This document shows, piece after piece, positions 1 to 64,000 of a stretch of DNA of 64,000 nt; the stretch's first letter is position 1, and every line of letters begins with the position of its first letter. The stretch is from Chaetoderma sp. LZ-2023a. Lineage: Eukaryota; Mollusca; Caudofoveata; Chaetodermatida; Chaetodermatidae. The translations under genes and the position numbers were made by a program. The notes beneath the pieces are model-generated. The model saw only the letters and a list, made by a program, of their open reading frames with translations, was not told the DNA's origin and did no database searches. The DNA is taken from the NCBI GenBank assembly GCA_034401795.1, contig CM067359.1, positions 141,229,278 to 141,293,277 on the forward strand, read 5' to 3'.

Positions 1-1075
1 GCAGCCATCTTGAATCATTTTCTCGCCAAAAGCTCCCATACTAAAGCAATGAGAAATTAAAAATTATATTTGGCAGGAACAATCCTTAGGCACAGATATT
101 CAAGTTTGTTCAAACAAAGCCGATCGACCAATTTGACCGGCGGCCATCTTGGATTTGTGGTGATTTTTAGAAATATCTTTAAACATCTTTTTCTCCGAAA
201 CCGCGTGGGGCATCGATTGAAAACTCATGAAATATGATCCATTGACAGAACTAAACCAAGTTTGTTCAAAGGAACTTGATTAAACAAATGGTTCAGCAGG
301 AATTTGATTCGTCAAAAAACAAAGCCGACGTGCGCCAATCAAACTGTAGCATGCTTGCTCGCCATATTGGGGTTTTTTATTTTATGGATTTGGAGGCGGA
401 AATTGGTTTTATATTTGTTTTTTGGGGTATTCTGATTTCAAATTTGCCATTTTCTAAACTGTCGGATAAACGATTTGGCGGCCATGTTGGATCATTTTTT
501 TCCGCGAGAAGCGACGAAAACGCCTTCTTCCCCCAGAACCTTAAGAACTAAGGGCCATTAAAGTGTGTTCAAGGGAAGTTGATAAGTGAAAAAAACATGG
601 CCACCATGGACCAATTAAAATGCAGCGTGTTTGGCGGCAATATTGGATATTTTTCTTTGATGGATTTTGAAGCCGAAATTGGTTTTATATAGGTTTTTAG
701 GTATTCTGATTTCAAATTTGCCATTTTTCGAAAGTCGGATAAACCCATACTAAAGCAACAGGAAATTTAATATGTCTTCTCGAGAACCACTGGGTCGATT
801 TCAAGTATATCTGACAGGAAGCATCCGTAGGGCATAGGGATACACGTTTGTTCATAGGAAGACGATCGGCCACCTTAGATTTTGGCCGACTTTTAGAAAC
901 GTCTATAAAAATTTTCTCCGAAACCGCTTGGGGATCGATGCAAACCTCATGAAATATCATATACGGCAAAAGCTGAACCAAGTTTATTCTAGGGCGTCTG
1001 ATTTGTCAAATGGTTCGGCGATCGTCTTGGACAACTTCTTCTCCAGAACTGCTAAACATGCCCCTTTAAGCCATT
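1..1075. repeat. Tandem/dispersed repeat, period about 715 bp
   Basis: Two diverged copies of a roughly 715-bp block lie head to tail. The segment beginning catactaaagca at 39 recurs at 747, and the segment ccgaaaccgcntgggg at about 199 recurs at about 917. Within each block, shorter units containing ggccatcttgga and ccaagtttgttc recur. The copies are clearly related but diverged, with small indels. The ORFs here (276-551, 928-1113, and 712-981 on the minus strand) are unremarkable and non-homologous, so I treat the region as non-coding repeat. Confidence 0.7.
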
Positions 1076-1689
1076 TGTTAGGGGTATGCACTACTACTAG
1101 GCTACTGTACTGAACCTGAAACTGAAGCTGAATCATAGAGTCAATGATGCCACGCCCCCGGACTCTGCAAAGTCATCATCATGGCTGAAGAAGTAAAGCT
1201 TTAGGGGATGGATCACCATTAGCCTTATCAGGCAGTACAGCGCCAATACACTGTACCATATTTAGCAAATGGCAGTGAATTATCCAATTTTCCAATTATT
1301 ACTATTATTCTTTGCAACTTGCAATACTTCCTGGATCTGCGCTTTCCGCGATTTCACCACATTCATGGAGAATTATCGGCTTACATTGGTATTCTTACCT
1401 GGGAAAAGCTAATTAAGTCGTCATACGGAGAGCTGAATATAACTCATTTAGGAGCGAGCAGGATTGCCTGTTGCCACGGATACAGACAAATTAATGTAGT
1501 AGAGAATTTGACAAGCAGGTATTTTACCATATTAAAGGAAAACTCGTCTCATTTTATACTAGCTACAGTACATCTCATAAAGAGCTTTGAATGTTTCCAA
1601 AACAAAAACAGAAACGTGTTTGCAAGTTCAGTTTTGAACACGATGTAAGAAATGTTATGTTGAATATTTTGAACTTAATTTGATTGGAA
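1076..1689. other. Non-coding stretch, nothing recognised
   Basis: No repeat or known domain is visible. A 109-codon open frame at 1319-1648 (+) has no recognisable motif, no clear initiation context and no splice-site framing. I do not call it a gene. Confidence 0.5.
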
Positions 1690-1935
1690 GCCATTGATGC
1701 CTAAGGAAACCTCTGAAGTTGTTTCTAAGCTGCGCTGTAGCTATTCAGGTGATAGAACATGGCATAGATAAACGGCTCATGGCGCTTGTAGGTAGATATT
1801 TGTCGTGTCATCAAAGAAAGTACGGCGCATTTTATTAGGTAAATGTTGGCGTATTTCTTCACTCCTTGAAGGCTGATATGATCTACAGTCTACCCAATCA
1901 GAATGCAACCATCGGCCATCTTGTCTGGGAGCCCA
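1690..1935 (-). repeat. Diverged copy of dispersed element F3
   Basis: The stretch containing gtaaatgttggcgtatttc and cctacccaatcag-like sequence parallels 8150-8260. It is part of the element family described at 8050-8493/9813-9966 and 12727-13325. Only the part distal to the hairpin is recognisable, and divergence is high. Confidence 0.45.
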
Positions 1936-2309
1936 CTGCCGTTTATTTAGACATTTGAGTACAAAAGGGGTGATAGCATAAATTTAGTTAGGTCCTGTAC
2001 TGGGACAAAAATAGCTATTTTTAAGTTTCAGAATTGGTGCTTGGCGTAGGGGCCGCCACTAGAACATCCCTCCAAAACTTCTTAAACAAAATTTGTTGTA
2101 CAAGTTTAGTTTTTTAGAATTGAATATGGTCCCGTAATTTGCAATGTTTTGTAAGTTATAAATTATACAGCTGATGCAACATTAATTAAGAATGGTGTTA
2201 ATTACTTGTAATTAGAACGTTTAATTAAACCTTTGAGTATAAGTTCGAAATTAGGTTTACAATGTAGCCAAGTTGCCAAAAAAAATCCATTGCTTAGGAA
2301 GAAATTTTA

Positions 2310-2445
2310 TGGGTTCATACTATGCTTAACAACAGGTCAAAGGTGCCAATTAATTAGCATTATAATTCATACTGCGCTTAAGAACAGGTCAGAGGTCACC
2401 AGCCACATGACTGATTAATTAGCATTTTAATTAGACTTTGGAATA
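2310..2445. repeat. Two-unit tandem duplication, about 54 bp
   Basis: The motif ttcatactatgcttaacaac at about 2316 recurs as ttcatactgcgcttaagaac at about 2369. Each is followed by aggtca-type sequence and an AT-rich tail with taattagcat. This is a local duplication in non-coding DNA. Confidence 0.6.
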
Positions 2446-2480
2446 AAAAAGTCTGAAGTTAAGTTTAATAGGTATCCACA

Positions 2481-3942
2481 TTAAAGGTCTCGTGTTCCTT
2501 TAAATATAGACACTTTTGCACGAGATATGAGATCCCTGTTCAATTTACCCAGTCTGCAATGCTATCCGGCGTGCAATGCTACCCAGCATGCACTGCCCTG
2601 ACTCAATATTCGTTTAGTCTATTGTCTGTAGAGGCCAGGATTTCTCAAACAAAACCAACCTGCCTGCACGTGCAAATAATCATTTCTCCTCCAGTTCTGG
2701 AAGCGTAAGCATGCTTGTAGGGCATACAGTTCACGGCAGTACATTCGAAGGCCTGCATTGCAATACTGTTCAGCACAACTGTGTCAATTTCCAGAAGAAA
2801 ATTAGAGAAAGCTTATATATATATTTTAGCAAGAATTTCGTGAAAGTTATTGCTACAATGACAGCAACAACATTCAGTAAAATTATTGTCAAAATAATTA
2901 TTAGGTAATGCGATTACTATCTGGTACAGATTTCGTACTAATTTGAATGAAAATTGTTGCTACAACAGCTTTCAGTCGCTATATTCTAAAATAATATGAT
3001 GAAGTCGACCCTCGCTACGGATTTGAATAGCAATTTGACTAAGTTGTTGGTTTCTAAGACACCAACAACATTGTCGAATTATTATCCATACACGTGCAAT
3101 CAATATATTACTATTTATGTAACGTGAGCGTAGGTCTATATATGCTTTTTTGCCAAGAACGAATGCTTAGCGAACAGCGTGCATGTTTCGTTGACGGATT
3201 TGCGAAATGCATTGATTGAACAGAAACGTACACCCGGTAGCTAGGCGGAATATTTACTTCGTGCGGGCAAAGCGTATTTTGGCCATATACTCACTCTACT
3301 TCGTAATACTGAGCGCCGTGTGATTCTATGCACAACAATTTGATAACGTTGTTGGTGCCTTATTGAGAACAACTTAGTCAAATTGCACTTCAAATCCGTA
3401 TAAAGTGTTGACTGAAATTTATGATGATTATTTTAGAATACATAGAATGAAAGCTGTTGCAGCAACATTTTTCAATAGAATTTGTATCAAATTTATAGCA
3501 GGTAGTAATTTCATTATATACTAATTATTTTGAAAACAATTTGACTGAATGTTGGTGCTGTCATTGATAGCAACAACTTTCACGCAAATTACTGTCAATG
3601 TATATGAAAGCTTACTCTTATTTTCTCATGGACATTGACATGCTGTCTCTGAACAGTATTGAAATACTGACTGTCGAATGTACTGCCGTGAATACGCCCT
3701 ACGTGCATGCTTACGCTTCCAGAGCTGGAGGACAAATGACTATTTGCACGTGCAAGCAGGTTGGTTTTGTTTGAGATATCCTGGCTTGTGCAGGCAATAG
3801 ACTAAACGAATATGGAGTCAGGGCATTGCATGCTGGGTAGCATTGCACGCCGGGTAGCATTGTATGCTGGATAAATTCAACAGCCATCTCATATCTAATG
3901 CAAAAGTGTCTATATTTAATGGAACACGAGAGCTTTAACCAA
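2481..3942. mobile_element. Large fold-back (long inverted repeat) element
   Basis: Two arms of about 600 bp (2481-3085 and 3335-3942) are inverted copies around a spacer of about 250 bp. The outer ends read ttaaaggtctcgtgttcc on the left and ggaacacgagagctttaa on the right, so TTAA sits at both termini. The arms share internal landmarks in reverse order: the caatgctacccagcatgc region, the tgcacgtgcaaata region, a gcaacaac half-hairpin, and tagtcaaattg/caatttgactaa. The arms hold small hairpins with the same gttgttg/caacaac motif found in families F1 and F3. No transposase is present. This is consistent with a non-autonomous fold-back transposon; the superfamily is uncertain. Confidence 0.85.
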
Positions 3943-5530
3943 AAACAACAATGTATATTCATACATTCAGTGTCACATTGTCTACTCCGAACGGACTTAT
4001 TCGTCTGATATTGCTGATGAGTGAACTACAACTCCAGCTTTTTTCTCCAGAGACGATAGTATTTTCGGCCAATAACTTCTGTAGTAGACTTTATCAACTT
4101 TGGTGAAACCATTCTGACCAGAATCTTCACAGTAACACCAATACTGTGCACAATCTGAGGAGAGTAATTCAGGTCTCTATACAATTATGACACACTTTTC
4201 TAGGAGCATATAGCTTCAGAGCTGTTAGAAGTCTTTCGCTGCTTATAATCCCCCTCTAACTCTAACATTCTCCCAGCCTTCAAAAGAAAACAACTTTTAC
4301 ATGAAAGGTGAAATTTAACTTCTTTCTAAATTAAGTCAACCATATAGATTTTAGCAATACATGGTCAGTCTTTCTAATCCCATCTTCTGCAGCGTGTTTG
4401 TTTCCCAGGCCCCCAGGTTTTCAACGATTCCTTGCTTATGGCAACGGACTTTGTTACAGAACTAGTATTTTTATCAAAGGTACCTGGTGTTTCACCTGGC
4501 GCATTGGTGAAGGTTTATGGCCGCAATGTTGAAGAAGTGTTCTCGACGATAGCCTGCACATTTACTGAGGGTTCCTTAACAACTGTATGCAGTTTATATA
4601 GGACTTCGTATGATGTCCAGCATATTCATCTAGTGCGTTTGACAATAATTTGACAGCCTTGAAATATTTAAAGGTATTGAAATCTTTCTTGGCTGATCTA
4701 CCAGATGCAGCATTTTGTACAGCAGTCCACTGCAAGTCGTCTTTAAATGATGAGATGGCACCTGAATCTGGTTTGCCACTGGTAATATGCAGTATGCAGC
4801 GATGCAATGATTCTACAGCCTGAGACCTACTGGAAAAGTATTTTGGTCAGAAACCGGATGGGCCTTGATTTCAGACTCTGTTTGTGGTATCTTCTGATGC
4901 TGGTATCATCAGTGAATAAACAGAAGCAAAATTCTTATATGAATCCATGTTTGCTGATTTAAATATGATATAGGCACTTTCGTACTTAGAAAAGATACAT
5001 AATAAACATACTAGAAATATGCCATAGACACCCATGATGTTGCGATTTAGCGCTGTGCTTGAAGATTGGATTCAATAGATTCATTTCTAGCGATGCCTCA
5101 CCATTTTCTAGCCAAGCGTTGCTGAATGTGTACATGCGTTTGAACGAACTTTAACAGTTTAATTGAACACTGAATTCCAAGAATCGTTATGAAACTAATT
5201 TATCTGTGAACTGTTGCATGTGTTCTGGCAACGTCTCCTGGACCTAGAGACCCGCAAGCCCACTCCACATGTGAATACCACGAAGCACAGGCCATCTTGC
5301 GTAAGAAGCAGAAGACTGAATGGAAGTAAGCAAATTGGAATTACAGTACATCACATGTCGATGATGACCCCCAAATCCTACTATAGAGACTATAGGTCGA
5401 ACAACAATCTTCAGACTGTACACAGCCCACTGCGGAGTATGAGCACACCTCATGAGGACTGTCGTTGTTGATTCAGCCTTGTGTGGCTGGCATACTGCAG
5501 ATAAGCATGCCAACCATTTCCTTCAATAAT
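3943..5530. other. Unannotated stretch, no gene or repeat recognised
   Basis: About 1.6 kb with only short overlapping open frames on both strands (4432-4653 +, 4562-4807 -, 5214-5471 +, 5244-5513 -). None carries a recognisable domain or exon-like boundaries. Composition is ordinary. Confidence 0.5.
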
Positions 5531-5535
5531 GTTAT

Positions 5536-5700
5536 CTAGAGTTCAAGTTCAAGTTCATGTTTATTTATAGCCAAGGTCACATCATGACATATGGAGATTT
5601 ACAATGTACAATAGAAACATTCAGAATGCAGATGTGGTCACAGGAGGTGTCGACCGCTCTTGATCGAAATTGGGGATGCGGATTCCCCCACGATCTAGGT
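5536..5700 (-). mobile_element. Probable LINE 3' end (3' UTR and short tandem tail)
   Basis: On the minus strand the sequence runs through ccttggctataaataaac and ends in a repeated TTGAAC tail (ttcaagttcaagttca on the + strand at 5540). An AATAAA signal followed by a short tandem tail is typical of CR1-like and related non-LTR retrotransposon 3' ends. No reverse-transcriptase coding sequence is attached. The call rests on the tail alone. Confidence 0.5.
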
Positions 5701-5717
5701 ACGGCCAACTCAAAGAC

Positions 5718-5815
5718 AGGAGGAGGAGAATGAGGAGGAGGGGGAGAAGAAAAGAAGGAGGAGAAGGAGGGGAGGGGAGGAGGAGGGGAGGAGAAAGAGG
5801 ATGAGGAATAGGTGG
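5718..5815. repeat. Purine-rich GGA/GGGA tract
   Basis: Imperfect aggaggaggag repeats on the + strand. Apparent Ser/Pro-rich open frames on the minus strand are artefacts of this low complexity. Confidence 0.85.
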
Positions 5816-5829
5816 TCGGGTAGGAGGAG

Positions 5830-6635
5830 CTCATATATAAACGAATGATTGGTTTATCTAATGCTCTACAGTCGTAGTATACCGTCTGCGTTATATAGAC
5901 TTTGTCTAGAATAAGTGTAAATTAAGCGACGTTTTCAGGTAACGCATCTGTCAATGTATTCCTCGACCGGAGAAGAGGTTCTGTCTATTATTTGTTTTCG
6001 CCTTACTTTTTCTAGGTTTTAATTGATGGCTATGTGTTCTGTCATCAAGATCTAATTAGCAGATATTATTAATATACCTAAGACATTTATCAGATCCCTT
6101 CGTATTCTTCTATATATTAAGGTTGTTAGGTAAAGATTTTGAGGACGATTTTTATATGACAGTTTTGGTAACGCCGGTACCATTTTCGTGGCGTGTTTCT
6201 GGCGCTATTCTAATTATTAAAACTAGGTTTCAATTTTCTTGATCGATTTTAGTCGCTAAACTGTTGAAGGCACGTGTTCATGTCTACTTTGCCTATTGTT
6301 ATAAAACGACTTAGATGAGCCAGTAAAATTGTTAATGTTTTAGTGCTAAATTGTGTATAATTAAGCTCTGTACTGAGATGCATGCTCATCTTCATCGCTT
6401 TGTGTTTGAAACACTAGATAGAACACTCGGTCATTTACAGGCGTAGCTCGACGTGGTCATTTAGCGCTGGATAGTTGATCCGCAGCGACGACATAGTTTA
6501 GTATGACGTCGCTTTGCATTGACTCTCTAGCGTGAACGTACGGTTAGAATGTCCTAACCATATAATGTACAAAATCTTATCATAAAATTTAAATATTTAC
6601 TAATTAAATGTCAGTTTGTGGGCATTGAGAGGACT
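5830..6635. other. AT-rich non-coding stretch
   Basis: No gene, repeat array or palindrome is recognised. It may be part of a long untranslated retrotransposon tail ending near 7060, but nothing in the sequence settles this. Confidence 0.4.
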
Positions 6636-6639
6636 ATTT

Positions 6640-6762
6640 TGGGGTTTGCCACTGGAATGACTGGATCGGTTATCGAGCCAGCTGTTCCCGCGGTATGATC
6701 ACGGAAGTGGTATTCTCTTAGCCCGCAAATGGACATTCCTCAAGACCTCTACAACGTTCGTT
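6640..6762. mobile_element. Truncated F2 fold-back MITE
   Basis: Contains the F2 palindrome core (ccactggaatgactgg, then cggttatcgagccag) and one outer arm (ctcttagcccgcaaatgg, acattcctcaag). The left outer arm and both TTAA termini are missing. Confidence 0.75.
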
Positions 6763-6796
6763 TTCTACCGGCTTCTTCGGGGAAGTGTATAAAATA

Positions 6797-6800
6797 TATA

Positions 6801-6832
<32 letters not shown>

Positions 6833-6877
6833 TGAGTGAGTGAGTGTGTGTGTGGGGTGGGGGTGGGGGGGGGGGGT
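6797..6877. repeat. TG/CGTG microsatellite with poly-G run
   Basis: Runs of tgtgtg, cgtgcgtgcg, gagtgagtg and then ggggtgggggggggggg. Alternating purine-pyrimidine DNA, possibly Z-forming, followed by a G-tract. Confidence 0.9.
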
Positions 6878-6989
6878 ATCAAGAAGAGAAATATCGCATA
6901 ATCTATTGCATAGTGTACATATTTCGACTTTAGGGATAATTAATGCATTTATTAATTTATTGTTTATGAACGTATATAATAGCTGACCG

Positions 6990-7060
6990 TCATTGTAGGT
7001 TTATATACTCTGTACACTCAAGGGTCTATGGCCTAATGTGGAATCAATAAATCAATCATA
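6990..7060 (+). mobile_element. Possible LINE 3' end
   Basis: The + strand sequence ggcctaatgtggaatcaata followed by aatcaatc resembles the AATAAA plus short tandem tail that ends many CR1-like elements. There is no attached coding sequence, so this is weak. Confidence 0.3.
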
Positions 7061-7525
7061 GCGCGGGACCAAACGAGACCAGTGTATTCTAGATTAGAGT
7101 GTATTAAGCTTTGGTGCACCAGGTTAAAACGTATTTAGTAATGCTATAAAACGTGTTTTATGTATGACATGTACTTCTGTTGGTTTTTGATTTGATGGTA
7201 TGTATGTGAGTTTCAAATGTTAAGATGGAATCGATTATTATACCCAGGTCACTTATCTCCCTTAAACTAAGTAAACGAAATTAACCTAAATTGCTAAATC
7301 AAGCCTGCTCTCGTTTATCAATATAGACCATTTGGCTCCTATGATCACCCGGTCCAACTTTCGGGCCATTTCATCTTTAGGCAATGATCTCTCCTCCTCC
7401 CCCCCCCCCCACAAGACCCATCAAAGACCATAATTGCAGCTTTCAAGGATCTCATGTACAGGAGCCGATACAAAACCAGCCATTTCCCATGACAATATTA
7501 CACGTTTGTAATTTACGGTAATCAA

Positions 7526-7738
<213 letters not shown>

Positions 7739-8049
7739 CCACGCATCTGGGACTTAGCGGTATATATCATAGTGAACAGTAACTTATTTTTATGACTTCA
7801 TAAAAGCTTTAAATACATAGAGAAAAGCAACTTGAATGAGACCACGTTTTTCGATCACAGAGAGTGCGTCTAATCTTAGAGAACGCTATGTGTTGGGCAA
7901 GGGTGGACATACACAATGTCTTAAGACCTTTATCAGGTATATATTCACATGTTAATTATCAGTCCAGTATAACATCCAGTGGCTCACTTTCACCCCATCA
8001 ATACAAGTATGCTGTTGAATTTTTGTTGATGTTAATTTAACTTCCAGCC
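7739..8049. other. Non-coding, nothing recognised
   Basis: No gene or repeat seen between the TAG microsatellite and the F3 element fragment. Confidence 0.5.
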
Positions 8050-8493
8050 AAAATAATTTTAGAGGATAACTAACCTCATCTCTCGATAGCTATGGGTAAT
8101 CTAATATGCCGCTCAAAAACTATGCAGGTATTTTAAAGATTTTTATCATGCTGCTAAAGAAAGATATTCAGGCTTTAGTAGCTAAATGTTGGTACATTTC
8201 TACACCATATGATGCTGACATGATTTAGTTGTCAACCAATCAGAAAAAACCTAGCGTGCCCGTCTCGGTACATAAGCTTGGTCATAGCGGTGCCAGCTAT
8301 AGTTTGGTGATTTCGATAAGCTGTTGAATATTTTGAAACTAATTTGACTAGAAGTTGTTGCTGCCATAGGCAGCAACAACTTCCAGTCAAATTGGCTTCA
8401 ATATATTCAGCTGGATAAGTATTACATAATAAAAAATTTAATGCATTGACACTTGCGTGACATCACACACTGTCGCTCGAGGAGACAAAATGG
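8050..8493 (-). mobile_element. F3 element, distal part (split by LINE insertion)
   Basis: Reading the minus strand from 8493: gtgtgtgatgtcacg (8453-8472), then a hairpin at 8330-8410 (aagttgttgctgcc / ggcagcaacaactt), then a tail containing acatttagctactaaa. The same order of landmarks occurs at 12895-13260. The proximal part of this copy is at 9813-9966, on the other side of the LINE insertion. Confidence 0.75.
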
Positions 8494-8507
8494 TGGCGAT
8501 CACTGTT
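8494..8507. repeat. Target-site duplication, left copy
   Basis: The 14-bp sequence tggcgatcactgtt is repeated exactly at 9799-9812 and brackets the LINE insertion. Confidence 0.85.
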
Positions 8508-8775
8508 GGTTTAAACAAAATTTTATTTTGTTCAATGGGAGCACAGTAAGACATAAGTCTTATACACGTGTCTCCCATACATACAAATACAATACATTAA
8601 TAAATACATCAAGATGGGGTATAATAAAACATAATTAAATAGTAACGTATGTATAACTAATTAAATGATAATTTATATCAACCACTGTTTACAATTGTCT
8701 AGGTAGTTCGCACGATTACGTATGTGTACGTGAATATGTGCGTGTGTGCGTACGTATTGGCGTGCGTGTGTGCAT

Positions 8776-8780
<5 letters not shown>

Positions 8781-8870
<90 letters not shown>

Positions 8871-9009
8871 GAGAGAGAGAGAGATAGAGAGAGAGAGAGC
8901 GGGAGAGAGAGAAAGAAGGGGAGAGCGGGGGAGAGAGAGATGGGGAGGGACGGAGGGAGGGAAGTAGAGAGCGAGAGAGAGAGGGAGAGAGAGAGAGAGA
9001 GAGAGAGAG
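8781..9009. repeat. (GA)n microsatellite
   Basis: Pure GA from 8781 to about 8867, then an imperfect GA/GGGA mixture to 9009. It lies within the LINE 3' UTR. The long Leu/Ser and Arg/Glu open frames across it are artefacts. Confidence 0.97.
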
Positions 9010-9096
9010 GATCTCTTAATGCTGCGTTCACCATGCTTGTATATGTTGGGCTGTTTGCATTTCGCTCTTATAGTTGCGAATTTAACAAATAGGAAG

Positions 9097-9798
9097 TTAC
9101 TTAAAGCGGTTGGTATTGACTATGTATTGGCATACGGCGTTACATATTGTAATATTCTTTTCCAAGTCGACATTGTTAATGCCGTATAGAAGTTGATTAG
9201 CTGTCAGTGTGGCAAGAGAGATATTCTTTAAGACGAGCTGATTTTGGAGAGAGACTCTTTGGTCGTTAAAAAGAGGGCAGTGGAGGAGATAGTGATTTGT
9301 GGATTCATCAGTGAATCCACATGGGCAGCTAGCTGAATCTGACAGAAAATTTTCAAATAGATGCCGATTTAAATTACTACAGCCATTGCGAAGCCTACAT
9401 AGGATTACATTAGCTAACCTTTGGCCGACATAATACCAGGGAGGAGGCGGTCGTATAGGCGACACGGATTTAAGTTTGCTCTTGAATTCTGTGAGAGTAA
9501 CGGAACACGTGACCGGCGCTGGGAGAGTATTCCATGCGCGGATTGTTGCTGAAAAAAAGGATCCTTGGAAGAGCTCAATTCGGCAACGAAATGGAGTAAA
9601 TAGGTTTGCGTGACGAATGTTGTAGCGGGAAGGTGATTATTCAGAATTTCACACGTCATCCCGTTGATAATTTTATATAGCATAGCTAGTCTGTGAGATT
9701 CCCGTCTATGTGAAAGCGTTTCTATTCCAGTTTCGGTGTACAAGTCTTCCGTATGAGCACTACGTGTCATTCCACATACTGTTCTGAGAGCGTCTTTT
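9097..9798 (-). pseudogene. LINE ORF2 C-terminal fragment, frameshifted
   Basis: Minus-strand coding remnant of a non-LTR retrotransposon polymerase. The first segment (9798 down to about 9625) reads DALRTVCG, then HRLAMLYKIINGM, the helical region after the RT domain. A one-base frameshift near 9625 moves the frame to YNIRHANLF, then FFSATIRAWNTLP, a hallmark of LINE ORF2 C-termini. The reading continues to CPCGFTDESTNHYLLHC (about 9276-9326), a Cys/His cluster like the terminal zinc-knuckle of CR1/Jockey-group elements. It ends NTNRFK and a stop near 9097. The catalytic RT core is absent because of 5' truncation. There is no functional promoter or start. The clade cannot be fixed from this fragment. 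Confidence 0.85.
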
Positions 9799-9812
9799 TG
9801 GCGATCACTGTT
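9799..9812. repeat. Target-site duplication, right copy
   Basis: Exact copy of the 14 bp at 8494-8507. Confidence 0.85.
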
Positions 9813-9966
9813 CGACATTTACGTAATATTACAAAGCAGATAATATTGAGACAGATCAGGGAATGTGACAGAATTTGAATGATATGGAATCTATAAACCA
9901 TAATCTATCGGTGCAGTACAACATCTGAGATGAAATTAGTATCCCTTTAAGCTTTTCAAACGAATT
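9813..9966 (-). mobile_element. F3 element, proximal part
   Basis: On the minus strand this reads ttaaagggatactaat, then agattatggtttatagattc and gtcacattccctgatctg. It aligns step by step with 12727-12870 on the + strand. It belongs to the same element copy as 8050-8493. Confidence 0.8.
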
Positions 9967-10225
9967 TCTTTTAGATCGTCAATTTCTGTCGGGTCTTTAG
10001 CTCGTGTTAAGTGTTAAGAGCCAGCGTAGCCTCATAGGCATAGAAATTAGTTGCTGGTGAAACCGGATATGAGGGCGATCGATGAGCGCGATTTATCAAT
10101 GTGTTTCCGGTAATTACCTATCTACTGCGACGATCGCCATTTTCCTGCTCGCAACCTAATCAATCATGTACCCAGGTCAGAGAGGGAGTGACCCCCGTAT
10201 TCACCGCGGTCATACACTATGTGGG
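9967..10225. other. Non-coding, nothing recognised
   Basis: No gene or repeat identified. Confidence 0.5.
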
Positions 10226-10240
10226 GATTGGGTGGAGGGT

Positions 10241-10396
10241 GGCGAGTGAGAGGGGGGGGGAGAGGGAGGGAGGGAGAGGGTGCGAAGGAGAGCGAGCGAG
10301 AGAGAGCGAGAGAGAGAGAGATAGAGAGGGGGGGGGGAGTGAGTGACGGGGGGGGGGGGGAGAGGGAGCAGGGCGACGAAGGAGATGGAGAGAGCG

Positions 10397-10452
<56 letters not shown>

Positions 10453-10640
10453 GGATTTTGGAGGAGGCTGGAGAGAGGAGTTATGGAGAGAGGTTGAGGT
10501 AGAGGGGGCGGGTGGAATGAGGGAGAGAGGGCGAAAGCCTGAGGGAGGGAGAAAGAAGATAGAGAGATGGGTAGAGAGAGAGGGGAGGGAGGGGAGAGTG
10601 TGAGTGAGCGATATATGGAGAGGGGGTGGGGCGGGATGGC
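10241..10640. repeat. GA/GGGA-rich low-complexity tract
   Basis: About 400 bp of gagaga with interspersed G-runs, including a pure GA stretch at about 10396-10445. Long open frames in several frames on both strands (for example 10164-10766 minus) are low-complexity artefacts. Confidence 0.95.
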
Positions 10641-10689
10641 GGCGAGGGGGAGTAAGGGAGGGAACGGGAGAGATGTGAGAGGGACGAAC

Positions 10690-11026
10690 TTGAAATCAGA
10701 TGGAATTAATAGGTTCAGTCTGTGCTTATATATGTCATGCGGGTGTGTGAAAAGGAGTGTACCCACGTGACTCGAGACGTTGATTAGGTAGATGTCAATT
10801 GTTGAGGAAAATTGGTGGAGACATTCAAGGTACTACATTCGTCTATTTTCCCGTGGTTACAGAAAACTGCATTGTAGTAACGTTGTACATTGTAATATAA
10901 TTTGGCATGATATAGCCACGCATTGTTTTTTATTCATTCAGCATTGTATGTACGCATGCGGAGCCGTGCGTAAACTTGCGAACGTAGAACTTGTTCTTAT
11001 TCTCAACACCTTCTACAATGTAAAAT
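10690..11026. other. Non-coding, nothing recognised
   Basis: A short open frame at 10792-11028 (+) has no recognisable domain. I see no splice framing or homology by eye. Confidence 0.45.
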
Positions 11027-11034
11027 AACCCATG

Positions 11035-11456
11035 CCGTAGCGTAGCCAGGGGGAGCAGGGGTTTGCTCGCTCCCCCTTGACCAATCTTCCCAAATGTGGC
11101 GCCTAAATCATGTCAGTTCACATACAAGTCCCAAAGTAATCTACATTGAAAATTAGAACGATTTGAATTTGCAACGTTGTTAATGTCTTCTTGGCATGTT
11201 TGTTCATCGCTATGTTGAGACTTTTTGTTTTAATTACGCTACATCAAGACAATAAATATTTGAATACACGCTACTTTCTCGGTAGAATAAAGTAATTGGC
11301 GACGCTGAGCTGCTATTTTCTCTTTATTAAAGAAATTTAAGCAGATTTCGACGCCTAATTGGTATGCGGGGTGGCGCCTTTTAAGTCCTCTCTCAAGTGG
11401 GGTGGCGCCTTTTTAGACCTCGCTCCCCCTGACGTGAAAACCTGGCTACGCCACTC
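11035..11456. mobile_element. hAT-like MITE, 422 bp, with 8-bp TSD
   Basis: The left end ccgtagcgtagccagggg and right end cctggctacgccactc form terminal inverted repeats of the CAGTGGCGTAGCCAGG type, extended inward by gggggagcagggg / cgctccccctg. The 8 bp outside each end are aacccatg (11027-11034) and agcccatg (11457-11464), differing by one base. An 8-bp target duplication with such TIRs is the hAT superfamily pattern. The interior is non-coding, so the element is non-autonomous. Confidence 0.85.
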
Positions 11457-11763
11457 AGCCCATGGACTAGTAACTTCATGTTTTCGAATTTGACTATAAA
11501 TATGTTTCCCGCCATCTTTCTAGGGCTCTATTCTTCCAGGTTTTTTCATCTCATTTCAAATTTTCTCTTCGACCATTTTTATGAAAGTTTGTGTAATGTT
11601 TCTATTTCAAAATTACTGTTCGCTATATACCGCATAATTAGCACTCATGTTCGCATGTTTTTGTGGGTTGGTTGGAGCCGATGGGTGGGGGTACCGATAA
11701 TATATATATATTGTTATTATATGCATTATCCCGCGGTCCGTGGTCGAGTTTCTCCATGATGGG

Positions 11764-12000
11764 TTAACCCTATCATGCCAAAGCCGGCCCAAACCGGCCT
11801 GTGTAGTGGTCTTGAGGAATGTCCATTTACAGGCCAAGAGATCATTTTTGAAAATTTATCACAGCAATGACTGGCTCGGTAACCGCGCCAGTCATTCCAG
11901 TGGTAAAATTTCAAAGATACTCTTCTCTTCGTCTGCAAATGGACATTCCATAAGGAAATATTTTAATTTTCTTTACAAAATTTAGTTAGTAAAGGGTTAA
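11764..12000. mobile_element. F2 fold-back MITE (TTAA-flanked)
   Basis: TTAA at 11764-11767 is followed by CCCTAT, and AAAGGG precedes TTAA at 11997-12000. Inside are an imperfect palindrome (gactggctcggtaaccgcg, ccagtcattcc) and arms containing gtccatttacaggccaagag / cgtctgcaaatggacattcc. No coding capacity. Confidence 0.85.
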
Positions 12001-12054
12001 AGTAAAACATAGCATCGTACTTCTAACGGACAGAGAAATGTATTATCTTATCAT

Positions 12055-12205
12055 TCGTATGCGACCCGACCTGTCTGTCAACTATCTGACGTCATAATCG
12101 ATTACGTCACTACTTAGCTGACGTCACAATCATAATGACGCACTGCGTCGTGATATTCGAAAAGTCCGACAAATTTACGATTTGGATGTCTTTGACTCCA
12201 CAAGC
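12055..12205 (-). mobile_element. F1 MITE, CRE-rich end only
   Basis: Inverted relative to the next fragment. Carries ctgacgtcataatcgattac and agctgacgtcacaatcat, then aaaagtccg, matching the distal end of the F1 copy at 26217-26608 in reverse. Confidence 0.6.
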
Positions 12206-12214
12206 AGCATATAA

Positions 12215-12395
12215 TAACAATAGTGGGTCCATTTCTAGCTATGCTCCGCCCATTTTTAGCTAAGCTACACCCACCCATGCTCATATGTTTTGGAACTGAT
12301 TTATACACATTGAGATCTGAATTACCAGAATCCCAATCTCAGAATAACTGTAGAGGTAAGATGTTAATATTTTGAAATTAATTTGACTGTTTTCC
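12215..12395 (+). mobile_element. F1 MITE (subtype B), proximal half
   Basis: Contains the F1 start (ccatttctagctatgctccg, then tagctaagct), the ccagaatcccaatctcag box, a splice-donor-like agaggtaag, and the left hairpin arm (aatattttgaaattaatttg). The copy breaks off in the hairpin. It ends about 110 bp before the TMEM26 exon. Confidence 0.7.
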
Positions 12396-12505
12396 GTTAA
12401 AAATTAAAAATTTCGGGGATGGATTATGTTTGGCTATTAGTATAAGATAAGGTAAGATTTCTTTTAACATTTACTTCATAGAAGCCCTCCTTGTATCTTT
12501 CGCAG

Positions 12506-12715
12506 GTCCGTTTTGAAATTCGGATCCCATTGCAATTGAACTCAGACCAGTGGATCCGGACGCTGGAACAGCTCCTCCTTCTTCTACTTATTCTGGGTCG
12601 GTGGATCTTGCCTAAAGGGAAGCTGACGCATGATCAACTGTCACAGTTACTGCTCGTGTATATAGGCACAGCTGCGGATATTGTCGAATTCTTTGAGGCG
12701 TTTAAGGAGGAGAAG
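12506..12715 (+). CDS. TMEM26: TMEM26 internal exon (70 codons)
   Basis: An internal exon of transmembrane protein 26, a multi-pass membrane protein of unknown biochemical function (Tmem26 family). The acceptor is the pyrimidine-rich tgtatctttcgcag ending at 12505. The donor is gtaacg at 12716, and both boundaries are phase 0. The peptide has TLEQLLLLLLILGRWILPKG (a membrane helix ending in the family's GRWLLP-type motif), then DQLSQLLLVYIGTAADIVEF (second helix), a signature stretch I recognise from vertebrate TMEM26. It ends EAFKEEK. The next exon begins VR, matching the family's EE..VR junction. Reading on past the donor hits an in-frame TAG at 12722, supporting the splice site. N-terminal exons upstream were looked for and not found in the window. 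Confidence 0.92.
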
Positions 12716-12726
12716 GTAACGTAGTA

Positions 12727-13325
12727 CTTAAGGGGATACTATTATCATCTGGAATGTTGTATTGCACAGATAGATTATGGTTTACAGATTCCATATCATT
12801 CATATCCTGTCACATTCCCTTATCTGTATCACAATTACCTGCTTTGCAATATCGCGTAAATATTGAACAGTGAACCTCACCATTTTGTATCCTAGATAGT
12901 GTGTGATGTCACGTAAGTGTCAATGCACTACATTCTATACATAATACAATAATCATCTTGTTGAATATTTTGATACTAATTTGACTGGAAGTTGTTGCTG
13001 CCTATGACAGAAATAATTTCCAGTCAAATTAGTTTCAAAATAGTTTCAAAATATTCAACAGCTTACCTGTATGATTGCTTTTATACCACATTGTCAAACT
13101 GCAAATGGCACCTCCTTCAATGAGCACATATACCAAGGCGGTCAAGCAAAGTTTTTCTCAAAGTAAATCACGAGAGCCATCATACGCTGTAAGAAATATA
13201 TCAACATTTAGCTACTAGAAAGTGAATATCTTTCGGTGTGAGCAAGATTAAAAGCTAAAATGCCAGGTATGGATTACGGGTGGCGAATTTCTATCGTCGG
13301 AATGGTTAGTATAAGATAAGGCGAC
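12727..13325 (+). mobile_element. F3 element, uninterrupted copy
   Basis: Starts ttaaggggatactattatc, only 11 bp after the TMEM26 exon donor. It then has agattatggtttacag, gtcacattcccttatctg, gtgtgtgatgtcacg, a hairpin at 12960-13065 (ggaagttgttgctgcc / gacagaaataatttcc), and a tail with aacatttagctactag. It serves as the empty-site reference for the LINE-interrupted copy at 8050-9966. The hairpin right arm contains a tandem duplication of agtttcaaaat. Exact right end uncertain. Confidence 0.75.
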
Positions 13326-13370
13326 TGTTCCTTCAATAATAGGTATTCAGTTAACCCTACTCAACTCGTG

Positions 13371-13545
13371 TGGCACTAGAGTTTTTCTTCTAGCTATGTC
13401 CCGCCTATTTCTAGTTAAGCTCCGCCCACTTTGTGCACGTATTGGAATCGGTTTTAACACATTGAACCTTGCAATCCAAGATTCTAATTTTCAGGGTAAC
13501 CATAGAGGTAAGCTGTTGATTATTTTGAAACGAATTTAACTGGAC
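13371..13545 (+). mobile_element. F1 MITE (subtype B), proximal half
   Basis: Contains ttctagctatgtcccgcc, tagttaagctccgccc, a donor-like agaggtaag at about 13506, and a left hairpin arm ending at taactgg. The remainder of the element is missing. Confidence 0.75.
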
Positions 13546-14305
13546 AAGATCTCAGGGTGTTTGTAGAGATCCGAGCAGTAGCGGTAGGTCTAATTTCAGT
13601 TATGTCACAAGCACCGCCGTCACCCAGCCCCAACCCCACTACACCAACCCACCCACCCCTATAATTCTTTTGGGCGGGTGTAAGCAGACTGACTGTATGA
13701 CGCATGCAGACACATTGCAATTGGGTTCTATTACATTCCGCCAGAGAGTCGATCAATATCTGGCGAAGATATAAGGAATGCGGTGATTTGGCTGGCAGGA
13801 CGATCAATCAATGTGTGACAATGGTCATACGTGCTCGAGGTAAATATACACGCATACACCTGTAATGAAAATCGGAACTTGGGCAAATCAACTCGCGCGC
13901 CGTACTGAACTCGAGCAGAACGCGCCACTTAGTTCAACCAAAATACACCAGCTGCTCAAATGTGTGTATAATCTTGCAATTCATAAGTCTAACATTTTCC
14001 TTCTTCCTAGCCTGTTTGCTATGTAGAATCATAATCTGATGAGTAGCACATTTGCAGCATTGAGCAAACTGAAATAGTTGCATATAATAGATGCAAAATG
14101 CCAGCCATAATCCCATTACAAAGACCAACTTGGTCTGTCATTGCGACTTTAGATGACGTATTGCCAGAGACATAAGCACAGTTCTCTATGTTTCGCGATT
14201 TTATTTAACCTGCAATGTGTGGGCTTATTATTACGACAGTAGCTGTCCAAGGATCAAGTCCGTGGATGCGCAGAGATAACATGATGCACATATTTGTAAC
14301 GGAGG
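13546..14305. other. Non-coding, nothing recognised
   Basis: Only a short C-rich patch (about 13615-13665) and unremarkable open frames on the minus strand. No gene or repeat identified. Confidence 0.5.
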
Positions 14306-14703
14306 AATTCAGTTTTAGCTAACACCACCACCCCACCCCCGAATCTCTCTAGCTAAGACCCACCCACGATTTGACCGTGTTGGGATCGATCGATCCATGA
14401 ACTCCCCGACTACCAATTTCCAGAAAACTATACAGGTAACCTGGTGAATATTTTGAAAATAATTTGACCTGGTGCTGTTGCTGCTTATGGCAGCAACAGC
14501 GCCCAGTCAAATTAGTTTCAAAATATTAAACAGGATGTTTATTAAATAGTAAAGACATACAATTGGTACAACCTGACGGACTATTAAGCGTTTAATACGG
14601 ACTAATTCGAGGCATTCATGACGTAATTGATTATGACGTCAGCCTACACATCGCGTCGTTGATTATGACGGTATGTGATTGACTAAGAAACTGTATTCAT
14701 GAA
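14306..14703 (+). mobile_element. F1 MITE (subtype A), near full length
   Basis: Order of parts: cagttttagcta end, GC-rich boxes, gttgggatcgatcgatcc, ccagaaaactatacaggtaa, a hairpin at 14445-14530 (ggtgctgttgctgc / gcagcaacagcgcc), then tgtttattaaatagtaaag, gcgtttaata, and a CRE-rich end (gattatgacgtcagc). About 400 bp, with no coding sequence. Confidence 0.85.
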
Positions 14704-14936
14704 TTCACAGCATTAATTTTAATAAGCCAGCCATCAGAAATTGCGGACCCTTGCCTTGCCGTTTTTGTCCTATTGTAAAAGGCTGGCCTGACCCGATTGC
14801 AATACCCTCTTCCCCTTAATGGGGGAGAGAGTGTAATAAGATTAAACCTATATTTGACTTACATTGCAAGAAATTATTATTATTGGCGAAATTAAAATTT
14901 TCGCCAGTATATCGATGGGTTTCCTTACGCCTTCGG

Positions 14937-14937
14937 T

Positions 14938-15020
<83 letters not shown>

Positions 15021-15044
15021 TCTGTCTGTCTGTCTGTCTGTCTG
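14937..15044. repeat. (CCTG)n then (TCTG)n microsatellite
   Basis: CCTG tetranucleotides to 15019 followed by TCTG to 15044. Open frames through it on both strands are repeat artefacts. Confidence 0.97.
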
Positions 15045-15059
15045 CGTCCCATCTGGGTA

Positions 15060-16390
15060 AATTTTAGTATCTCAGGATCGCTTCACCCCAATGAGACTAA
15101 GCTTCGGCACATGCTTCTTTATATCGAGTGGATGGAGCACAACGATATTGAGATCATGAGATCAAAGTTCATGGTCACTGTAACCTTGGTAAAAAACTAC
15201 TTTTACGGTTAGGTTTTTGGTTTAGCGCAACATATCGTCTTATATCTCAGGATCGGTTCACCCTATTGGACCCATACTTGGCCACATGCTTCCTTATATC
15301 AAGGGAATGGAGCCACATGATATTGAGGTCATGAGATCAAAGTTCAAGGGCACTCTGACCTTGGTATAAAACTCAATTTGTATGGTTAATTTTGGTTCTC
15401 AACATATCGTCTTATATCTCAGGATTGTTCACCCTATTGGGACTACACATGGGCACATGCTTCCATTTATCAAGGGGATGGAGCACAATCATATTGAGGT
15501 CATGAGGTTAAAGTTCAAGATCACTTTGCCAGTGGTATAAAACTCTATTGTATGCTGTTAGGTTTTTGCCTTAGATCAACATATCGTCTGATATCTCGGC
15601 ATGCCTTCACCCTATTGCGACTAAACTTGGACACATGCTTCCAAGCGAATGGAGCCCAATGACATTGACGTCACGATGTCAAAATTCATGGTCACTGTGA
15701 CCTTGGTATAAAACTGTTTTTATGGTTAATTTTAGCTGAAGATAGCGTCGTATATCTGGCCATAATTTCACCCTAGATTTGAACGCATGATTACATATAT
15801 CAACCGGATGGAGCACAGTGATATTGAGGTCAACGGCCAAGGCCACCGTGACCTTGGTATAATACTCTATTGTTTCCTGTTAAGTTTTTAAGTTTTGTTA
15901 TCGTTTTATATCTAAGCATTGGTTCAGCCTATTATGACTAAACGTGAACACATGGTTACATACATCGACCGGATGCCGCATAATCATATTGAGGTCATAA
16001 GGTCAAAGGTCAAGTTCACTGTGACCTTGGTATAAAACTCTTTGGTTAGATTTTTGGCTTAGCTCAATATATTGTCTTAAATCTCAGGATTATTTCACCT
16101 TACTTGAATTCAATGTTTACCTATATCAAGTGGATGAATTACAATGAAACTGTGGTCATAGGTCAAGGTCATTGTAATATTTGTATAAAATGCGGACTTT
16201 AACAATTTGGTCCTGCTTGGCTCACCTGACCTTTATTTCAGAAGTGACACAATTATTGGAACAAAGCATCGCCATACAGTTATCTCAACCTGTAGGAGCA
16301 GCATAGACATTCAGACTTTCGAGGTCAATGTCATTGTGATCTTGATACAAATTTAGATTTGCATTTGGAAATGCAAAATGCCAAGATATT
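15060..16390. repeat. Tandem array, period about 165 bp, about 8 units
   Basis: Each unit has atatctcaggatnnttcacc, then cacatgcttcc, a ggatggagcac box, a tattgaggtcat box, and tgaccttggtataaaact. Unit starts are near 15068, 15238, 15412, 15588, 15750, 15905 and 16078, with a degenerate last one. Several units carry AGGTCA half-sites; one has a perfect AGGTCA-A-AGGTCA at 16000-16012. Similar repeats are widespread in marine invertebrate genomes. Confidence 0.85.
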
Positions 16391-16494
16391 CGCCAGTATC
16401 CCGCCAGTGTAACATTGATGTGCCGTTGTAGCTTTATTTTCACCTGTATTAATCATTTGAACGCGAGATGCCACAATATATTCAATATTTAATC

Positions 16495-16760
16495 AATATT
16501 ACGTTACGCAGCAACAGGTCCCCGCAAATTAGGTTCAAAATATGCAACAGCTTACCTGCATAGTTACCTGGAACATGATATTCAAAGGGTTAATATTACA
16601 TAGTTTTTATTGCCTATGGTGGAGGATTCCAATTTATCCATCAATCATATGACGTCATAATCAACTACGTGACGTAATAATCAATCACGTCATGAATGGC
16701 GTAGCTACAGTCGTCACGGACGCTTAATTGATGAGTGACTAAATTTTATGTCTCTACTAT
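16495..16760 (-). mobile_element. F1-type hairpin scrap plus CRE-rich end of an F1 copy
   Basis: 16500-16560 holds a right hairpin arm (gcagcaacaggtcc, ttcaaaatatgcaacagctt). 16625-16760 is the CRE-rich end of an inverted F1 copy (catatgacgtcataatcaac, ctacgtgacgtaataatc), ending at ctactatttaa where an F2 element begins. Its continuation appears at 17213-17445. Confidence 0.7.
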
Positions 16761-17005
16761 TTAACCCCTCTGGTGTCAACTTGTGGTTTATAATGGTAAA
16801 ATCGGCCAATACTTTCTCCGCAGTTGTCTTGAGAAACTGTCTATTTGCAGGCTAAGAGAAGAATATTTTTGAAAATTTACCACTGGATTGACTGGCTCGG
16901 TTACCGAGCTAGTCATTCCAGCGATAAATTTTCAAAAATAGTCTTCTCTTGGCCTGCAAAAGAGCAGTGACTAAACAAGAATTTAAATTTTCTTGACCAT
17001 TAACA
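16761..17005. mobile_element. F2 fold-back MITE inserted in an F1 copy
   Basis: Begins TTAACCCCTC at 16761. Contains the palindrome gactggctcggttaccgagc / tagtcattcc and arms with ttgcaggctaagagaag / cttctcttggcctgcaaa. A further partial F2 fragment follows at 17050-17145. The host F1 sequence resumes at about 17215. Confidence 0.8.
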
Positions 17006-17049
17006 CCATAAACATCAAACCGGTAAAAATACACCTCTTAAAATGATTT

Positions 17050-17145
17050 TCCTAAATTCCAGTTATAAACTCACAAAAAAATCAGTCTTCTCTTGGCCAG
17101 CAAATGGTCATTTACCGAGAAAAAAATTCAGTTTGCTTGAAAACT
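17050..17145. mobile_element. F2 MITE, partial arm
   Basis: Contains cagtcttctcttggccagca and aaatggtcatt, one outer arm of F2 without the palindrome core. Confidence 0.55.
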
Positions 17146-17212
17146 CTTGACAAATTAAAAGCGTAATTGATAAACGTCATCTTTTGAGCGCTTTGAGGCG
17201 CGGTTGACACAC

Positions 17213-17445
17213 GAGGGGATAATAAACATGCTGTTGCATATCTTGAAACTAATACGACTGGGCGCTGTTGCTGCAATAACGGCACCCAGTCGAATTAATT
17301 TCAAGATATTCAACACTACTGGCCTGCATTGTTACCTTGATATTGATTGGGATTCTGGGAATTCTGGGTTCGATCGATCCCAACACGGGCAAAGGGTGGA
17401 CGGGCCTTAGCTAGAAATGGGCGGAGCATAGCTAGAAATGGATCC
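17213..17445 (-). mobile_element. F1 MITE (subtype A), proximal half of interrupted copy
   Basis: Runs from taataaacatgctgttgc through the hairpin at 17225-17315 (ggcgctgttgctgc / aacggcacccagtcg) to gttcgatcgatcccaaca, then gggcggagcatagctag and the aatggatcc end. Together with 16625-16760 it makes one F1 element interrupted by F2. Confidence 0.75.
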
Positions 17446-17539
17446 CTTTATTTACAGACAGAATGACGACTACGCAAAATCTCAGGAAAGCGTAAAAATT
17501 TCCGCATTCACAACTGCTCTCCCCTTCCAATAAACTGGC

Positions 17540-17612
17540 ATCTGATACATTGATGAGTTACCTCTCTTGATCTGATACATTGATGAGTTACTGCTCGTGA
17601 TCTGATACATTG
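17540..17612. repeat. 30-bp tandem repeat, 2.5 units
   Basis: atctgatacattgatgagtt occurs twice in full at a 30-bp spacing, with a third partial unit ending gacaagaaag. Confidence 0.85.
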
Positions 17613-17689
17613 ACAAGAAAGAATGTATATTGAATTCCTCTATTCGTATCATGCCGATGACATCATTCTTCTTTCAAGACATCCATCTA

Positions 17690-17872
17690 GCTATCCAAGA
17701 AAAAGGCCACGCCTTGGCGGACATAGCAAGGTTCATATGTAAAATGGCAACAACGCTAAGACCAAGTGCACGAAGAAAGGCATCACTAATAGCAATCCAG
17801 GAGATAATGGATGTTGAGGAATTTACATATATTGTCAGTAAACTAACAACAGCTGGACGCAAGAGGATGTGA
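17690..17872 (+). pseudogene. BESS-motif-like coding fragment, unclear gene
   Basis: The open frame 17630-17872 ends with DIARFICKMATTLRPSARRK followed by ASLIAIQEIMDVEEF. This resembles the C-terminal BESS motif that follows MADF DNA-binding domains in some metazoan regulatory and transposon-derived proteins: a hydrophobic helix, basic residues, then a second helix with I.Q..M. A pyrimidine-rich acceptor-like ttcttctttcaag precedes the stretch near 17682. No MADF domain is visible upstream. It lies within the TMEM26 intron on the same strand, so it could be a retrocopy or transposon fragment, or chance. Family assignment was made by eye and is tentative. Confidence 0.35.
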
Positions 17873-17984
17873 ATATATAGAAATCTAAGACCATATCCAT
17901 GGCAACGACGCTCGGAATTTCAAGAACAATGTGCTAACAGTTCTGTTAGATGGCCTATAATGCTGGGAGATGACTCCATTAACC

Positions 17985-18103
17985 GTTTAACAATCATATC
18001 AGCCAAAAACGGCTTCTGCAGTGTCTTCAGAAATGTCCATTTGCAGACCAAGAGAAGACTATTTTTGGAAATCTACTACTGGAATGACTGGCTCGGTTAA
18101 ATG
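17985..18103. mobile_element. F2 MITE, half copy
   Basis: Begins near TTAACCGTTTAACA, with tcatatcagccaaaaacgg, ttgcagaccaagagaag and ggaatgactggctcggtta, then stops in the middle of the palindrome. Confidence 0.7.
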
Positions 18104-18389
18104 TGATGGAACAGGTTCGAGGAATTAAGCAGGGTTCCACCTTGGCACACACAACAGAAGCGCCTCGACGGACACAGCAAGTTCAGGGGAAATGGTGGCG
18201 TTTTAAAGAGGCCAGAAGAAGTACAATGTAATGAGAAGTGAATGAAGTGATGGAAGTTCGAATGGAGTTTGCTTGCAGAAGCTTTTGTCATGAAGTAAAT
18301 AGAATACAATATACAATCCAGCATTTATTTATATAGCGCCATTTATCAATTCATTAAATTGCAACTTATATACTTATATACTTATATAC

Positions 18390-18990
18390 TATATACTTAA
18401 CCCCAACAATAATTTCTACTCCTCGCAATTAGTCCTCAATATTGTCCTAACACTAGTCATAAGCCTAACCCTAATAAGAGTAGTCCTAGCACTGGCACAA
18501 ATCCTAAACATAGCCTTGACACTCATCTTAGTCCTAGCTCTAACTCTATAGCTTTAAACGTAATACTAACGCCAATCGTAAGCCCAACCCAAACGCCAAT
18601 CTTTATCATAAAACTAACCTTGAAATTTAAATCGAATTCTAGTCCCAGCCATAAGCATAAAACTGAATCCAATTCAAAAATCATACATGACACTAGAGCT
18701 ACCACTTTTCCAAACCGTAGCCTTAACACCAGTCCCAAATTTAACTCTAGCGATAGATTACGCATAGAAGTCTTGAGATTAAATCTAGCAATAGATGTAA
18801 TCCTAACCATGGCCTAGCCATAGCTCTAACACAAGTCCTAAACTTACGATACAATTAGTCAGAAAACTAGCTCGAACACTTCCTAAACATAACTTACCCT
18901 AACGATAACACTGGTCCTAACTACATCAGCAATAAGCATATGACTAGCCGAGTCCTAGCTCTAAGGTCACATATACGTTTATCCTTAGAC
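18390..18990. repeat. Degenerate CCTAAC-rich repeat region
   Basis: Recurrent cctaac, taaccctaat, ctagtcctaac and agcctaaccc motifs at irregular spacing of about 12-30 bp, strongly diverged. Superficially telomere-like, but no run of perfect TTAGGG/CCCTAA units is present. Confidence 0.65.
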
Positions 18991-19024
18991 TCATCTCTAG
19001 CAATCGCACAACATCAGCGCTAAT

Positions 19025-19375
19025 GGGTGAATCTGATCGGTTGCTCAAGTATATGACGCCATAATCAATTACGTAAAATGTATGCTGACGTCACAATCAA
19101 TAAATGACGTATCTAGCTCCGTAATGAACAAAAGTGTAGCTAGTGTATGTCTTTGATAGATTTACTATTTAACAAACGTTCCGTTGAATATTTTAAAACC
19201 AATTTGTCTGGGCACTGTTGCTGCCATGTCAGCAATAGTACCTAGTTAATCGAGTTTCAAATTATTCAACAGCTTACCTGTATGCATACCTTGGTATGTA
19301 AATCCATTCCATCCCACGAAAAGGTTGGGTAGAGCTTAGCTAGAAAAGGCGGGACATAGCTAGAAATGGATTCCT
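19025..19375 (-). mobile_element. F1 MITE, inverted copy
   Basis: CRE-rich end (agtatatgacgccataatc, gctgacgtcacaatc), hairpin at 19183-19270 (gggcactgttgctgcc / gtcagcaatagtacc), then cttagctagaaaagg and gggacatagctagaaatgga. Near full length. Confidence 0.8.
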
Positions 19376-19852
19376 CTATTCTGACCATGCCTAGCCCAGC
19401 TGAACCCATAGCATGATATGTTACTAATGATATTGTGTTATGGACTTCTAGTATCTCTCCCATTTGCTGTGATGTTCGTACTTGTCGATAATGCGGTATT
19501 GATTTTCATAAGCACTGACGTTTCAATTTAATCGCTTAATCTCTCTTAAAATAAATTAATTAAAAAATGTTTGGCCTGTTTATAATCTAATTCCTCTGTT
19601 TCCTCGTTTCACTTACCATTAAGTGGTGCTGACTAGAATACTGTCATCTGCCAATTATCATAACCTGAGATCAGATCCACAAACTATAATGCAACTCATT
19701 GAGAATCTACTAGAGCTCTACTGGGCATCTTTACTACTCTACCACAAGCAGGGAGTGATATATAGCTACATTGGGCCATCGTTGGTGATTGGTTGGCATG
19801 GTAACCGTTGGGGCTATTGGGCATTAGGCCAACGTTGGCAATTCACCTTTCC

Positions 19853-20235
19853 AGAGTACCCACCCATCACATGACGTCATAATGAACAGCGTGATGTGTA
19901 CAATGACATCATAATGAATGACGTCATGAATGGCGTCGATAAGTACGTCACGAACGCATATTTGAAGACGGTCTATGCGTTGTTGTACAAATTGTTTGCT
20001 TTTACTATTTAATAACTATTCTGTTGAATATTTTGAAACTAATTTGACTGAGCGTTGTTGCTGCTATAGGCAGCAACAGCACCGAGTCAAATTACTTACA
20101 AAATAGTCAACAGCTTCCCTGTATAGTTTTCAGGAAATTGATAGCTAAGGCATTTGGGGATCGATCAATCCCAACACGGCGAGGTGTGGGTGGAGCTTAG
20201 CTAGTGATGGGCGGGGCATAGGTAAAAATGGAAAG
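19853..20235 (-). mobile_element. F1 MITE (subtype A), full inverted copy
   Basis: Ends form an inverted pair: cctttccag on the left and tggaaagg on the right. Inside are several CRE-like boxes (catgacgtcataatgaac, gacatcataatgaatgacg), the hairpin at 20025-20112 (gcgttgttgctgc / gcagcaacagcacc), cgatcaatcccaacacgg and gatgggcggggcatagg. Confidence 0.85.
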
Positions 20236-21040
20236 GTCCATAGGTCGGCTCAGTCGCCATTCGCACATTCGCCCAGCATGGGCAAAATTACAATTGGGTT
20301 ACAGCTGTTGGGACAACGTTGGGACAACAACTTATAGCCAATGTACAAAATTAAAATAGTTGTTAGATGTGGGTGGGCGACCGTTGGTAAAACAGTGGTC
20401 AAATTACAGTTGGGTTACATTGGTATGGGACAAAATATGCCGAACAACTAAACGCCAATGTATATAATAAATGCCATATGCTTGGGTTGGGTCAACGTTG
20501 GCATCACAGTGGCAAAGCTAGAGTTGGGGTACGGTGGTTGGACTATTTACATAGGAAGTGTTAGTCTAGGTCATAGTAAGCTAGACAGTACAGAAGATTA
20601 CATAATAATCACAATGAAACCTCTAAACATCACCTCCCTCAAGACAAGCCCGAGGTGATGCCCTTACACCAGCTGCACATAGATATATTTAAAAATTATT
20701 ATTTCCCCACCAAATTATTTTATTTCCATTATATCCACGCATAAAAAAACGTTTTAAAAACAGATAATAAATTACAAAATAACTGAGAATACACCAATTA
20801 CCGCAATAGATATTACACCCTGTACAATTCCATATCCCATCCATAAATTCAACAAGCCCTCCTCGATGATTCAGTATTTACAACCGTCTGCGTATGTTCA
20901 CCACCCACTTTACCCGTCCCCATTTACCAATTTTATTTCATCTTTATTAATAAAATGAGATATCATATAAGCATTAATAAAATTATATGCAGACACGGCA
21001 TTGGTACCCTTGCTAACAATGCCAACGCACCACCGCACTC

Positions 21041-21160
21041 ATGCACGCACGCACTCAGACACGCATGCATGTACGTGTGCACACACGCATGCACGCACGC
21101 ACACACGCACACACGCACACATGGGTGCGTGCGTGCGTGTATACACGCACGCACTCAGTC
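21041..21160. repeat. ACGC/ACAC microsatellite, partly palindromic
   Basis: Alternating cacgcacgcac repeats to about 21120, then gtgcgtgcgtgcgtg and tacacgcacgc. Open frames in all frames here are artefacts. Confidence 0.92.
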
Positions 21161-21811
21161 TGCATAAATACCTCCCAAACAGTATGGACAGATGGAACCA
21201 ATCAATACTTAAGCATGTTTACAAACCATCTCCAACTGACTCATTAAAACAACAGTGTATATAAACATAGCAATCTCCGTTGTTGACGCCACTCTTGTCA
21301 TTTTTTGCCAATGTGCTAACTACATTGCACCGACCTTATGATATGAACAAACATATAATGATTAACATATTTTATAATTGTGCACAATATATTTGGCAAA
21401 CATTAGACCAATGAGCGGAATGATATTGGGCCAACCTAGACAGCCAACTTTGAGCCAACCGAAACAACTAACGTTGGGCCAACCTCGAAACCAATGTTGG
21501 GCCAGTATTATAACTTAGGTTGCGCCATTGGAGAGAGGATGTAGCGAGCCCAACATGTTGGGCCAACCTTAGACTAATGAGCAGAATGATGTTGGTCCAA
21601 TCTAGACTAACAACATTGGGTCAATATTACAACGCACACTATGCCAACGTTGGGCTAATGTAGCCCTTTTATCTGGGTAGTGGATGTTTATTCCAAATAT
21701 GTTTGGATCTACTTATTATGTCATTTATGTGAGCATATATGAATCATAATGTAGGTGTATACATTTAATAATTTTATTGTAGATATCATGTAAGTTACTT
21801 GACCGATGGAC

Positions 21812-22181
21812 TTTTCCAGTTTTAGCTATGCCCCGCCCCTCATTAGCTAAGCTCCATCCACACCGTGCTCGTGTTGGGATCGCTCGATCCCTGAATTCCA
21901 TAACCATCAATTTCCAGAAAACTATACAGGTAAGCTGTTAAATATTTTGAGACTAATTTGACTGGGCGCTGTTGCAGCAAAAGCTTACAGTCAAATTAGT
22001 TTCAAAATATTCAATATAATGTTTATTGAATTCTAAGAACATTCAATTCGTACAGCATGTCCGATTATTAAGCGTTAAAGACGAACTATTTCGAATCATT
22101 CATGACGTCATGATTATGACGTCATCCTACACGCCACATACTTGATTATGACGTCATATGATGGATGGATAAATTGGAACG
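21812..22181 (+). mobile_element. F1 MITE (subtype A), full copy with three perfect CREs
   Basis: Begins ttccagttttagctatgccc and ends gatggataaattggaa. Contains a consensus splice donor CAG|GTAAG (donor GT at 21930), a hairpin at 21935-22015, and three exact TGACGTCA palindromes at 22104-22111, 22118-22125 and 22149-22156. Lies in the TMEM26 intron about 320 bp before the last exon. Confidence 0.88.
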
Positions 22182-22408
22182 GTCTACTGCAGGTAAAAGA
22201 GAGAATGGATCATAAACTGACTTGGCATTGAGGTGTAATGTCAAGATTACAAAACTTTACTAATGGTCTTGTGCCTAAATATCACCATTGCATCATCCCA
22301 CCACGACCACCATGGCCTCTGCCTCTAAAGCAATCACCACTGAAACCGGCACCATACCCACCGTCACTGCCACTTCCATCATCGTCATTACCATCACCAT
22401 CGCCATCG

Positions 22409-22410
<2 letters not shown>

Positions 22411-22482
<72 letters not shown>
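22411..22482. repeat. (ATT)n microsatellite at splice acceptor
   Basis: 24 ATT units end about 14 bp before the TMEM26 terminal exon acceptor AG (22496-22497), so they occupy the polypyrimidine/branch region. Poly-Asn, Ile and Leu open frames here are artefacts. Confidence 0.95.
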
Positions 22483-22497
22483 TTTATTCCACAATAG

Positions 22498-23166
22498 GTT
22501 CGCTATAACAGTCTCCTGTGCACGATCATTCTTGGGATATGGTCGTTGAGTTTACTCCAGTTCACATTAGTACTAACTGCTGCACGTACCAGATTGGACC
22601 AGTCTGGACTGGTTTCCGCTACGCCTGTTAAGAATGTCGGCTGTTGTCAGGCAGACGTTTATGGTATATTGATATCTATTTTGTTGCAAGATGCGCCATT
22701 TTTAGTCCTGAGAATGTTGTTGATATTTAAGTATAACGTTTTAAGTTATACTAACATGTTCTTCACATCCAAGAACAGTCTGGTTATTATTCTTCTTATT
22801 TATCGATTAATTGTGGTCCAAGTGGAAAGATATAGAGCTCGAAATGATGATGTGTCTGATGACGCAAACCCAAACTTGTACGCTGTGCGCCTGTATCGTT
22901 CGCCAGACTCTATGTCAATGGCGGAAAGCACTACCGGAAGTCGCGCGAAATTAGTTAAAAGTGTGAGTCATACAAGTAATGGATTTCCGGATGCGGTTCG
23001 AAATGACGTTGATAGGAATCGTGACACGGGTAGGAACCACGAGGGAGGTAGGAACCACGACGCAGGTAGGAAACATGAAGCGGGTAGGATTGACCCTAAC
23101 AAAGCTTCTGAAAAGGCGCGTACGCTCAGACGTGCAACTATAGACGAATTAACGTCGAACGCTTAA
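22498..23166 (+). CDS. TMEM26: TMEM26 terminal exon (222 codons and stop)
   Basis: C-terminal exon of TMEM26. It starts directly after the acceptor acaatag with VRYNSLLCTIILG, in phase with the 12506-12715 exon. Membrane helices are visible at about residues 5-30 (ILGIWSLSLLQFTLVLT), 53-77 (LISILLQDAPFLVLRMLLIF) and 88-107 (NSLVIILLIYRLIVV). The motifs QDAPFLVLR and MFFTSKNSLVIIL..YRLIVV match vertebrate TMEM26 (QDGPFLVVR, FAAKNFLVVVLQLYRLVVL). The cytoplasmic tail is hydrophilic and contains a six-residue in-frame repeat (GRNHEG, GRNHDA, GRKHEA). It ends TSNA with TAA at 23164. The two visible exons give 292 residues; vertebrate proteins are about 360-370, so the N-terminus is missing. Function of the family is not established. 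Confidence 0.93.
   Translation, partial: VRYNSLLCTIILGIWSLSLLQFTLVLTAARTRLDQSGLVSATPVKNVGCCQADVYGILISILLQDAPFLVLRMLLIFKYNVLSYTNMFFTSKNSLVIILLIYRLIVVQVERYRARNDDVSDDANPNLYAVRLYRSPDSMSMAESTTGSRAKLVKSVSHTSNGFPDAVRNDVDRNRDTGRNHEGGRNHDAGRKHEAGRIDPNKASEKARTLRRATIDELTSNA
23018..23096 (+). repeat. In-frame 18-bp minisatellite in TMEM26
   Basis: About 3.5 units of an 18-bp repeat (ggtaggaaccacgaggga type) encode GRNHEG-like hexapeptides in the C-terminal tail. The length, a multiple of 3, keeps the frame. Confidence 0.85.
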
Positions 23167-23884
23167 AGGTGTTCGGTTGAATAGTTTCATTTCTCGCCAA
23201 GTGTGAAATTATCTAATTGACGTTTAAAACGTATATACGCTATACAGAGGAGCTTCAGGGTCACCCACGCGATAGCCGTAATGCTGAAATACGTTGACAG
23301 ATAGGATACAGGGATCTTTGTTTTATTAAATCAGGCACAGCTCCGGTTTGTAAGAGGATAATTGTAATTCGCCCAGAAAATATGAAGATTGGTTAGGCTG
23401 ACTAGCCAATATCTCAAAATCTCAAGCGATGTTCTTAGCATAATTTGTCGGTACATTTAGTTGGTGCTTGTATCCTATCTGCAGCCTAGATTTTGCGACG
23501 ATGTTTTGGTGAACCACTATCGCTACGATTCACAACGGAATGAAAGGTTGAATATCGAAATTCGATTGACACGATAACTGGGGTCAATATTCAATAACAG
23601 TTCCAGATTAAGCTACATATTTCAAACAATTTAGGCGTTGAAAGCAAAATGAATATGATAAGCTTAAATATGTTTTAATTTTTGTTGTCAATATTTTTTG
23701 CATACATGAAGCGAACGGAATCTTTTGTATCTCCAAGGGCGGCGGAAAATTCCTGTAATTTTAGGACTTGCTCACGTGAATAACAATTGCTAAGCCACGT
23801 GATGGACGGATACACCCTGCAGGTACAACAGTTAAAGCAATGAAACGTTTGGCTGGGTGCATGATATAACCAAACATACTGGAC
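23167..23884 (+). other. TMEM26 3' flank, probable 3' UTR
   Basis: No perfect AATAAA close to the stop. An ATTAAA variant occurs near 23326. No repeat or other gene recognised up to the GA microsatellite. Confidence 0.4.
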
Positions 23885-23897
23885 GAGAGAGAGAGAG

Positions 23898-23966
<69 letters not shown>

Positions 23967-23977
23967 GAGGGGAGAGG

Positions 23978-24023
<46 letters not shown>
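23885..24023. repeat. (GA)n microsatellite
   Basis: Mostly pure GA with a GGGGAGGGGA interruption near 23962-23982. Confidence 0.97.
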
Positions 24024-24026
<3 letters not shown>

Positions 24027-25630
24027 GCCATTGGACTTCGAATGTGCATGTTATTTAATTCGACCATCAACTCATCCAATATGTTGCATCTAGATTATTG
24101 TACACATAATGTTCTATATCAAAGACATTCGGAGGCATGTACAAGGGTAGATAAAGGTCGGCCAGGTGGTCGTGTCACGGCCCACGCGAACACACTTTAA
24201 TAATCAAATAAGGTAATATTGAAGCATATGCACAGTTTGAAAGGAAAATGAAAATATAGTTTATCAACTAGAATGCAAGAAATACGTCTCAATCTATCTT
24301 AGTTTCACAGCTTTCTAGGGAACGACGCTCGGACCCACTGGCAATGGGAAGGTACCCTAGATCCTCCACAAATTGGACCCACCCCCAGAACAAACTCCTA
24401 GATCCACCCTTGATTCTTCTATTTAGATCAGAATAATTTGCTTTTGAACGCCACGACAATGTTAGGTTTATGTGCTGCCATTTCTTTCTCAGGCGATAGC
24501 CTGTGACGTCATTATAATCTGTTCAAATACGAGTTTCTGTGCAATGCAATATCTATCCTGACAAATAGGTTGCCAGACTACGACAGCACCTGTTTAAAAA
24601 AATATTTTAAAACATAATTAACGTCTCACGGACATGGTTGCATCCAAACCATATTAACAAACTAGATTGAGCCTTATGATCTCACACATTTACAGAAGCG
24701 CGATAACCAACGTGTTTACGTCTAACTGGTTATAAATTGCAGCACATTTGTCTTCACAGAATGACGCAATATATCCACATTTTAGCTATTTCAACGAATA
24801 TCTTTCTTTGGTTGCATAATCTGAGCGCATAATGCATCCTACGTATATGGCATATTCTCTAAGCAGATTAGTTGCTAATATTTGAGATGAACTGCATGTT
24901 CCTTTAAGAAAGCTACTGTTTATGAGGTGGAAAGTCCGTTTGTCTAAACGCTCCCCTTTTGTGACTCCAAACAGCATTTGATTTGTCAACAGTATATGTA
25001 ATGGCTAGATCACTCATGACCCTCTCAAAAGTGGCATTTCAGAGTTCAGTATTTTCTCGCCGATCTCGTTTATATGAGAATATCATATTACTAACAGAAT
25101 AGTACTTTTTGTTGCAAATTCCATTTCCTGGTCCAATACATTGTCGGATTAATACCTCTAACCAAATGGTATTTGGGATAAAAATATATAAATTCAAGTC
25201 ATGGGTGTTTGTTTCTTACATGGTGGATAGCTATAGACTTAATCTATCCTCTATGAACGCTAGAGACATTTTGTTCGGTCTCTTTTCTGATTACTGAAAA
25301 ATTTAGAGACACGACGTTTTATAGACCGTGGTGGTTGGACCGGGCAATGTAGCCAGAAGAACGAGAAGAGTACTAAGAAACGTCACAATTGACTGAAACT
25401 TGTTGAGAAGTTGTCAAGATGAAATGAAGCATGAAATGAAACCTCAGTTGAACCGCCGTTACTGACAGCTTGCATCGACGTGTCAAAATCTTAAATAACC
25501 AGGCGCGCTCGCGATTTACTGAACTCAAGTCATCGCCGCCAAACAAGACAACTATCCCCATAGTGAGCGCATGCGCATGAGTGATCTAGCAATATATACT
25601 ATACCAATGGCATTAACCCATTCGACGCGG
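24024..25630. other. Unannotated stretch, nothing recognised
   Basis: About 1.6 kb without a recognisable gene, array or palindrome. Short open frames (24786-24989 -, 25109-25297 +, 25373-25561 -) show no known motif. Confidence 0.5.
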
Positions 25631-25639
25631 ACGTTCCAG

Positions 25640-25780
25640 AACCTCGAAACGCTTGGCGAATTCAAGATAATCGCACAGGTAAGCTGTTGGATATTTTTTA
25701 ATTAGTTTTACAGAGACATGTTTCATGTTCTAAACATCAACAGCTCCCAGTCAAATTACCTGTAAATTTTCCAGGACTTA
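25640..25780 (+). mobile_element. Degraded F1-type hairpin
   Basis: Contains cgcacaggtaagctgttgga and an aattagttttacag arm, then caacagctcccagtcaaatt. The hairpin is decayed and the rest of the element is not recognisable. Confidence 0.5.
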
Positions 25781-26214
25781 CTATGGTTGATCATGTGGTT
25801 AATTAAAGGGGTAGACCTATTCATGCCAAACTCTAGATACAATCGGATGAGTTAATCCTGTCTCCCACTAGGCGACCATTTACTTGGGAGTAGATGCGAG
25901 TACGTACGAGTGGTTCAGACCAAGGGAATGCGACTACTTGTGATTGCATCAACATGTGATAAATTAGCTCTCACGCTGAGAGATCTTGTGCGACCTATTG
26001 ATATATAATATGCACACTCGCAGGCGATTGATTGCAACGTACGCATAACGTGTGAGAGTGGTGATCGCAACGACTCTCTCGGTTTGAGAGCATTGCCTAT
26101 TTCTTACGAGATAACTCGAGACCACTAACGTGGATGATCTTTGACCAGAGGTGTATTGTCATAAATGCCTGTTCCCATTGATCTCGATACCTGAAATAGT
26201 TTTGACAATGGATA
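25781..26214. other. Non-coding, nothing recognised
   Basis: No gene or repeat identified. Confidence 0.5.
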
Positions 26215-26216
26215 GA

Positions 26217-26608
26217 TGTATTTCTAACTCTGCCCCGCCCATTTCTAGCTAAGCTCCGCCCATTTTATACGTGTGTTGGAATCAATTTAGCCTTATATAC
26301 TTTGTACTTTGAATTACCATAATCCCATGTTCGTCTTAAATATACATGTAAGCTGTTGAATATTTTGAAACGAACTTGAGTCAGGGCTCTTGATGTCTAT
26401 GGCAGCAATAGCTCACAGATAAATTAGTTTCAAAACATTCAAGGGAATGTATTAAATTGCAAATCCATCAAAAATATTTAATTCGCATATTTGACGGACT
26501 TTTCGAGCTTCATGGCAGAGTTAGAATACGTCGTTATGCTTGTGACCTCAGCATACATATGACATAGATTATGACGTTATACCCCTTGAGTGACCGACTG
26601 GATCCATC
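26217..26608 (+). mobile_element. F1 MITE (subtype B)
   Basis: tttctaactctgccccgccc end, gtgttggaatcaattta (the subtype B form of the central box), acatgtaagctgttgaatat, a decayed hairpin at about 26350-26445, and the CRE-like end (gattatgacgttatacc) closing with cgactggatccat. Confidence 0.78.
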
Positions 26609-27254
26609 TATTGTTTCAGCATCTCGCTCGGCGGGAGTCAGTCTGTTAATAACACCTGGTATGTCGAAAGCAGTATTTGGTCGTGCCTATTTGCCACATG
26701 GTGTGAAAGGGCTGGTGGATATTAGACTGTTACACATGCTCTGCTTCAGATACCACGCGGCAACCAGTCTGTCTCTTTAGTTGGACTATAAATTAGCAGT
26801 TGAACAATTCACCGGTTTATTATGCAGATTTTGGACTGCCACGTTATATAATATTAGTATGCCGTTGCCGCGAAATATTTATATATGACGTCACATCGTC
26901 ATGGTTAGGAATCCCATTGGCTACTGCTAAGCCATCAGCCAATCATAGCCATTGGCATACCAGGCGTTTACAGACTCTAACAGAAAGGAACTACGAGTCT
27001 GTAGAACAGACTAGGAGAGCGTAAGGAGAGCGTAAGGAGAGCGTAAGCCGATATATCTATAAAGCCTTGCATAGTAGCCTAGTACTACAAGTAGAATGAT
27101 TTTTTTTGTAAATAGTTTTAATAACAGAAATACCTGTGAATATTGGTAGTGATATTTAAACCTCCCTATATCGGGCACCTGTTTTTGGGGCTAAACGATG
27201 GCGGTTGTTCAAGACAAGTGATTAATGAACCCCGGACCTAATGGCATAAAGGAG
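26609..27254. other. Non-coding stretch with 11-bp triplet repeat
   Basis: Unremarkable except aggagagcgta repeated three times at 27014-27046. Open frames at 26571-26780 and 26800-27024 have no known motif. Confidence 0.5.
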
Positions 27255-27590
27255 GCACCCATTTATCTATTTACGCATGTTTGAATCAATTTATATACTT
27301 TGAATCCTGAATTCCCTGAATCCCAATTTCAAGGTAACTGTAGCCTACAGCTAAGCTGTTGAATATTTTGAAACTAATTTAACTGGGTGCAACGGTGTCG
27401 ATTCAAATTAGTCTTCAAATACTCAACAGAATGTTTATTAAATAATAAAGCCATCAAAATCATATAATTCGTACACATCATGACGGACTTTCCCGTTTTC
27501 ATGGCGGAGTCATACGTTATAATGATTGTGACGTCATGCCACTAGTAACGTAGCCTATGGCGTCAGATAATTGAATGACAGATCGGATTC
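27255..27590 (+). mobile_element. F1 MITE (subtype B)
   Basis: Contains gtttgaatcaatttatatac, cctgaatcccaatttcaagg-like sequence, agctgttgaatattttgaaac, a shortened hairpin lacking most of the gcagcaac stem, tgtttattaaataataaag, a CRE-like box (gattgtgacgtcatgcc) and the gacagatcggattcct end. Confidence 0.75.
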
Positions 27591-27895
27591 CTCCATATCC
27601 AATGAGTTGTATTTAACAACCACCTGCCTTAAATGACGAGTTTCTGATCAACCATAAGGTGTTCGTTATAGACAGGTTTTATTCTAATAGTTACCAAATT
27701 TTTTGAAAATGTACAAAGTCGTTTGTTGTCGTTAATAACTCGCAAAAACATGCGCGGGCGCATGCGTATTGTGAGTAATATAACAAATATATATGATATA
27801 CGTTAATTATAATGAAAGGATATTTCCTACTTTTTGAGCAGTTTTTGTCAGATATATATATATGGGACGAGTGAGAGTGAGGGCTGCTGCGTTTT
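27591..27895. other. Non-coding AT-rich stretch
   Basis: Nothing recognised apart from a short TA run at about 27853-27862. Confidence 0.5.
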
Positions 27896-27897
27896 TA

Positions 27898-28003
27898 ATT
27901 CTTTCACGACGAAGCCGGCCAAACCCGGCCTCTGCAATGGTCTGGAGGAACTATTTTCGAAAATGTACCACTGAAATGACTGGTTCGGATCGAGCCAGTC
28001 ATG
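27898..28003. mobile_element. F2 MITE, partial
   Basis: Has ctttcacgacgaagccggcc, gcaatggtctggagg and gaaatgactggttcggatcg followed by agccagtcatgcc, then passes directly into F1-like sequence. Confidence 0.65.
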
Positions 28004-28200
28004 CCCCGCCCACTTTGTACGCCGGCTTGTATCGGTCTGAACACCTAGTTTCAATATATTCAACAGATTGATTATTAAATTATAAATTCACATATGACAG
28101 GAACAACTCAGGCAATTTGGTGACGACCAATTGACACTTTCGTGACCGACCTATAGGCCTACGCTATTATGACTTAAGAAACTTCAGTGACGCAGCTGGT
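28004..28200 (+). mobile_element. F1 MITE remnant
   Basis: cccgcccactttgtacgcc, then tttcaatatattcaacagat and gattattaaattataaattc. The hairpin stem is deleted. Confidence 0.5.
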
Positions 28201-28289
28201 CCCGCGAACGGTTATTGAACTCACTATCAGAGGATATCTGGCATGTGGGGGAGAGTGATACTATGTGCCATCCCTGTAACCAAAAGGTT

Positions 28290-28525
28290 CCCCCCCCCCT
28301 ACTACGATTTGCGCGCACGCACTTAGACATGCGCGAACGAACGGGCGTACGCGCGAACGCACGCACGCGGCACGCGCGCTGAGTGATAGCCCGTGTAACC
28401 AGAAGGCTGAAATATAATCGCTGAGTTTACCTCAGTGTCAGTCTTACGTTGCTATTCTCTACATCAATAGAATAGCCGACCATGCACCGGAATCGACGTG
28501 CGTGCGTGCGTGCGTGCGTGCGTGC
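28290..28525. repeat. GCGC/CGTG-rich simple sequence
   Basis: Clusters of gcgcgcacgcac, gaacgcacgcacgcgg and cgtgcgtgcgtgcg at both ends of a 230-bp stretch. Alternating purine-pyrimidine, potentially Z-forming. Confidence 0.8.
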
Positions 28526-29525
28526 CTTTTCGCTGCGACTCACAACTACCACGATAAAGTGGGTTATAAGTACTTTAATTACGATAGGCCGAGACTTGGC
28601 CGCTATTGAGCCAATACTGGGGCCGTACCGGCGCCGTAACGTGACTTATCAGGGCAGTACAAGTCGGTTTGTCAACTTGAGTCGGTGTGCCATTTTTGTA
28701 TTTCTGACAAATGTTGCAAGTTGCGACTATAGCAGTTCCTGTTGCGTCATCCTTGTGCAACATATAGAAGCTCACATTGGGAAGCCTTCACTCTCACTTC
28801 GTTCGCCATTAATTTGTAATTTGATGTTAAGGATTGTCGTAATTTTAATGCTTGTATGTATCTATGTTACTTATATTTTCTCATGATGTATTTATTGAAA
28901 AGCAACAATTTGGGGAATGTTATTTTATTTGTGCAACATTTAAATGCTATCTCGTTTGACATGTCTCAGCGTTGACATTTCTACCCTTGTTTCGGAATGA
29001 TTTTTAGGCGCGACTAGAAAAGAATAACTCGGTTTGTCGATCTGTCAGTTAGTATGTTTGTGGGTCTGGTCTGTCAGTCCGTTGAATGTTTTGTCAAAAA
29101 AGTAAGTAAAATGCCTGTCTCTATATGGTGCCGCACAAGTTTTATAATGTAGGCCATTTAATTTGTAAACAAACCTGGTCAGTCGCTCACACTCCGGCCA
29201 ACATTATGTGTTGATGGTAACGAGCTTAGTAGACCAGACTGACAGTGAAGTAAGCGTAGCCAGGAGGTCGGTTTTTTATCCTGCTTTTACCAAATATGGG
29301 CACGTTTTGTTGGTTTTACCCACGCCAAAGCCGGCCATATTAAAGGGTATGGGTAACGGGAATGGACACGACTTTCGACGCAGTCATTATTGCAGTCACA
29401 GTACTCTAGCAAATTACTATTCAAAATGTTACATTTATGTCTCTCTACCATTTCCAATATGTTATGTCCAATAACATGGGTAATTAGGTCGGCAGACGTC
29501 AAAAGGTCACCAATTTTGCCCGCTA
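28526..29525. other. Unannotated stretch
   Basis: A 134-codon open frame at 28482-28886 (+) begins inside the microsatellite and has no recognised domain. A short F2-like scrap (cacgccaaagccggcc) occurs near 29320. Nothing else recognised. Confidence 0.45.
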
Positions 29526-29526
29526 T

Positions 29527-29766
29527 TTAACCTTTTAATGACTAAATTTGGTCAAGAAAATCTAAATATTTCCACATTGAATGTCCATTTGTAGGCCAAG
29601 AGAAGAGGTTTTTGAAAATTTACCACTGGAATGGCTGACTCGGTTATCGAGCCAGTCATTTCAGTGGTAAATTTCCAAAAAATCATATTCTCTTGGCCAG
29701 CAAATTGACATTCTTCAAGTCCACTGCAGAGGCCGGGTTTGGCCGGCTTCGTCATGAAAGGGTTAA
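29527..29766. mobile_element. F2 fold-back MITE, full 240-bp copy
   Basis: TTAACCTTTTAATGAC at the left and GTCATGAAAGGGTTAA at the right. The palindrome core is ggctgactcggttatcgagc / cagtcatttcag, and the arms are tttgtaggccaagagaag / attctcttggccagcaaa. TTAA sits at both ends. Confidence 0.9.
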
Positions 29767-29985
29767 AATCGGACAACTGTACATTTCTGTGACTGACCAC
29801 GTGATAATTTAGAAGAATATTCTGATGTTAACATCTCGTAATTAGTCAATATCTGGCAAATATAAATGGCGAATGTTCATTTATTTCATGAAATCTTGAA
29901 AAATGCCATTATGAGGTACTAACAATTAAATGTTACTGATGTGGAAATTTTCAGAAACTTTTTTAACTTGCTAATACTTGAAATT
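29767..29985. other. AT-rich spacer
   Basis: Nothing recognised. Confidence 0.5.
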
Positions 29986-30130
29986 CCAGTATCCGCGATT
30001 CAAAATACCTATACATGAAAGTTGTTGAATGATTTTGAATCTAACTTGACTGCAACCTGTTGCTACCATTGGCAGCAACAGCTCCCGTCCAATTCAAAAT
30101 TTGTCAAAAGATTATTCCTTACGTCATAAC
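29986..30130 (+). mobile_element. F1-type element remnant with hairpin
   Basis: aattccagtatccgcgattc box, then tgttgaatgattttgaatct, hairpin stem ctgttgctaccattgg / cagcaacagctccc, and a final ttacgtcataac. Confidence 0.6.
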
Positions 30131-30164
30131 GAATTTGTCATTTCTGGCATGTATGCTTTGACCT

Positions 30165-30306
30165 TTTAACCCTCAAGTTTATCTTTAAAATCAGCCATTC
30201 ATGTGGTAAATTTACAAAAATATGCTTCTTTTGGTCTGCAAATGGACGTTCTGGAAGACAAATGCCGAAGTCATTTTAGGCTGATATGAGTGCTAAATGG
30301 TTAAAC
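30165..30306. mobile_element. F2 MITE, internally deleted
   Basis: TTTTAACCCTCAAG at the left, cttttggtctgcaaatggac in the arm, and gctgatatgagtgctaaatg plus GTTAA at the right. The palindrome core is largely missing. Confidence 0.65.
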
Positions 30307-30389
30307 AGTTTCTGGAAAAAAGGTACACCAGCATAATTTTTCAAATGTTTATGAAATCGTAAGATTTGTTTCAGATTATATGGAAATAT

Positions 30390-30720
30390 GAATGTTCACA
30401 ATGCGAAGTTATTACACTCGCCCCACACGGGGCAGATGCTATTGCGATCAGGTCTGTCTGTCCGCGTGCTGGTGTGCGTGTGCATGTCTGTCTGTCCGCG
30501 CCTGTAGGCTACATCAAAACCTTTGATCAGATTTGGCTCACACTTTAACACAAGGAAGGAACTTGAGGATTTCCAGACTGGCCTTGATCCGGGTACTCGG
30601 ATAGGCATATGGGTCGAATAAAATTCCGGATCTATGAATATCTAGGAAACTACATGTCCGATCTTGCTCAAATTTCAACACAAGAAGGGGTGCAACCATG
30701 CGCTAGGATTACATAACATT
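30390..30720. repeat. Dispersed low-copy repeat, two related units
   Basis: gtctgtctgtccgcg occurs twice (30444-30500). Two parallel units follow: gatcagatttggctcacact with ttaacacaagg, then tccgatcttgctcaaatttc with aacacaagaagg. Resembles a common marine invertebrate repeat; open frames here are incidental. Confidence 0.5.
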
Positions 30721-30906
30721 GGGCGTCATCCGAAGAAATCCTGAAAATCTTAACAAATTCGGAAAATCCGAGCACTTTTTACATAGTGACAAAAACTGGA
30801 GGGTGAGTGTCTGGCAACTCCGATTGCTCTCGTTTGTCAGAGTTGCTGACATATGCAGCCAAATGCGATGGGTCTTTAGGCCAGGAAACCGAATCACCAT
30901 GTATCT

Positions 30907-31145
30907 TTAACACTTTAACACTCATATCAGCTAAAAACGGCTTCTGCAGTGGCCTTGAGAAATGTTAATTTGCAGATCAAGAGAAGACTATTTTGAAAAT
31001 TTACCACTGGAATGACTGGCTCTATAACCGAGCCAGACATTCCAATGAGTAAATTTAAAAAATAGTCTTCTCTTGGTCTGCAAATAGACATTTTCTATGA
31101 GAAAATTGAAATTTTCTTGAACAAATTCGAGGGTTAAAGGGTTAA
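30907..31145. mobile_element. F2 fold-back MITE, full copy
   Basis: TTAACACTTTAACACTC at the left and AAAGGGTTAA at the right (TTAA at 31142-31145). The palindrome is atgactggctctataaccga / gccagacattcc, and the arms carry tttgcagatcaagagaag / cttctcttggtctgcaaa. Confidence 0.88.
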
Positions 31146-31530
31146 ACACCACCATTCTTTGGTCACATGTATTAAGAGTCTATTGTGACTAATTAATCGT
31201 GTTAAAGCTGATTACTTAAGGCGGGATTTGTTTGTCATTTTGTTGTTCACTAACGCACGCACTCTAGCACGCACGCACATGTACACGCACGCACACACGT
31301 GGTATGAATATTATTTGACAAATTTGCAAGAAAATCTTTGTCTGCTGACTGCGTTGTTTTTTATTTGATCCCGGGTCTATTATACATAAAGCCCATGATG
31401 GTCCAAATGAGCATAATCTTAGTGAATACCTAGGATACTTAAATTAGTTTTTGTATGCTATGGGGATCCTATTTACAGCGTATGATTTAAGTCACAAGGG
31501 GAGGGGCACGTGCGGATATATAAGCAGCAG
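31146..31530. other. Non-coding with short ACGC microsatellite
   Basis: An acgcacgcac-rich patch at 31252-31302. Nothing else recognised. Confidence 0.6.

Positions 31531-31584
<54 letters not shown>
31531..31584. repeat. (CTA)18 microsatellite
   Basis: Pure CTA trinucleotide, directly abutting an F1 CRE-rich tail. Confidence 0.97.
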
Positions 31585-31586
31585 TG

Positions 31587-31662
31587 ATGGCGAATCTACG
31601 TCGCTATGATTGTGACGTAATAGATTATGACGTCATAAACATGAGTGACAGATCGGATCCCA
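31587..31662 (+). mobile_element. F1 MITE, CRE-rich end only
   Basis: gattgtgacgtaatagatt and atgacgtcataaacatgag, then the gacagatcggatccca terminus. The rest of the element has been replaced by the CTA microsatellite and other sequence. Confidence 0.7.
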
Positions 31663-31799
31663 CAATTAACAAAACAGTGTTGACGGTTAATTAAGTAATG
31701 GTGTTCATATACGGATTTCTCCCTATTATTCTATGCAGTTGATAGCATTTTCTATCCGAAACAACAAATACCAAAAAAAATCAAATCTGATTTTATAGC

Positions 31800-32044
31800 T
31801 TTATATTTAGTTGAACAATCTAAAAATAATGTGACCGTGAGCTGTTGCTGTTTTTGCAACAAGAGTCTTCAGTCAACGTAATTCCAATTTTTTTCAATAC
31901 CTATGATTGTCTAGAAATAAATATGCCACGCCCATTTCAGTAAGTTCGCACACTTTGTACACGTGTTTGCCTCGATACTGACACGTTGAACCCAGAATTC
32001 CCAGAATCCCAAGGTAAGATTTTCAATATTGTGAAACTAATGGC
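31800..32044 (+). mobile_element. F1 subtype B, proximal part of interrupted copy
   Basis: Preceded by a degraded hairpin (agctgttgctgtttttgc / aacaagagtc) at 31830-31890. Contains atgccacgcccatttcag, gtacacgtgtttgcctcg, ccagaatcccaaggtaag and the left hairpin arm ttcaatattgtgaaactaat, at which point a second F1 begins. It resumes at about 32460. Confidence 0.68.
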
Positions 32045-32437
32045 CCTGTCCAATGTATCCATCCATCGTATTATCTACGTGACGTGTAGAATTACGTCAT
32101 AATCAATGACGCCATTATAACGTCATGAATGACGTAGATAAGTACGTCACGAACCCATATTTGAACATGGACTATGCGTTGTTGTACGAATTGAATGTCT
32201 TTACAATTTAATAAACATTCTGTTGAATATTTTGAAACTAATTTTACTGGACGCTGTTGCGGCCATAGGCAGCAACAGCGTCCAGTCAAATTTGTTTTCA
32301 AAATTTTTAACAGCTTACCGTTATAATTTTCTGCAAATTGATAGTCGGGAAGTTCAGGGATCGATCGATCCCAACACGAGCGAGGTGTGGGTGGAGCTTA
32401 GATAAAGATGGGCGGGGCATAGCTAGAACTGGAAAGG
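32045..32437 (-). mobile_element. F1 subtype A, full copy nested in F1 subtype B
   Basis: Runs from ctgtccaatgtatccatcc through CRE-like boxes (cgtcataatcaatgacgcc, taacgtcatgaatgacg), a near-perfect hairpin at 32220-32310 (ggacgctgttgcggcc / ggcagcaacagcgtcc), gggatcgatcgatcccaaca, and gatgggcggggcatagctag to actggaaagg. Its two sides are the split arms of another hairpin. Confidence 0.88.
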
Positions 32438-32459
32438 TCGATTAGACATGACGCCTTTG

Positions 32460-32670
32460 CTTCCCTGACAAATTAGTTTAAAAAGATTCAACAGAATGTT
32501 TATTAAATTGTAAATTCACCAAAGACAGGCAATTCTGACACGTTTGTGACAGACCTTTGCAACTTTGGGGACGGATCTATGGCATTTTTTTAATTAAGCC
32601 GTCAGCCAACAGGTGATATATTTGATTATGCCGTCAGATACTTGAGTCACAGATCAGATCCATCGATTTC
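32460..32670 (+). mobile_element. F1 subtype B, distal part of interrupted copy
   Basis: Resumes with acaaattagtttaaaaagat, the right hairpin arm, then tgtttattaaattgtaaatt and gattatgccgtcagatact, and terminates gtcacagatcagatccat. Confidence 0.75.
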
Positions 32671-32794
32671 TAAGATTTCCAGCTTCCATTTTCCTGATTC
32701 TATGACGTTCCGAGATTTCCATGATCATGAATTTTGTAATGGAATTCGGTTGCAAAGTGAGAAGACCCAAACAGAGTTATCAATTTCAAATATA

Positions 32795-33215
32795 TGTCGC
32801 GCCCATTTTTGGCTGCGCACCGCCCATGCTTTACTCGTGTTTGGGATCGATTTATATATTGAATACTGAATTCCAAGAATCCCCATTTCAAAGTAACTAT
32901 CTAGTTAGCATGTTGAATATTTTGAAACTAATTTAACCCTGAATCCAAATTTCAAAGTAACTATCTAGTTAGCATGTTGAATATTTTGAAACTAATTTTA
33001 CTATGGCAGCAACAGCGCCCAGTCAAATTAGTTTCAAAATATTAAACAGAATGTTTATTAAATAGCAGGCCTAAAAACACACACCTATTCAATGTTCATG
33101 ACGTACCTAGTCAGATACACCATCCATAATGCATTTTGAATGTGACGTCAGCCTACATCGGTCACATGTTATATGATTAATTGTGACATCATATACTTGA
33201 GTGACAGATCGGATT
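32795..33215 (+). mobile_element. F1 MITE (subtype B) with internal 64-bp duplication
   Basis: From cgcgcccatttttggctgc through gtttgggatcgatttatata. The block atttcaaagtaactatctag plus the left hairpin arm is present twice (about 32886-32937 and 32949-33000), followed by ggcagcaacagcgcccagtc, the right arm, tgtttattaaatagc, a CRE-like box (gaatgtgacgtcagcc) and gacagatcggattt. Confidence 0.82.
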
Positions 33216-33399
33216 TATACATGAACCACAGGATGAAGAGATTCCGCTCTTGTGCCGGTGACAGGTGGGCGGGATGTTCCCGAGAGATCACCAGAATACC
33301 TGCTCAGCTGTTACAGGTGCGGGACGTGGAAAATACAACAACGAATAACAGAATATTGGAATGCTTGTTAGAATATTAGAAATTTAATAATTGTGAAAT
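33216..33399. other. Non-coding or unrecognised open frame
   Basis: An open frame ending at 33379 (+) contains MKRFRSCAGDRWAGC. No domain or homologue recognised by eye. Confidence 0.4.
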
Positions 33400-34740
33400 A
33401 AAGGCAAATTAAATATTGTTCTGGGTGTACAGTAAATCAAAATTTACTAAATGTTGTGCTAAAAGAATTCAGAATTTCCTTAATTATTATGGTAGGTGTT
33501 GTTCAGAATAGAGTACGTGTTGTGTGAATATGCAATTCAGTTTATTAAACGTTGTGTCAAACGTTGTTCAAGATCGTTTTTAATGTTGTAATAAAAGTGT
33601 TTCAAAAGTTATTAAATATTATGCAAAAATTGTATTTAAAAATCTATGACATATTGTAATATTTACAGTTCAAAATCTTTTATTAATTAATGTTGTGTCA
33701 GTGGATATTCCCATATCTGTTAACTTTTGTGCTTCAAGTAGCAAAAATCAATGTTGTGTTAACTGTCTTGCCACTGCGGGTTACCAAACAATAATTTCAA
33801 TGAGCAAAACGTCTTGACTTGCTGAATATTTGAAAACAATTTGACTGAAAGTTGTTGATGGCTAAGCCACCAACAAATATATAACACAGATATAACACTT
33901 GGAATATGTCGTCTGCAAAAACTCAAGAGTCAGACGTATGTAAAGTCGGTGTAAAAATGTAGTGATATCGGTAGTGACATATTTGCTTATAGCTGTGCTA
34001 AATGCACTTCACAGGCTACGGTATTTAATATGGCTTTAAATATGGTTTTATAAGTGGCTCAAAATGTATTACATTTGCTAAGAGAGCTTGACGTCTTTTA
34101 AATGTTATATGAAGCATAGTTCAAATTGTATTAAATACGTGAAGAATTTTAACAAATTCTATGAAATCAATATCAATGTATTAAATATTGTTTCTGTATA
34201 TTTTTCAAACGTATTTATTGTTGTGCCAAAGGTGTCTAATTTATATTTAAAGGTTGTGTTAAATGTATTTGAAAATCTGTTAAATGTTGTTCTAGACGTA
34301 AGTAAAAAATATCAAATTCTGCGTTAAAAGTGGCACATAGTTTGTGCTAAGATCTCACAAGATCTATTGAGTGATACGCTCAATGGTTCTGAGAATTAAC
34401 CCTTTAGTCATCGAATTTATTCAAGAAAACTTCAATTTTCTCATGGAAAATGTCCTTTTGTAGACGAAGAGCTGTTTTTGAAAATTTACCACTGGAATGA
34501 CTGGCTCGGTTATCGAGCCACTCATTCCAGTGATAAATTTTCAAAAATAGTCTTCTTTTGGACATTTCTCAAGACCACAGCAGAAGCCGCTTTTGGCTGA
34601 TATGAGTATTAAAGGGTCAAGGAAATAATTTAAGTATTTGTTCAAGATTTATTAAATGGATTTAATATTCAAATTTCAAATTGTTTAAAATACATTAACT
34701 GTTATGATAGAAGTAGTTCTATATATTTACTCAATGCCAC
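33400..34740. repeat. Degenerate AT-rich minisatellite, period about 30 bp
   Basis: Recurrent ttaaatgttgtgntaaaagt and gttcaaaattnattaaa motifs at about 30-bp steps, highly diverged. It is interrupted by a hairpin scrap at about 33820-33890 (gactgaaagttgttgatgg / caccaac) and by the F2 element at 34396-34620. The open frame 34088-34327 is formed by this repeat. Confidence 0.65.
34396..34620. mobile_element. F2 fold-back MITE inserted in minisatellite
   Basis: TTAACCCTTTAGTCATCG at the left (TTAA 34396-34399), AAAGGGTCAA at the right. The palindrome is actggctcggttatcgagcc with inverted flanks. One arm is shortened (the aatggac section is lost on the right). Confidence 0.85.
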
Positions 34741-34809
34741 GCTAACAAGTACGATCTATTAGGTTGAGTTGTCATTTTCTCATAAATAGCATACACAGTA
34801 TCGGTACGG

Positions 34810-35620
34810 TTAAACAAAACTTTCCACTTATATCGATATTTAGACTTCGAGAAAGTATTCAACAATGTTGATAGGAATGCTCTCTGGACACTTCTAGCTA
34901 AAATCCCTGACTCGACCAGCTTATTTTGATACAGACGAGCTACAATCATTCTACATCCAGAGTCATCCACAATGGATGAATCCAATCGGCCAGTCAAGTA
35001 TATGACGTCATAGTTAATTATATCACAAGTAGGCTGATGTCTTAGTCAAAGTACATAATGAATAACGTATCTCGGTCCGTTAGGAACATTAACTAGACCG
35101 TGAGTTATACAAAGTGTATGTTTTTACTATTTAATAAACATTGTGTTGAATATTTTGCCATAAACAGCAACACCACCCAGTCAAGTTAGTTTCAAAAATA
35201 TTCAACAGGGTGTTCAAAATGGATTTCCGGGAAGTCAGTGTCCCAAGTATATAAATCGATTCCATCACGCCCAACGCATGGATCGACCTTAGCTAGAGAT
35301 GAGTGGGCAATAGCTCAAAGTGGATTGATACATTGATCCCTCTCAAAAGCCTTTGATGCTATGACGAGATTGGAGCAATAGCGTAATTTGTAACGTTTCT
35401 TATTTCTACTCGACATTGATTGGATCATGAGAATATTTGTAGAATGTCCGCATCCAATGGACACTCTTCACTCAAGAAAACGATCTGGACTTCGCAGATG
35501 ACGTCACCGGCCTGCCACAAAAACGGCAGCACATATAGACCAATGCATCAGTAGCACAGAGGATTGGGCTCAAAATAACTATGGGCAAACCCACATCCCA
35601 GACAAGGCTACAACATAAAA
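34810..35620 (+). pseudogene. LINE reverse-transcriptase remnant, interrupted by F1
   Basis: Broken RT domain of a non-LTR retrotransposon, + strand. Visible motifs in order: YLDFEKVFNNVDRNALWTLL at 34837-34896 (first catalytic Asp region); after a frameshift, LIQTSYN..TSRVIHNG at 34926-34976; then an F1 MITE (about 34977-35335). It resumes with FLFLLDIDWIMR at 35397-35432, and after another frameshift IQWTLFTQENDLDFADDV at 35452-35505, with the catalytic FADD box at 35491-35502. A TAG stop at 35536 precedes QRIGLKITMGKPT (35557-35595). The next part, APINLDEDDLHT (about 35624-35659, frame shifted by one), grades directly into the 32-bp satellite. The order and spacing match CR1/RTE-type RTs. 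Clearly non-functional. Confidence 0.85.
34977..35335 (-). mobile_element. F1 MITE inserted in RT remnant
   Basis: Starts atgaatccaatcggccagtc, then gtatatgacgtcatagtt, atttaataaacattgtgttg, a hairpin with most of the left stem deleted (tgccataaacagcaacacc, agtttcaaaaatattcaaca), then cttagctagagatgag and aatagctcaaagtggat. It separates RT motifs RVIHNG and FLFLLDIDWIM. Confidence 0.78.
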
Positions 35621-37680
35621 GAGGCCCCTATAAATCTAGATGAAGATGATCTTCACACAATATTAGCCTAGATGAAGAGGGGCTTCGGGCAGCACTAAGC
35701 TAGATGAAGAGAAGCTCCAGGCTGCACAAAGCTAGATGAAGATGGGTTTCAGGCCACATTGAACTAGCTCAAGAGTATACTAGGCTGCAAACTGATAGAT
35801 GAGGAGGAGCTTTAGGCCCCATTAAGATATATTAAGAGGAGATTCTGGTCGCATTAAGCTATATGAAATTTCGCTTCTGGTTGCATTAAGGAGATTCGGG
35901 CCTCATTAATCCAGATGAGGAGGAGCTTCAGGCCTCATTAATCTAGATCAAGTTTAGCTTCAGGCCGCATTAAGCTAGATGAAGAGGAGCGTCATGTCCC
36001 ATTAAGCTAGATAAAGATGAGATGAGCTTCTGGTTGCATTACGCTAGATGAAGAGGAGCTGCAGGTCGCATTAAGCTATATCAAGGTTTGCTTCAGGTCA
36101 CATTAATCTAGATGAAGAGGAGTGTCAGGTCACATTAAGCTAGATAAAGAGGGGCTTAGGTCGCATTAAGATAGATGAAGAGGAGCTGCAGGTCGCATTA
36201 GGCTAGATCAAACTTAGTTTCAGCTCGCATTAAGCTAGATGAAGAGGAACTTCAGGCCAGATTAAGCTAGATAAAGAGGAGCGTCAGGCCACATTAAGCC
36301 AGATGACCAGGAGCTTCAGCCCACATTAAGCTAGATGAATAGGAGCTTCAGCCCACATTAAGCTAAATGAAGAGGAGCATCAAGTCGCATTAAGCTAGAT
36401 AAAGAGGAGCTTCTGGTCGCATTGAGATAGATGAAGAGGAGCTGCAGGTCACATTAAGCTAGATCAAACTTAGTTTCAGCTCGCATCAAGCTAGATGAAG
36501 AGGAACTTCAGGCCCCATTAATCTAGATAAAGAGGAGCTTCAGACCACTTTAAGCTAGATAAAGAGTCCTGCTTCCGGCCGCATCAAGCCAGATGAAAAG
36601 GAGCTTCAGCCCACATTAAGATAGATGAAGAGGAGCGTCAGGTTGCATTAATCTAGATAAAGGGGAGCTTCTGGTCGCATTAAGATAGATGAAGAGGAGC
36701 TGCAGGTCGCATTAAGCTAGATCAAACTTAGTTTCAGGTCGCATTAAGCTAGATGAAGAGGAGCATCAACTCGCATTCAGCCAGATAATGTCCTGCTTCA
36801 GGCCGCATTAAGCTAGATGAACCGGAGCATCAGACCACATTAAGCTAGATGAAGAGCAGCGTCAGGTCGCATTAAGCTAGATAAAGAGGAGCTTCTGGTC
36901 GCATTCAGACAGATGAAGAGGCGCATCAGGTCCCATTAATCTAGTCGAAGAGAAGCTGCAGGCCCCATTAAGCTAGATGAAGAGGAGCTTCAGACCGCAT
37001 TAAGCGAGATGAACAGGAGCTTCATCCCACATTAAGCTAGATGAATAGGAGCTTCATCCCGCATTATGCTAGATCAAGAGGAGCATCAGGTCGCATTAAG
37101 CTAGATGAAGAGGAGTGTCAGGTCGCATTAAGCTGGATAAAGATGAGATGAGCTTCTGGTTGCATTAAGCTAGATGAAGAGGAGCTGCAGGTCGCATTAA
37201 GCTATATCAAGTTTTGATTCAGGTCGCATTAAGCTAGATGAAGATGAGCTTCAGGTCGCATTAAGCTAGATAAAGAGGGGCTTCTGGTCGCATTAAGATA
37301 GATGAAGAGGAGCTGCAGGTCGCATTAGGCTAGATCAAACTTAGTTTCAGCTCGCATTAAGCTTGATGAAGAGGAGTGTCAGGTCGCATCAAGCTAGGTA
37401 AAGAGTCCTGCTTCAGGCCACATTAAGCTAGATGATCAGGAGCTTCAGCCCACATCAAGCTAGATGAAGAGGAGCATCAGGTCGCATTAAGCTAGATTAA
37501 GAGGAGCTTCTGGTCGCATTAAGATAGATGAAGAGGAGCTGCAGGTCGCATTAAGCTAATTCAAACTTAGTTTCAGCTCGCATCAAGCTAGATGAAGAGG
37601 CGCGTCAGGTCACATTAAGCTAGGTAAAGAGTCCTGCTTCAGGCCGCATTAAGCTAGATGAACAGGAGCTTCAGCCCACA

Positions 37681-40600
37681 TTAAGCTAGATGAAGAGGAG
37701 CATCAGGTCGCCTTAAGCTAGATAAAGAGGAGCTCAGGTCGCATTAAGATTGATGAAGAGGCGCATCAGGTCCCATTAATCTAGTCGAAGAGAAGTTGCA
37801 GGCCCCATTAAGCTAGATGAAGGAGGGTCAGTTCGCATTAAGATAGATGAAGAGGAGCGTCAGGTCGCATTAAGACTGATGAAGAGGAGCTGCAGGTCGC
37901 ATTAGGCTAGATCAAACTTAGTTTCAGCTCGCGTTAAGCTAGATGAAGAGGAACTTCAGGCCACATTAAGCTAGATAAAGAGAAGCACCAGGCCGCATTA
38001 AGCTAGATGAACAGGAGCTTCAGCCCACAGTAAGCTAGATGAAGAGGAGCGTCAGGTCGCATTAAGCTAGATAAAGAGGCACTTCTGGTCGCATTAAGAT
38101 AGATGAAGAGGAGTTTCAGGTCGCATTAAGCTTGATCAGGTTTTGCTTCAGGTCACATTAAGCTAGATGAAGGGGAGCTTCAGACCGCATTAAGCGAGAT
38201 AAAGAGGAGCTTCATGCCAAATTAAGCTAGATGAATAGGAGCTTCAGCCCGCATTAAGCTAGATCAAGAGGAGCATTAGGTCGCATTAAGCTAGATAAAG
38301 AGGAGCTTCTGGTCGCATTAAGATAGATGAAGAGGAGCTGCAGGTCGCATTAAGCTAGATCAAACTTAGCTTCAGCTCGCATTAAGCTACATGAAGAGGA
38401 GCGTCAGGTCGCATTCAGCTAGATAAAGTCCTGCTTCAGGCCGCATTAAGCTAGATGAACCGGAGCTTCAGCCCACATTAAGCTAGATGAAGAGCAGCGT
38501 CAGGTCGCATTAAGCTAGATAAAGAGGAGCTTCTGGTCGCATTCAGACAGATGAAGAGGCGCATCAGGTCCCATTAATCTAGTCGAAGAGAAGCTGCAGG
38601 CCCCATTAAGCTAGATGAAGAGGAGGGTCAGGTCGCATTAAGCTAGATGAAGAGGAGCGTCAGGTCGCATTAAGTTAGATAAAGACGGGCCTCTGGTCGC
38701 ATTAAGCAAGATAAAGAGGAGCGTCAAGCCGCATTAAGCTAGATGAACAGGAGCTTCAGCACACATTAAGCTAGATAAAGAGGAGCGTCATGCCACATTA
38801 AGCTAGATGAACATGAGCTTCATCCCACATTAAGCTAGATGAATAGGAGCTTCAGCCCGCAATAAGCTAGATGAAGAGGAGCATCAGGTCGCATTAAGCT
38901 AGATAAAGAGGAGCTTCTGGTCGCATTAAGATAGATGAAGAGGAGCTGCAGGTCGCATTAAGCTAGATTATACTTAGTTTCAGCTCGCATTAAGCTAGAT
39001 GAAGAGGAGCGTCAGGTCGCATTAAGCTAGATGAAGAGCAGCATCAGGTCGCATTAAGCTAGATACAAAGGAGCTTCTGGTCGCATTAAGATAGATGAAG
39101 AGGAGCTGCAGGTCACATTAAGCTAGATCAACTTTTGCTTGAGGTCACATTAAGCTAGATGAAGTGGAGCTTCAGAACGCATTAAGCGAGATGAACAGGA
39201 GCTTCATCCCACATTAAGCTAGATGAATATGAGCTTCATCCCGCATTATGCTAGATCAAGAGGAGCATCAGGTCGCATTAAGCTAGATAGATGAGCTTCT
39301 GGTCGCATTAAGCTAGATGAAGAGGAGCATCAGGTCGCCTTAAGCTAGATAAAGAGGATCTCAGGTCGCATTAAGATTGATGAAGAGGCGCATCAGGTCC
39401 CATTAATCTAGTCGAAGAGAAGTTGCAGGCCCCATTAAGCTAGATGAAGGAGGGTCAGTTCGCATTAAGATAGATGAAGAGGAGCGTCAGGTCGCATTAA
39501 GACTGATGAAGAGGAGCTGCAGGTCGCATTAGGCTAGATCAAACTTAGTTTCAGCTCGCGTTAAGCTAGATGAAGAGGAACTTCAGGCCACATTAAGCTA
39601 GATAAAGAGGAGCACCAGGCCGCATTAAGCTAGATGAACAGGAGCTTCAGCCCACAGTAAGCTAGATGAAGAGGAGCGTCAGGTCGCATTAAGCTAGATA
39701 AAGAGGCACTTCTGGTCGCATTAAGATAGATGAAGAGGAGTTTCAGGTCGCATTAAGCTTGATCAGGTTTTGCTTCAGGTCACATTAAGCTAGATGAAGG
39801 GGAGCTTCAGACCGCATTAAGCGAGATAAAGAGGAGCTTCATGCCAAATTAAGCTAGATGAATAGGAGCTTCAGCCCGCATTAAGCTAGATCAAGAGGAG
39901 CATTAGGTCGCATTAAGCTAGATAAAGAGGAGCTTCTGGTCGCATTAAGATAGATGAAGAGGAGCTGCAGGTCGCATTAAGCTAGATCAAACTTAGCTTC
40001 AGCTCGCATTAAGCTAGATGAAGAGGAGCGTCAGGTCGCATTCAGCTAGATAAAGTCCTGCTTCAGGCCGCATTAAGCTAGATGAACCGGAGCTTCAGCC
40101 CACATTAAGCTAGATGAAGAGCAGCGTCAGGTCGCATTAAGCTAGATAAAGAGGAGCTTCTGGTCGCATTCAGACAGATGAAGAGGCGCATCAGGTCCCA
40201 TTAATCTAGTCGAAGAGAAGCTGCAGGCCCCATTAAGCTAGATGAAGAGGAGGGTCAGGTCGCATTAAGCTAGATGAAGAGGAGCGTCAGGTCCCATTAA
40301 GTTAGATAAAGACGGGCCTCTGGTCGCATTAAGCAAGATAAAGAGGAGCGTCAAGCCGCATTAAGCTAGATGAACAGGAGCTTCAGCACACATTAAGCTA
40401 GATAAAGAGTAGCGTCATGCCACATTAAGCTAGATGAACATGAGCTTCATCCCACATTAAGCTAGATGAATAGGAGCTTCAGCCCGCAATAAGCTAGATG
40501 AAGAGGAGCATCAGGTCGCATTAAGCTAGATAAAGAGGAGCTTCTGGTCGCATTAAGATAGATGAAGAGGAGCTGCAGGTCGCATTAAGCTAGATTATAC

Positions 40601-40934
40601 TTAGTTTCAGCTCGCATTAAGCTAGATGAAGAGGAGCGTCAGGTCGCATTAAGCTAGATGAAGAGCAGCATCAGGTCGCATTAAGCTAGATACAAAGGAG
40701 CTTCTGGTCGCATTAAGATAGATGAAGAGGAGCTGCAGGTCACATTAAGCTAGATCAACTTTTGCTTGAGGTCACATTAAGCTAGATGAAGTGGAGCTTC
40801 AGAACGCATTAAGCGAGATGAACAGGAGCTTCATCCCACATTAAGCTAGATGAATAGGAGCTTCATCCCGCATTATGCTAGATCAAGAGGAGCATCAGGT
40901 CGCATTAAGCTAGATAGATGAGCTTCTGGTCGCA
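37681..40934. repeat. Tandem pair of 1,627-bp higher-order units
   Basis: 37681-39307 and 39308-40934 align with an offset of 1,627 bp. Landmarks such as ttaagcaagataaagagg (38703 and 40330) and the gtcgccttaagc variant (37708 and 39335) coincide. Differences are scattered single bases. Confidence 0.9.
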
Positions 40935-43900
40935 TTAAGATAGATGAAGAGGAGCTGCAGGTCGCATTAAGTTAGATCAAACTTAATTTCAGCTCGCATT
41001 AAGCTAGATGAAGAGGAGTGTCAGGTCGCATTCAGCTAGATAAAGTCCTGCTTCAGGCCGCATTAAGCTAGATGAACCGGAGCTTCAGCCCACATTAAGC
41101 TAGATGAAGAGCAGCGTCAGGTCGCATTAAGCTAGATAAAGAGGAGCTTCTGGTCGCATTCAGACAGACGAAGAGGCGCATCAGGTCCCATTAATCTAGT
41201 CGAAGAGAAGCTGCAGGCCCCATTAAGCTAGATGAAGAGGAGGGTCAGGTCGCATTAAGCTAGATAAAGAGGAGCGTCAAGCCGCATTAAGCTAGATGAA
41301 CAGGAGCTTCAGCACACATTAAGCTAGATAAAGAGGAGCGTCATGCCACATTAAGCTAGATGAACAGGAGCTTCATCCCACATTAAGCTAGATGAATAGG
41401 AGCTTCAGCCCACAATAAGCTAGATGAAGAGGAGCATCAGGTCGCATTAAGCTAGATAAAGAGGAGCTTCTGGTCGCATTAAGATAGATGAAGAGGAGCT
41501 GCAGGTCGCATTAAGCTAGATTATACTTAGTTTCAGCCCGCATTAAGCTAGATGAAGAGGATCGTCAGGTCGTATTAAGCTAGATGAACAGGAGCTTCAG
41601 CTCACATTAAGCTAGATGAAAAGAAGCGTCAGATCACATTAAGCTAGATAAAAAGGAGCTTCTGGTCGCATTAAGATAGATGAAGAGGAGTTGCAGGTCA
41701 CATTAAGCTAGATGAAGAGCAGCGTCAGGTCGCATTAAGCTAGATAAAAAGGAGCTTCTGGTCGCATTAAGATAGATGAAGAGGAGCTGCAGGTCACATT
41801 AAGCTAGATCAACTTTTGCTTGAGGTCACATTAAGCTAGATGAAGAGGAGCTTCAGAACGCATTAAGCTAGATGAACAGGAGCTTCATCCCACATTAAGC
41901 TAGATGAATAGGAGCTTCATCCCGCATTATGCTAGATCAAGAGGAGCATCAGGTCGCATTAAGCTAGATAGAGGAGCTTCTAGTCGCATTAAGATAGATG
42001 AAGAGGAGCTGCAGGTCGCATTAAGTTAGATCAAACTTAATTTCAGCTCGCATTAAGCTAGATGAAGAGGAGTGTCAGGTCGCATTCAGCTAGATAAAGT
42101 CCTGCTTCAGGCCGCATTAAGCTAGATGAACCGGAGCTTCAGCCCACATTAAGCTAGATGAAGAGCAGCGTCAGGTCGCATTAAGCTAGATAAATAGGAG
42201 CTTCTGGTCGCATTCAGACAGATGAAGAGGCGCATCAGGTCCCATTAATCTAGTCGAAGAGAAGCTGCAGGCCCCATTAAGCTAGATGAAGAGGAGGGTC
42301 AGGTCGCATTAAGCTAGATGAAGAGGAGCGTCAGGTCGCATTAAGTTAGATAAAGATGGGCCTCTGGTCGCATTAAGCTAGATAAAGAGGAGCGTCAAGC
42401 CGCATTAAGCTAGATGAACAGGAGCTTCAGCACACATTAAGCTAGATAAAGAGGAGCGACATGCCACATTAAGCTAGATGAACAGGAGCTTCATCCCACA
42501 TTAAGCTAGATGAATAGGAGCTTCAGCCCGCAATAAGCTAGATGAAGAGGAGCATCAGGTCGCATTAAGCTAGATAAAGAGGAGCTTCTGGTCGCATTAA
42601 GATAGATGAAGAGGAGCTGCAGGTCGCATTAAGCTAGATCAGGTTTTGCTTCAGGTCACATTAAGCTAGATGAAGTGGAGCTTCAGACCGCATTAAGCGA
42701 GATAAAGAGGAGCTTCATGCCACATTAAGCGAGATGAATAGGAGCTTCAGCCCGCATTAAGATAGATCAAGAGGAGCATTAGGTCGCATTAAGCTAGATA
42801 AAGAAGAGCTTCTGGTCGCATTAAGATAGATGAAGAGGAGCTGCAGGTCGCATTAAGCTAGATCAAACTTAGCTTCAGCTCGCATTAAGCTAGATGAAGA
42901 GGAGCGTCAGGTCGCATTCAGCTAGATAAAGTCCTGCTTCAGGCCGCATTAAGCTAGATGAACCGGAGCTTCAGCCCACATTAAGCTAGATGAAGAGCAG
43001 CGTCAGGTCGCATTAAGCTAGATAAAGAGGAGCTTCTGGTCGCATTCAGGCAGATGAAGAGGCGCATCAGGTCCCATTAATCTAGGCGAAGAGAAGCTGC
43101 AGGCCCCATTAAGCTAGATGAAGAGGAGGGTCAGGTCGCATTAAGCTAGATGAAGAGGAGCGTCAGGTCGCATTAAGTTAGATAAAGACGGGCCTCTGGT
43201 CGCATTAAGCAAGATAAAGAGGAGCGTCAAGCCGCATTAAGCTAGATGAACAGGAGCTTCAGCACACATTAAGCTAGATAAAGAGGAGCGTCATGCCACA
43301 TTAAGCTAGATGAACATGAGCTTTATCCCACATTAAGCTAGATGAATAGGAGCTTCAGCCCGCAATAAGCTAGATGAAGAGGAGCATCAGGTCGCATTAA
43401 GCTAGATAAAGAGGAGCTTCTGGTCGCATTAAGATAGATGAAGAGGAGCTGCAGGTCGCATTAAGCTAGATTATACTTAGTTTCAGCTCGCATTAAGCTA
43501 GATGAAGAGGAGCGTCAGGTCGTATTAAGCTAGATGAACAGGAGCTTTAGCTCACATTAAACTAGATGAAAAGAAGCGTCAGATCACATTAAGCTAGATA
43601 AAAAGGAGCTTCTGGTCGCATTAAGATAGATGAAGAGGAGCTGCAGGTCACATTAAGCTAGATGAAGAGCAGCGTCAGGTCGCATTAAGCTAGATACAAA
43701 GGAGCTTCTGGTCGCATTAAGATAGATGAAGAGGAGCTGCAGGTCACATTAAGCTAGATCAACATTTGCTTGAGGTCACATTAAGCTAGATGAAGTGGAG
43801 CTTCAGAACGCATTAAGCGAGATGAACAGGAGCTTCATCCCACATTAAGCTAGATGAATAGGAGCTTCATCCCGCATTATGCTAGATCAAGAGGAGCATC

Positions 43901-46900
43901 AGGTCGCATTAAGCTAGATAGATGAGCTTCTGGTCGCATTAAGATAGATGAAGAGGAGCTGCAGGTCGCATTAAGTTAGATCAAACTTAATTTCAGCTCG
44001 CATTAAGCTAGATGAAGAGGAGTGTCAGGTCGCATTCAGCTAGATAAAGTCCTGCTTCAGGCCGCATTAAGCTAGATGAACCGGAGCTTCAGCCCACATT
44101 AAGCTAGATGAAGAGCAGCGTCAGGTCGCATTAAGCTAGATAAAGAGGAGCTTCTGGTCGCATTCAGACAGATGAAGAGGCGCATCAGGTCCCATTAATC
44201 CTGTCGAAGAGAAGCTTCAGGCCCCATTAAGCTAGATGAAGAGGAGGGTCAGGTCGCATTAAGCTAGATAAAGAGGAGCGTCAAGCCGCATTAAGCTAGA
44301 TGAACAGGAGCTTCAGCACACATTAAGCTAGATAAAGAGGAGCGTCATGCCACATTAAGCTAGATGAACAGGAGCTTCATCCCACATTAAGCTAGATGAA
44401 TAGGAGCTTCAGCCCGCAATAAGCTAGATGAAGAGGAGCATCAGGTCGCATTAAGCTAGATAAAGAGGAGCTTCTGGTCGCATTAAGAATGAAGAGGAGC
44501 TGCAGGTCGCATTAAGCTAGATTATACTTAGTTTCAGCCCGCATTAAGCTAGATGAAGAGGAGCGTCAGGTCGTATTAAGCTAGATGAACAGGAGCTTCA
44601 GCTCACATTAAGCTAGATGAAAAGAAGCGTCAGATCACATTAAGCTAGATAAAAAGGAGCTTCTGGTCGCATTAAGATAGATGAAGAGGAGCTGCAGGTC
44701 ACATTAAGCTAGATGAAGAGCAGCGTCAGGTCGCATTAAGCTAGATAAAAAGGAGCTTCTGGTCGCATTAAGATAGATGAAGAGGAGCTGCAGGTCACAT
44801 TAAGCTATATCAACTTTTGCTTGAGGTCACATTAAGCTAGATGAAGAGGAGCTTCAGAACGCATTAAGCTAGATGAACAGGAGCTTCATCCCACATTAAG
44901 CTAGATGAATAGGAGCTTCATCCCGCATTATGCTAGATCAAGAGGAGCATCAGGTCGCATTAAGCTAGATAGAGGAGCTTCTGGTCGCATTAAGATAGAT
45001 GAAGAGGAGCTGCAGGTCGCATTAAGTTAGATCAAACTTAATTTCAGCTCGCATTAAGCTAGATGAAGAGGAGTGTCAGGTCGCATTCAGCTAGATAAAG
45101 TCCTGCTTCAGGCCGCATTAAGCTAGATGAACCGGAGCTTCAGCCCACATTAAGCTAGATGAAGAGCAGCGTCAGGTCGCATTAAGCTAGATAAATAGGA
45201 GCTTCTGGTCGCATTCAGACAGATGAAGAGGCGCATCAGGTCCCATTAATCTAGTCGAAGAGAAGCTGCAGGCCCCATTAAGCTAGATGAAGAGGAGGGT
45301 CAGGTCGCATTAAGCTAGATGAAGAGGAGCGTCAGGTCGCATTAAGTTAGATAAAGATGGGCCTCTGGTCGCATTAAGCTAGATAAAGAGGAGCGTCAAG
45401 CCGCATTAAGCTAGATGAACAGGAGCTTCAGCACACATTAAGCTAGATAAAGAGGAGCGTCATGCCACATTAAGCTAGATGAACAGGAGCTTCATCCCAC
45501 ATTAAGCTAGATGAATAGGAGCTTCAGCCCGCAATAAGCTAGATGAAGAGGAGCATCAGGTCGCATTAAGCTAGATAAAGAGGAGCTTCTGGTCGCATTA
45601 AGATAGATGAAGAGGAGCTGCATGTCGCATTAAGCTAGATTATACTTAGTTTCAGCCCGCATTAAGCTAGATGAAGAGGAGCGTCAGGTCGTATTAAGCT
45701 AGATGAACAGGAGCTTCAGCTCACATTAAGCTAGATGAAAAGAAGCGTCAGATCACATTAAGCTAGATAAAAAGGAGCTTCTGGTCGCATTAAGATAGAT
45801 GAAGAGGAGCTGCAGGTCACATTAAGCTAGATGAAGAGCAGCGTCAGGTCGCATTAAGCTAGATAAAAAGGAGCTTCTGGTCGCATTAAGATAGATGAAG
45901 AGGAGCTGCAGGTCACATTAAGCTAGATCAACTTTTGCTTGAGGTCACATTAAGCTAGATGAAGAGGAGCTTCAGAACGCATTAAGCGAGATGAACAGGA
46001 GCTTCATCCCACATTAAGCTAGATGAATAGGAGCTTCATCCCGCATTATGCTAGATCAAGAGGAGCATCAGGTCGCATTAAGCTAGATAGAGGAGCTTCT
46101 GGTCGCATTAAGATAGATGAAGAGGAGCTGCAGGTCGCATTAAGTTAGATCAAACTTAATTTCAGCTCGCATTAAGCTAGATGAAGAGGAGTGTCAGGTC
46201 GCATTCAGCTAGATAAAGTCCTGCTTCAGGCCGCATTAAGCTAGATGAACCGGAGCTTCAGCCCACATTAAGCTAGATGAAGAGCAGCGTCAGGTCGCAT
46301 TAAGCTAGATAAAGAGGAGCTTCTGGTCGCATTCAGACAGATGAAGAGGCGCATCAGGTCCCATTAATCTAGTCGAAGAGAAGCTGCAGGCCCCATTAAG
46401 CTAGATGAAGAGGAGGGTCAGGTCGCATTAAGCTAGATGAAGAGGAGCGTCAGGTCGCATTAAGTTAGATAAAGATGGGCCTCTGGTCGCATTAAGCTAG
46501 ATAAAGAGGAGCGTCAAGCCGCATTAAGCTAGATGAACAGGAGCTTCAGCACACATTAAGCTAGATAAAGAGGAGCGTCATGCCACATTAAGCTAGATGA
46601 ACAGGAGCTTCATCCCACATTAAGCTAGATGAATAGGAGCTTCAGCCCGCAATAAGCTAGATGAAGAGGAGCATCAGGTCGCATTAAGCTAGATAAAGAG
46701 GAGCTTCTGGTCGCATTAAGATAGATGAAGAGGAGCTGCAAGTCGCATTAAGCTAGATTATACTTAGTTTCAGCTCGCATTAAGCTAGATGAAGAGGAGC
46801 GTCAGGTCGTATTAAGCTAGATGAACAGGAGCTTCAGCTCACATTAAGCTAGATGAAAAGAAGCATCAGATCACATTAAGCTAGATAAAAAGGAGCTTCT

Positions 46901-47083
46901 GGTCGCATTAAGATAGATGAATAGGAGCTGCAGGTCACATTAAGCTAGATCAACTTTTGCTTGAGGTCACATTAAGCTAGATGAAGAGGAGCTTCAGACC
47001 GCATTAAGCTAGATGAATAGGAGCTTCATCCCACATTATGCTAGATCAAGAAGAGCATCAGGTCGCATTAATCTAGATAGAGG
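40921..47083. repeat. Higher-order blocks of about 1.05 kb and 3.0 kb
   Basis: The landmark agcttct(g/a)gtcgcattaaga, followed by the ttaagttagatcaaacttaa variant, recurs at 40921, 41974, 43924, 44976, 46094 and 47084. Spacings are 1,053, 1,950, 1,052, 1,118 and 990 bp. 40921-43923 repeats at 43924 with an offset of 3,003 bp. The 1,950-bp block carries an insertion resembling 38130-38700. Confidence 0.88.
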
Positions 47084-47129
47084 AGCTTCTGGTCGCATTA
47101 AGATAGATGAAGAGGAGCTGCAGGTCGCA

Positions 47130-50100
47130 TTAAGTTAGATCAAACTTAATTTCAGCTCGCATTAAGCTAGATGAAGAGGAGTGTCAGGTCGCATTAAGCT
47201 GGATAAAGATGAGATGAGCTTCTGGTTGCATTAAGCTAGATGAAGAGGAGCTGCAGGTCGCATTAAGCTATATCAAGTTTTGATTCAGGTCGCATTAAGC
47301 TAGATGAAGATGAGCTTCAGGTCGCATTAAGCTAGATAAAGAGGGGCTTCTGGTCGCATTAAGATAGATGAAGAGGAGCTGCAGGTCGCATTAGGCTAGA
47401 TCAAACTTAGTTTCAGATCGCATTAAGCTTGATGAAGAGTGTCAGGTCGCATCAAGCTAGGTAAAGAGTCCTGCTTCAGGCCACATTAAGCTAGATGATC
47501 AGGAGCTTCAGCCCACATCAAGCTAGATGAAGAGGAGCATCAGGTCGCATTAAGCTAGATAAAGAGGGGCTTCTTGTCGCATTAAGATAGATGAAGAGGA
47601 GCTGCAGGTCGCATTAAGCTAATTCAAACTTAGTTTCAGCTCGCATCAAGCTAGATGAAGAGGCGCGTCAGGTCACATTAAGCTAGGTAAAGAGTCCTGC
47701 TTCAGGCCGCATTAAGCTAGATGAACAGGAGCTTCAGCCCACATTAAGCTAGATGAAGAGGAGCGTCAGGTCGCCTTAAGCTAGATAAAGAGGAGCTCTG
47801 GTCGCATTAAGATAGACGAAGAGGCGCATCAGGTCCCATTAATCTAGTCGAAGAGAAGTTGCAGGCCCCATTAAGCTAGATGAAGGAGGGTCAGGTCGCA
47901 TTAAGATAGATGAAGGGGAGCATCAGGTCGCATTAAGACAGATGAAGAGGAGCTGCAGGTCGCATTAGGCTAGATCAAACTTAGTTTCAGCTCGCATTAA
48001 GCTAGATGAAGAGGAACTTCAGGCCACATTAAGCTAGATAAAGAGGAGCGTCAGGCCGCATTAAGCTAGATGAACAGGAGCTTCAGCCCACAGTAAGCTA
48101 GATGAAGAGGAGTGTCAAGTCGCATTAAGCTAGAGAAAGAGGCACATCTGGTCGCATTAAGATAGATGAAGAGGAGCTGCAGGTCGCATTAAGCTAGATC
48201 AGGTTTTGCTTCAGGTCACATTAAGCTAGATGAAGAGGAGCTTCAGACCGCATTAAGCTAGACGAATAGGAGCTTCAGCCCGCATTAAGCTAGATCAAGA
48301 GGAGCATTAGGTCGCATTAAGCTAGATAAAGAGGAGCTTCTGGTCGCATTAAGATAGATGAAGAGGAGCTGCAGGTCGCATTAAGCTAGATCAAACTTAG
48401 CTTCAGCTCGCATTAAGCTAGATGAAGAGGAGCGTCAGGTCGCATTCAGCTAGATAAAGTCCTGCTTCAGGCCGCATTAAGCTAGATGAACAGGAGCTTC
48501 AGCCCACATTAAGCTAGATGAAGAGGAGTGTCAGGTCGCATTAAGCTAGATAAAGAGGAGCTTCTGGTCGCATTAAGATAGATGAAGAGGCGCATCAGGT
48601 CCCATTAATCTAGTCGAAGAGAAGCTGCAGGCCCCATTAAGCTAGATGAAGAGGAGGGTCAGGACGCATTAAGCTAGATGAAGAGTAGTTTCTGGTCGCA
48701 TTAAGTTATATGAAGAGGAGCTGCAGGTCGCATTAAGCTAGATCCAGTTTAGCTTCAGGCCCCATTAAGTTAGATGATGTGGAGCGTCAAGTCGCATTAC
48801 GTTAGATGAAGGGGAGCTTCTGGTCGCATTAAGCTGGAAGAAGAGGTCCATGATCGCATTAAGCTAGATGAAGCGGAGCTGCAGGTCGCATTAAGCTAGA
48901 TAAAGAGGGGCTTCTGGTCGCATTTAGATGAAGAGAATCTGCAGGTCGCATTAGGCTAGATCAAACTTAGTTTCATCTCGCACTAAGCTAGATGAAGAAG
49001 AACGTCAGGCCGCATTAAGTTAGATAAAGAGGAGCTTCAGGCTGCATTAAGCTAGATGAACAGGAGCTTCAGCCCGCATTAAGCTAGATGAATAGGCTTC
49101 AGACTGCTTTAAGCTAGATAAAGAGTCCTGCTTCAGGCCACATTAAGCTAGATGAACAGGAGCTTCAGCCCGCATTAAGCTAGATGAAGAGGAGCGTCAC
49201 GTCGCATTAAGCTAGATAAAGAGGAGCTTCTGGTCGCATTAAGATAGATGAAGAGGAGCTGCAGGTCACATTTAGCTAGATCAAACTTAGTTTCAGCTCG
49301 CATTAAGCTAGATGAAGAGGAGCGTCAGGTCGCATTAAGCAAGATAAAGAGGAGCGTCAAGCCGCATTAAGCTAGATGAACCGGAGCTTCAGCCCACATT
49401 AAGCTAGATGAAGAGCAGCGTCAGGTCGCATTAAGCTAGATAAAGAGGAGCTTCTGGTCGCATTCAAACAGATGAAGAGGCGCATCAGGTCCCATTAATC
49501 TAGTCGAAGAGAAGCTGCAGGCCCCATTAAGCTAGATGAAGAGGAGGGTCAGGTCGCATTAAGCTAGATAAAGAGGAGCGTCAAGCCGCATTAAGCTAGA
49601 TGAACAGGAGCTTCAGCGCACATTAAGCTAGATAAAGAGGAGCGTCATGCCACATTAAGCTAGATGAACAGGAGCTTCATCCCACATTAAGCTAGATGAA
49701 TAGGAGCTTCAGCCCGCAATAAGCTAGATGAAGAGGAGCATCAGGTCGCATTAAGCTAGATAAAGAGGAGCTTCTGGTCGCATTAAGATAGATGAAGAGG
49801 AGCTGCAGGTCGCATTAAGCTAGATTATACTTAGTTTCAGCCCGCATTAAGCTAGAAGAGGAGCGTCAGGTCGTATTAAGCTAGATGAACAGGAGCTTCA
49901 GCTCACATTAAGCTAGATGAAAAGAAGCGTCAGATCACATTAAGCTAGATAAAAAGGAGCTTCTGGTCGCATTAAGATAGATGAAGAGGAGCTGCAGGTC
50001 ACATTAAGCTAGATGAAGAGCAGCGTCAGGTCGCATTAAGCTAGATAAAAAGGAGCTTCTGGTCGCATTAAGATAGATGAAGAGGAGCTGCAGGTCACAT

Positions 50101-53100
50101 TAAGCTATATCAACTTTTGCTTGAGGTCACATTAAGCTAGATGAAGAGGAGCTTCAGAACGCATTAAGCTAGATGAACAGGAGCTTCATCCCACATTAAG
50201 CTAGATGAATAGGAGCTTCATCCCGCATTATGCTAGATCAAGAGGAGCATCAGGTCGCATTAAGCTAGATAGAGGAGCTTCTGGTCGCATTAAGATAGAT
50301 GAAGAGGAGCTGCAGGTCGCATTAAGTTAGATCAAACTTAATTTCAGCTCGCATTAAGCTAGATGAAGAGGAGTGTCAGGTCGCATTCAGCTAGATAAAG
50401 TCCTGCTTCAGGCCGCATTAAGCTATATGAACCGGAGCTTCAGCCCACATTAAGCTAGATGAAGAGCAGCGTCAGGTCGCATTAAGCTAGATAAATAGGA
50501 GCTTCTGGTCGCATTCAGACAGATGAAGAGGCGCATCAGGTCCAATTAATCTAGTCGAAGAGAAGCTGCAGGCCCCATTAAGCTAGATGAAGAGGAGGGT
50601 CAGGTCGCATTAAGCTAGATGAAGAGGAGCGTCAGGTCGCATTAAGTTAGATAAAGATGGGCCTCTGGTCGCATTAAGGTAGATAAAGAGGAGCGTCAAG
50701 CCGCATTAAGCTAGATGAACAGGAGCTTCAGCACACATTAAGCTAGATAAAGAGGAGCGTCATGCCACATTAAGCTAGATGAACAGGAGCTTCATCCCAC
50801 ATTAAGCTAGATGAATAGGAGCTTCAGCCCGCAATAAGCTAGATGAAGAGGAGCATCAGGTCGCATTAAGCTAGATAAAGAGGAGCTTCTGGTCGCATTA
50901 AGATAGATGAAGAGGAGCTGCAGGTCGCATTAAGTTAGATCAAACTTAATTTCAGCTCGCATTAAGCTAGATGAAGAGGAGTGTCAGGTCGCATTAAGCT
51001 GGATAAAGATGAGATGAGCTTCTGGTTGCATTAAGCTAGATGAAGAGGAGCTGCAGGTCGCATTAAGCTATATCAAGTTTTGATTCAGGTCGCATTAAGC
51101 TAGATGAAGATGAGCTTCAGGTCGCATTAAGCTAGATAAAGAGGGGCTTCTAGTCGCATTAAGATAGATGAAGAGGAGCTGCAGGTCGCATTAGGCTAGA
51201 TCAAACTTAGTTTCAGCTCGCATTAAGCTTGATGAAGAGTGTCAGGTCGCATCAAGCTAGGTAAAGAGTCCTGCTTCAGGCCACATTAAGCTAGATGATC
51301 AGGAGCTTCAGCCCACATCAAGCTAGATGAAGAGCATCAGGTCGCATTAAGCTAGATAAAGAGGGGCTTCTTGTCGCATTAAGATAGATGAAGAGGAGCT
51401 GCAGGTCGCATTAAGCTAATTCAAACTTAGTTTCAGCTCGCATCAAGCTAGATGAAGAGGCGCGTCAGGTCACATTAAGCTAGGTAAAGAGTCCTGCTTC
51501 AGGCCGCATTAAGCTAGATGAACAGGAGCTTCAGCCCACATTAAGCTAGATGAAGAGGAGCGTCAGGTCGCCTTAAGCTAGATAAAGAGGAGCTCTGGTC
51601 GCATTAAGATAGACGAAGAGGCGCATCAGGTCCCATTAATCTAGTCGAAGAGAAGTTGCAGGCCCCATTAAGCTAGATGAAGGAGGGTCAGGTCGCATTA
51701 AGATAGATGAAGGGGAGCGTCAGGTCGCATTAAGACAGATGAAGAGGAGCTGCAGGTCGCATTAGGCTAGATCAAACTTAGTTTCAGCTCGCATTAAGCT
51801 AGATGAAGAGGAACTTCAGGCCACATTAAGCTAGATAAAGAGGAGCGTCAGGCCGCATTAAGCTAGATGAACAGGAGCTTCAGCCCACAGTAAGCTAGAT
51901 GAAGAGGAGCGTCAGGTCGCATTAAGCTAGAGAAAGAGGCACATCTGGTCGCATTAAGATAGATGAAGAGGAGCTGCAGGTCGCATTAAGCTAGATCAGG
52001 TTTTGCTTCAGGTCACATTAAGCTAGATGAAGAGGAGCTTCAGACCGCATTAAGCTAGACGAATAGGAGCTTCAGCCCGCATTAAGCTAGATCAAGAGGA
52101 GCATTAGGTCGCATTAAGCTAGATAAAGAGGAGCTTCTGGTCGCATTAAGATAGATGAAGAGGAGCTGCAGGTCGCATTAAGCTAGATCAAACTTAGCTT
52201 CAGCTCGCATTAAGCTAGATGAAGAGGAGCGTCAGGTCGCATTCAGCTAGATAAAGTCCTGCTTCAGGCCGCATTAAGCTAGATGAACAGGAGCTTCAGC
52301 CCACATTAAGCTAGATGAAGAGGAGTGTCAGGTCGCATTAAGCTAGATAAAGAGGAGCTTCTGGTCGCATTAAGATAGATGAAGAGGCGCATCAGGTCCC
52401 ATTAATCTAGTCGAAGAGAAGCTGCAGGCCCCATTAAGCTAGATGAAGAGGAGGGTCAGGACGCATTAAGCTAGATGAAGAGTAGTTTCTGGTCGCATTA
52501 AGTTATATGAAGAGGAGCTGCAGGTCGCATTAAGCTAGATCCAGTTTAGCTTCAGGCCCCATTAAGTTAGATGATGTGGAGCGTCAAGTCGCATTACGTT
52601 AGATGAAGGGGAGCTTCTGGTCGCATTAAGCTGGAAGAAGAGCTCCATGATCGCATTAAGCTAGATGAAGCGGAGCTGCAGGTCGCATTAAGCTAGATAA
52701 AGAGGGGCTTCTGGTCGCATTTAGATGAAGAGAATCTGCAGGTCGCATTAGGCTAGATCAAACTTAGTTTTATCTCGCACTAAGCGAGATGAAGAAGAAC
52801 GTCAGGCCGCATTAAGTTAGATAAAGAGGAGCTTCAGGCTGCATTAAGCTAGATGAACAGGAGCTTCAGCCCGCATTAAGCTAGATGAATAGGCTTCAGA
52901 CTGCTTTAAGCTAGATAAAGAGTCCTGCTTCAGGCCACATTAAGCTAGATGAACAGGAGCTTCAGCCCGCATTAAGCTAGATGAAGAGGAGCGTCACGTC
53001 GCATTAAGCTAGATAAAGAGGAGCTTCTGGTCGCATTAAGATAGATGAAGAGGAGCTGCAGGTCACATTTAGCCAGATCAAACTTAGTTTCAGCTCGCAT

Positions 53101-53116
53101 TAAGCTAGATGAAGAG
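47130..53116. repeat. 3.8 kb duplicated block with 5.3 kb-offset insert
   Basis: 47130-49318 recurs at 50930-53116 with an offset of 3,800 falling to 3,797 bp (ggataaagatgagatgagct at 47201 and 51001). The segment between them (about 49380-50930) instead matches 44080-45630 at an offset of exactly 5,300 bp. The first part also resembles 37120-38100. Confidence 0.88.
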
Positions 53117-53506
53117 GCACCTCAAGCTGCACTAATCCAGATGAAGAATAGGTTTGAACCGCATTAAGCTAGATAAAGATGAGCTTCAGACTGCATTGAG
53201 CTAGATGAACAGGAGTTTCAGTCTGCATTAAGCTAGATGAAGGAGGTTCAGCCCGCATTAAGCTAGATGAAGAGCAGCTTCAGCCTCATTAAGTTAAATG
53301 AAGAGCATCTTCAGCCAGCATTAAGCTAGATGAAGAGCAGCTTCAGCCCACAGTAAGCTAGATGACATGAAGCTTCAATGTCACATTAAGCTGAATAAAG
53401 ATAACTTTTAAGCTGCATTAAGGTCGATGAAGACGAGCTTCATGCCCCATTAAGCGAAATGAAGAGGCGCATCAGGTCCCATTAAGCTAGCCGAAGAGAA
53501 GCTTCA

Positions 53507-53521
53507 GGCCCCCCCCCCCCC
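53507..53521. repeat. Poly-C run within satellite
   Basis: A run of about 15 C interrupts a monomer. A run of about 13 G (near 53932-53944) occurs 0.4 kb further on. Both are in the diverged right-hand part of the array. Confidence 0.9.
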
Positions 53522-56162
53522 ATCAAGCTAGATGAAGAAGCACATCAGGTCCCATTAAGCTAGCCGAAGAGAAGCTTCAGGCCCCATTAAGCTAGATGAA
53601 GAGGAGGGTCAGGTCAGATTAAGCTAAATGAAGAGTAGCTTCTGGTCGCATTAAGTTATATGAAGATGAGCTGCAGGTCGCATTAAGCTAGATCAAGCTT
53701 AGCTTCAGGTCGCATTAGGTTAGATGAAGTGGAGTGTCTGGTCGCATTAGGTTAGATGAAGAGGAGCTTCTGGTCGCATTAAGCTGGATGCAGGAGAGCT
53801 CCTGGTCGCATTAAGCTAGACGAAGAGGAGATGCAGGTTACATTAAGCTAGATCAAGCTTAGCTTCCGGTCGCATTAAGCTAGATCAAGTCGCATTAAGC
53901 TAGATGAAGAGGAACGTCATGTCACATTAGTGGGGGGGGGGGGGCTGGATAAAGATGAGCTTCTGGTTGCATTAAGCTAGATGAAGTGGAGCTGCAGGTC
54001 GCATTAAGCTAGATCAAGCTTAGTTTCAGCTCCCATTAAGCTAGATGAAGAGGCACCTCAGGCTGCACTAATCCAGATGAAGAATAGGTTTAAACCACAT
54101 TAAGCTAGATGAAGAGGAACTTCAGGCCGCATTAAGCTAGATGAACAGGAGCTTCAGCCCGCATTAATCTAGATGAAGAGAAGCTTCATGCCAAATTAAG
54201 CTGGATAAAGAGAATGTTTAGGCTGCATTAAGCTAAATGAAGAGGCGCATCAGGTCCCATTAAGCTAGCTGAAGAGAAGCTGCAGGCCCCATTAAGCTAG
54301 CTGAAGAGGAGGATCCGGTCCTAAGCTAGATGAAGAATAGTTTCTGGTCGTATTAAGTTATATGAAGAGGAACTGCAGGTCGCATTAAGCTAGATCCAGT
54401 TTAGCTTCAGGCCCCATTAAGCTAGATGAAGTGGAGCTTCTGGTTTCATTAAGCTGGAAGAAGTAGAGCTTCCTGGTCGCATTAAGCTAGATGAAGTGGA
54501 GCTGCAGGTCGCATTAAGCTAGATAGAGGGGCCTCTGGTCGCATTAAGATAGATGAAGAGGAGCTGCAGGTCGCATTAGGCTAGATGAAGAGGAGCATCA
54601 GGTCGCATTAGAAGCTAGATCAAACTTAGTTTCAGCTTGCATTAAGCTAGATGAAGAGGCACCTCAGGCTGCACTAATCCAGATGAAGAATAGGTTTGAA
54701 CCGCATTAAGCTAGATAAAGATTAGCTTCAGACCGCATTAAGCTAGAAGAACAGGAGCTTCAGTCTGCAATAAGCTAGATGAAGAGGAGGTTCAGCCCGC
54801 ATTAAGCTAGATGAAGAGGAGCTTCAGCCAGCATTAAGCAAGATGACGTGAAGCTTCAATGTCACATTAAGCTGGATAAAGAGAAAGTTTAGGTTGCATT
54901 AAACTCAAAGACGAGCTTCATGCCCCATTAAGCTAAATGAAGAGGCGCATCAGGTCCCAATAAGCTAGCCGAAGAGAAGCTTCAGGCCCCCCATTATGCT
55001 AGATGAAGAGGATGGTCAGGTCGGATTAAGATAGATGAAGAGTAGCTTCTGGTCGCATTAAGTTATATGAAGAGGAGCTGCAGGTCGCATTAGGCTAGAT
55101 CAAGTTTAGCTTCAGGCCCCATTAAATTAGATGAAGTGGAGTGTCAGGTCGCATTAAGTTAGATGAAGAGGAGCTTCTGGTTGCATTAAGCTGGATGCAG
55201 AAGAGCTCCTGGTCACATTAAGCTAGATGAAGAGGAGCTGCTGGTCGCTAGATCAAGCTTAGTTTCAGCTCGCATTAAGCTAGATGAAGAGGCACCTCAG
55301 GCTTCACTAATCCAGATGATGAATAGGTTTAAACTGCATTAAGCTAGATGAAGAGGAACTTCAGGCCGCATTAGGCTAGATAAAGAGGAATTTCAGATCA
55401 CATTATGCTAAATAAAGAGGAGCTTCAGGCCGCATTAGGCTAGATGAACAGGACCTTCAGTCCGCATTAAGCTAGATGAAGAGCAGCTTCAGCCCACATT
55501 AAGCTAGATGAAGAGCAGCTTCATGCTAAATTAAGCTGGATAAAGAGAATGTTTAGGCTGCATTAAGCTCGATGAAGTCGAGCTTCATGCCCCATTAAGC
55601 TTAATGAAGAGGCGCAGCAGGTCCCATTAAGCTAGCCGAAGAGAAGCTGCAGGCCCCATTAAGCTAGATGAAGAGGAGGAGCAGGTCGCATTAAGCTAGA
55701 TGAAGAGTAGTTTCTGGTCGCATTAAGTTATATGAAGAGGAGCTGCGGGTCGCACTAAGCTGGAAGAAGAAGAGCTCCCTGGTCACATTAAGCTAGATAA
55801 AGAGGAGCGTCAGGTCGCATTAAGATAGATGAAGAGGCGCATCAGGTCCCATTAATCTAGTCGAAGAGAAGCTGCAGGCCCCATTAAGCTAGATGAAGAG
55901 GAGGGTCAGGACGCATTAAGCTAGATGAAGAGTAGTTTCTGGTCGCATTAAGCTAGATGAAGAGGAGCTGCGGGCCGCATTAAGCTAGATCAAGTTTAGC
56001 TTCAGTCCCCATTAAGTTAGATGAAGTGGAGCATCAAGTCGCATTAAGTTAGATGAAGGGGAGCTTCTGGTCACATTAAGCTGGAAGAAGAAGAGCTCCC
56101 TGGTCACATTAAGCTAGATAAAGAGGAGCTTCAGACCATATTAAGCTGGACAAAGAGGAGCT

Positions 56163-56256
56163 ATAAATATTTTTAATTTAATATGGCTGGAAGCCGTTGC
56201 TGCCTAAGACAGCAGCAACAGCTTCCAGTGATATATTAGTTTCGAAATATTCAAAA
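56163..56256. mobile_element. Hairpin module abutting satellite end
   Basis: Directly after the last monomer (gaggagct) comes ataaatatttttaatttaat, then ggaagccgttgctgcc and agcagcaacagcttcc, then attagtttcgaaatattcaa. This is the F1/F3 hairpin with a diverged left arm. No F1 ends are recognisable around it. Confidence 0.8.
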
Positions 56257-56462
56257 TATTTCCAGTATTGTTGTGAAATTGAGATATGGGGAATTCACCT
56301 ATCAAAGGGTTAAACTAATATGACAGGAGTAAAAAAACAGAACTAAACTTGCGCCTATGGACAAGAGTAATCAGCTCGTGTTGGAGTCTATAAGCATCTG
56401 CCAACTGCTGGTGAGTTAACCATTTAATAGCTAAAGTTGGTCACGACAATCAACATATAGAG

Positions 56463-56594
56463 AATCTTGAACGAGGTCAGTTTTCATATCACTATTTTGG
56501 ACTGAGTTGAAAATTATCAATTTGCGAGTGCAAAATTGATAATTTTCAATGAGGTTCATAATAGTGATATGAAAAGTGACCGAGTTTGAGATTT
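56463..56594. repeat. Long imperfect palindrome, about 130 bp
   Basis: Arms tcagttttcatatcactatt / aatagtgatatgaaaagtga and gttgaaaattatcaatttgc / gcaaaattgataattttcaa around a short loop. Probably a MITE core unrelated to F1 and F2. Confidence 0.85.
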
Positions 56595-56699
56595 TATTTA
56601 TCATATAAACTGTAATTTTGAAATATTTGCCAATAGTTGCTGATGTGACTTTTATCTGATTTCTCATTGTTGATTTTCGTGAAATTGATACTGCTGCTG

Positions 56700-56887
56700 T
56701 GACGCACCACTACTTGATAACAGATACTGAATGTGCAGCAAAATATAGTGACAAACACAAAATCTGGTGATGTCAGCCGTAAACTACACTTTTCTTCTAA
56801 GACTATCGCAGAGCCACGGCCATCAATCGTTACTTCGCTGCCGACTGATAAACTGTCAAACGACGACATTTTGCGATGATGTTTCAT
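56700..56887 (-). CDS. Possible first exon of an unknown minus-strand gene
   Basis: The minus-strand open frame starts MKHHRKMSSFDSLSVGSEV and continues TIDGRGSAIVLEEKCSLRL. Its start region has balanced codon use and an A-rich start context, unlike the surrounding AT-rich noise. A gtaacg donor-like site follows the codons for SVGSE near 56836. I do not recognise a family, and no second exon was found. The frame degenerates after about residue 45. It may be a genuine 5' exon, a retroelement scrap or chance. Confidence 0.25.
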
Positions 56888-56903
56888 GAATGAAAAATTG
56901 TAG

Positions 56904-57055
56904 TAAACAAATCGGAGTAAAACAGTACCGCGTAGTAATCCCTACGCGTCACCCTCACATCAATTGATGTTTTACTTGGTCGATTTAAATTGGTAAACAA
57001 ATCGTAGTAAAACAGTAATCCCTATGCGTCACACTCACATCAATCGATTTAAATG
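56904..57055. repeat. Direct repeat, two units, about 87 bp apart
   Basis: gtaaacaaatcggagtaaaac with taatccctacgcgtcaccc (56904-56955) recurs as gtaaacaaatcgtagtaaaa with taatccctatgcgtcacac (56993-57035). Each is followed by tcacatcaat and an atttaaat box. Confidence 0.8.
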
Positions 57056-57159
57056 GGTTGCGCACCCAACAGCCAATGAAAATACTCCATTGAATATGGC
57101 ACGTCTGCTCATATCGAAAAATATGTAACGGGCTAGAAGGCTTGTTTATATGATAAATT

Positions 57160-57349
57160 TGCTTATTGAATATCCATTTTCAGGCCAAGAGAGACTATTT
57201 AAAAATAATTTTCACTGAAATGACTGACTCGGTTATCGATTCAGTTATTCCAATAATAAATTTCTTATTCTTCTCTTGGACTATAAATAGACATTGCCCA
57301 AGTCCACTACAGAGGTCGGTTTTGGCAAGATTCAACATGAAAGGGTTAA
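57160..57349. mobile_element. Degraded F2 fold-back MITE
   Basis: tccattttcaggccaagaga, gaaatgactgactcggttat, cgattcagttattcc, ttcttctcttggactataaa, cagaggtcggttttgg, then catgaaagggTTAA at 57346-57349. The left TTAA end is not clear. Confidence 0.75.
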
Positions 57350-57476
57350 ATACTGTCAATCAATCAATCAATCAATCACAGCCATCGATTCATGAGACAA
57401 TGTGATTTATAACCATAATCATTTGAAATCAAAACATTGATATTACGATGAGAGGCCATAATACTATAAAATTGTC

Positions 57477-57740
57477 AGGTGTGTGAAGCTACATGCTAGT
57501 TCCCAGTTCCTAGTTCCTGATTTAAAAAAAAAAATAGGTAACTAAAATAAGTAGCTGGAAAATAAGTAACTGTTTTTCAATAAATACGATTGCCAGTTCC
57601 TCGTGTGATCTGGAGCACGTGTCCGACCACCTGGTTACTTACTTTCAAAAAGGATGATTGGCAGCTCTCCCCTAGGGTTAGGGTTAGCCCGAAAAATAAT
57701 GAACTAGGAACCGGGAACTAGTAAGTAATTTCACACACCT
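57477..57740. mobile_element. MITE with 11-bp perfect TIR (AGGTGTGTGAA)
   Basis: aggtgtgtgaa at the left and ttcacacacct at the right. Inner parts are ctagttcccagttcctagtt and aactaggaaccgggaactag in inverted order. The interior includes gggttagggttag. No target duplication is obvious. Non-coding. Confidence 0.8.
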
Positions 57741-59660
57741 TATATTATCGCATTTAAAAGATTTACATAAACCAGTCAATTTATTACTGGTAATGGTGGT
57801 AGTTTATAGTCACACTAATGAAAAGGGTTCCTGAGTGGTCTAAGAGGTGGAGTCTGCATAACAGTTTATGATGCACATAAAAGAAGAATTTAGAATTAAC
57901 ATCTATTACCGCGATCTGAAATCATGTCGCCGCAATGATTGTTCAATAAAACATTGATATCCATCTCGTATGGTGAGTCTGGATAAAAATTACGGTATTT
58001 TTTCAAACTTACAGGTTGTACACGCCTTCCCTCTACATCAGTGCTCGTCTTAGCCTACCTAGCCCATTATACCTTAAAAATATATGTTATGTGCGATTTC
58101 AAGCTCAGAGAAAATTCGCACAACACCTGTCGTGATAACTGGTATTTACAGTAAAATGAAATGAAACATTTCATGAATGCTTGGATATTAAATTTATTTA
58201 CATTTAAAAAATAAATATAGCAGAAATCATTTCAACAAACATTATTATTATTATTATTATTCATGAGACAATTGTTTAACATTTTCACAAGACCACTACA
58301 TAAACATATACTGTAACTATTCTTTTTGCTCCAATTAAATCACTGTTCATGGTGGTGACTCATCTGTCTATGATCTTACGCCGTTAGTGTGAACAGTTTA
58401 CTGTTTACAGACCTTGTGTTTGCCATGCTTGATCTACCTAACATATCATTCCGGTCATTATGGTGAATTTTTTATTAATCATATGCACTCATGGCAACAT
58501 CTGAGTTTACATCCTGACAAATTTATTAACTATATTTCAGTTGGAATTATAATATTCGTACATAACTATATATAATTGTTGCTAAATTGGTCAGGATGTA
58601 ACTTCAAATTAAAAGGAATGTTTTGTATATTAATATGTAATGTGTTAATATTTGGATTAAATGCACGGGAAAATATAGTGCAAAAACTGCAAAGAACTAT
58701 TGTTGCTGATGGATGGAACTGTTCATATACCTGAAGTTTTGAAATGGGAACTTCAAATTGGAATCTTGCTGTGGAGGTCAAAACGTCGAGATAATAACTG
58801 CTATACTATATAACCCCTTCTTCTTTCCTATATAGATTCATCTGCAGTATGGGTAAATGTGGACTCTGCCATCTACATAAATATCAGAGCCATACTGTGC
58901 TTGGCGTTCCAAAATCTATCACATATGTCAAGACTCTGAATACTATTTTCTTATAATTGACATAAAATATAAATTCTGAGAATAATTCCATTGTGAATTG
59001 GGTAAATATATGTTCTCTGAATAATTCAATGAAGCTCATTCGAATACTTATTTATTTGGTAGTGAACGTATTCAAGGTGTGTTAAACCCATGTTGAAATT
59101 AATTGGATGAAGCAAAAACAAGAAATCTTGGTTCTATTTTTCACGAAAGTTGTGAATGTTTTTAATATACCAACAGATTGTTTGGAATATATTTCTCATG
59201 ATTTTGACAATATGCTGACAAAAAAATTTTTTTCAAGACAATGAACTGCCACCATCTGACTGGAAAAGGAATCTCATACACAACCTGACTTGAGATAACA
59301 TATGTATTTGGTCTATAAACCAGTAATTGTTGTATTTTTCATGATAAGCTACTGCTTTCCAGATCTATAATATCTATTAAAAAATCCAATGTACAACGAT
59401 AAATATATAACCTATACAGCATAGCGTGTTCACAAAGCACGCCACTGAGGCCATTACGGTTCCTTGATGTTGGAGAAAAAACCATTAATTGCTCTCCTAG
59501 TCATGGGATAAAAAATTAACACGCCATATAAACAGATGTTGTTCTTTATACAAAGATGCTGGTTTCTAATTCGTGCATATACTTATCAAGCACATAATTA
59601 TATTATTGTGCTTAACAAAAATTCCAATCACACATTCCATCATATTATGTGAGCAAAATA
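57741..59660. other. AT-rich stretch, nothing recognised
   Basis: 1.9 kb without identifiable gene or element. It contains a short ATT run (58241-58260). The sequence at 57838-57870 (cctgagtggtctaagagg) resembles a tRNA A-box, but no B-box follows. Confidence 0.5.
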
Positions 59661-59667
59661 TCAGCCA

Positions 59668-60068
59668 CGGGAGGAATCCAGTTTTAGCTATGCCCCTCCA
59701 ATCTTTAGCTAAGCTTCACCCACAATTCACCAGTGTTAGGATCGATCGATCACTGAACTCCCTTACTATCAATTTCCAGAAAACTATACAGGTAAGCTGT
59801 TGAATATTTCGAAACTAATTTGTCTTGGTGCTGTTGCTGCCTATGGCAGAAACAGTGTCCAGTCAAATTAGTTTCAATATATTCAACAGCATGTTTATTA
59901 AATAGTAAAGCCATACATACAATTCATACAATAACGCTTATTAGTCCTTAGTGTTCATGATGAACTTACTTTCGTCATTCATGACGCACTTGATTATGAG
60001 GTCATCCTACACGTCACGTAGTTGATTATGATTATGACATCATATGATTGATGGATAAACTGGAATTC
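59668..60068 (+). mobile_element. F1 MITE (subtype A), full copy
   Basis: Ends aatccagttttagctatgcc and gatggataaactggaattc form an inverted pair. The interior has ggatcgatcgatcac, cagaaaactatacaggtaag (donor-like), a hairpin at 59798-59890 (ggtgctgttgctgcc / ggcagaaacagtgtcc), tgtttattaaatagtaaag, and diverged CRE-like boxes. Confidence 0.85.
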
Positions 60069-60565
60069 ACGGTGGCTGAGGTGATGCGCTTTCCCTCACA
60101 TAGATAGATATCCTAATTCCTAAATTTGGATCATTGGATAAATATGTAGGCTAAATCTAGATTTGGCTGCAGATAGTAGTATCTGTTTTAGATCATGCTC
60201 ATGCTCATGCCTGGTAAGTATACAGGTGCATGAGCGGAAATAAAAACGATATTCAGGAGCCTTATCACGGAAACTTAATTTTGTACACGCATACACCAAA
60301 ATCTGCATACACTTTGTGCTTTAGAAGACGTTGGTTTAAATTTTGAATTTAACGATTTTCCTAATCTTTATAAAGTTCTTTAAAAGACAAGTTTTTGGAA
60401 ACATGATACCTGAACACACTTTTCTTTAAAGGTGTATATTCATACAAGAATGCTTGAAAATAAAATTGTTAAAATCGTTCACTTTTAGAGGCTTAAATTA
60501 GATGGCATAAGATGTAATGAAACTAAATAAATCATAACATATTTATGATGTCATTCCACATTATA
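60069..60565. other. Non-coding, nothing recognised
   Basis: No gene or repeat identified apart from a catgctcatgctcatg triplet near 60195. Confidence 0.5.
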
Positions 60566-60570
60566 TAACT

Positions 60571-60650
60571 TAATATAATTTTTAAGCCGTGAAATTGAAT
60601 TAGAGACACGAGTCCCTAATTCAAATTCACAACAAAAAAAATTATATTAA
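60571..60650. repeat. 80-bp palindrome
   Basis: taatataatttttaagccg and gtgaaattgaattag, with inverted copies ctaattcaaattcac and aaaaattatatta, around a 12-base loop. Confidence 0.85.
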
Positions 60651-60708
60651 TTTATACAGAATGAAATAGTCATTTGCTGAGATTTATTTTGTTTCACTAC
60701 ATCTAGGC

Positions 60709-60838
60709 ATACAATTTTAACCTCCAAAAGCACACAATTTTAACCTCTAAAAGTATACAATTTTAACCTCTAAAAGTATACAATTTTAACCTCTAAAAGT
60801 ATACAATTTTAACCTCTAAAAGTAAACAATTTTAACAC
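60709..60838. repeat. 23-bp tandem repeat, 5-6 units
   Basis: Unit acaattttaacctctaaaag plus tat. The first and last units are diverged, and the middle three are identical. Confidence 0.95.
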
Positions 60839-61095
60839 GTTTACTTCCAGAATTTTGGTGTGCATATGCAACTTTAAACAGACAAATAATTTTTAAAGTA
60901 GGTAGGCCTAGGATAAAAAGGTTCCCCTGACTTCCGGTTAACTATGTGATACATATTATTGATGTGATAGGCTAAATCTTTACACACGCTTAAAAGATTT
61001 GGAAGCAAAGTTGCAAAGGCTAGAGAGTGCTCTAGTGTCAGAAATTTGACTGCTTACAATTTTTAAGAAGAGCTTTAACACAATACATGAGAAAC
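60839..61095. other. Non-coding spacer
   Basis: Nothing recognised. Confidence 0.5.
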
Positions 61096-61099
61096 AATG

Positions 61100-61412
61100 G
61101 ACCTTTCCATTTTTATCTATGCCCCGCCCATCTCTAGCTAAGCTCCACCCATACCTCGCTCATGTTGGGATCGATCGATCTCTGAACTCCCTAAATATCA
61201 ATTTCCAGAAAACTATACAAGTAAGCTGTTGAATATTTTGAAACTAATTTGACTGGGTGCGGTTGCTGCCTATGGCAATTCGTACGTGTCGGACTATTAA
61301 GAGTTAAATATGGACCTAATGGAATCATTTATGACATAATGATTATGACGCCATCTTACATGCGGCTTAGATGATTACGATGTCAAATGATGTCAAATCA
61401 TCGATGGATACT
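61100..61412 (+). mobile_element. F1 MITE (subtype A) with hairpin-arm deletion
   Basis: ctttccatttttatctatgc start, gggatcgatcgatctctg, cagaaaactatacaagtaag, left hairpin arm to gctgcctatggca, then directly attcgtacgtgtcgg. The whole right arm and about 50 bp beyond it are missing. CRE-like end (gattatgacgccatc) and a final gatggatactctggaaa. Confidence 0.82.
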
Positions 61413-61845
61413 CTGGAAATGTGAATTGATAGAATTAGTTTGAAAACCCAAATTTTATATAGTCAGTATATGCTGACCACGTTTCTGAAATTTTTGATGC
61501 AATTCTGCAACTGATTTCCAGGAACCCTTAGGGTGTATGGCTGAATTTACAACAACTGAAATGTTGTGTTAATTATTTAACCAACACTGACTATATTTTC
61601 TAAGTGTCCTCGAAATGGTGGCATCAGCATATCAGTTAGTCTCTAGGCCAAGCTGTGAAGAAACAAAGAAAAGCGATATATGATTTATGATAATAAGGAG
61701 GCATCATATCAAAGATCGGATATGATAAAAAGGTCATTAAATACTGAATTCAATCTAGTTATGTAGCCATGACAACTACATATCTGCATGACAGAATAGC
61801 ATGATGATGGTGGTCATAATAATAATAACGACGACGACGATGACT
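61413..61845. other. Non-coding, nothing recognised
   Basis: No gene or element identified. Confidence 0.5.
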
Positions 61846-61848
61846 ATC

Positions 61849-61849
<1 letters not shown>

Positions 61850-61899
<50 letters not shown>

Positions 61900-61923
61900 A
61901 TAGTAGTAGTAATAGTAGTAGTG
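61850..61923. repeat. (AGT)n microsatellite
   Basis: AGT repeats with two AAT interruptions, preceded by a short ACG run. Confidence 0.95.
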
Positions 61924-61944
61924 GTAAGTAGAGGTGAGGCGAGC

Positions 61945-62072
61945 TGGACCCCCATTTTCACACCTTTAAAGTAGCTGCTGTGTCAGAGCAACCAACTAAT
62001 TTGCATCATTATCACATTTTTTTCTTTGCTCTCACCACCTATTGAAAAAGGTGTGAAAACAGGGGCCCAGAT
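61945..62072. repeat. Short inverted repeat
   Basis: ggacccccattttcacacct and aggtgtgaaaacaggggccc face each other across about 75 bp. Confidence 0.7.
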
Positions 62073-62094
62073 CTCCTCCATTGTGATTGGATGT

Positions 62095-62650
62095 TAGATG
62101 TAGACATTGCCCATAAGCCCCTCCCCTTCATTAAATCATGTGCATCCAGTCATTCAATGAGGTGAGCTTAAAGGTGATTAGCGTAATGATTGACAAGGGT
62201 TAATGAGGGTAATTAAGGATGATTGACAGGCTACATGTCTGGACTCATTCAATCACGAAGCCCCACCCCCTCGTTAAGTCACGTGCCTCCAGGCATCCAG
62301 CACTGCAAACTTAAGGGCAATTAGCATAATACTGATTGACGAGGGTTAATGGGTGTAATTAAGGATGATCTCTTGGAGCCATGCCAAATGCTCAAGGGTT
62401 AATGTATTACATAATGAGGGATGACCAGGTTACATGTCTGGACACGTCTTTACCTGGGAATTCGGCTGATGATGAAGCCCCGTCCCCTCGTTAAATCACG
62501 GGTCTCCAGGTATCCAATGAGGCACGCTTAAAGGTGTAATTAGCGTAATGACGTGTGGCGCGCGTTAATCAATAGGCATAAGGCGGCTTGACAGGATACA
62601 TGTCTGGCAACGTCTTTTTCTGACTCTGGGAACTCGTGCAATCATGCGAG
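62095..62650. repeat. Three diverged tandem units, 145-214 bp
   Basis: ccctccccttcattaaatca (62118), cccaccccctcgttaagtca (62263) and cccgtcccctcgttaaatca (62477) each start a unit. The units share tccagncatcca, a gggttaat box, ggtaattaaggatga and ctacatgtctgga. Confidence 0.75.
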
Positions 62651-63080
62651 ATTCTAAATGGTTGAGCTATAGAGTAGGGTCAATTGCAGAAGACGTCTCC
62701 ATTAGTCTAACGGGTTGATCATTATTAAACTTCTGAACCTTAGTGCTTTTAGCCGGGTCAATGTACAAAGGTCGTTGTATAGCAGACAATCGGTTAGTTA
62801 TTACCCTGACAGATTAAAATTAACTAGTCGAACTTTGAAACAACTCTGACTATGTGTAACGATCGTCAGAGTTGTACAAAGTTCAGCGAATAAATTTACA
62901 ATCGTGTTAGGGAAATAACAACAACCTATTGCATTTTTAATGGGCCTCGAGCGGCTATAGGTTATAGGGCGAGGGGTCTTTCAGGTTGTTTTTTTCAATT
63001 AAAACAATACGAGTCATTTCACATTTCACAATTTTTTAATAAAATTAAGTTTCAATAACTCTATACAACTGATAAAATAT
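62651..63080. other. Non-coding, nothing recognised
   Basis: No gene or array identified. A local pair tcgtcagagttgtacaaag / ctttgaaacaactctgac near 62833-62882 could form a hairpin. Confidence 0.45.
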
Positions 63081-63640
63081 ACAAATGATAAATATACAGA
63101 GGCTATCACCAAAGGTAAGCTGCCACAACTTGAAGAAGCACTACAGACCATCAAATGCTTTCGGATAGCATTGCAGTGGATCCTCTCACACTGTGGAGTC
63201 CAAGGAAATGAGGAAGCAGACAAGATGGCAAAGGTTGGTGCAGAAGAGAATCAGACAGAAGACTATCATCAAGTCACTCTATAGAACACCTCAATCAGAA
63301 GATGCCTACCATCATCTCTCGAGGCCAGAGCAAGTGACCATTTTTCGTCTCAGAACTGGACGCAACAGACTAAAGCAACACATGTACAGGCGGTTCCACT
63401 GTACGACATCGTCCGCTTGTCCTTGTGGAGAAGCAGAACAGACCACAGAGCACATACTTCAATGTTGCAGTACGTATCAGCTGCTGAGAGAAGAGATCTG
63501 GCCTTTGTCAACCTCTTTTCTTGAAAAGCTGTATGGGACTGTGGAAGAACTGCAGAAAACCACAGATTTCATCTTGAGAACGGCTCTCCAAGTGTGATAC
63601 CAGCGATCGAAAAGAAGAAGAAGAATAAACATACAGAAGA
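63080..63640 (+). pseudogene. LINE RNase H and C-terminal fragment, frameshifted
   Basis: 3' piece of a non-LTR retrotransposon polyprotein. Frame 1 (from about 63096) reads KGKLPQLEEALQTIKCF, then ALQWILSHCGVQGNEEADKM. This is the RNase H1-type C-terminal signature (W.PSHCG..GNEEAD) with the conserved His and Asp. A frameshift near 63285 (frame 1 hits TAG at 63289) moves coding to the frame that reads RTPQSEDAYHHLSRPEQVT, then FRLRTGRNRLKQHMY. It then reaches ACPCGEAEQTTEHILQCC, the terminal Cys/His cluster, and ends TALQV with TGA at 63595. A gaagaagaagaa-type tail with aataaa follows (63615-63630), typical of the element 3' end. RT core absent. Confidence 0.88.
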
Positions 63641-64000
63641 TAAAAATATACATACAAATAAGTGAAAAAATATAAAGACCAAATATATGTAAAATGAATA
63701 CAAACAATAATAATTTAATTAAAATATAAAATTTACAAATGTTTCGAGTGGGATCCAGTGACCTGTAAAAGTTAAGCGATAGATATAGAGAATGATTCGA
63801 CTGAGATATTATGCAAAACTGATTTTAGAGCTATTATTTAAATAAATTTGAAACCAATCTAAGCGATACTGACCCCCTAACAGATTGGGTGTAAAGATAG
63901 GGTAGGGATTTTGTACAGATGTAGGGTTTTGGAGTTATTAACTTTCAGAGCATTGGGATGAGGGTGTAGGGTATATTTTAAATAGGTTAAATAATGGTTT
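63641..64000. other. AT-rich sequence to window end
   Basis: Nothing recognised. Confidence 0.5.

Follow-up and report, generated by a model that had tools for sequence, protein, structure and literature searches.

It is a known principle that tandem repeats can originate from transposable elements, including LINEs, and how such a repeat came into being can rarely be seen, since an array writes over the sequence it came from. Tandem repeats derived from LINE ORF2 include PROsat of Phodopus roborovskii, Pvc 20 of Phoca vitulina (from L1 ORF2) and HinfI of chicken (from a partial CR1 ORF2) (PMC9659126, PMC6947457). Like the array described here, these are tandem repeats homologous to LINE coding sequence; they are listed as satellites, whereas ours occupies one locus, its unit measures 32 bp (about 11 codons), and its likely parent is still attached in register on one side. 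Minisatellites born from transposons are also known, namely Ms6-hm (mouse MaLR), Alu-derived minisatellites (human) and Gmr9-associated ones (soybean) (PMC6947457, PMC9659126), and these resemble the present array in being short-unit arrays of transposon origin. They are listed as descending from an LTR element, from Alu and from a Ty3/gypsy element, respectively, whereas the likely parent here is LINE reverse transcriptase (RT) coding DNA. In Lathyrus sativus, short arrays within retroelements expanded into satellites (PMC7004042); those are LTR retrotransposons carrying short arrays and dispersed genome-wide, whereas no second locus was found for the present array. No report of this array was found in the literature on transposon-derived repeats, in searches that were not aimed at the array itself.

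In this paper we describe a 32-bp tandem array that abuts a LINE remnant and propose, with a probability of about 70%, that it grew at its present locus from a short RT coding stretch of this dead LINE copy. The principle that transposons seed tandem repeats is left unchanged by the array, which would add one case to it, with a LINE coding segment as the founder of a very short unit.

A 32-bp array at a single locus

The window, that is, the whole stretch of 64,000 nucleotides analysed here, corresponds to C1:141229278-141293277 of a 2.44 Gb assembly of 2753 contigs, all of which were searched for the repeat. The array occupies positions 35636-56162 of the window on the plus strand, a span of 20.5 kb, and consists of approximately 640 units arranged head-to-tail. 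TRF reported a period of 32 with 634.2 copies at 35889-56162, together with shorter rows from 35668, and a wrap-around alignment gave 645 rows, the first and last of which are partial end pieces, with the monomer consensus CTAGATGAAGAGGAGCTTCAGGTCGCATTAAG. The initial annotation had described a 32-bp array of about 640 copies and 20.5 kb, and on this the two methods agree. Rows are on average 0.86 identical to the consensus and comprise 273 distinct sequences, and 88.8% of them are clean 32-mers. Unit 1 (35636-35667, plus strand) is 69% identical to the consensus.

Minisatellites have units of about 10-100 bp in kilobase arrays at one locus, and with its 32-bp unit, 20.5 kb length and single locus the array is one of them. 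It is not classical satellite DNA in the sense of an abundant family at many loci or in heterochromatic blocks, as there is no excess of the repeat outside the window. Nothing indicates a host function for the array. The CpG observed/expected ratio is 0.58 within the array (35636-56162) and 0.85 in the first 34.8 kb of the window, and the low value could perhaps be a sign of array methylation.

Two patterns were used in the genome search. The strict one, the TRF 32-mer consensus (a rotation of CTAGATGAAGAGGAGCTTCAGGTCGCATTAAG) with up to 3 mismatches, gave 201 forward and 0 reverse matches in the genome and the same 201 and 0 in the window, so that all matches lie inside it. The looser one, with 17 fixed bases and one mismatch allowed, gave 483 forward and 3 reverse matches in the genome as against 478 and 0 in the window; the 8 matches outside are at chance level when judged by the reversed pattern used as control (7 + 4). 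The initial annotation had held that finding the same satellite elsewhere, lacking any LINE boundary and of older, unrelated origin, would refute its birth from the LINE; across the 2.44 Gb no excess of the repeat appeared outside the window. With no excess elsewhere, birth at the present locus is the simplest reading of these counts, the alternative being that the repeat was lost elsewhere.

Any two units are on average 0.769 identical, and distant units are no less similar (0.783 at lag 200) than adjacent ones (0.768 at lag 1). A higher-order repeat was considered and rejected, since the similarity of neighbouring units (0.768) does not exceed that of all pairs (0.769). Near-identity is instead found in blocks: 479 of the 645 rows belong to blocks, each 8 or more units long, that have a near-identical partner; stretches as long as 51 units are repeated almost without change, and four long block pairs are 99.35-99.77% identical. 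These blocks make up most of a core at 37101-53104, in which short runs of 1-6 rows are uncovered. The left edge (35622-37100; 47 rows) and the right edge (53105-56162; 97 rows, or 53,105-56,209 with the last row, which lies past the array end) show no such duplication among blocks of 8 units or more; core and edges are all on the plus strand. This arrangement fits old units born by slippage, followed by kilobase-scale exchange in the core. Edges that lack block duplicates and recent duplications on the kilobase scale are distinct phases, so the 640-fold amplification proposed in the initial annotation, although correct as a number of units, was probably not one event.

The LINE remnant and its junction with the array

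RT homology was searched with 120 of 5004 natural RT proteins gathered with a seed sequence; 118 of the 120 bear both PF00078 and PF20049. Tblastn of these proteins against the window gave 307 matches at E <=0.01 (best E 6e-10), of which 84 start within 34,500-35,000 and 223 within 35,000-35,500, with aligned pieces at 35340-35444 and 35452-35592. The LINE remnant on the plus strand is in two pieces. Piece 1 (34825-34957, start approximate), found by tblastn, carries LDFEK...ALWTLLAKI, with DFEK at 34843, and then RVIHNG in another frame. Piece 2 (35341-35621; tblastn E 6e-10) carries FLFLLDIDWIM, IQWTL..DLDFADD with FADD at 35491, and GLKITMGK with GLKIT at 35566, and is interrupted by frameshifts and stops. 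Between them, after RVIHNG, lies a common dispersed repeat of about 380 bp (34958-35340, unstranded), MITE-like in its many short inverted matches and matched many times by blastn in 220 kb sampled from this genome. This insertion was absent from the initial annotation, whose broken RT motifs are otherwise all present and in order and whose description of RT sequence running into the array without a gap also holds, the broken RT running from about 34.8 kb.

Membership in the PF00078+PF20049 LINE RT family is indicated by DFEK, FLFLL.IDWIM, DLDFADD and GLKI in that order, whereas FTYLGS and the part beyond it were not found for the window copy. When four RT pieces (three of them carrying an X in place of a stop) were scanned against Pfam, nothing was returned; the pieces are short and decayed. 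Judged by eye from TQ..DLDFADD, the window copy looks like a different subfamily from the same-genome copies compared below.

The remnant flanks the array on the side expected of a parent element, the left, and is in register with it. A FADD-to-FTYLGS segment could be obtained from 87 of the 120 RT proteins and is 69 residues long in 84 of these 87. In this family the P of the PI motif stands 20 codons (60 nt) past the G of GLKI; the window has these two codons at 35,566 (G) and 35,627 (P), a distance of 61 nt, or 20 codons and one base. The sequence at 35624-35659 is APINLDEDDLHT, and its 11 codons APINLDEDDLH (35624-35656, plus strand), which cover a partial unit 0 and most of unit 1 in frame, are colinear with the RT columns TPITLEGEPLE. 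The LINE and the array appear to overlap at these codons.

This match was scored against an RT profile of 62 non-redundant proteins and 323 columns, and it counts against the hypothesis of birth from the LINE that it was itself prompted by inspection of the data. The colinear column ranks 1 of 313 for APINLDEDDLH, and among all 1636 start positions in the 0.85 kb junction stretch, counting both strands, the peptide comes first with 7.4, the next one scoring -1.4. Across both strands of the sampled genome and of the window outside the array, 9 of 523,444 positions reach its score in place, as do 5 of 200,000 shuffles and 77 of 200,000 codon permutations. With six variants of the profile, 4-28 of the 523,444 positions are as good (8e-6 to 5e-5), and allowing nine start positions brings the rate of a junction match to 7e-5 to 5e-4. 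The initial annotation had recognised this as the place where RTs would be expected to carry such a peptide, and the colinear position bears it out. The value of 7.4 also exceeds those of five real LINE copies from the same genome at that place (6.4 to -14.4). The cumulative score reaches its top at the second L codon (35,653) and drops after it, where the next repeat copy starts; the residues N and H of unit 1 and its lead-in score -4 against the RT family. An early profile test with unit 1 and the consensus alone gave p 0.0007-0.004 and is superseded by the junction test.

The partial unit 0 (AGGCCCCTATAAAT, 35622-35635, plus strand) agrees with the final 13 monomer positions and can also be translated as the (E)APIN of RT. 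Anchored at their end and with one gap allowed, the 13 bases preceding unit 1 match the monomer tail at p 0.0006 over 13 columns, a value that was stressed after all four widths had been seen, the others being p 0.017 over 10 columns, 0.021 over 16 and 0.10 over 20. The match scores 3.2, far under the median of 20.2 for real units. Recognisable array sequence therefore seems to start at about 35622 and not at 35636. If these 13 bases before unit 1 are array-like, the RT-colinear stretch and the array overlap, and the two appear to share DNA at the junction.

The consensus monomer, scanned over 32 rotations, both strands and all columns, is not independent of unit 1, and the array units are not independent of one another. 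It reads IKLDEEELQ, as the initial annotation had noted, and the highest of the 20,224 cells places its 8-mer IKLDEEEL on the columns ITLEGEPL, which is the colinear place. When any place in the profile is allowed, 158 of 3000 shuffles score as high, and so do 147 of 3000 sequences shuffled by dinucleotide and 226 of 3000 32-mers drawn at random from the window. Since controls often reach it (about 5% of shuffles), the place and not the score carries this test: the best match falls in columns 164-169 for 16 of 3000 random window 32-mers and for 279 of 573 clean units. The comparison with shuffled 32-mers proposed in the initial annotation leaves the score weak; it is the position that is rare, among random window 32-mers. 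Homology of the monomer to the element is thus at the protein level and at a definite place, on statistical grounds in which the score of the consensus alone is weak.

DNA-level comparison and the origin of the array

A DNA search with the junction piece matched only itself, with a tool that skips common words. Relatives of the RT in the genome were represented by 131 scored matches from 47,245 candidates, of which the best five are 41-50% identical and all contain stops. These five LINE copies keep the segment, reading APVSMLGEVHEEV, EPVSVLAEVLRIV, TPG*MLGETLE, ETVPILGEALTKV and ESVEMLREADWEV, and the profile ranks the junction place 1, 1, 1, 1 and 9 for L032, L033, L034, L031 and L035, respectively. 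By these ranks they are homologous at the segment, yet they differ from LDEEEL, which none of them contains. An RT with LDEEEL at this place was not found among the 4 candidates scored in the protein search either, a number too small to be informative, and no usable copy of the window LINE family was present in the 220 kb genome sample. The other 126, lower-ranking RT matches in the genome (28-39% identical) include many with long open frames, so that other LINE families look younger than that of the window.

In gapped comparison with the five copies, the post-junction DNA of the window gave 24, 21, 19, 21 and 22 matches, where the background has a mean of 20, a 95th percentile of 23 and a 99th of 25; the consensus gave 21, 22, 20, 18 and 24, its background having a mean of 20, a 95th percentile of 23 and a 99th of 24. 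Two of these ten comparisons, which have low power with copies so diverged, lie above the 95th percentile of the background. With L035 left out, pre-junction DNA gave 37 and 39 matches for two of the four copies, above the 99th percentile of 36, and 29 and 34 for the others, below it. Past the junction and without gaps, the four copies (again leaving out L035) share 22-28 of 39 positions with one another and the window shares 13-14 of 39 with them in its best register. The LINE DNA before unit 1 is unlike the consensus monomer (877 of 2000 shuffles are as good). The alignment to a parent LINE called for in the initial annotation thus yielded five relatives that keep the segment and no close DNA copy, with DNA likeness mostly at background.

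Under the proposed origin, the parent would be an apparently 5'-truncated and long-dead LINE copy of the PF00078+PF20049 RT family. A stretch of about 11 RT codons just before FTYLGS, of the form (A)PI-x-L-D-[DE]-[DE]-[DE]-L-[HQ], would have been duplicated in tandem, probably by replication slippage, and loss of one base would have turned a 33-nt unit into one of 32 bp and scrambled the frame. The units may then have multiplied and diverged to about 77% pairwise identity, after which the core would have been enlarged as blocks of 8-51 units (up to 1.6 kb) were copied, either by unequal exchange or by segmental duplication, with diverged units left at the edges. The distal half of the LINE would have been lost by deletion or by original truncation, so that the right end now meets a MITE-like repeat. 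The initial annotation had already proposed birth from the LINE, and that proposal gains from the peptide in RT register, the columns chosen by the consensus and the single locus, and lacks DNA identity to a parent; its duplicated "32 bp of RT" persists as a short RT segment, which we would rather describe as 11 codons (33 nt) less one base. We consider it probable that an 11-codon piece of RT founded the 20 kb array at one site, that the founding unit still stands in place and in register with its parent, and that the path from coding segment through 33-nt and 32-bp units to kilobase-scale blocks can be read at one locus. With a one-locus array, a likely source still attached, old edges and a recent core, birth on the scale of slippage and growth on the scale of exchange can be distinguished.

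The array could also have arisen in situ from unrelated DNA beside a truncated LINE, the peptide match being a coincidence. Likeness between monomer and LINE at the DNA level is little or none, the copies from the same genome stay alike past the junction where the window departs from them, and the distal half of the LINE is undetected, as though the element had ended there; in addition, about 5% of shuffles reach the best profile score of the consensus when any place is allowed. All of this speaks for a coincidence. It would, however, have to account for a peptide at the junction that holds its RT place and register with a chance of 8e-6 to 5e-5, for a consensus whose best match falls on the same RT columns, and for array-like sequence that appears to begin within the RT-colinear stretch, and we regard it as unlikely. 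The in-register junction also tells against the idea that the array or its seed moved into the LINE from elsewhere by transposition, transduction or break-repair capture. Arrays are reported to travel within mobile elements (PMC7492417), and a MITE-like repeat does adjoin the right end of this one, but nowhere else in the 2.44 Gb genome is the array's repeat in excess, and a move into the LINE seems very improbable. The length of 20.5 kb might in part be an artefact of assembly, through collapse or duplication of blocks, as the core blocks are identical at a level (99.35-99.77%) where assemblers can err; given that the blocks are inexact and differ in length and lag, and that neither edge has block duplicates, we give this hardly any weight.

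The right flank and other repeats of the window

Growth from the LINE copy would leave the remainder of the element to be sought on the other side of the array, and none was found there: the C-terminal half of the RT after FTYLGS was undetected in the 17.9 kb to the right, including 10 kb beyond the window, with 97 C-terminal queries (best E 0.48). The right end of the array adjoins instead a palindromic, MITE-like dispersed repeat (56163-56310, right limit approximate, unstranded), matched about 50 times in the genome sample and the remaining window together. An FTY at 56294, a candidate for the LINE motif, was taken by eye as the end of this repeat. A full-RT match in L010 was likewise discarded as the distal half of the LINE, being another RT copy on the minus strand. 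In L010, an RT fragment of another family lies at 2214-2831 on the minus strand (E 6e-11 to P0104).

Elsewhere in the window, a weak cluster of RT matches lies at about 17600-17900 (74 of 672 matches at E <=10, none at E 0.01). Open frames at 9100-9818 (minus strand) and 63003-63594 (plus strand) resemble, by eye, C-terminal portions of proteins from other retroelements. Dispersed repeats that are very common and contain short inverted stretches are found at 34400-34620, 34958-35340, 56163-56310 and 57150-57330, each matched up to tens of times in the 220 kb sample plus the remaining window. Other tandem repeats are a 171-bp repeat at 15068-15715 (3.7 copies, 78% matches), TAG at 7526-7738 (71 copies, 95% matches) and a 23-bp repeat at 60709-60836 (5.6 copies, 95% matches), and long GA tracts occur at 8781-9009, 10288-10451 and 23885-24023.
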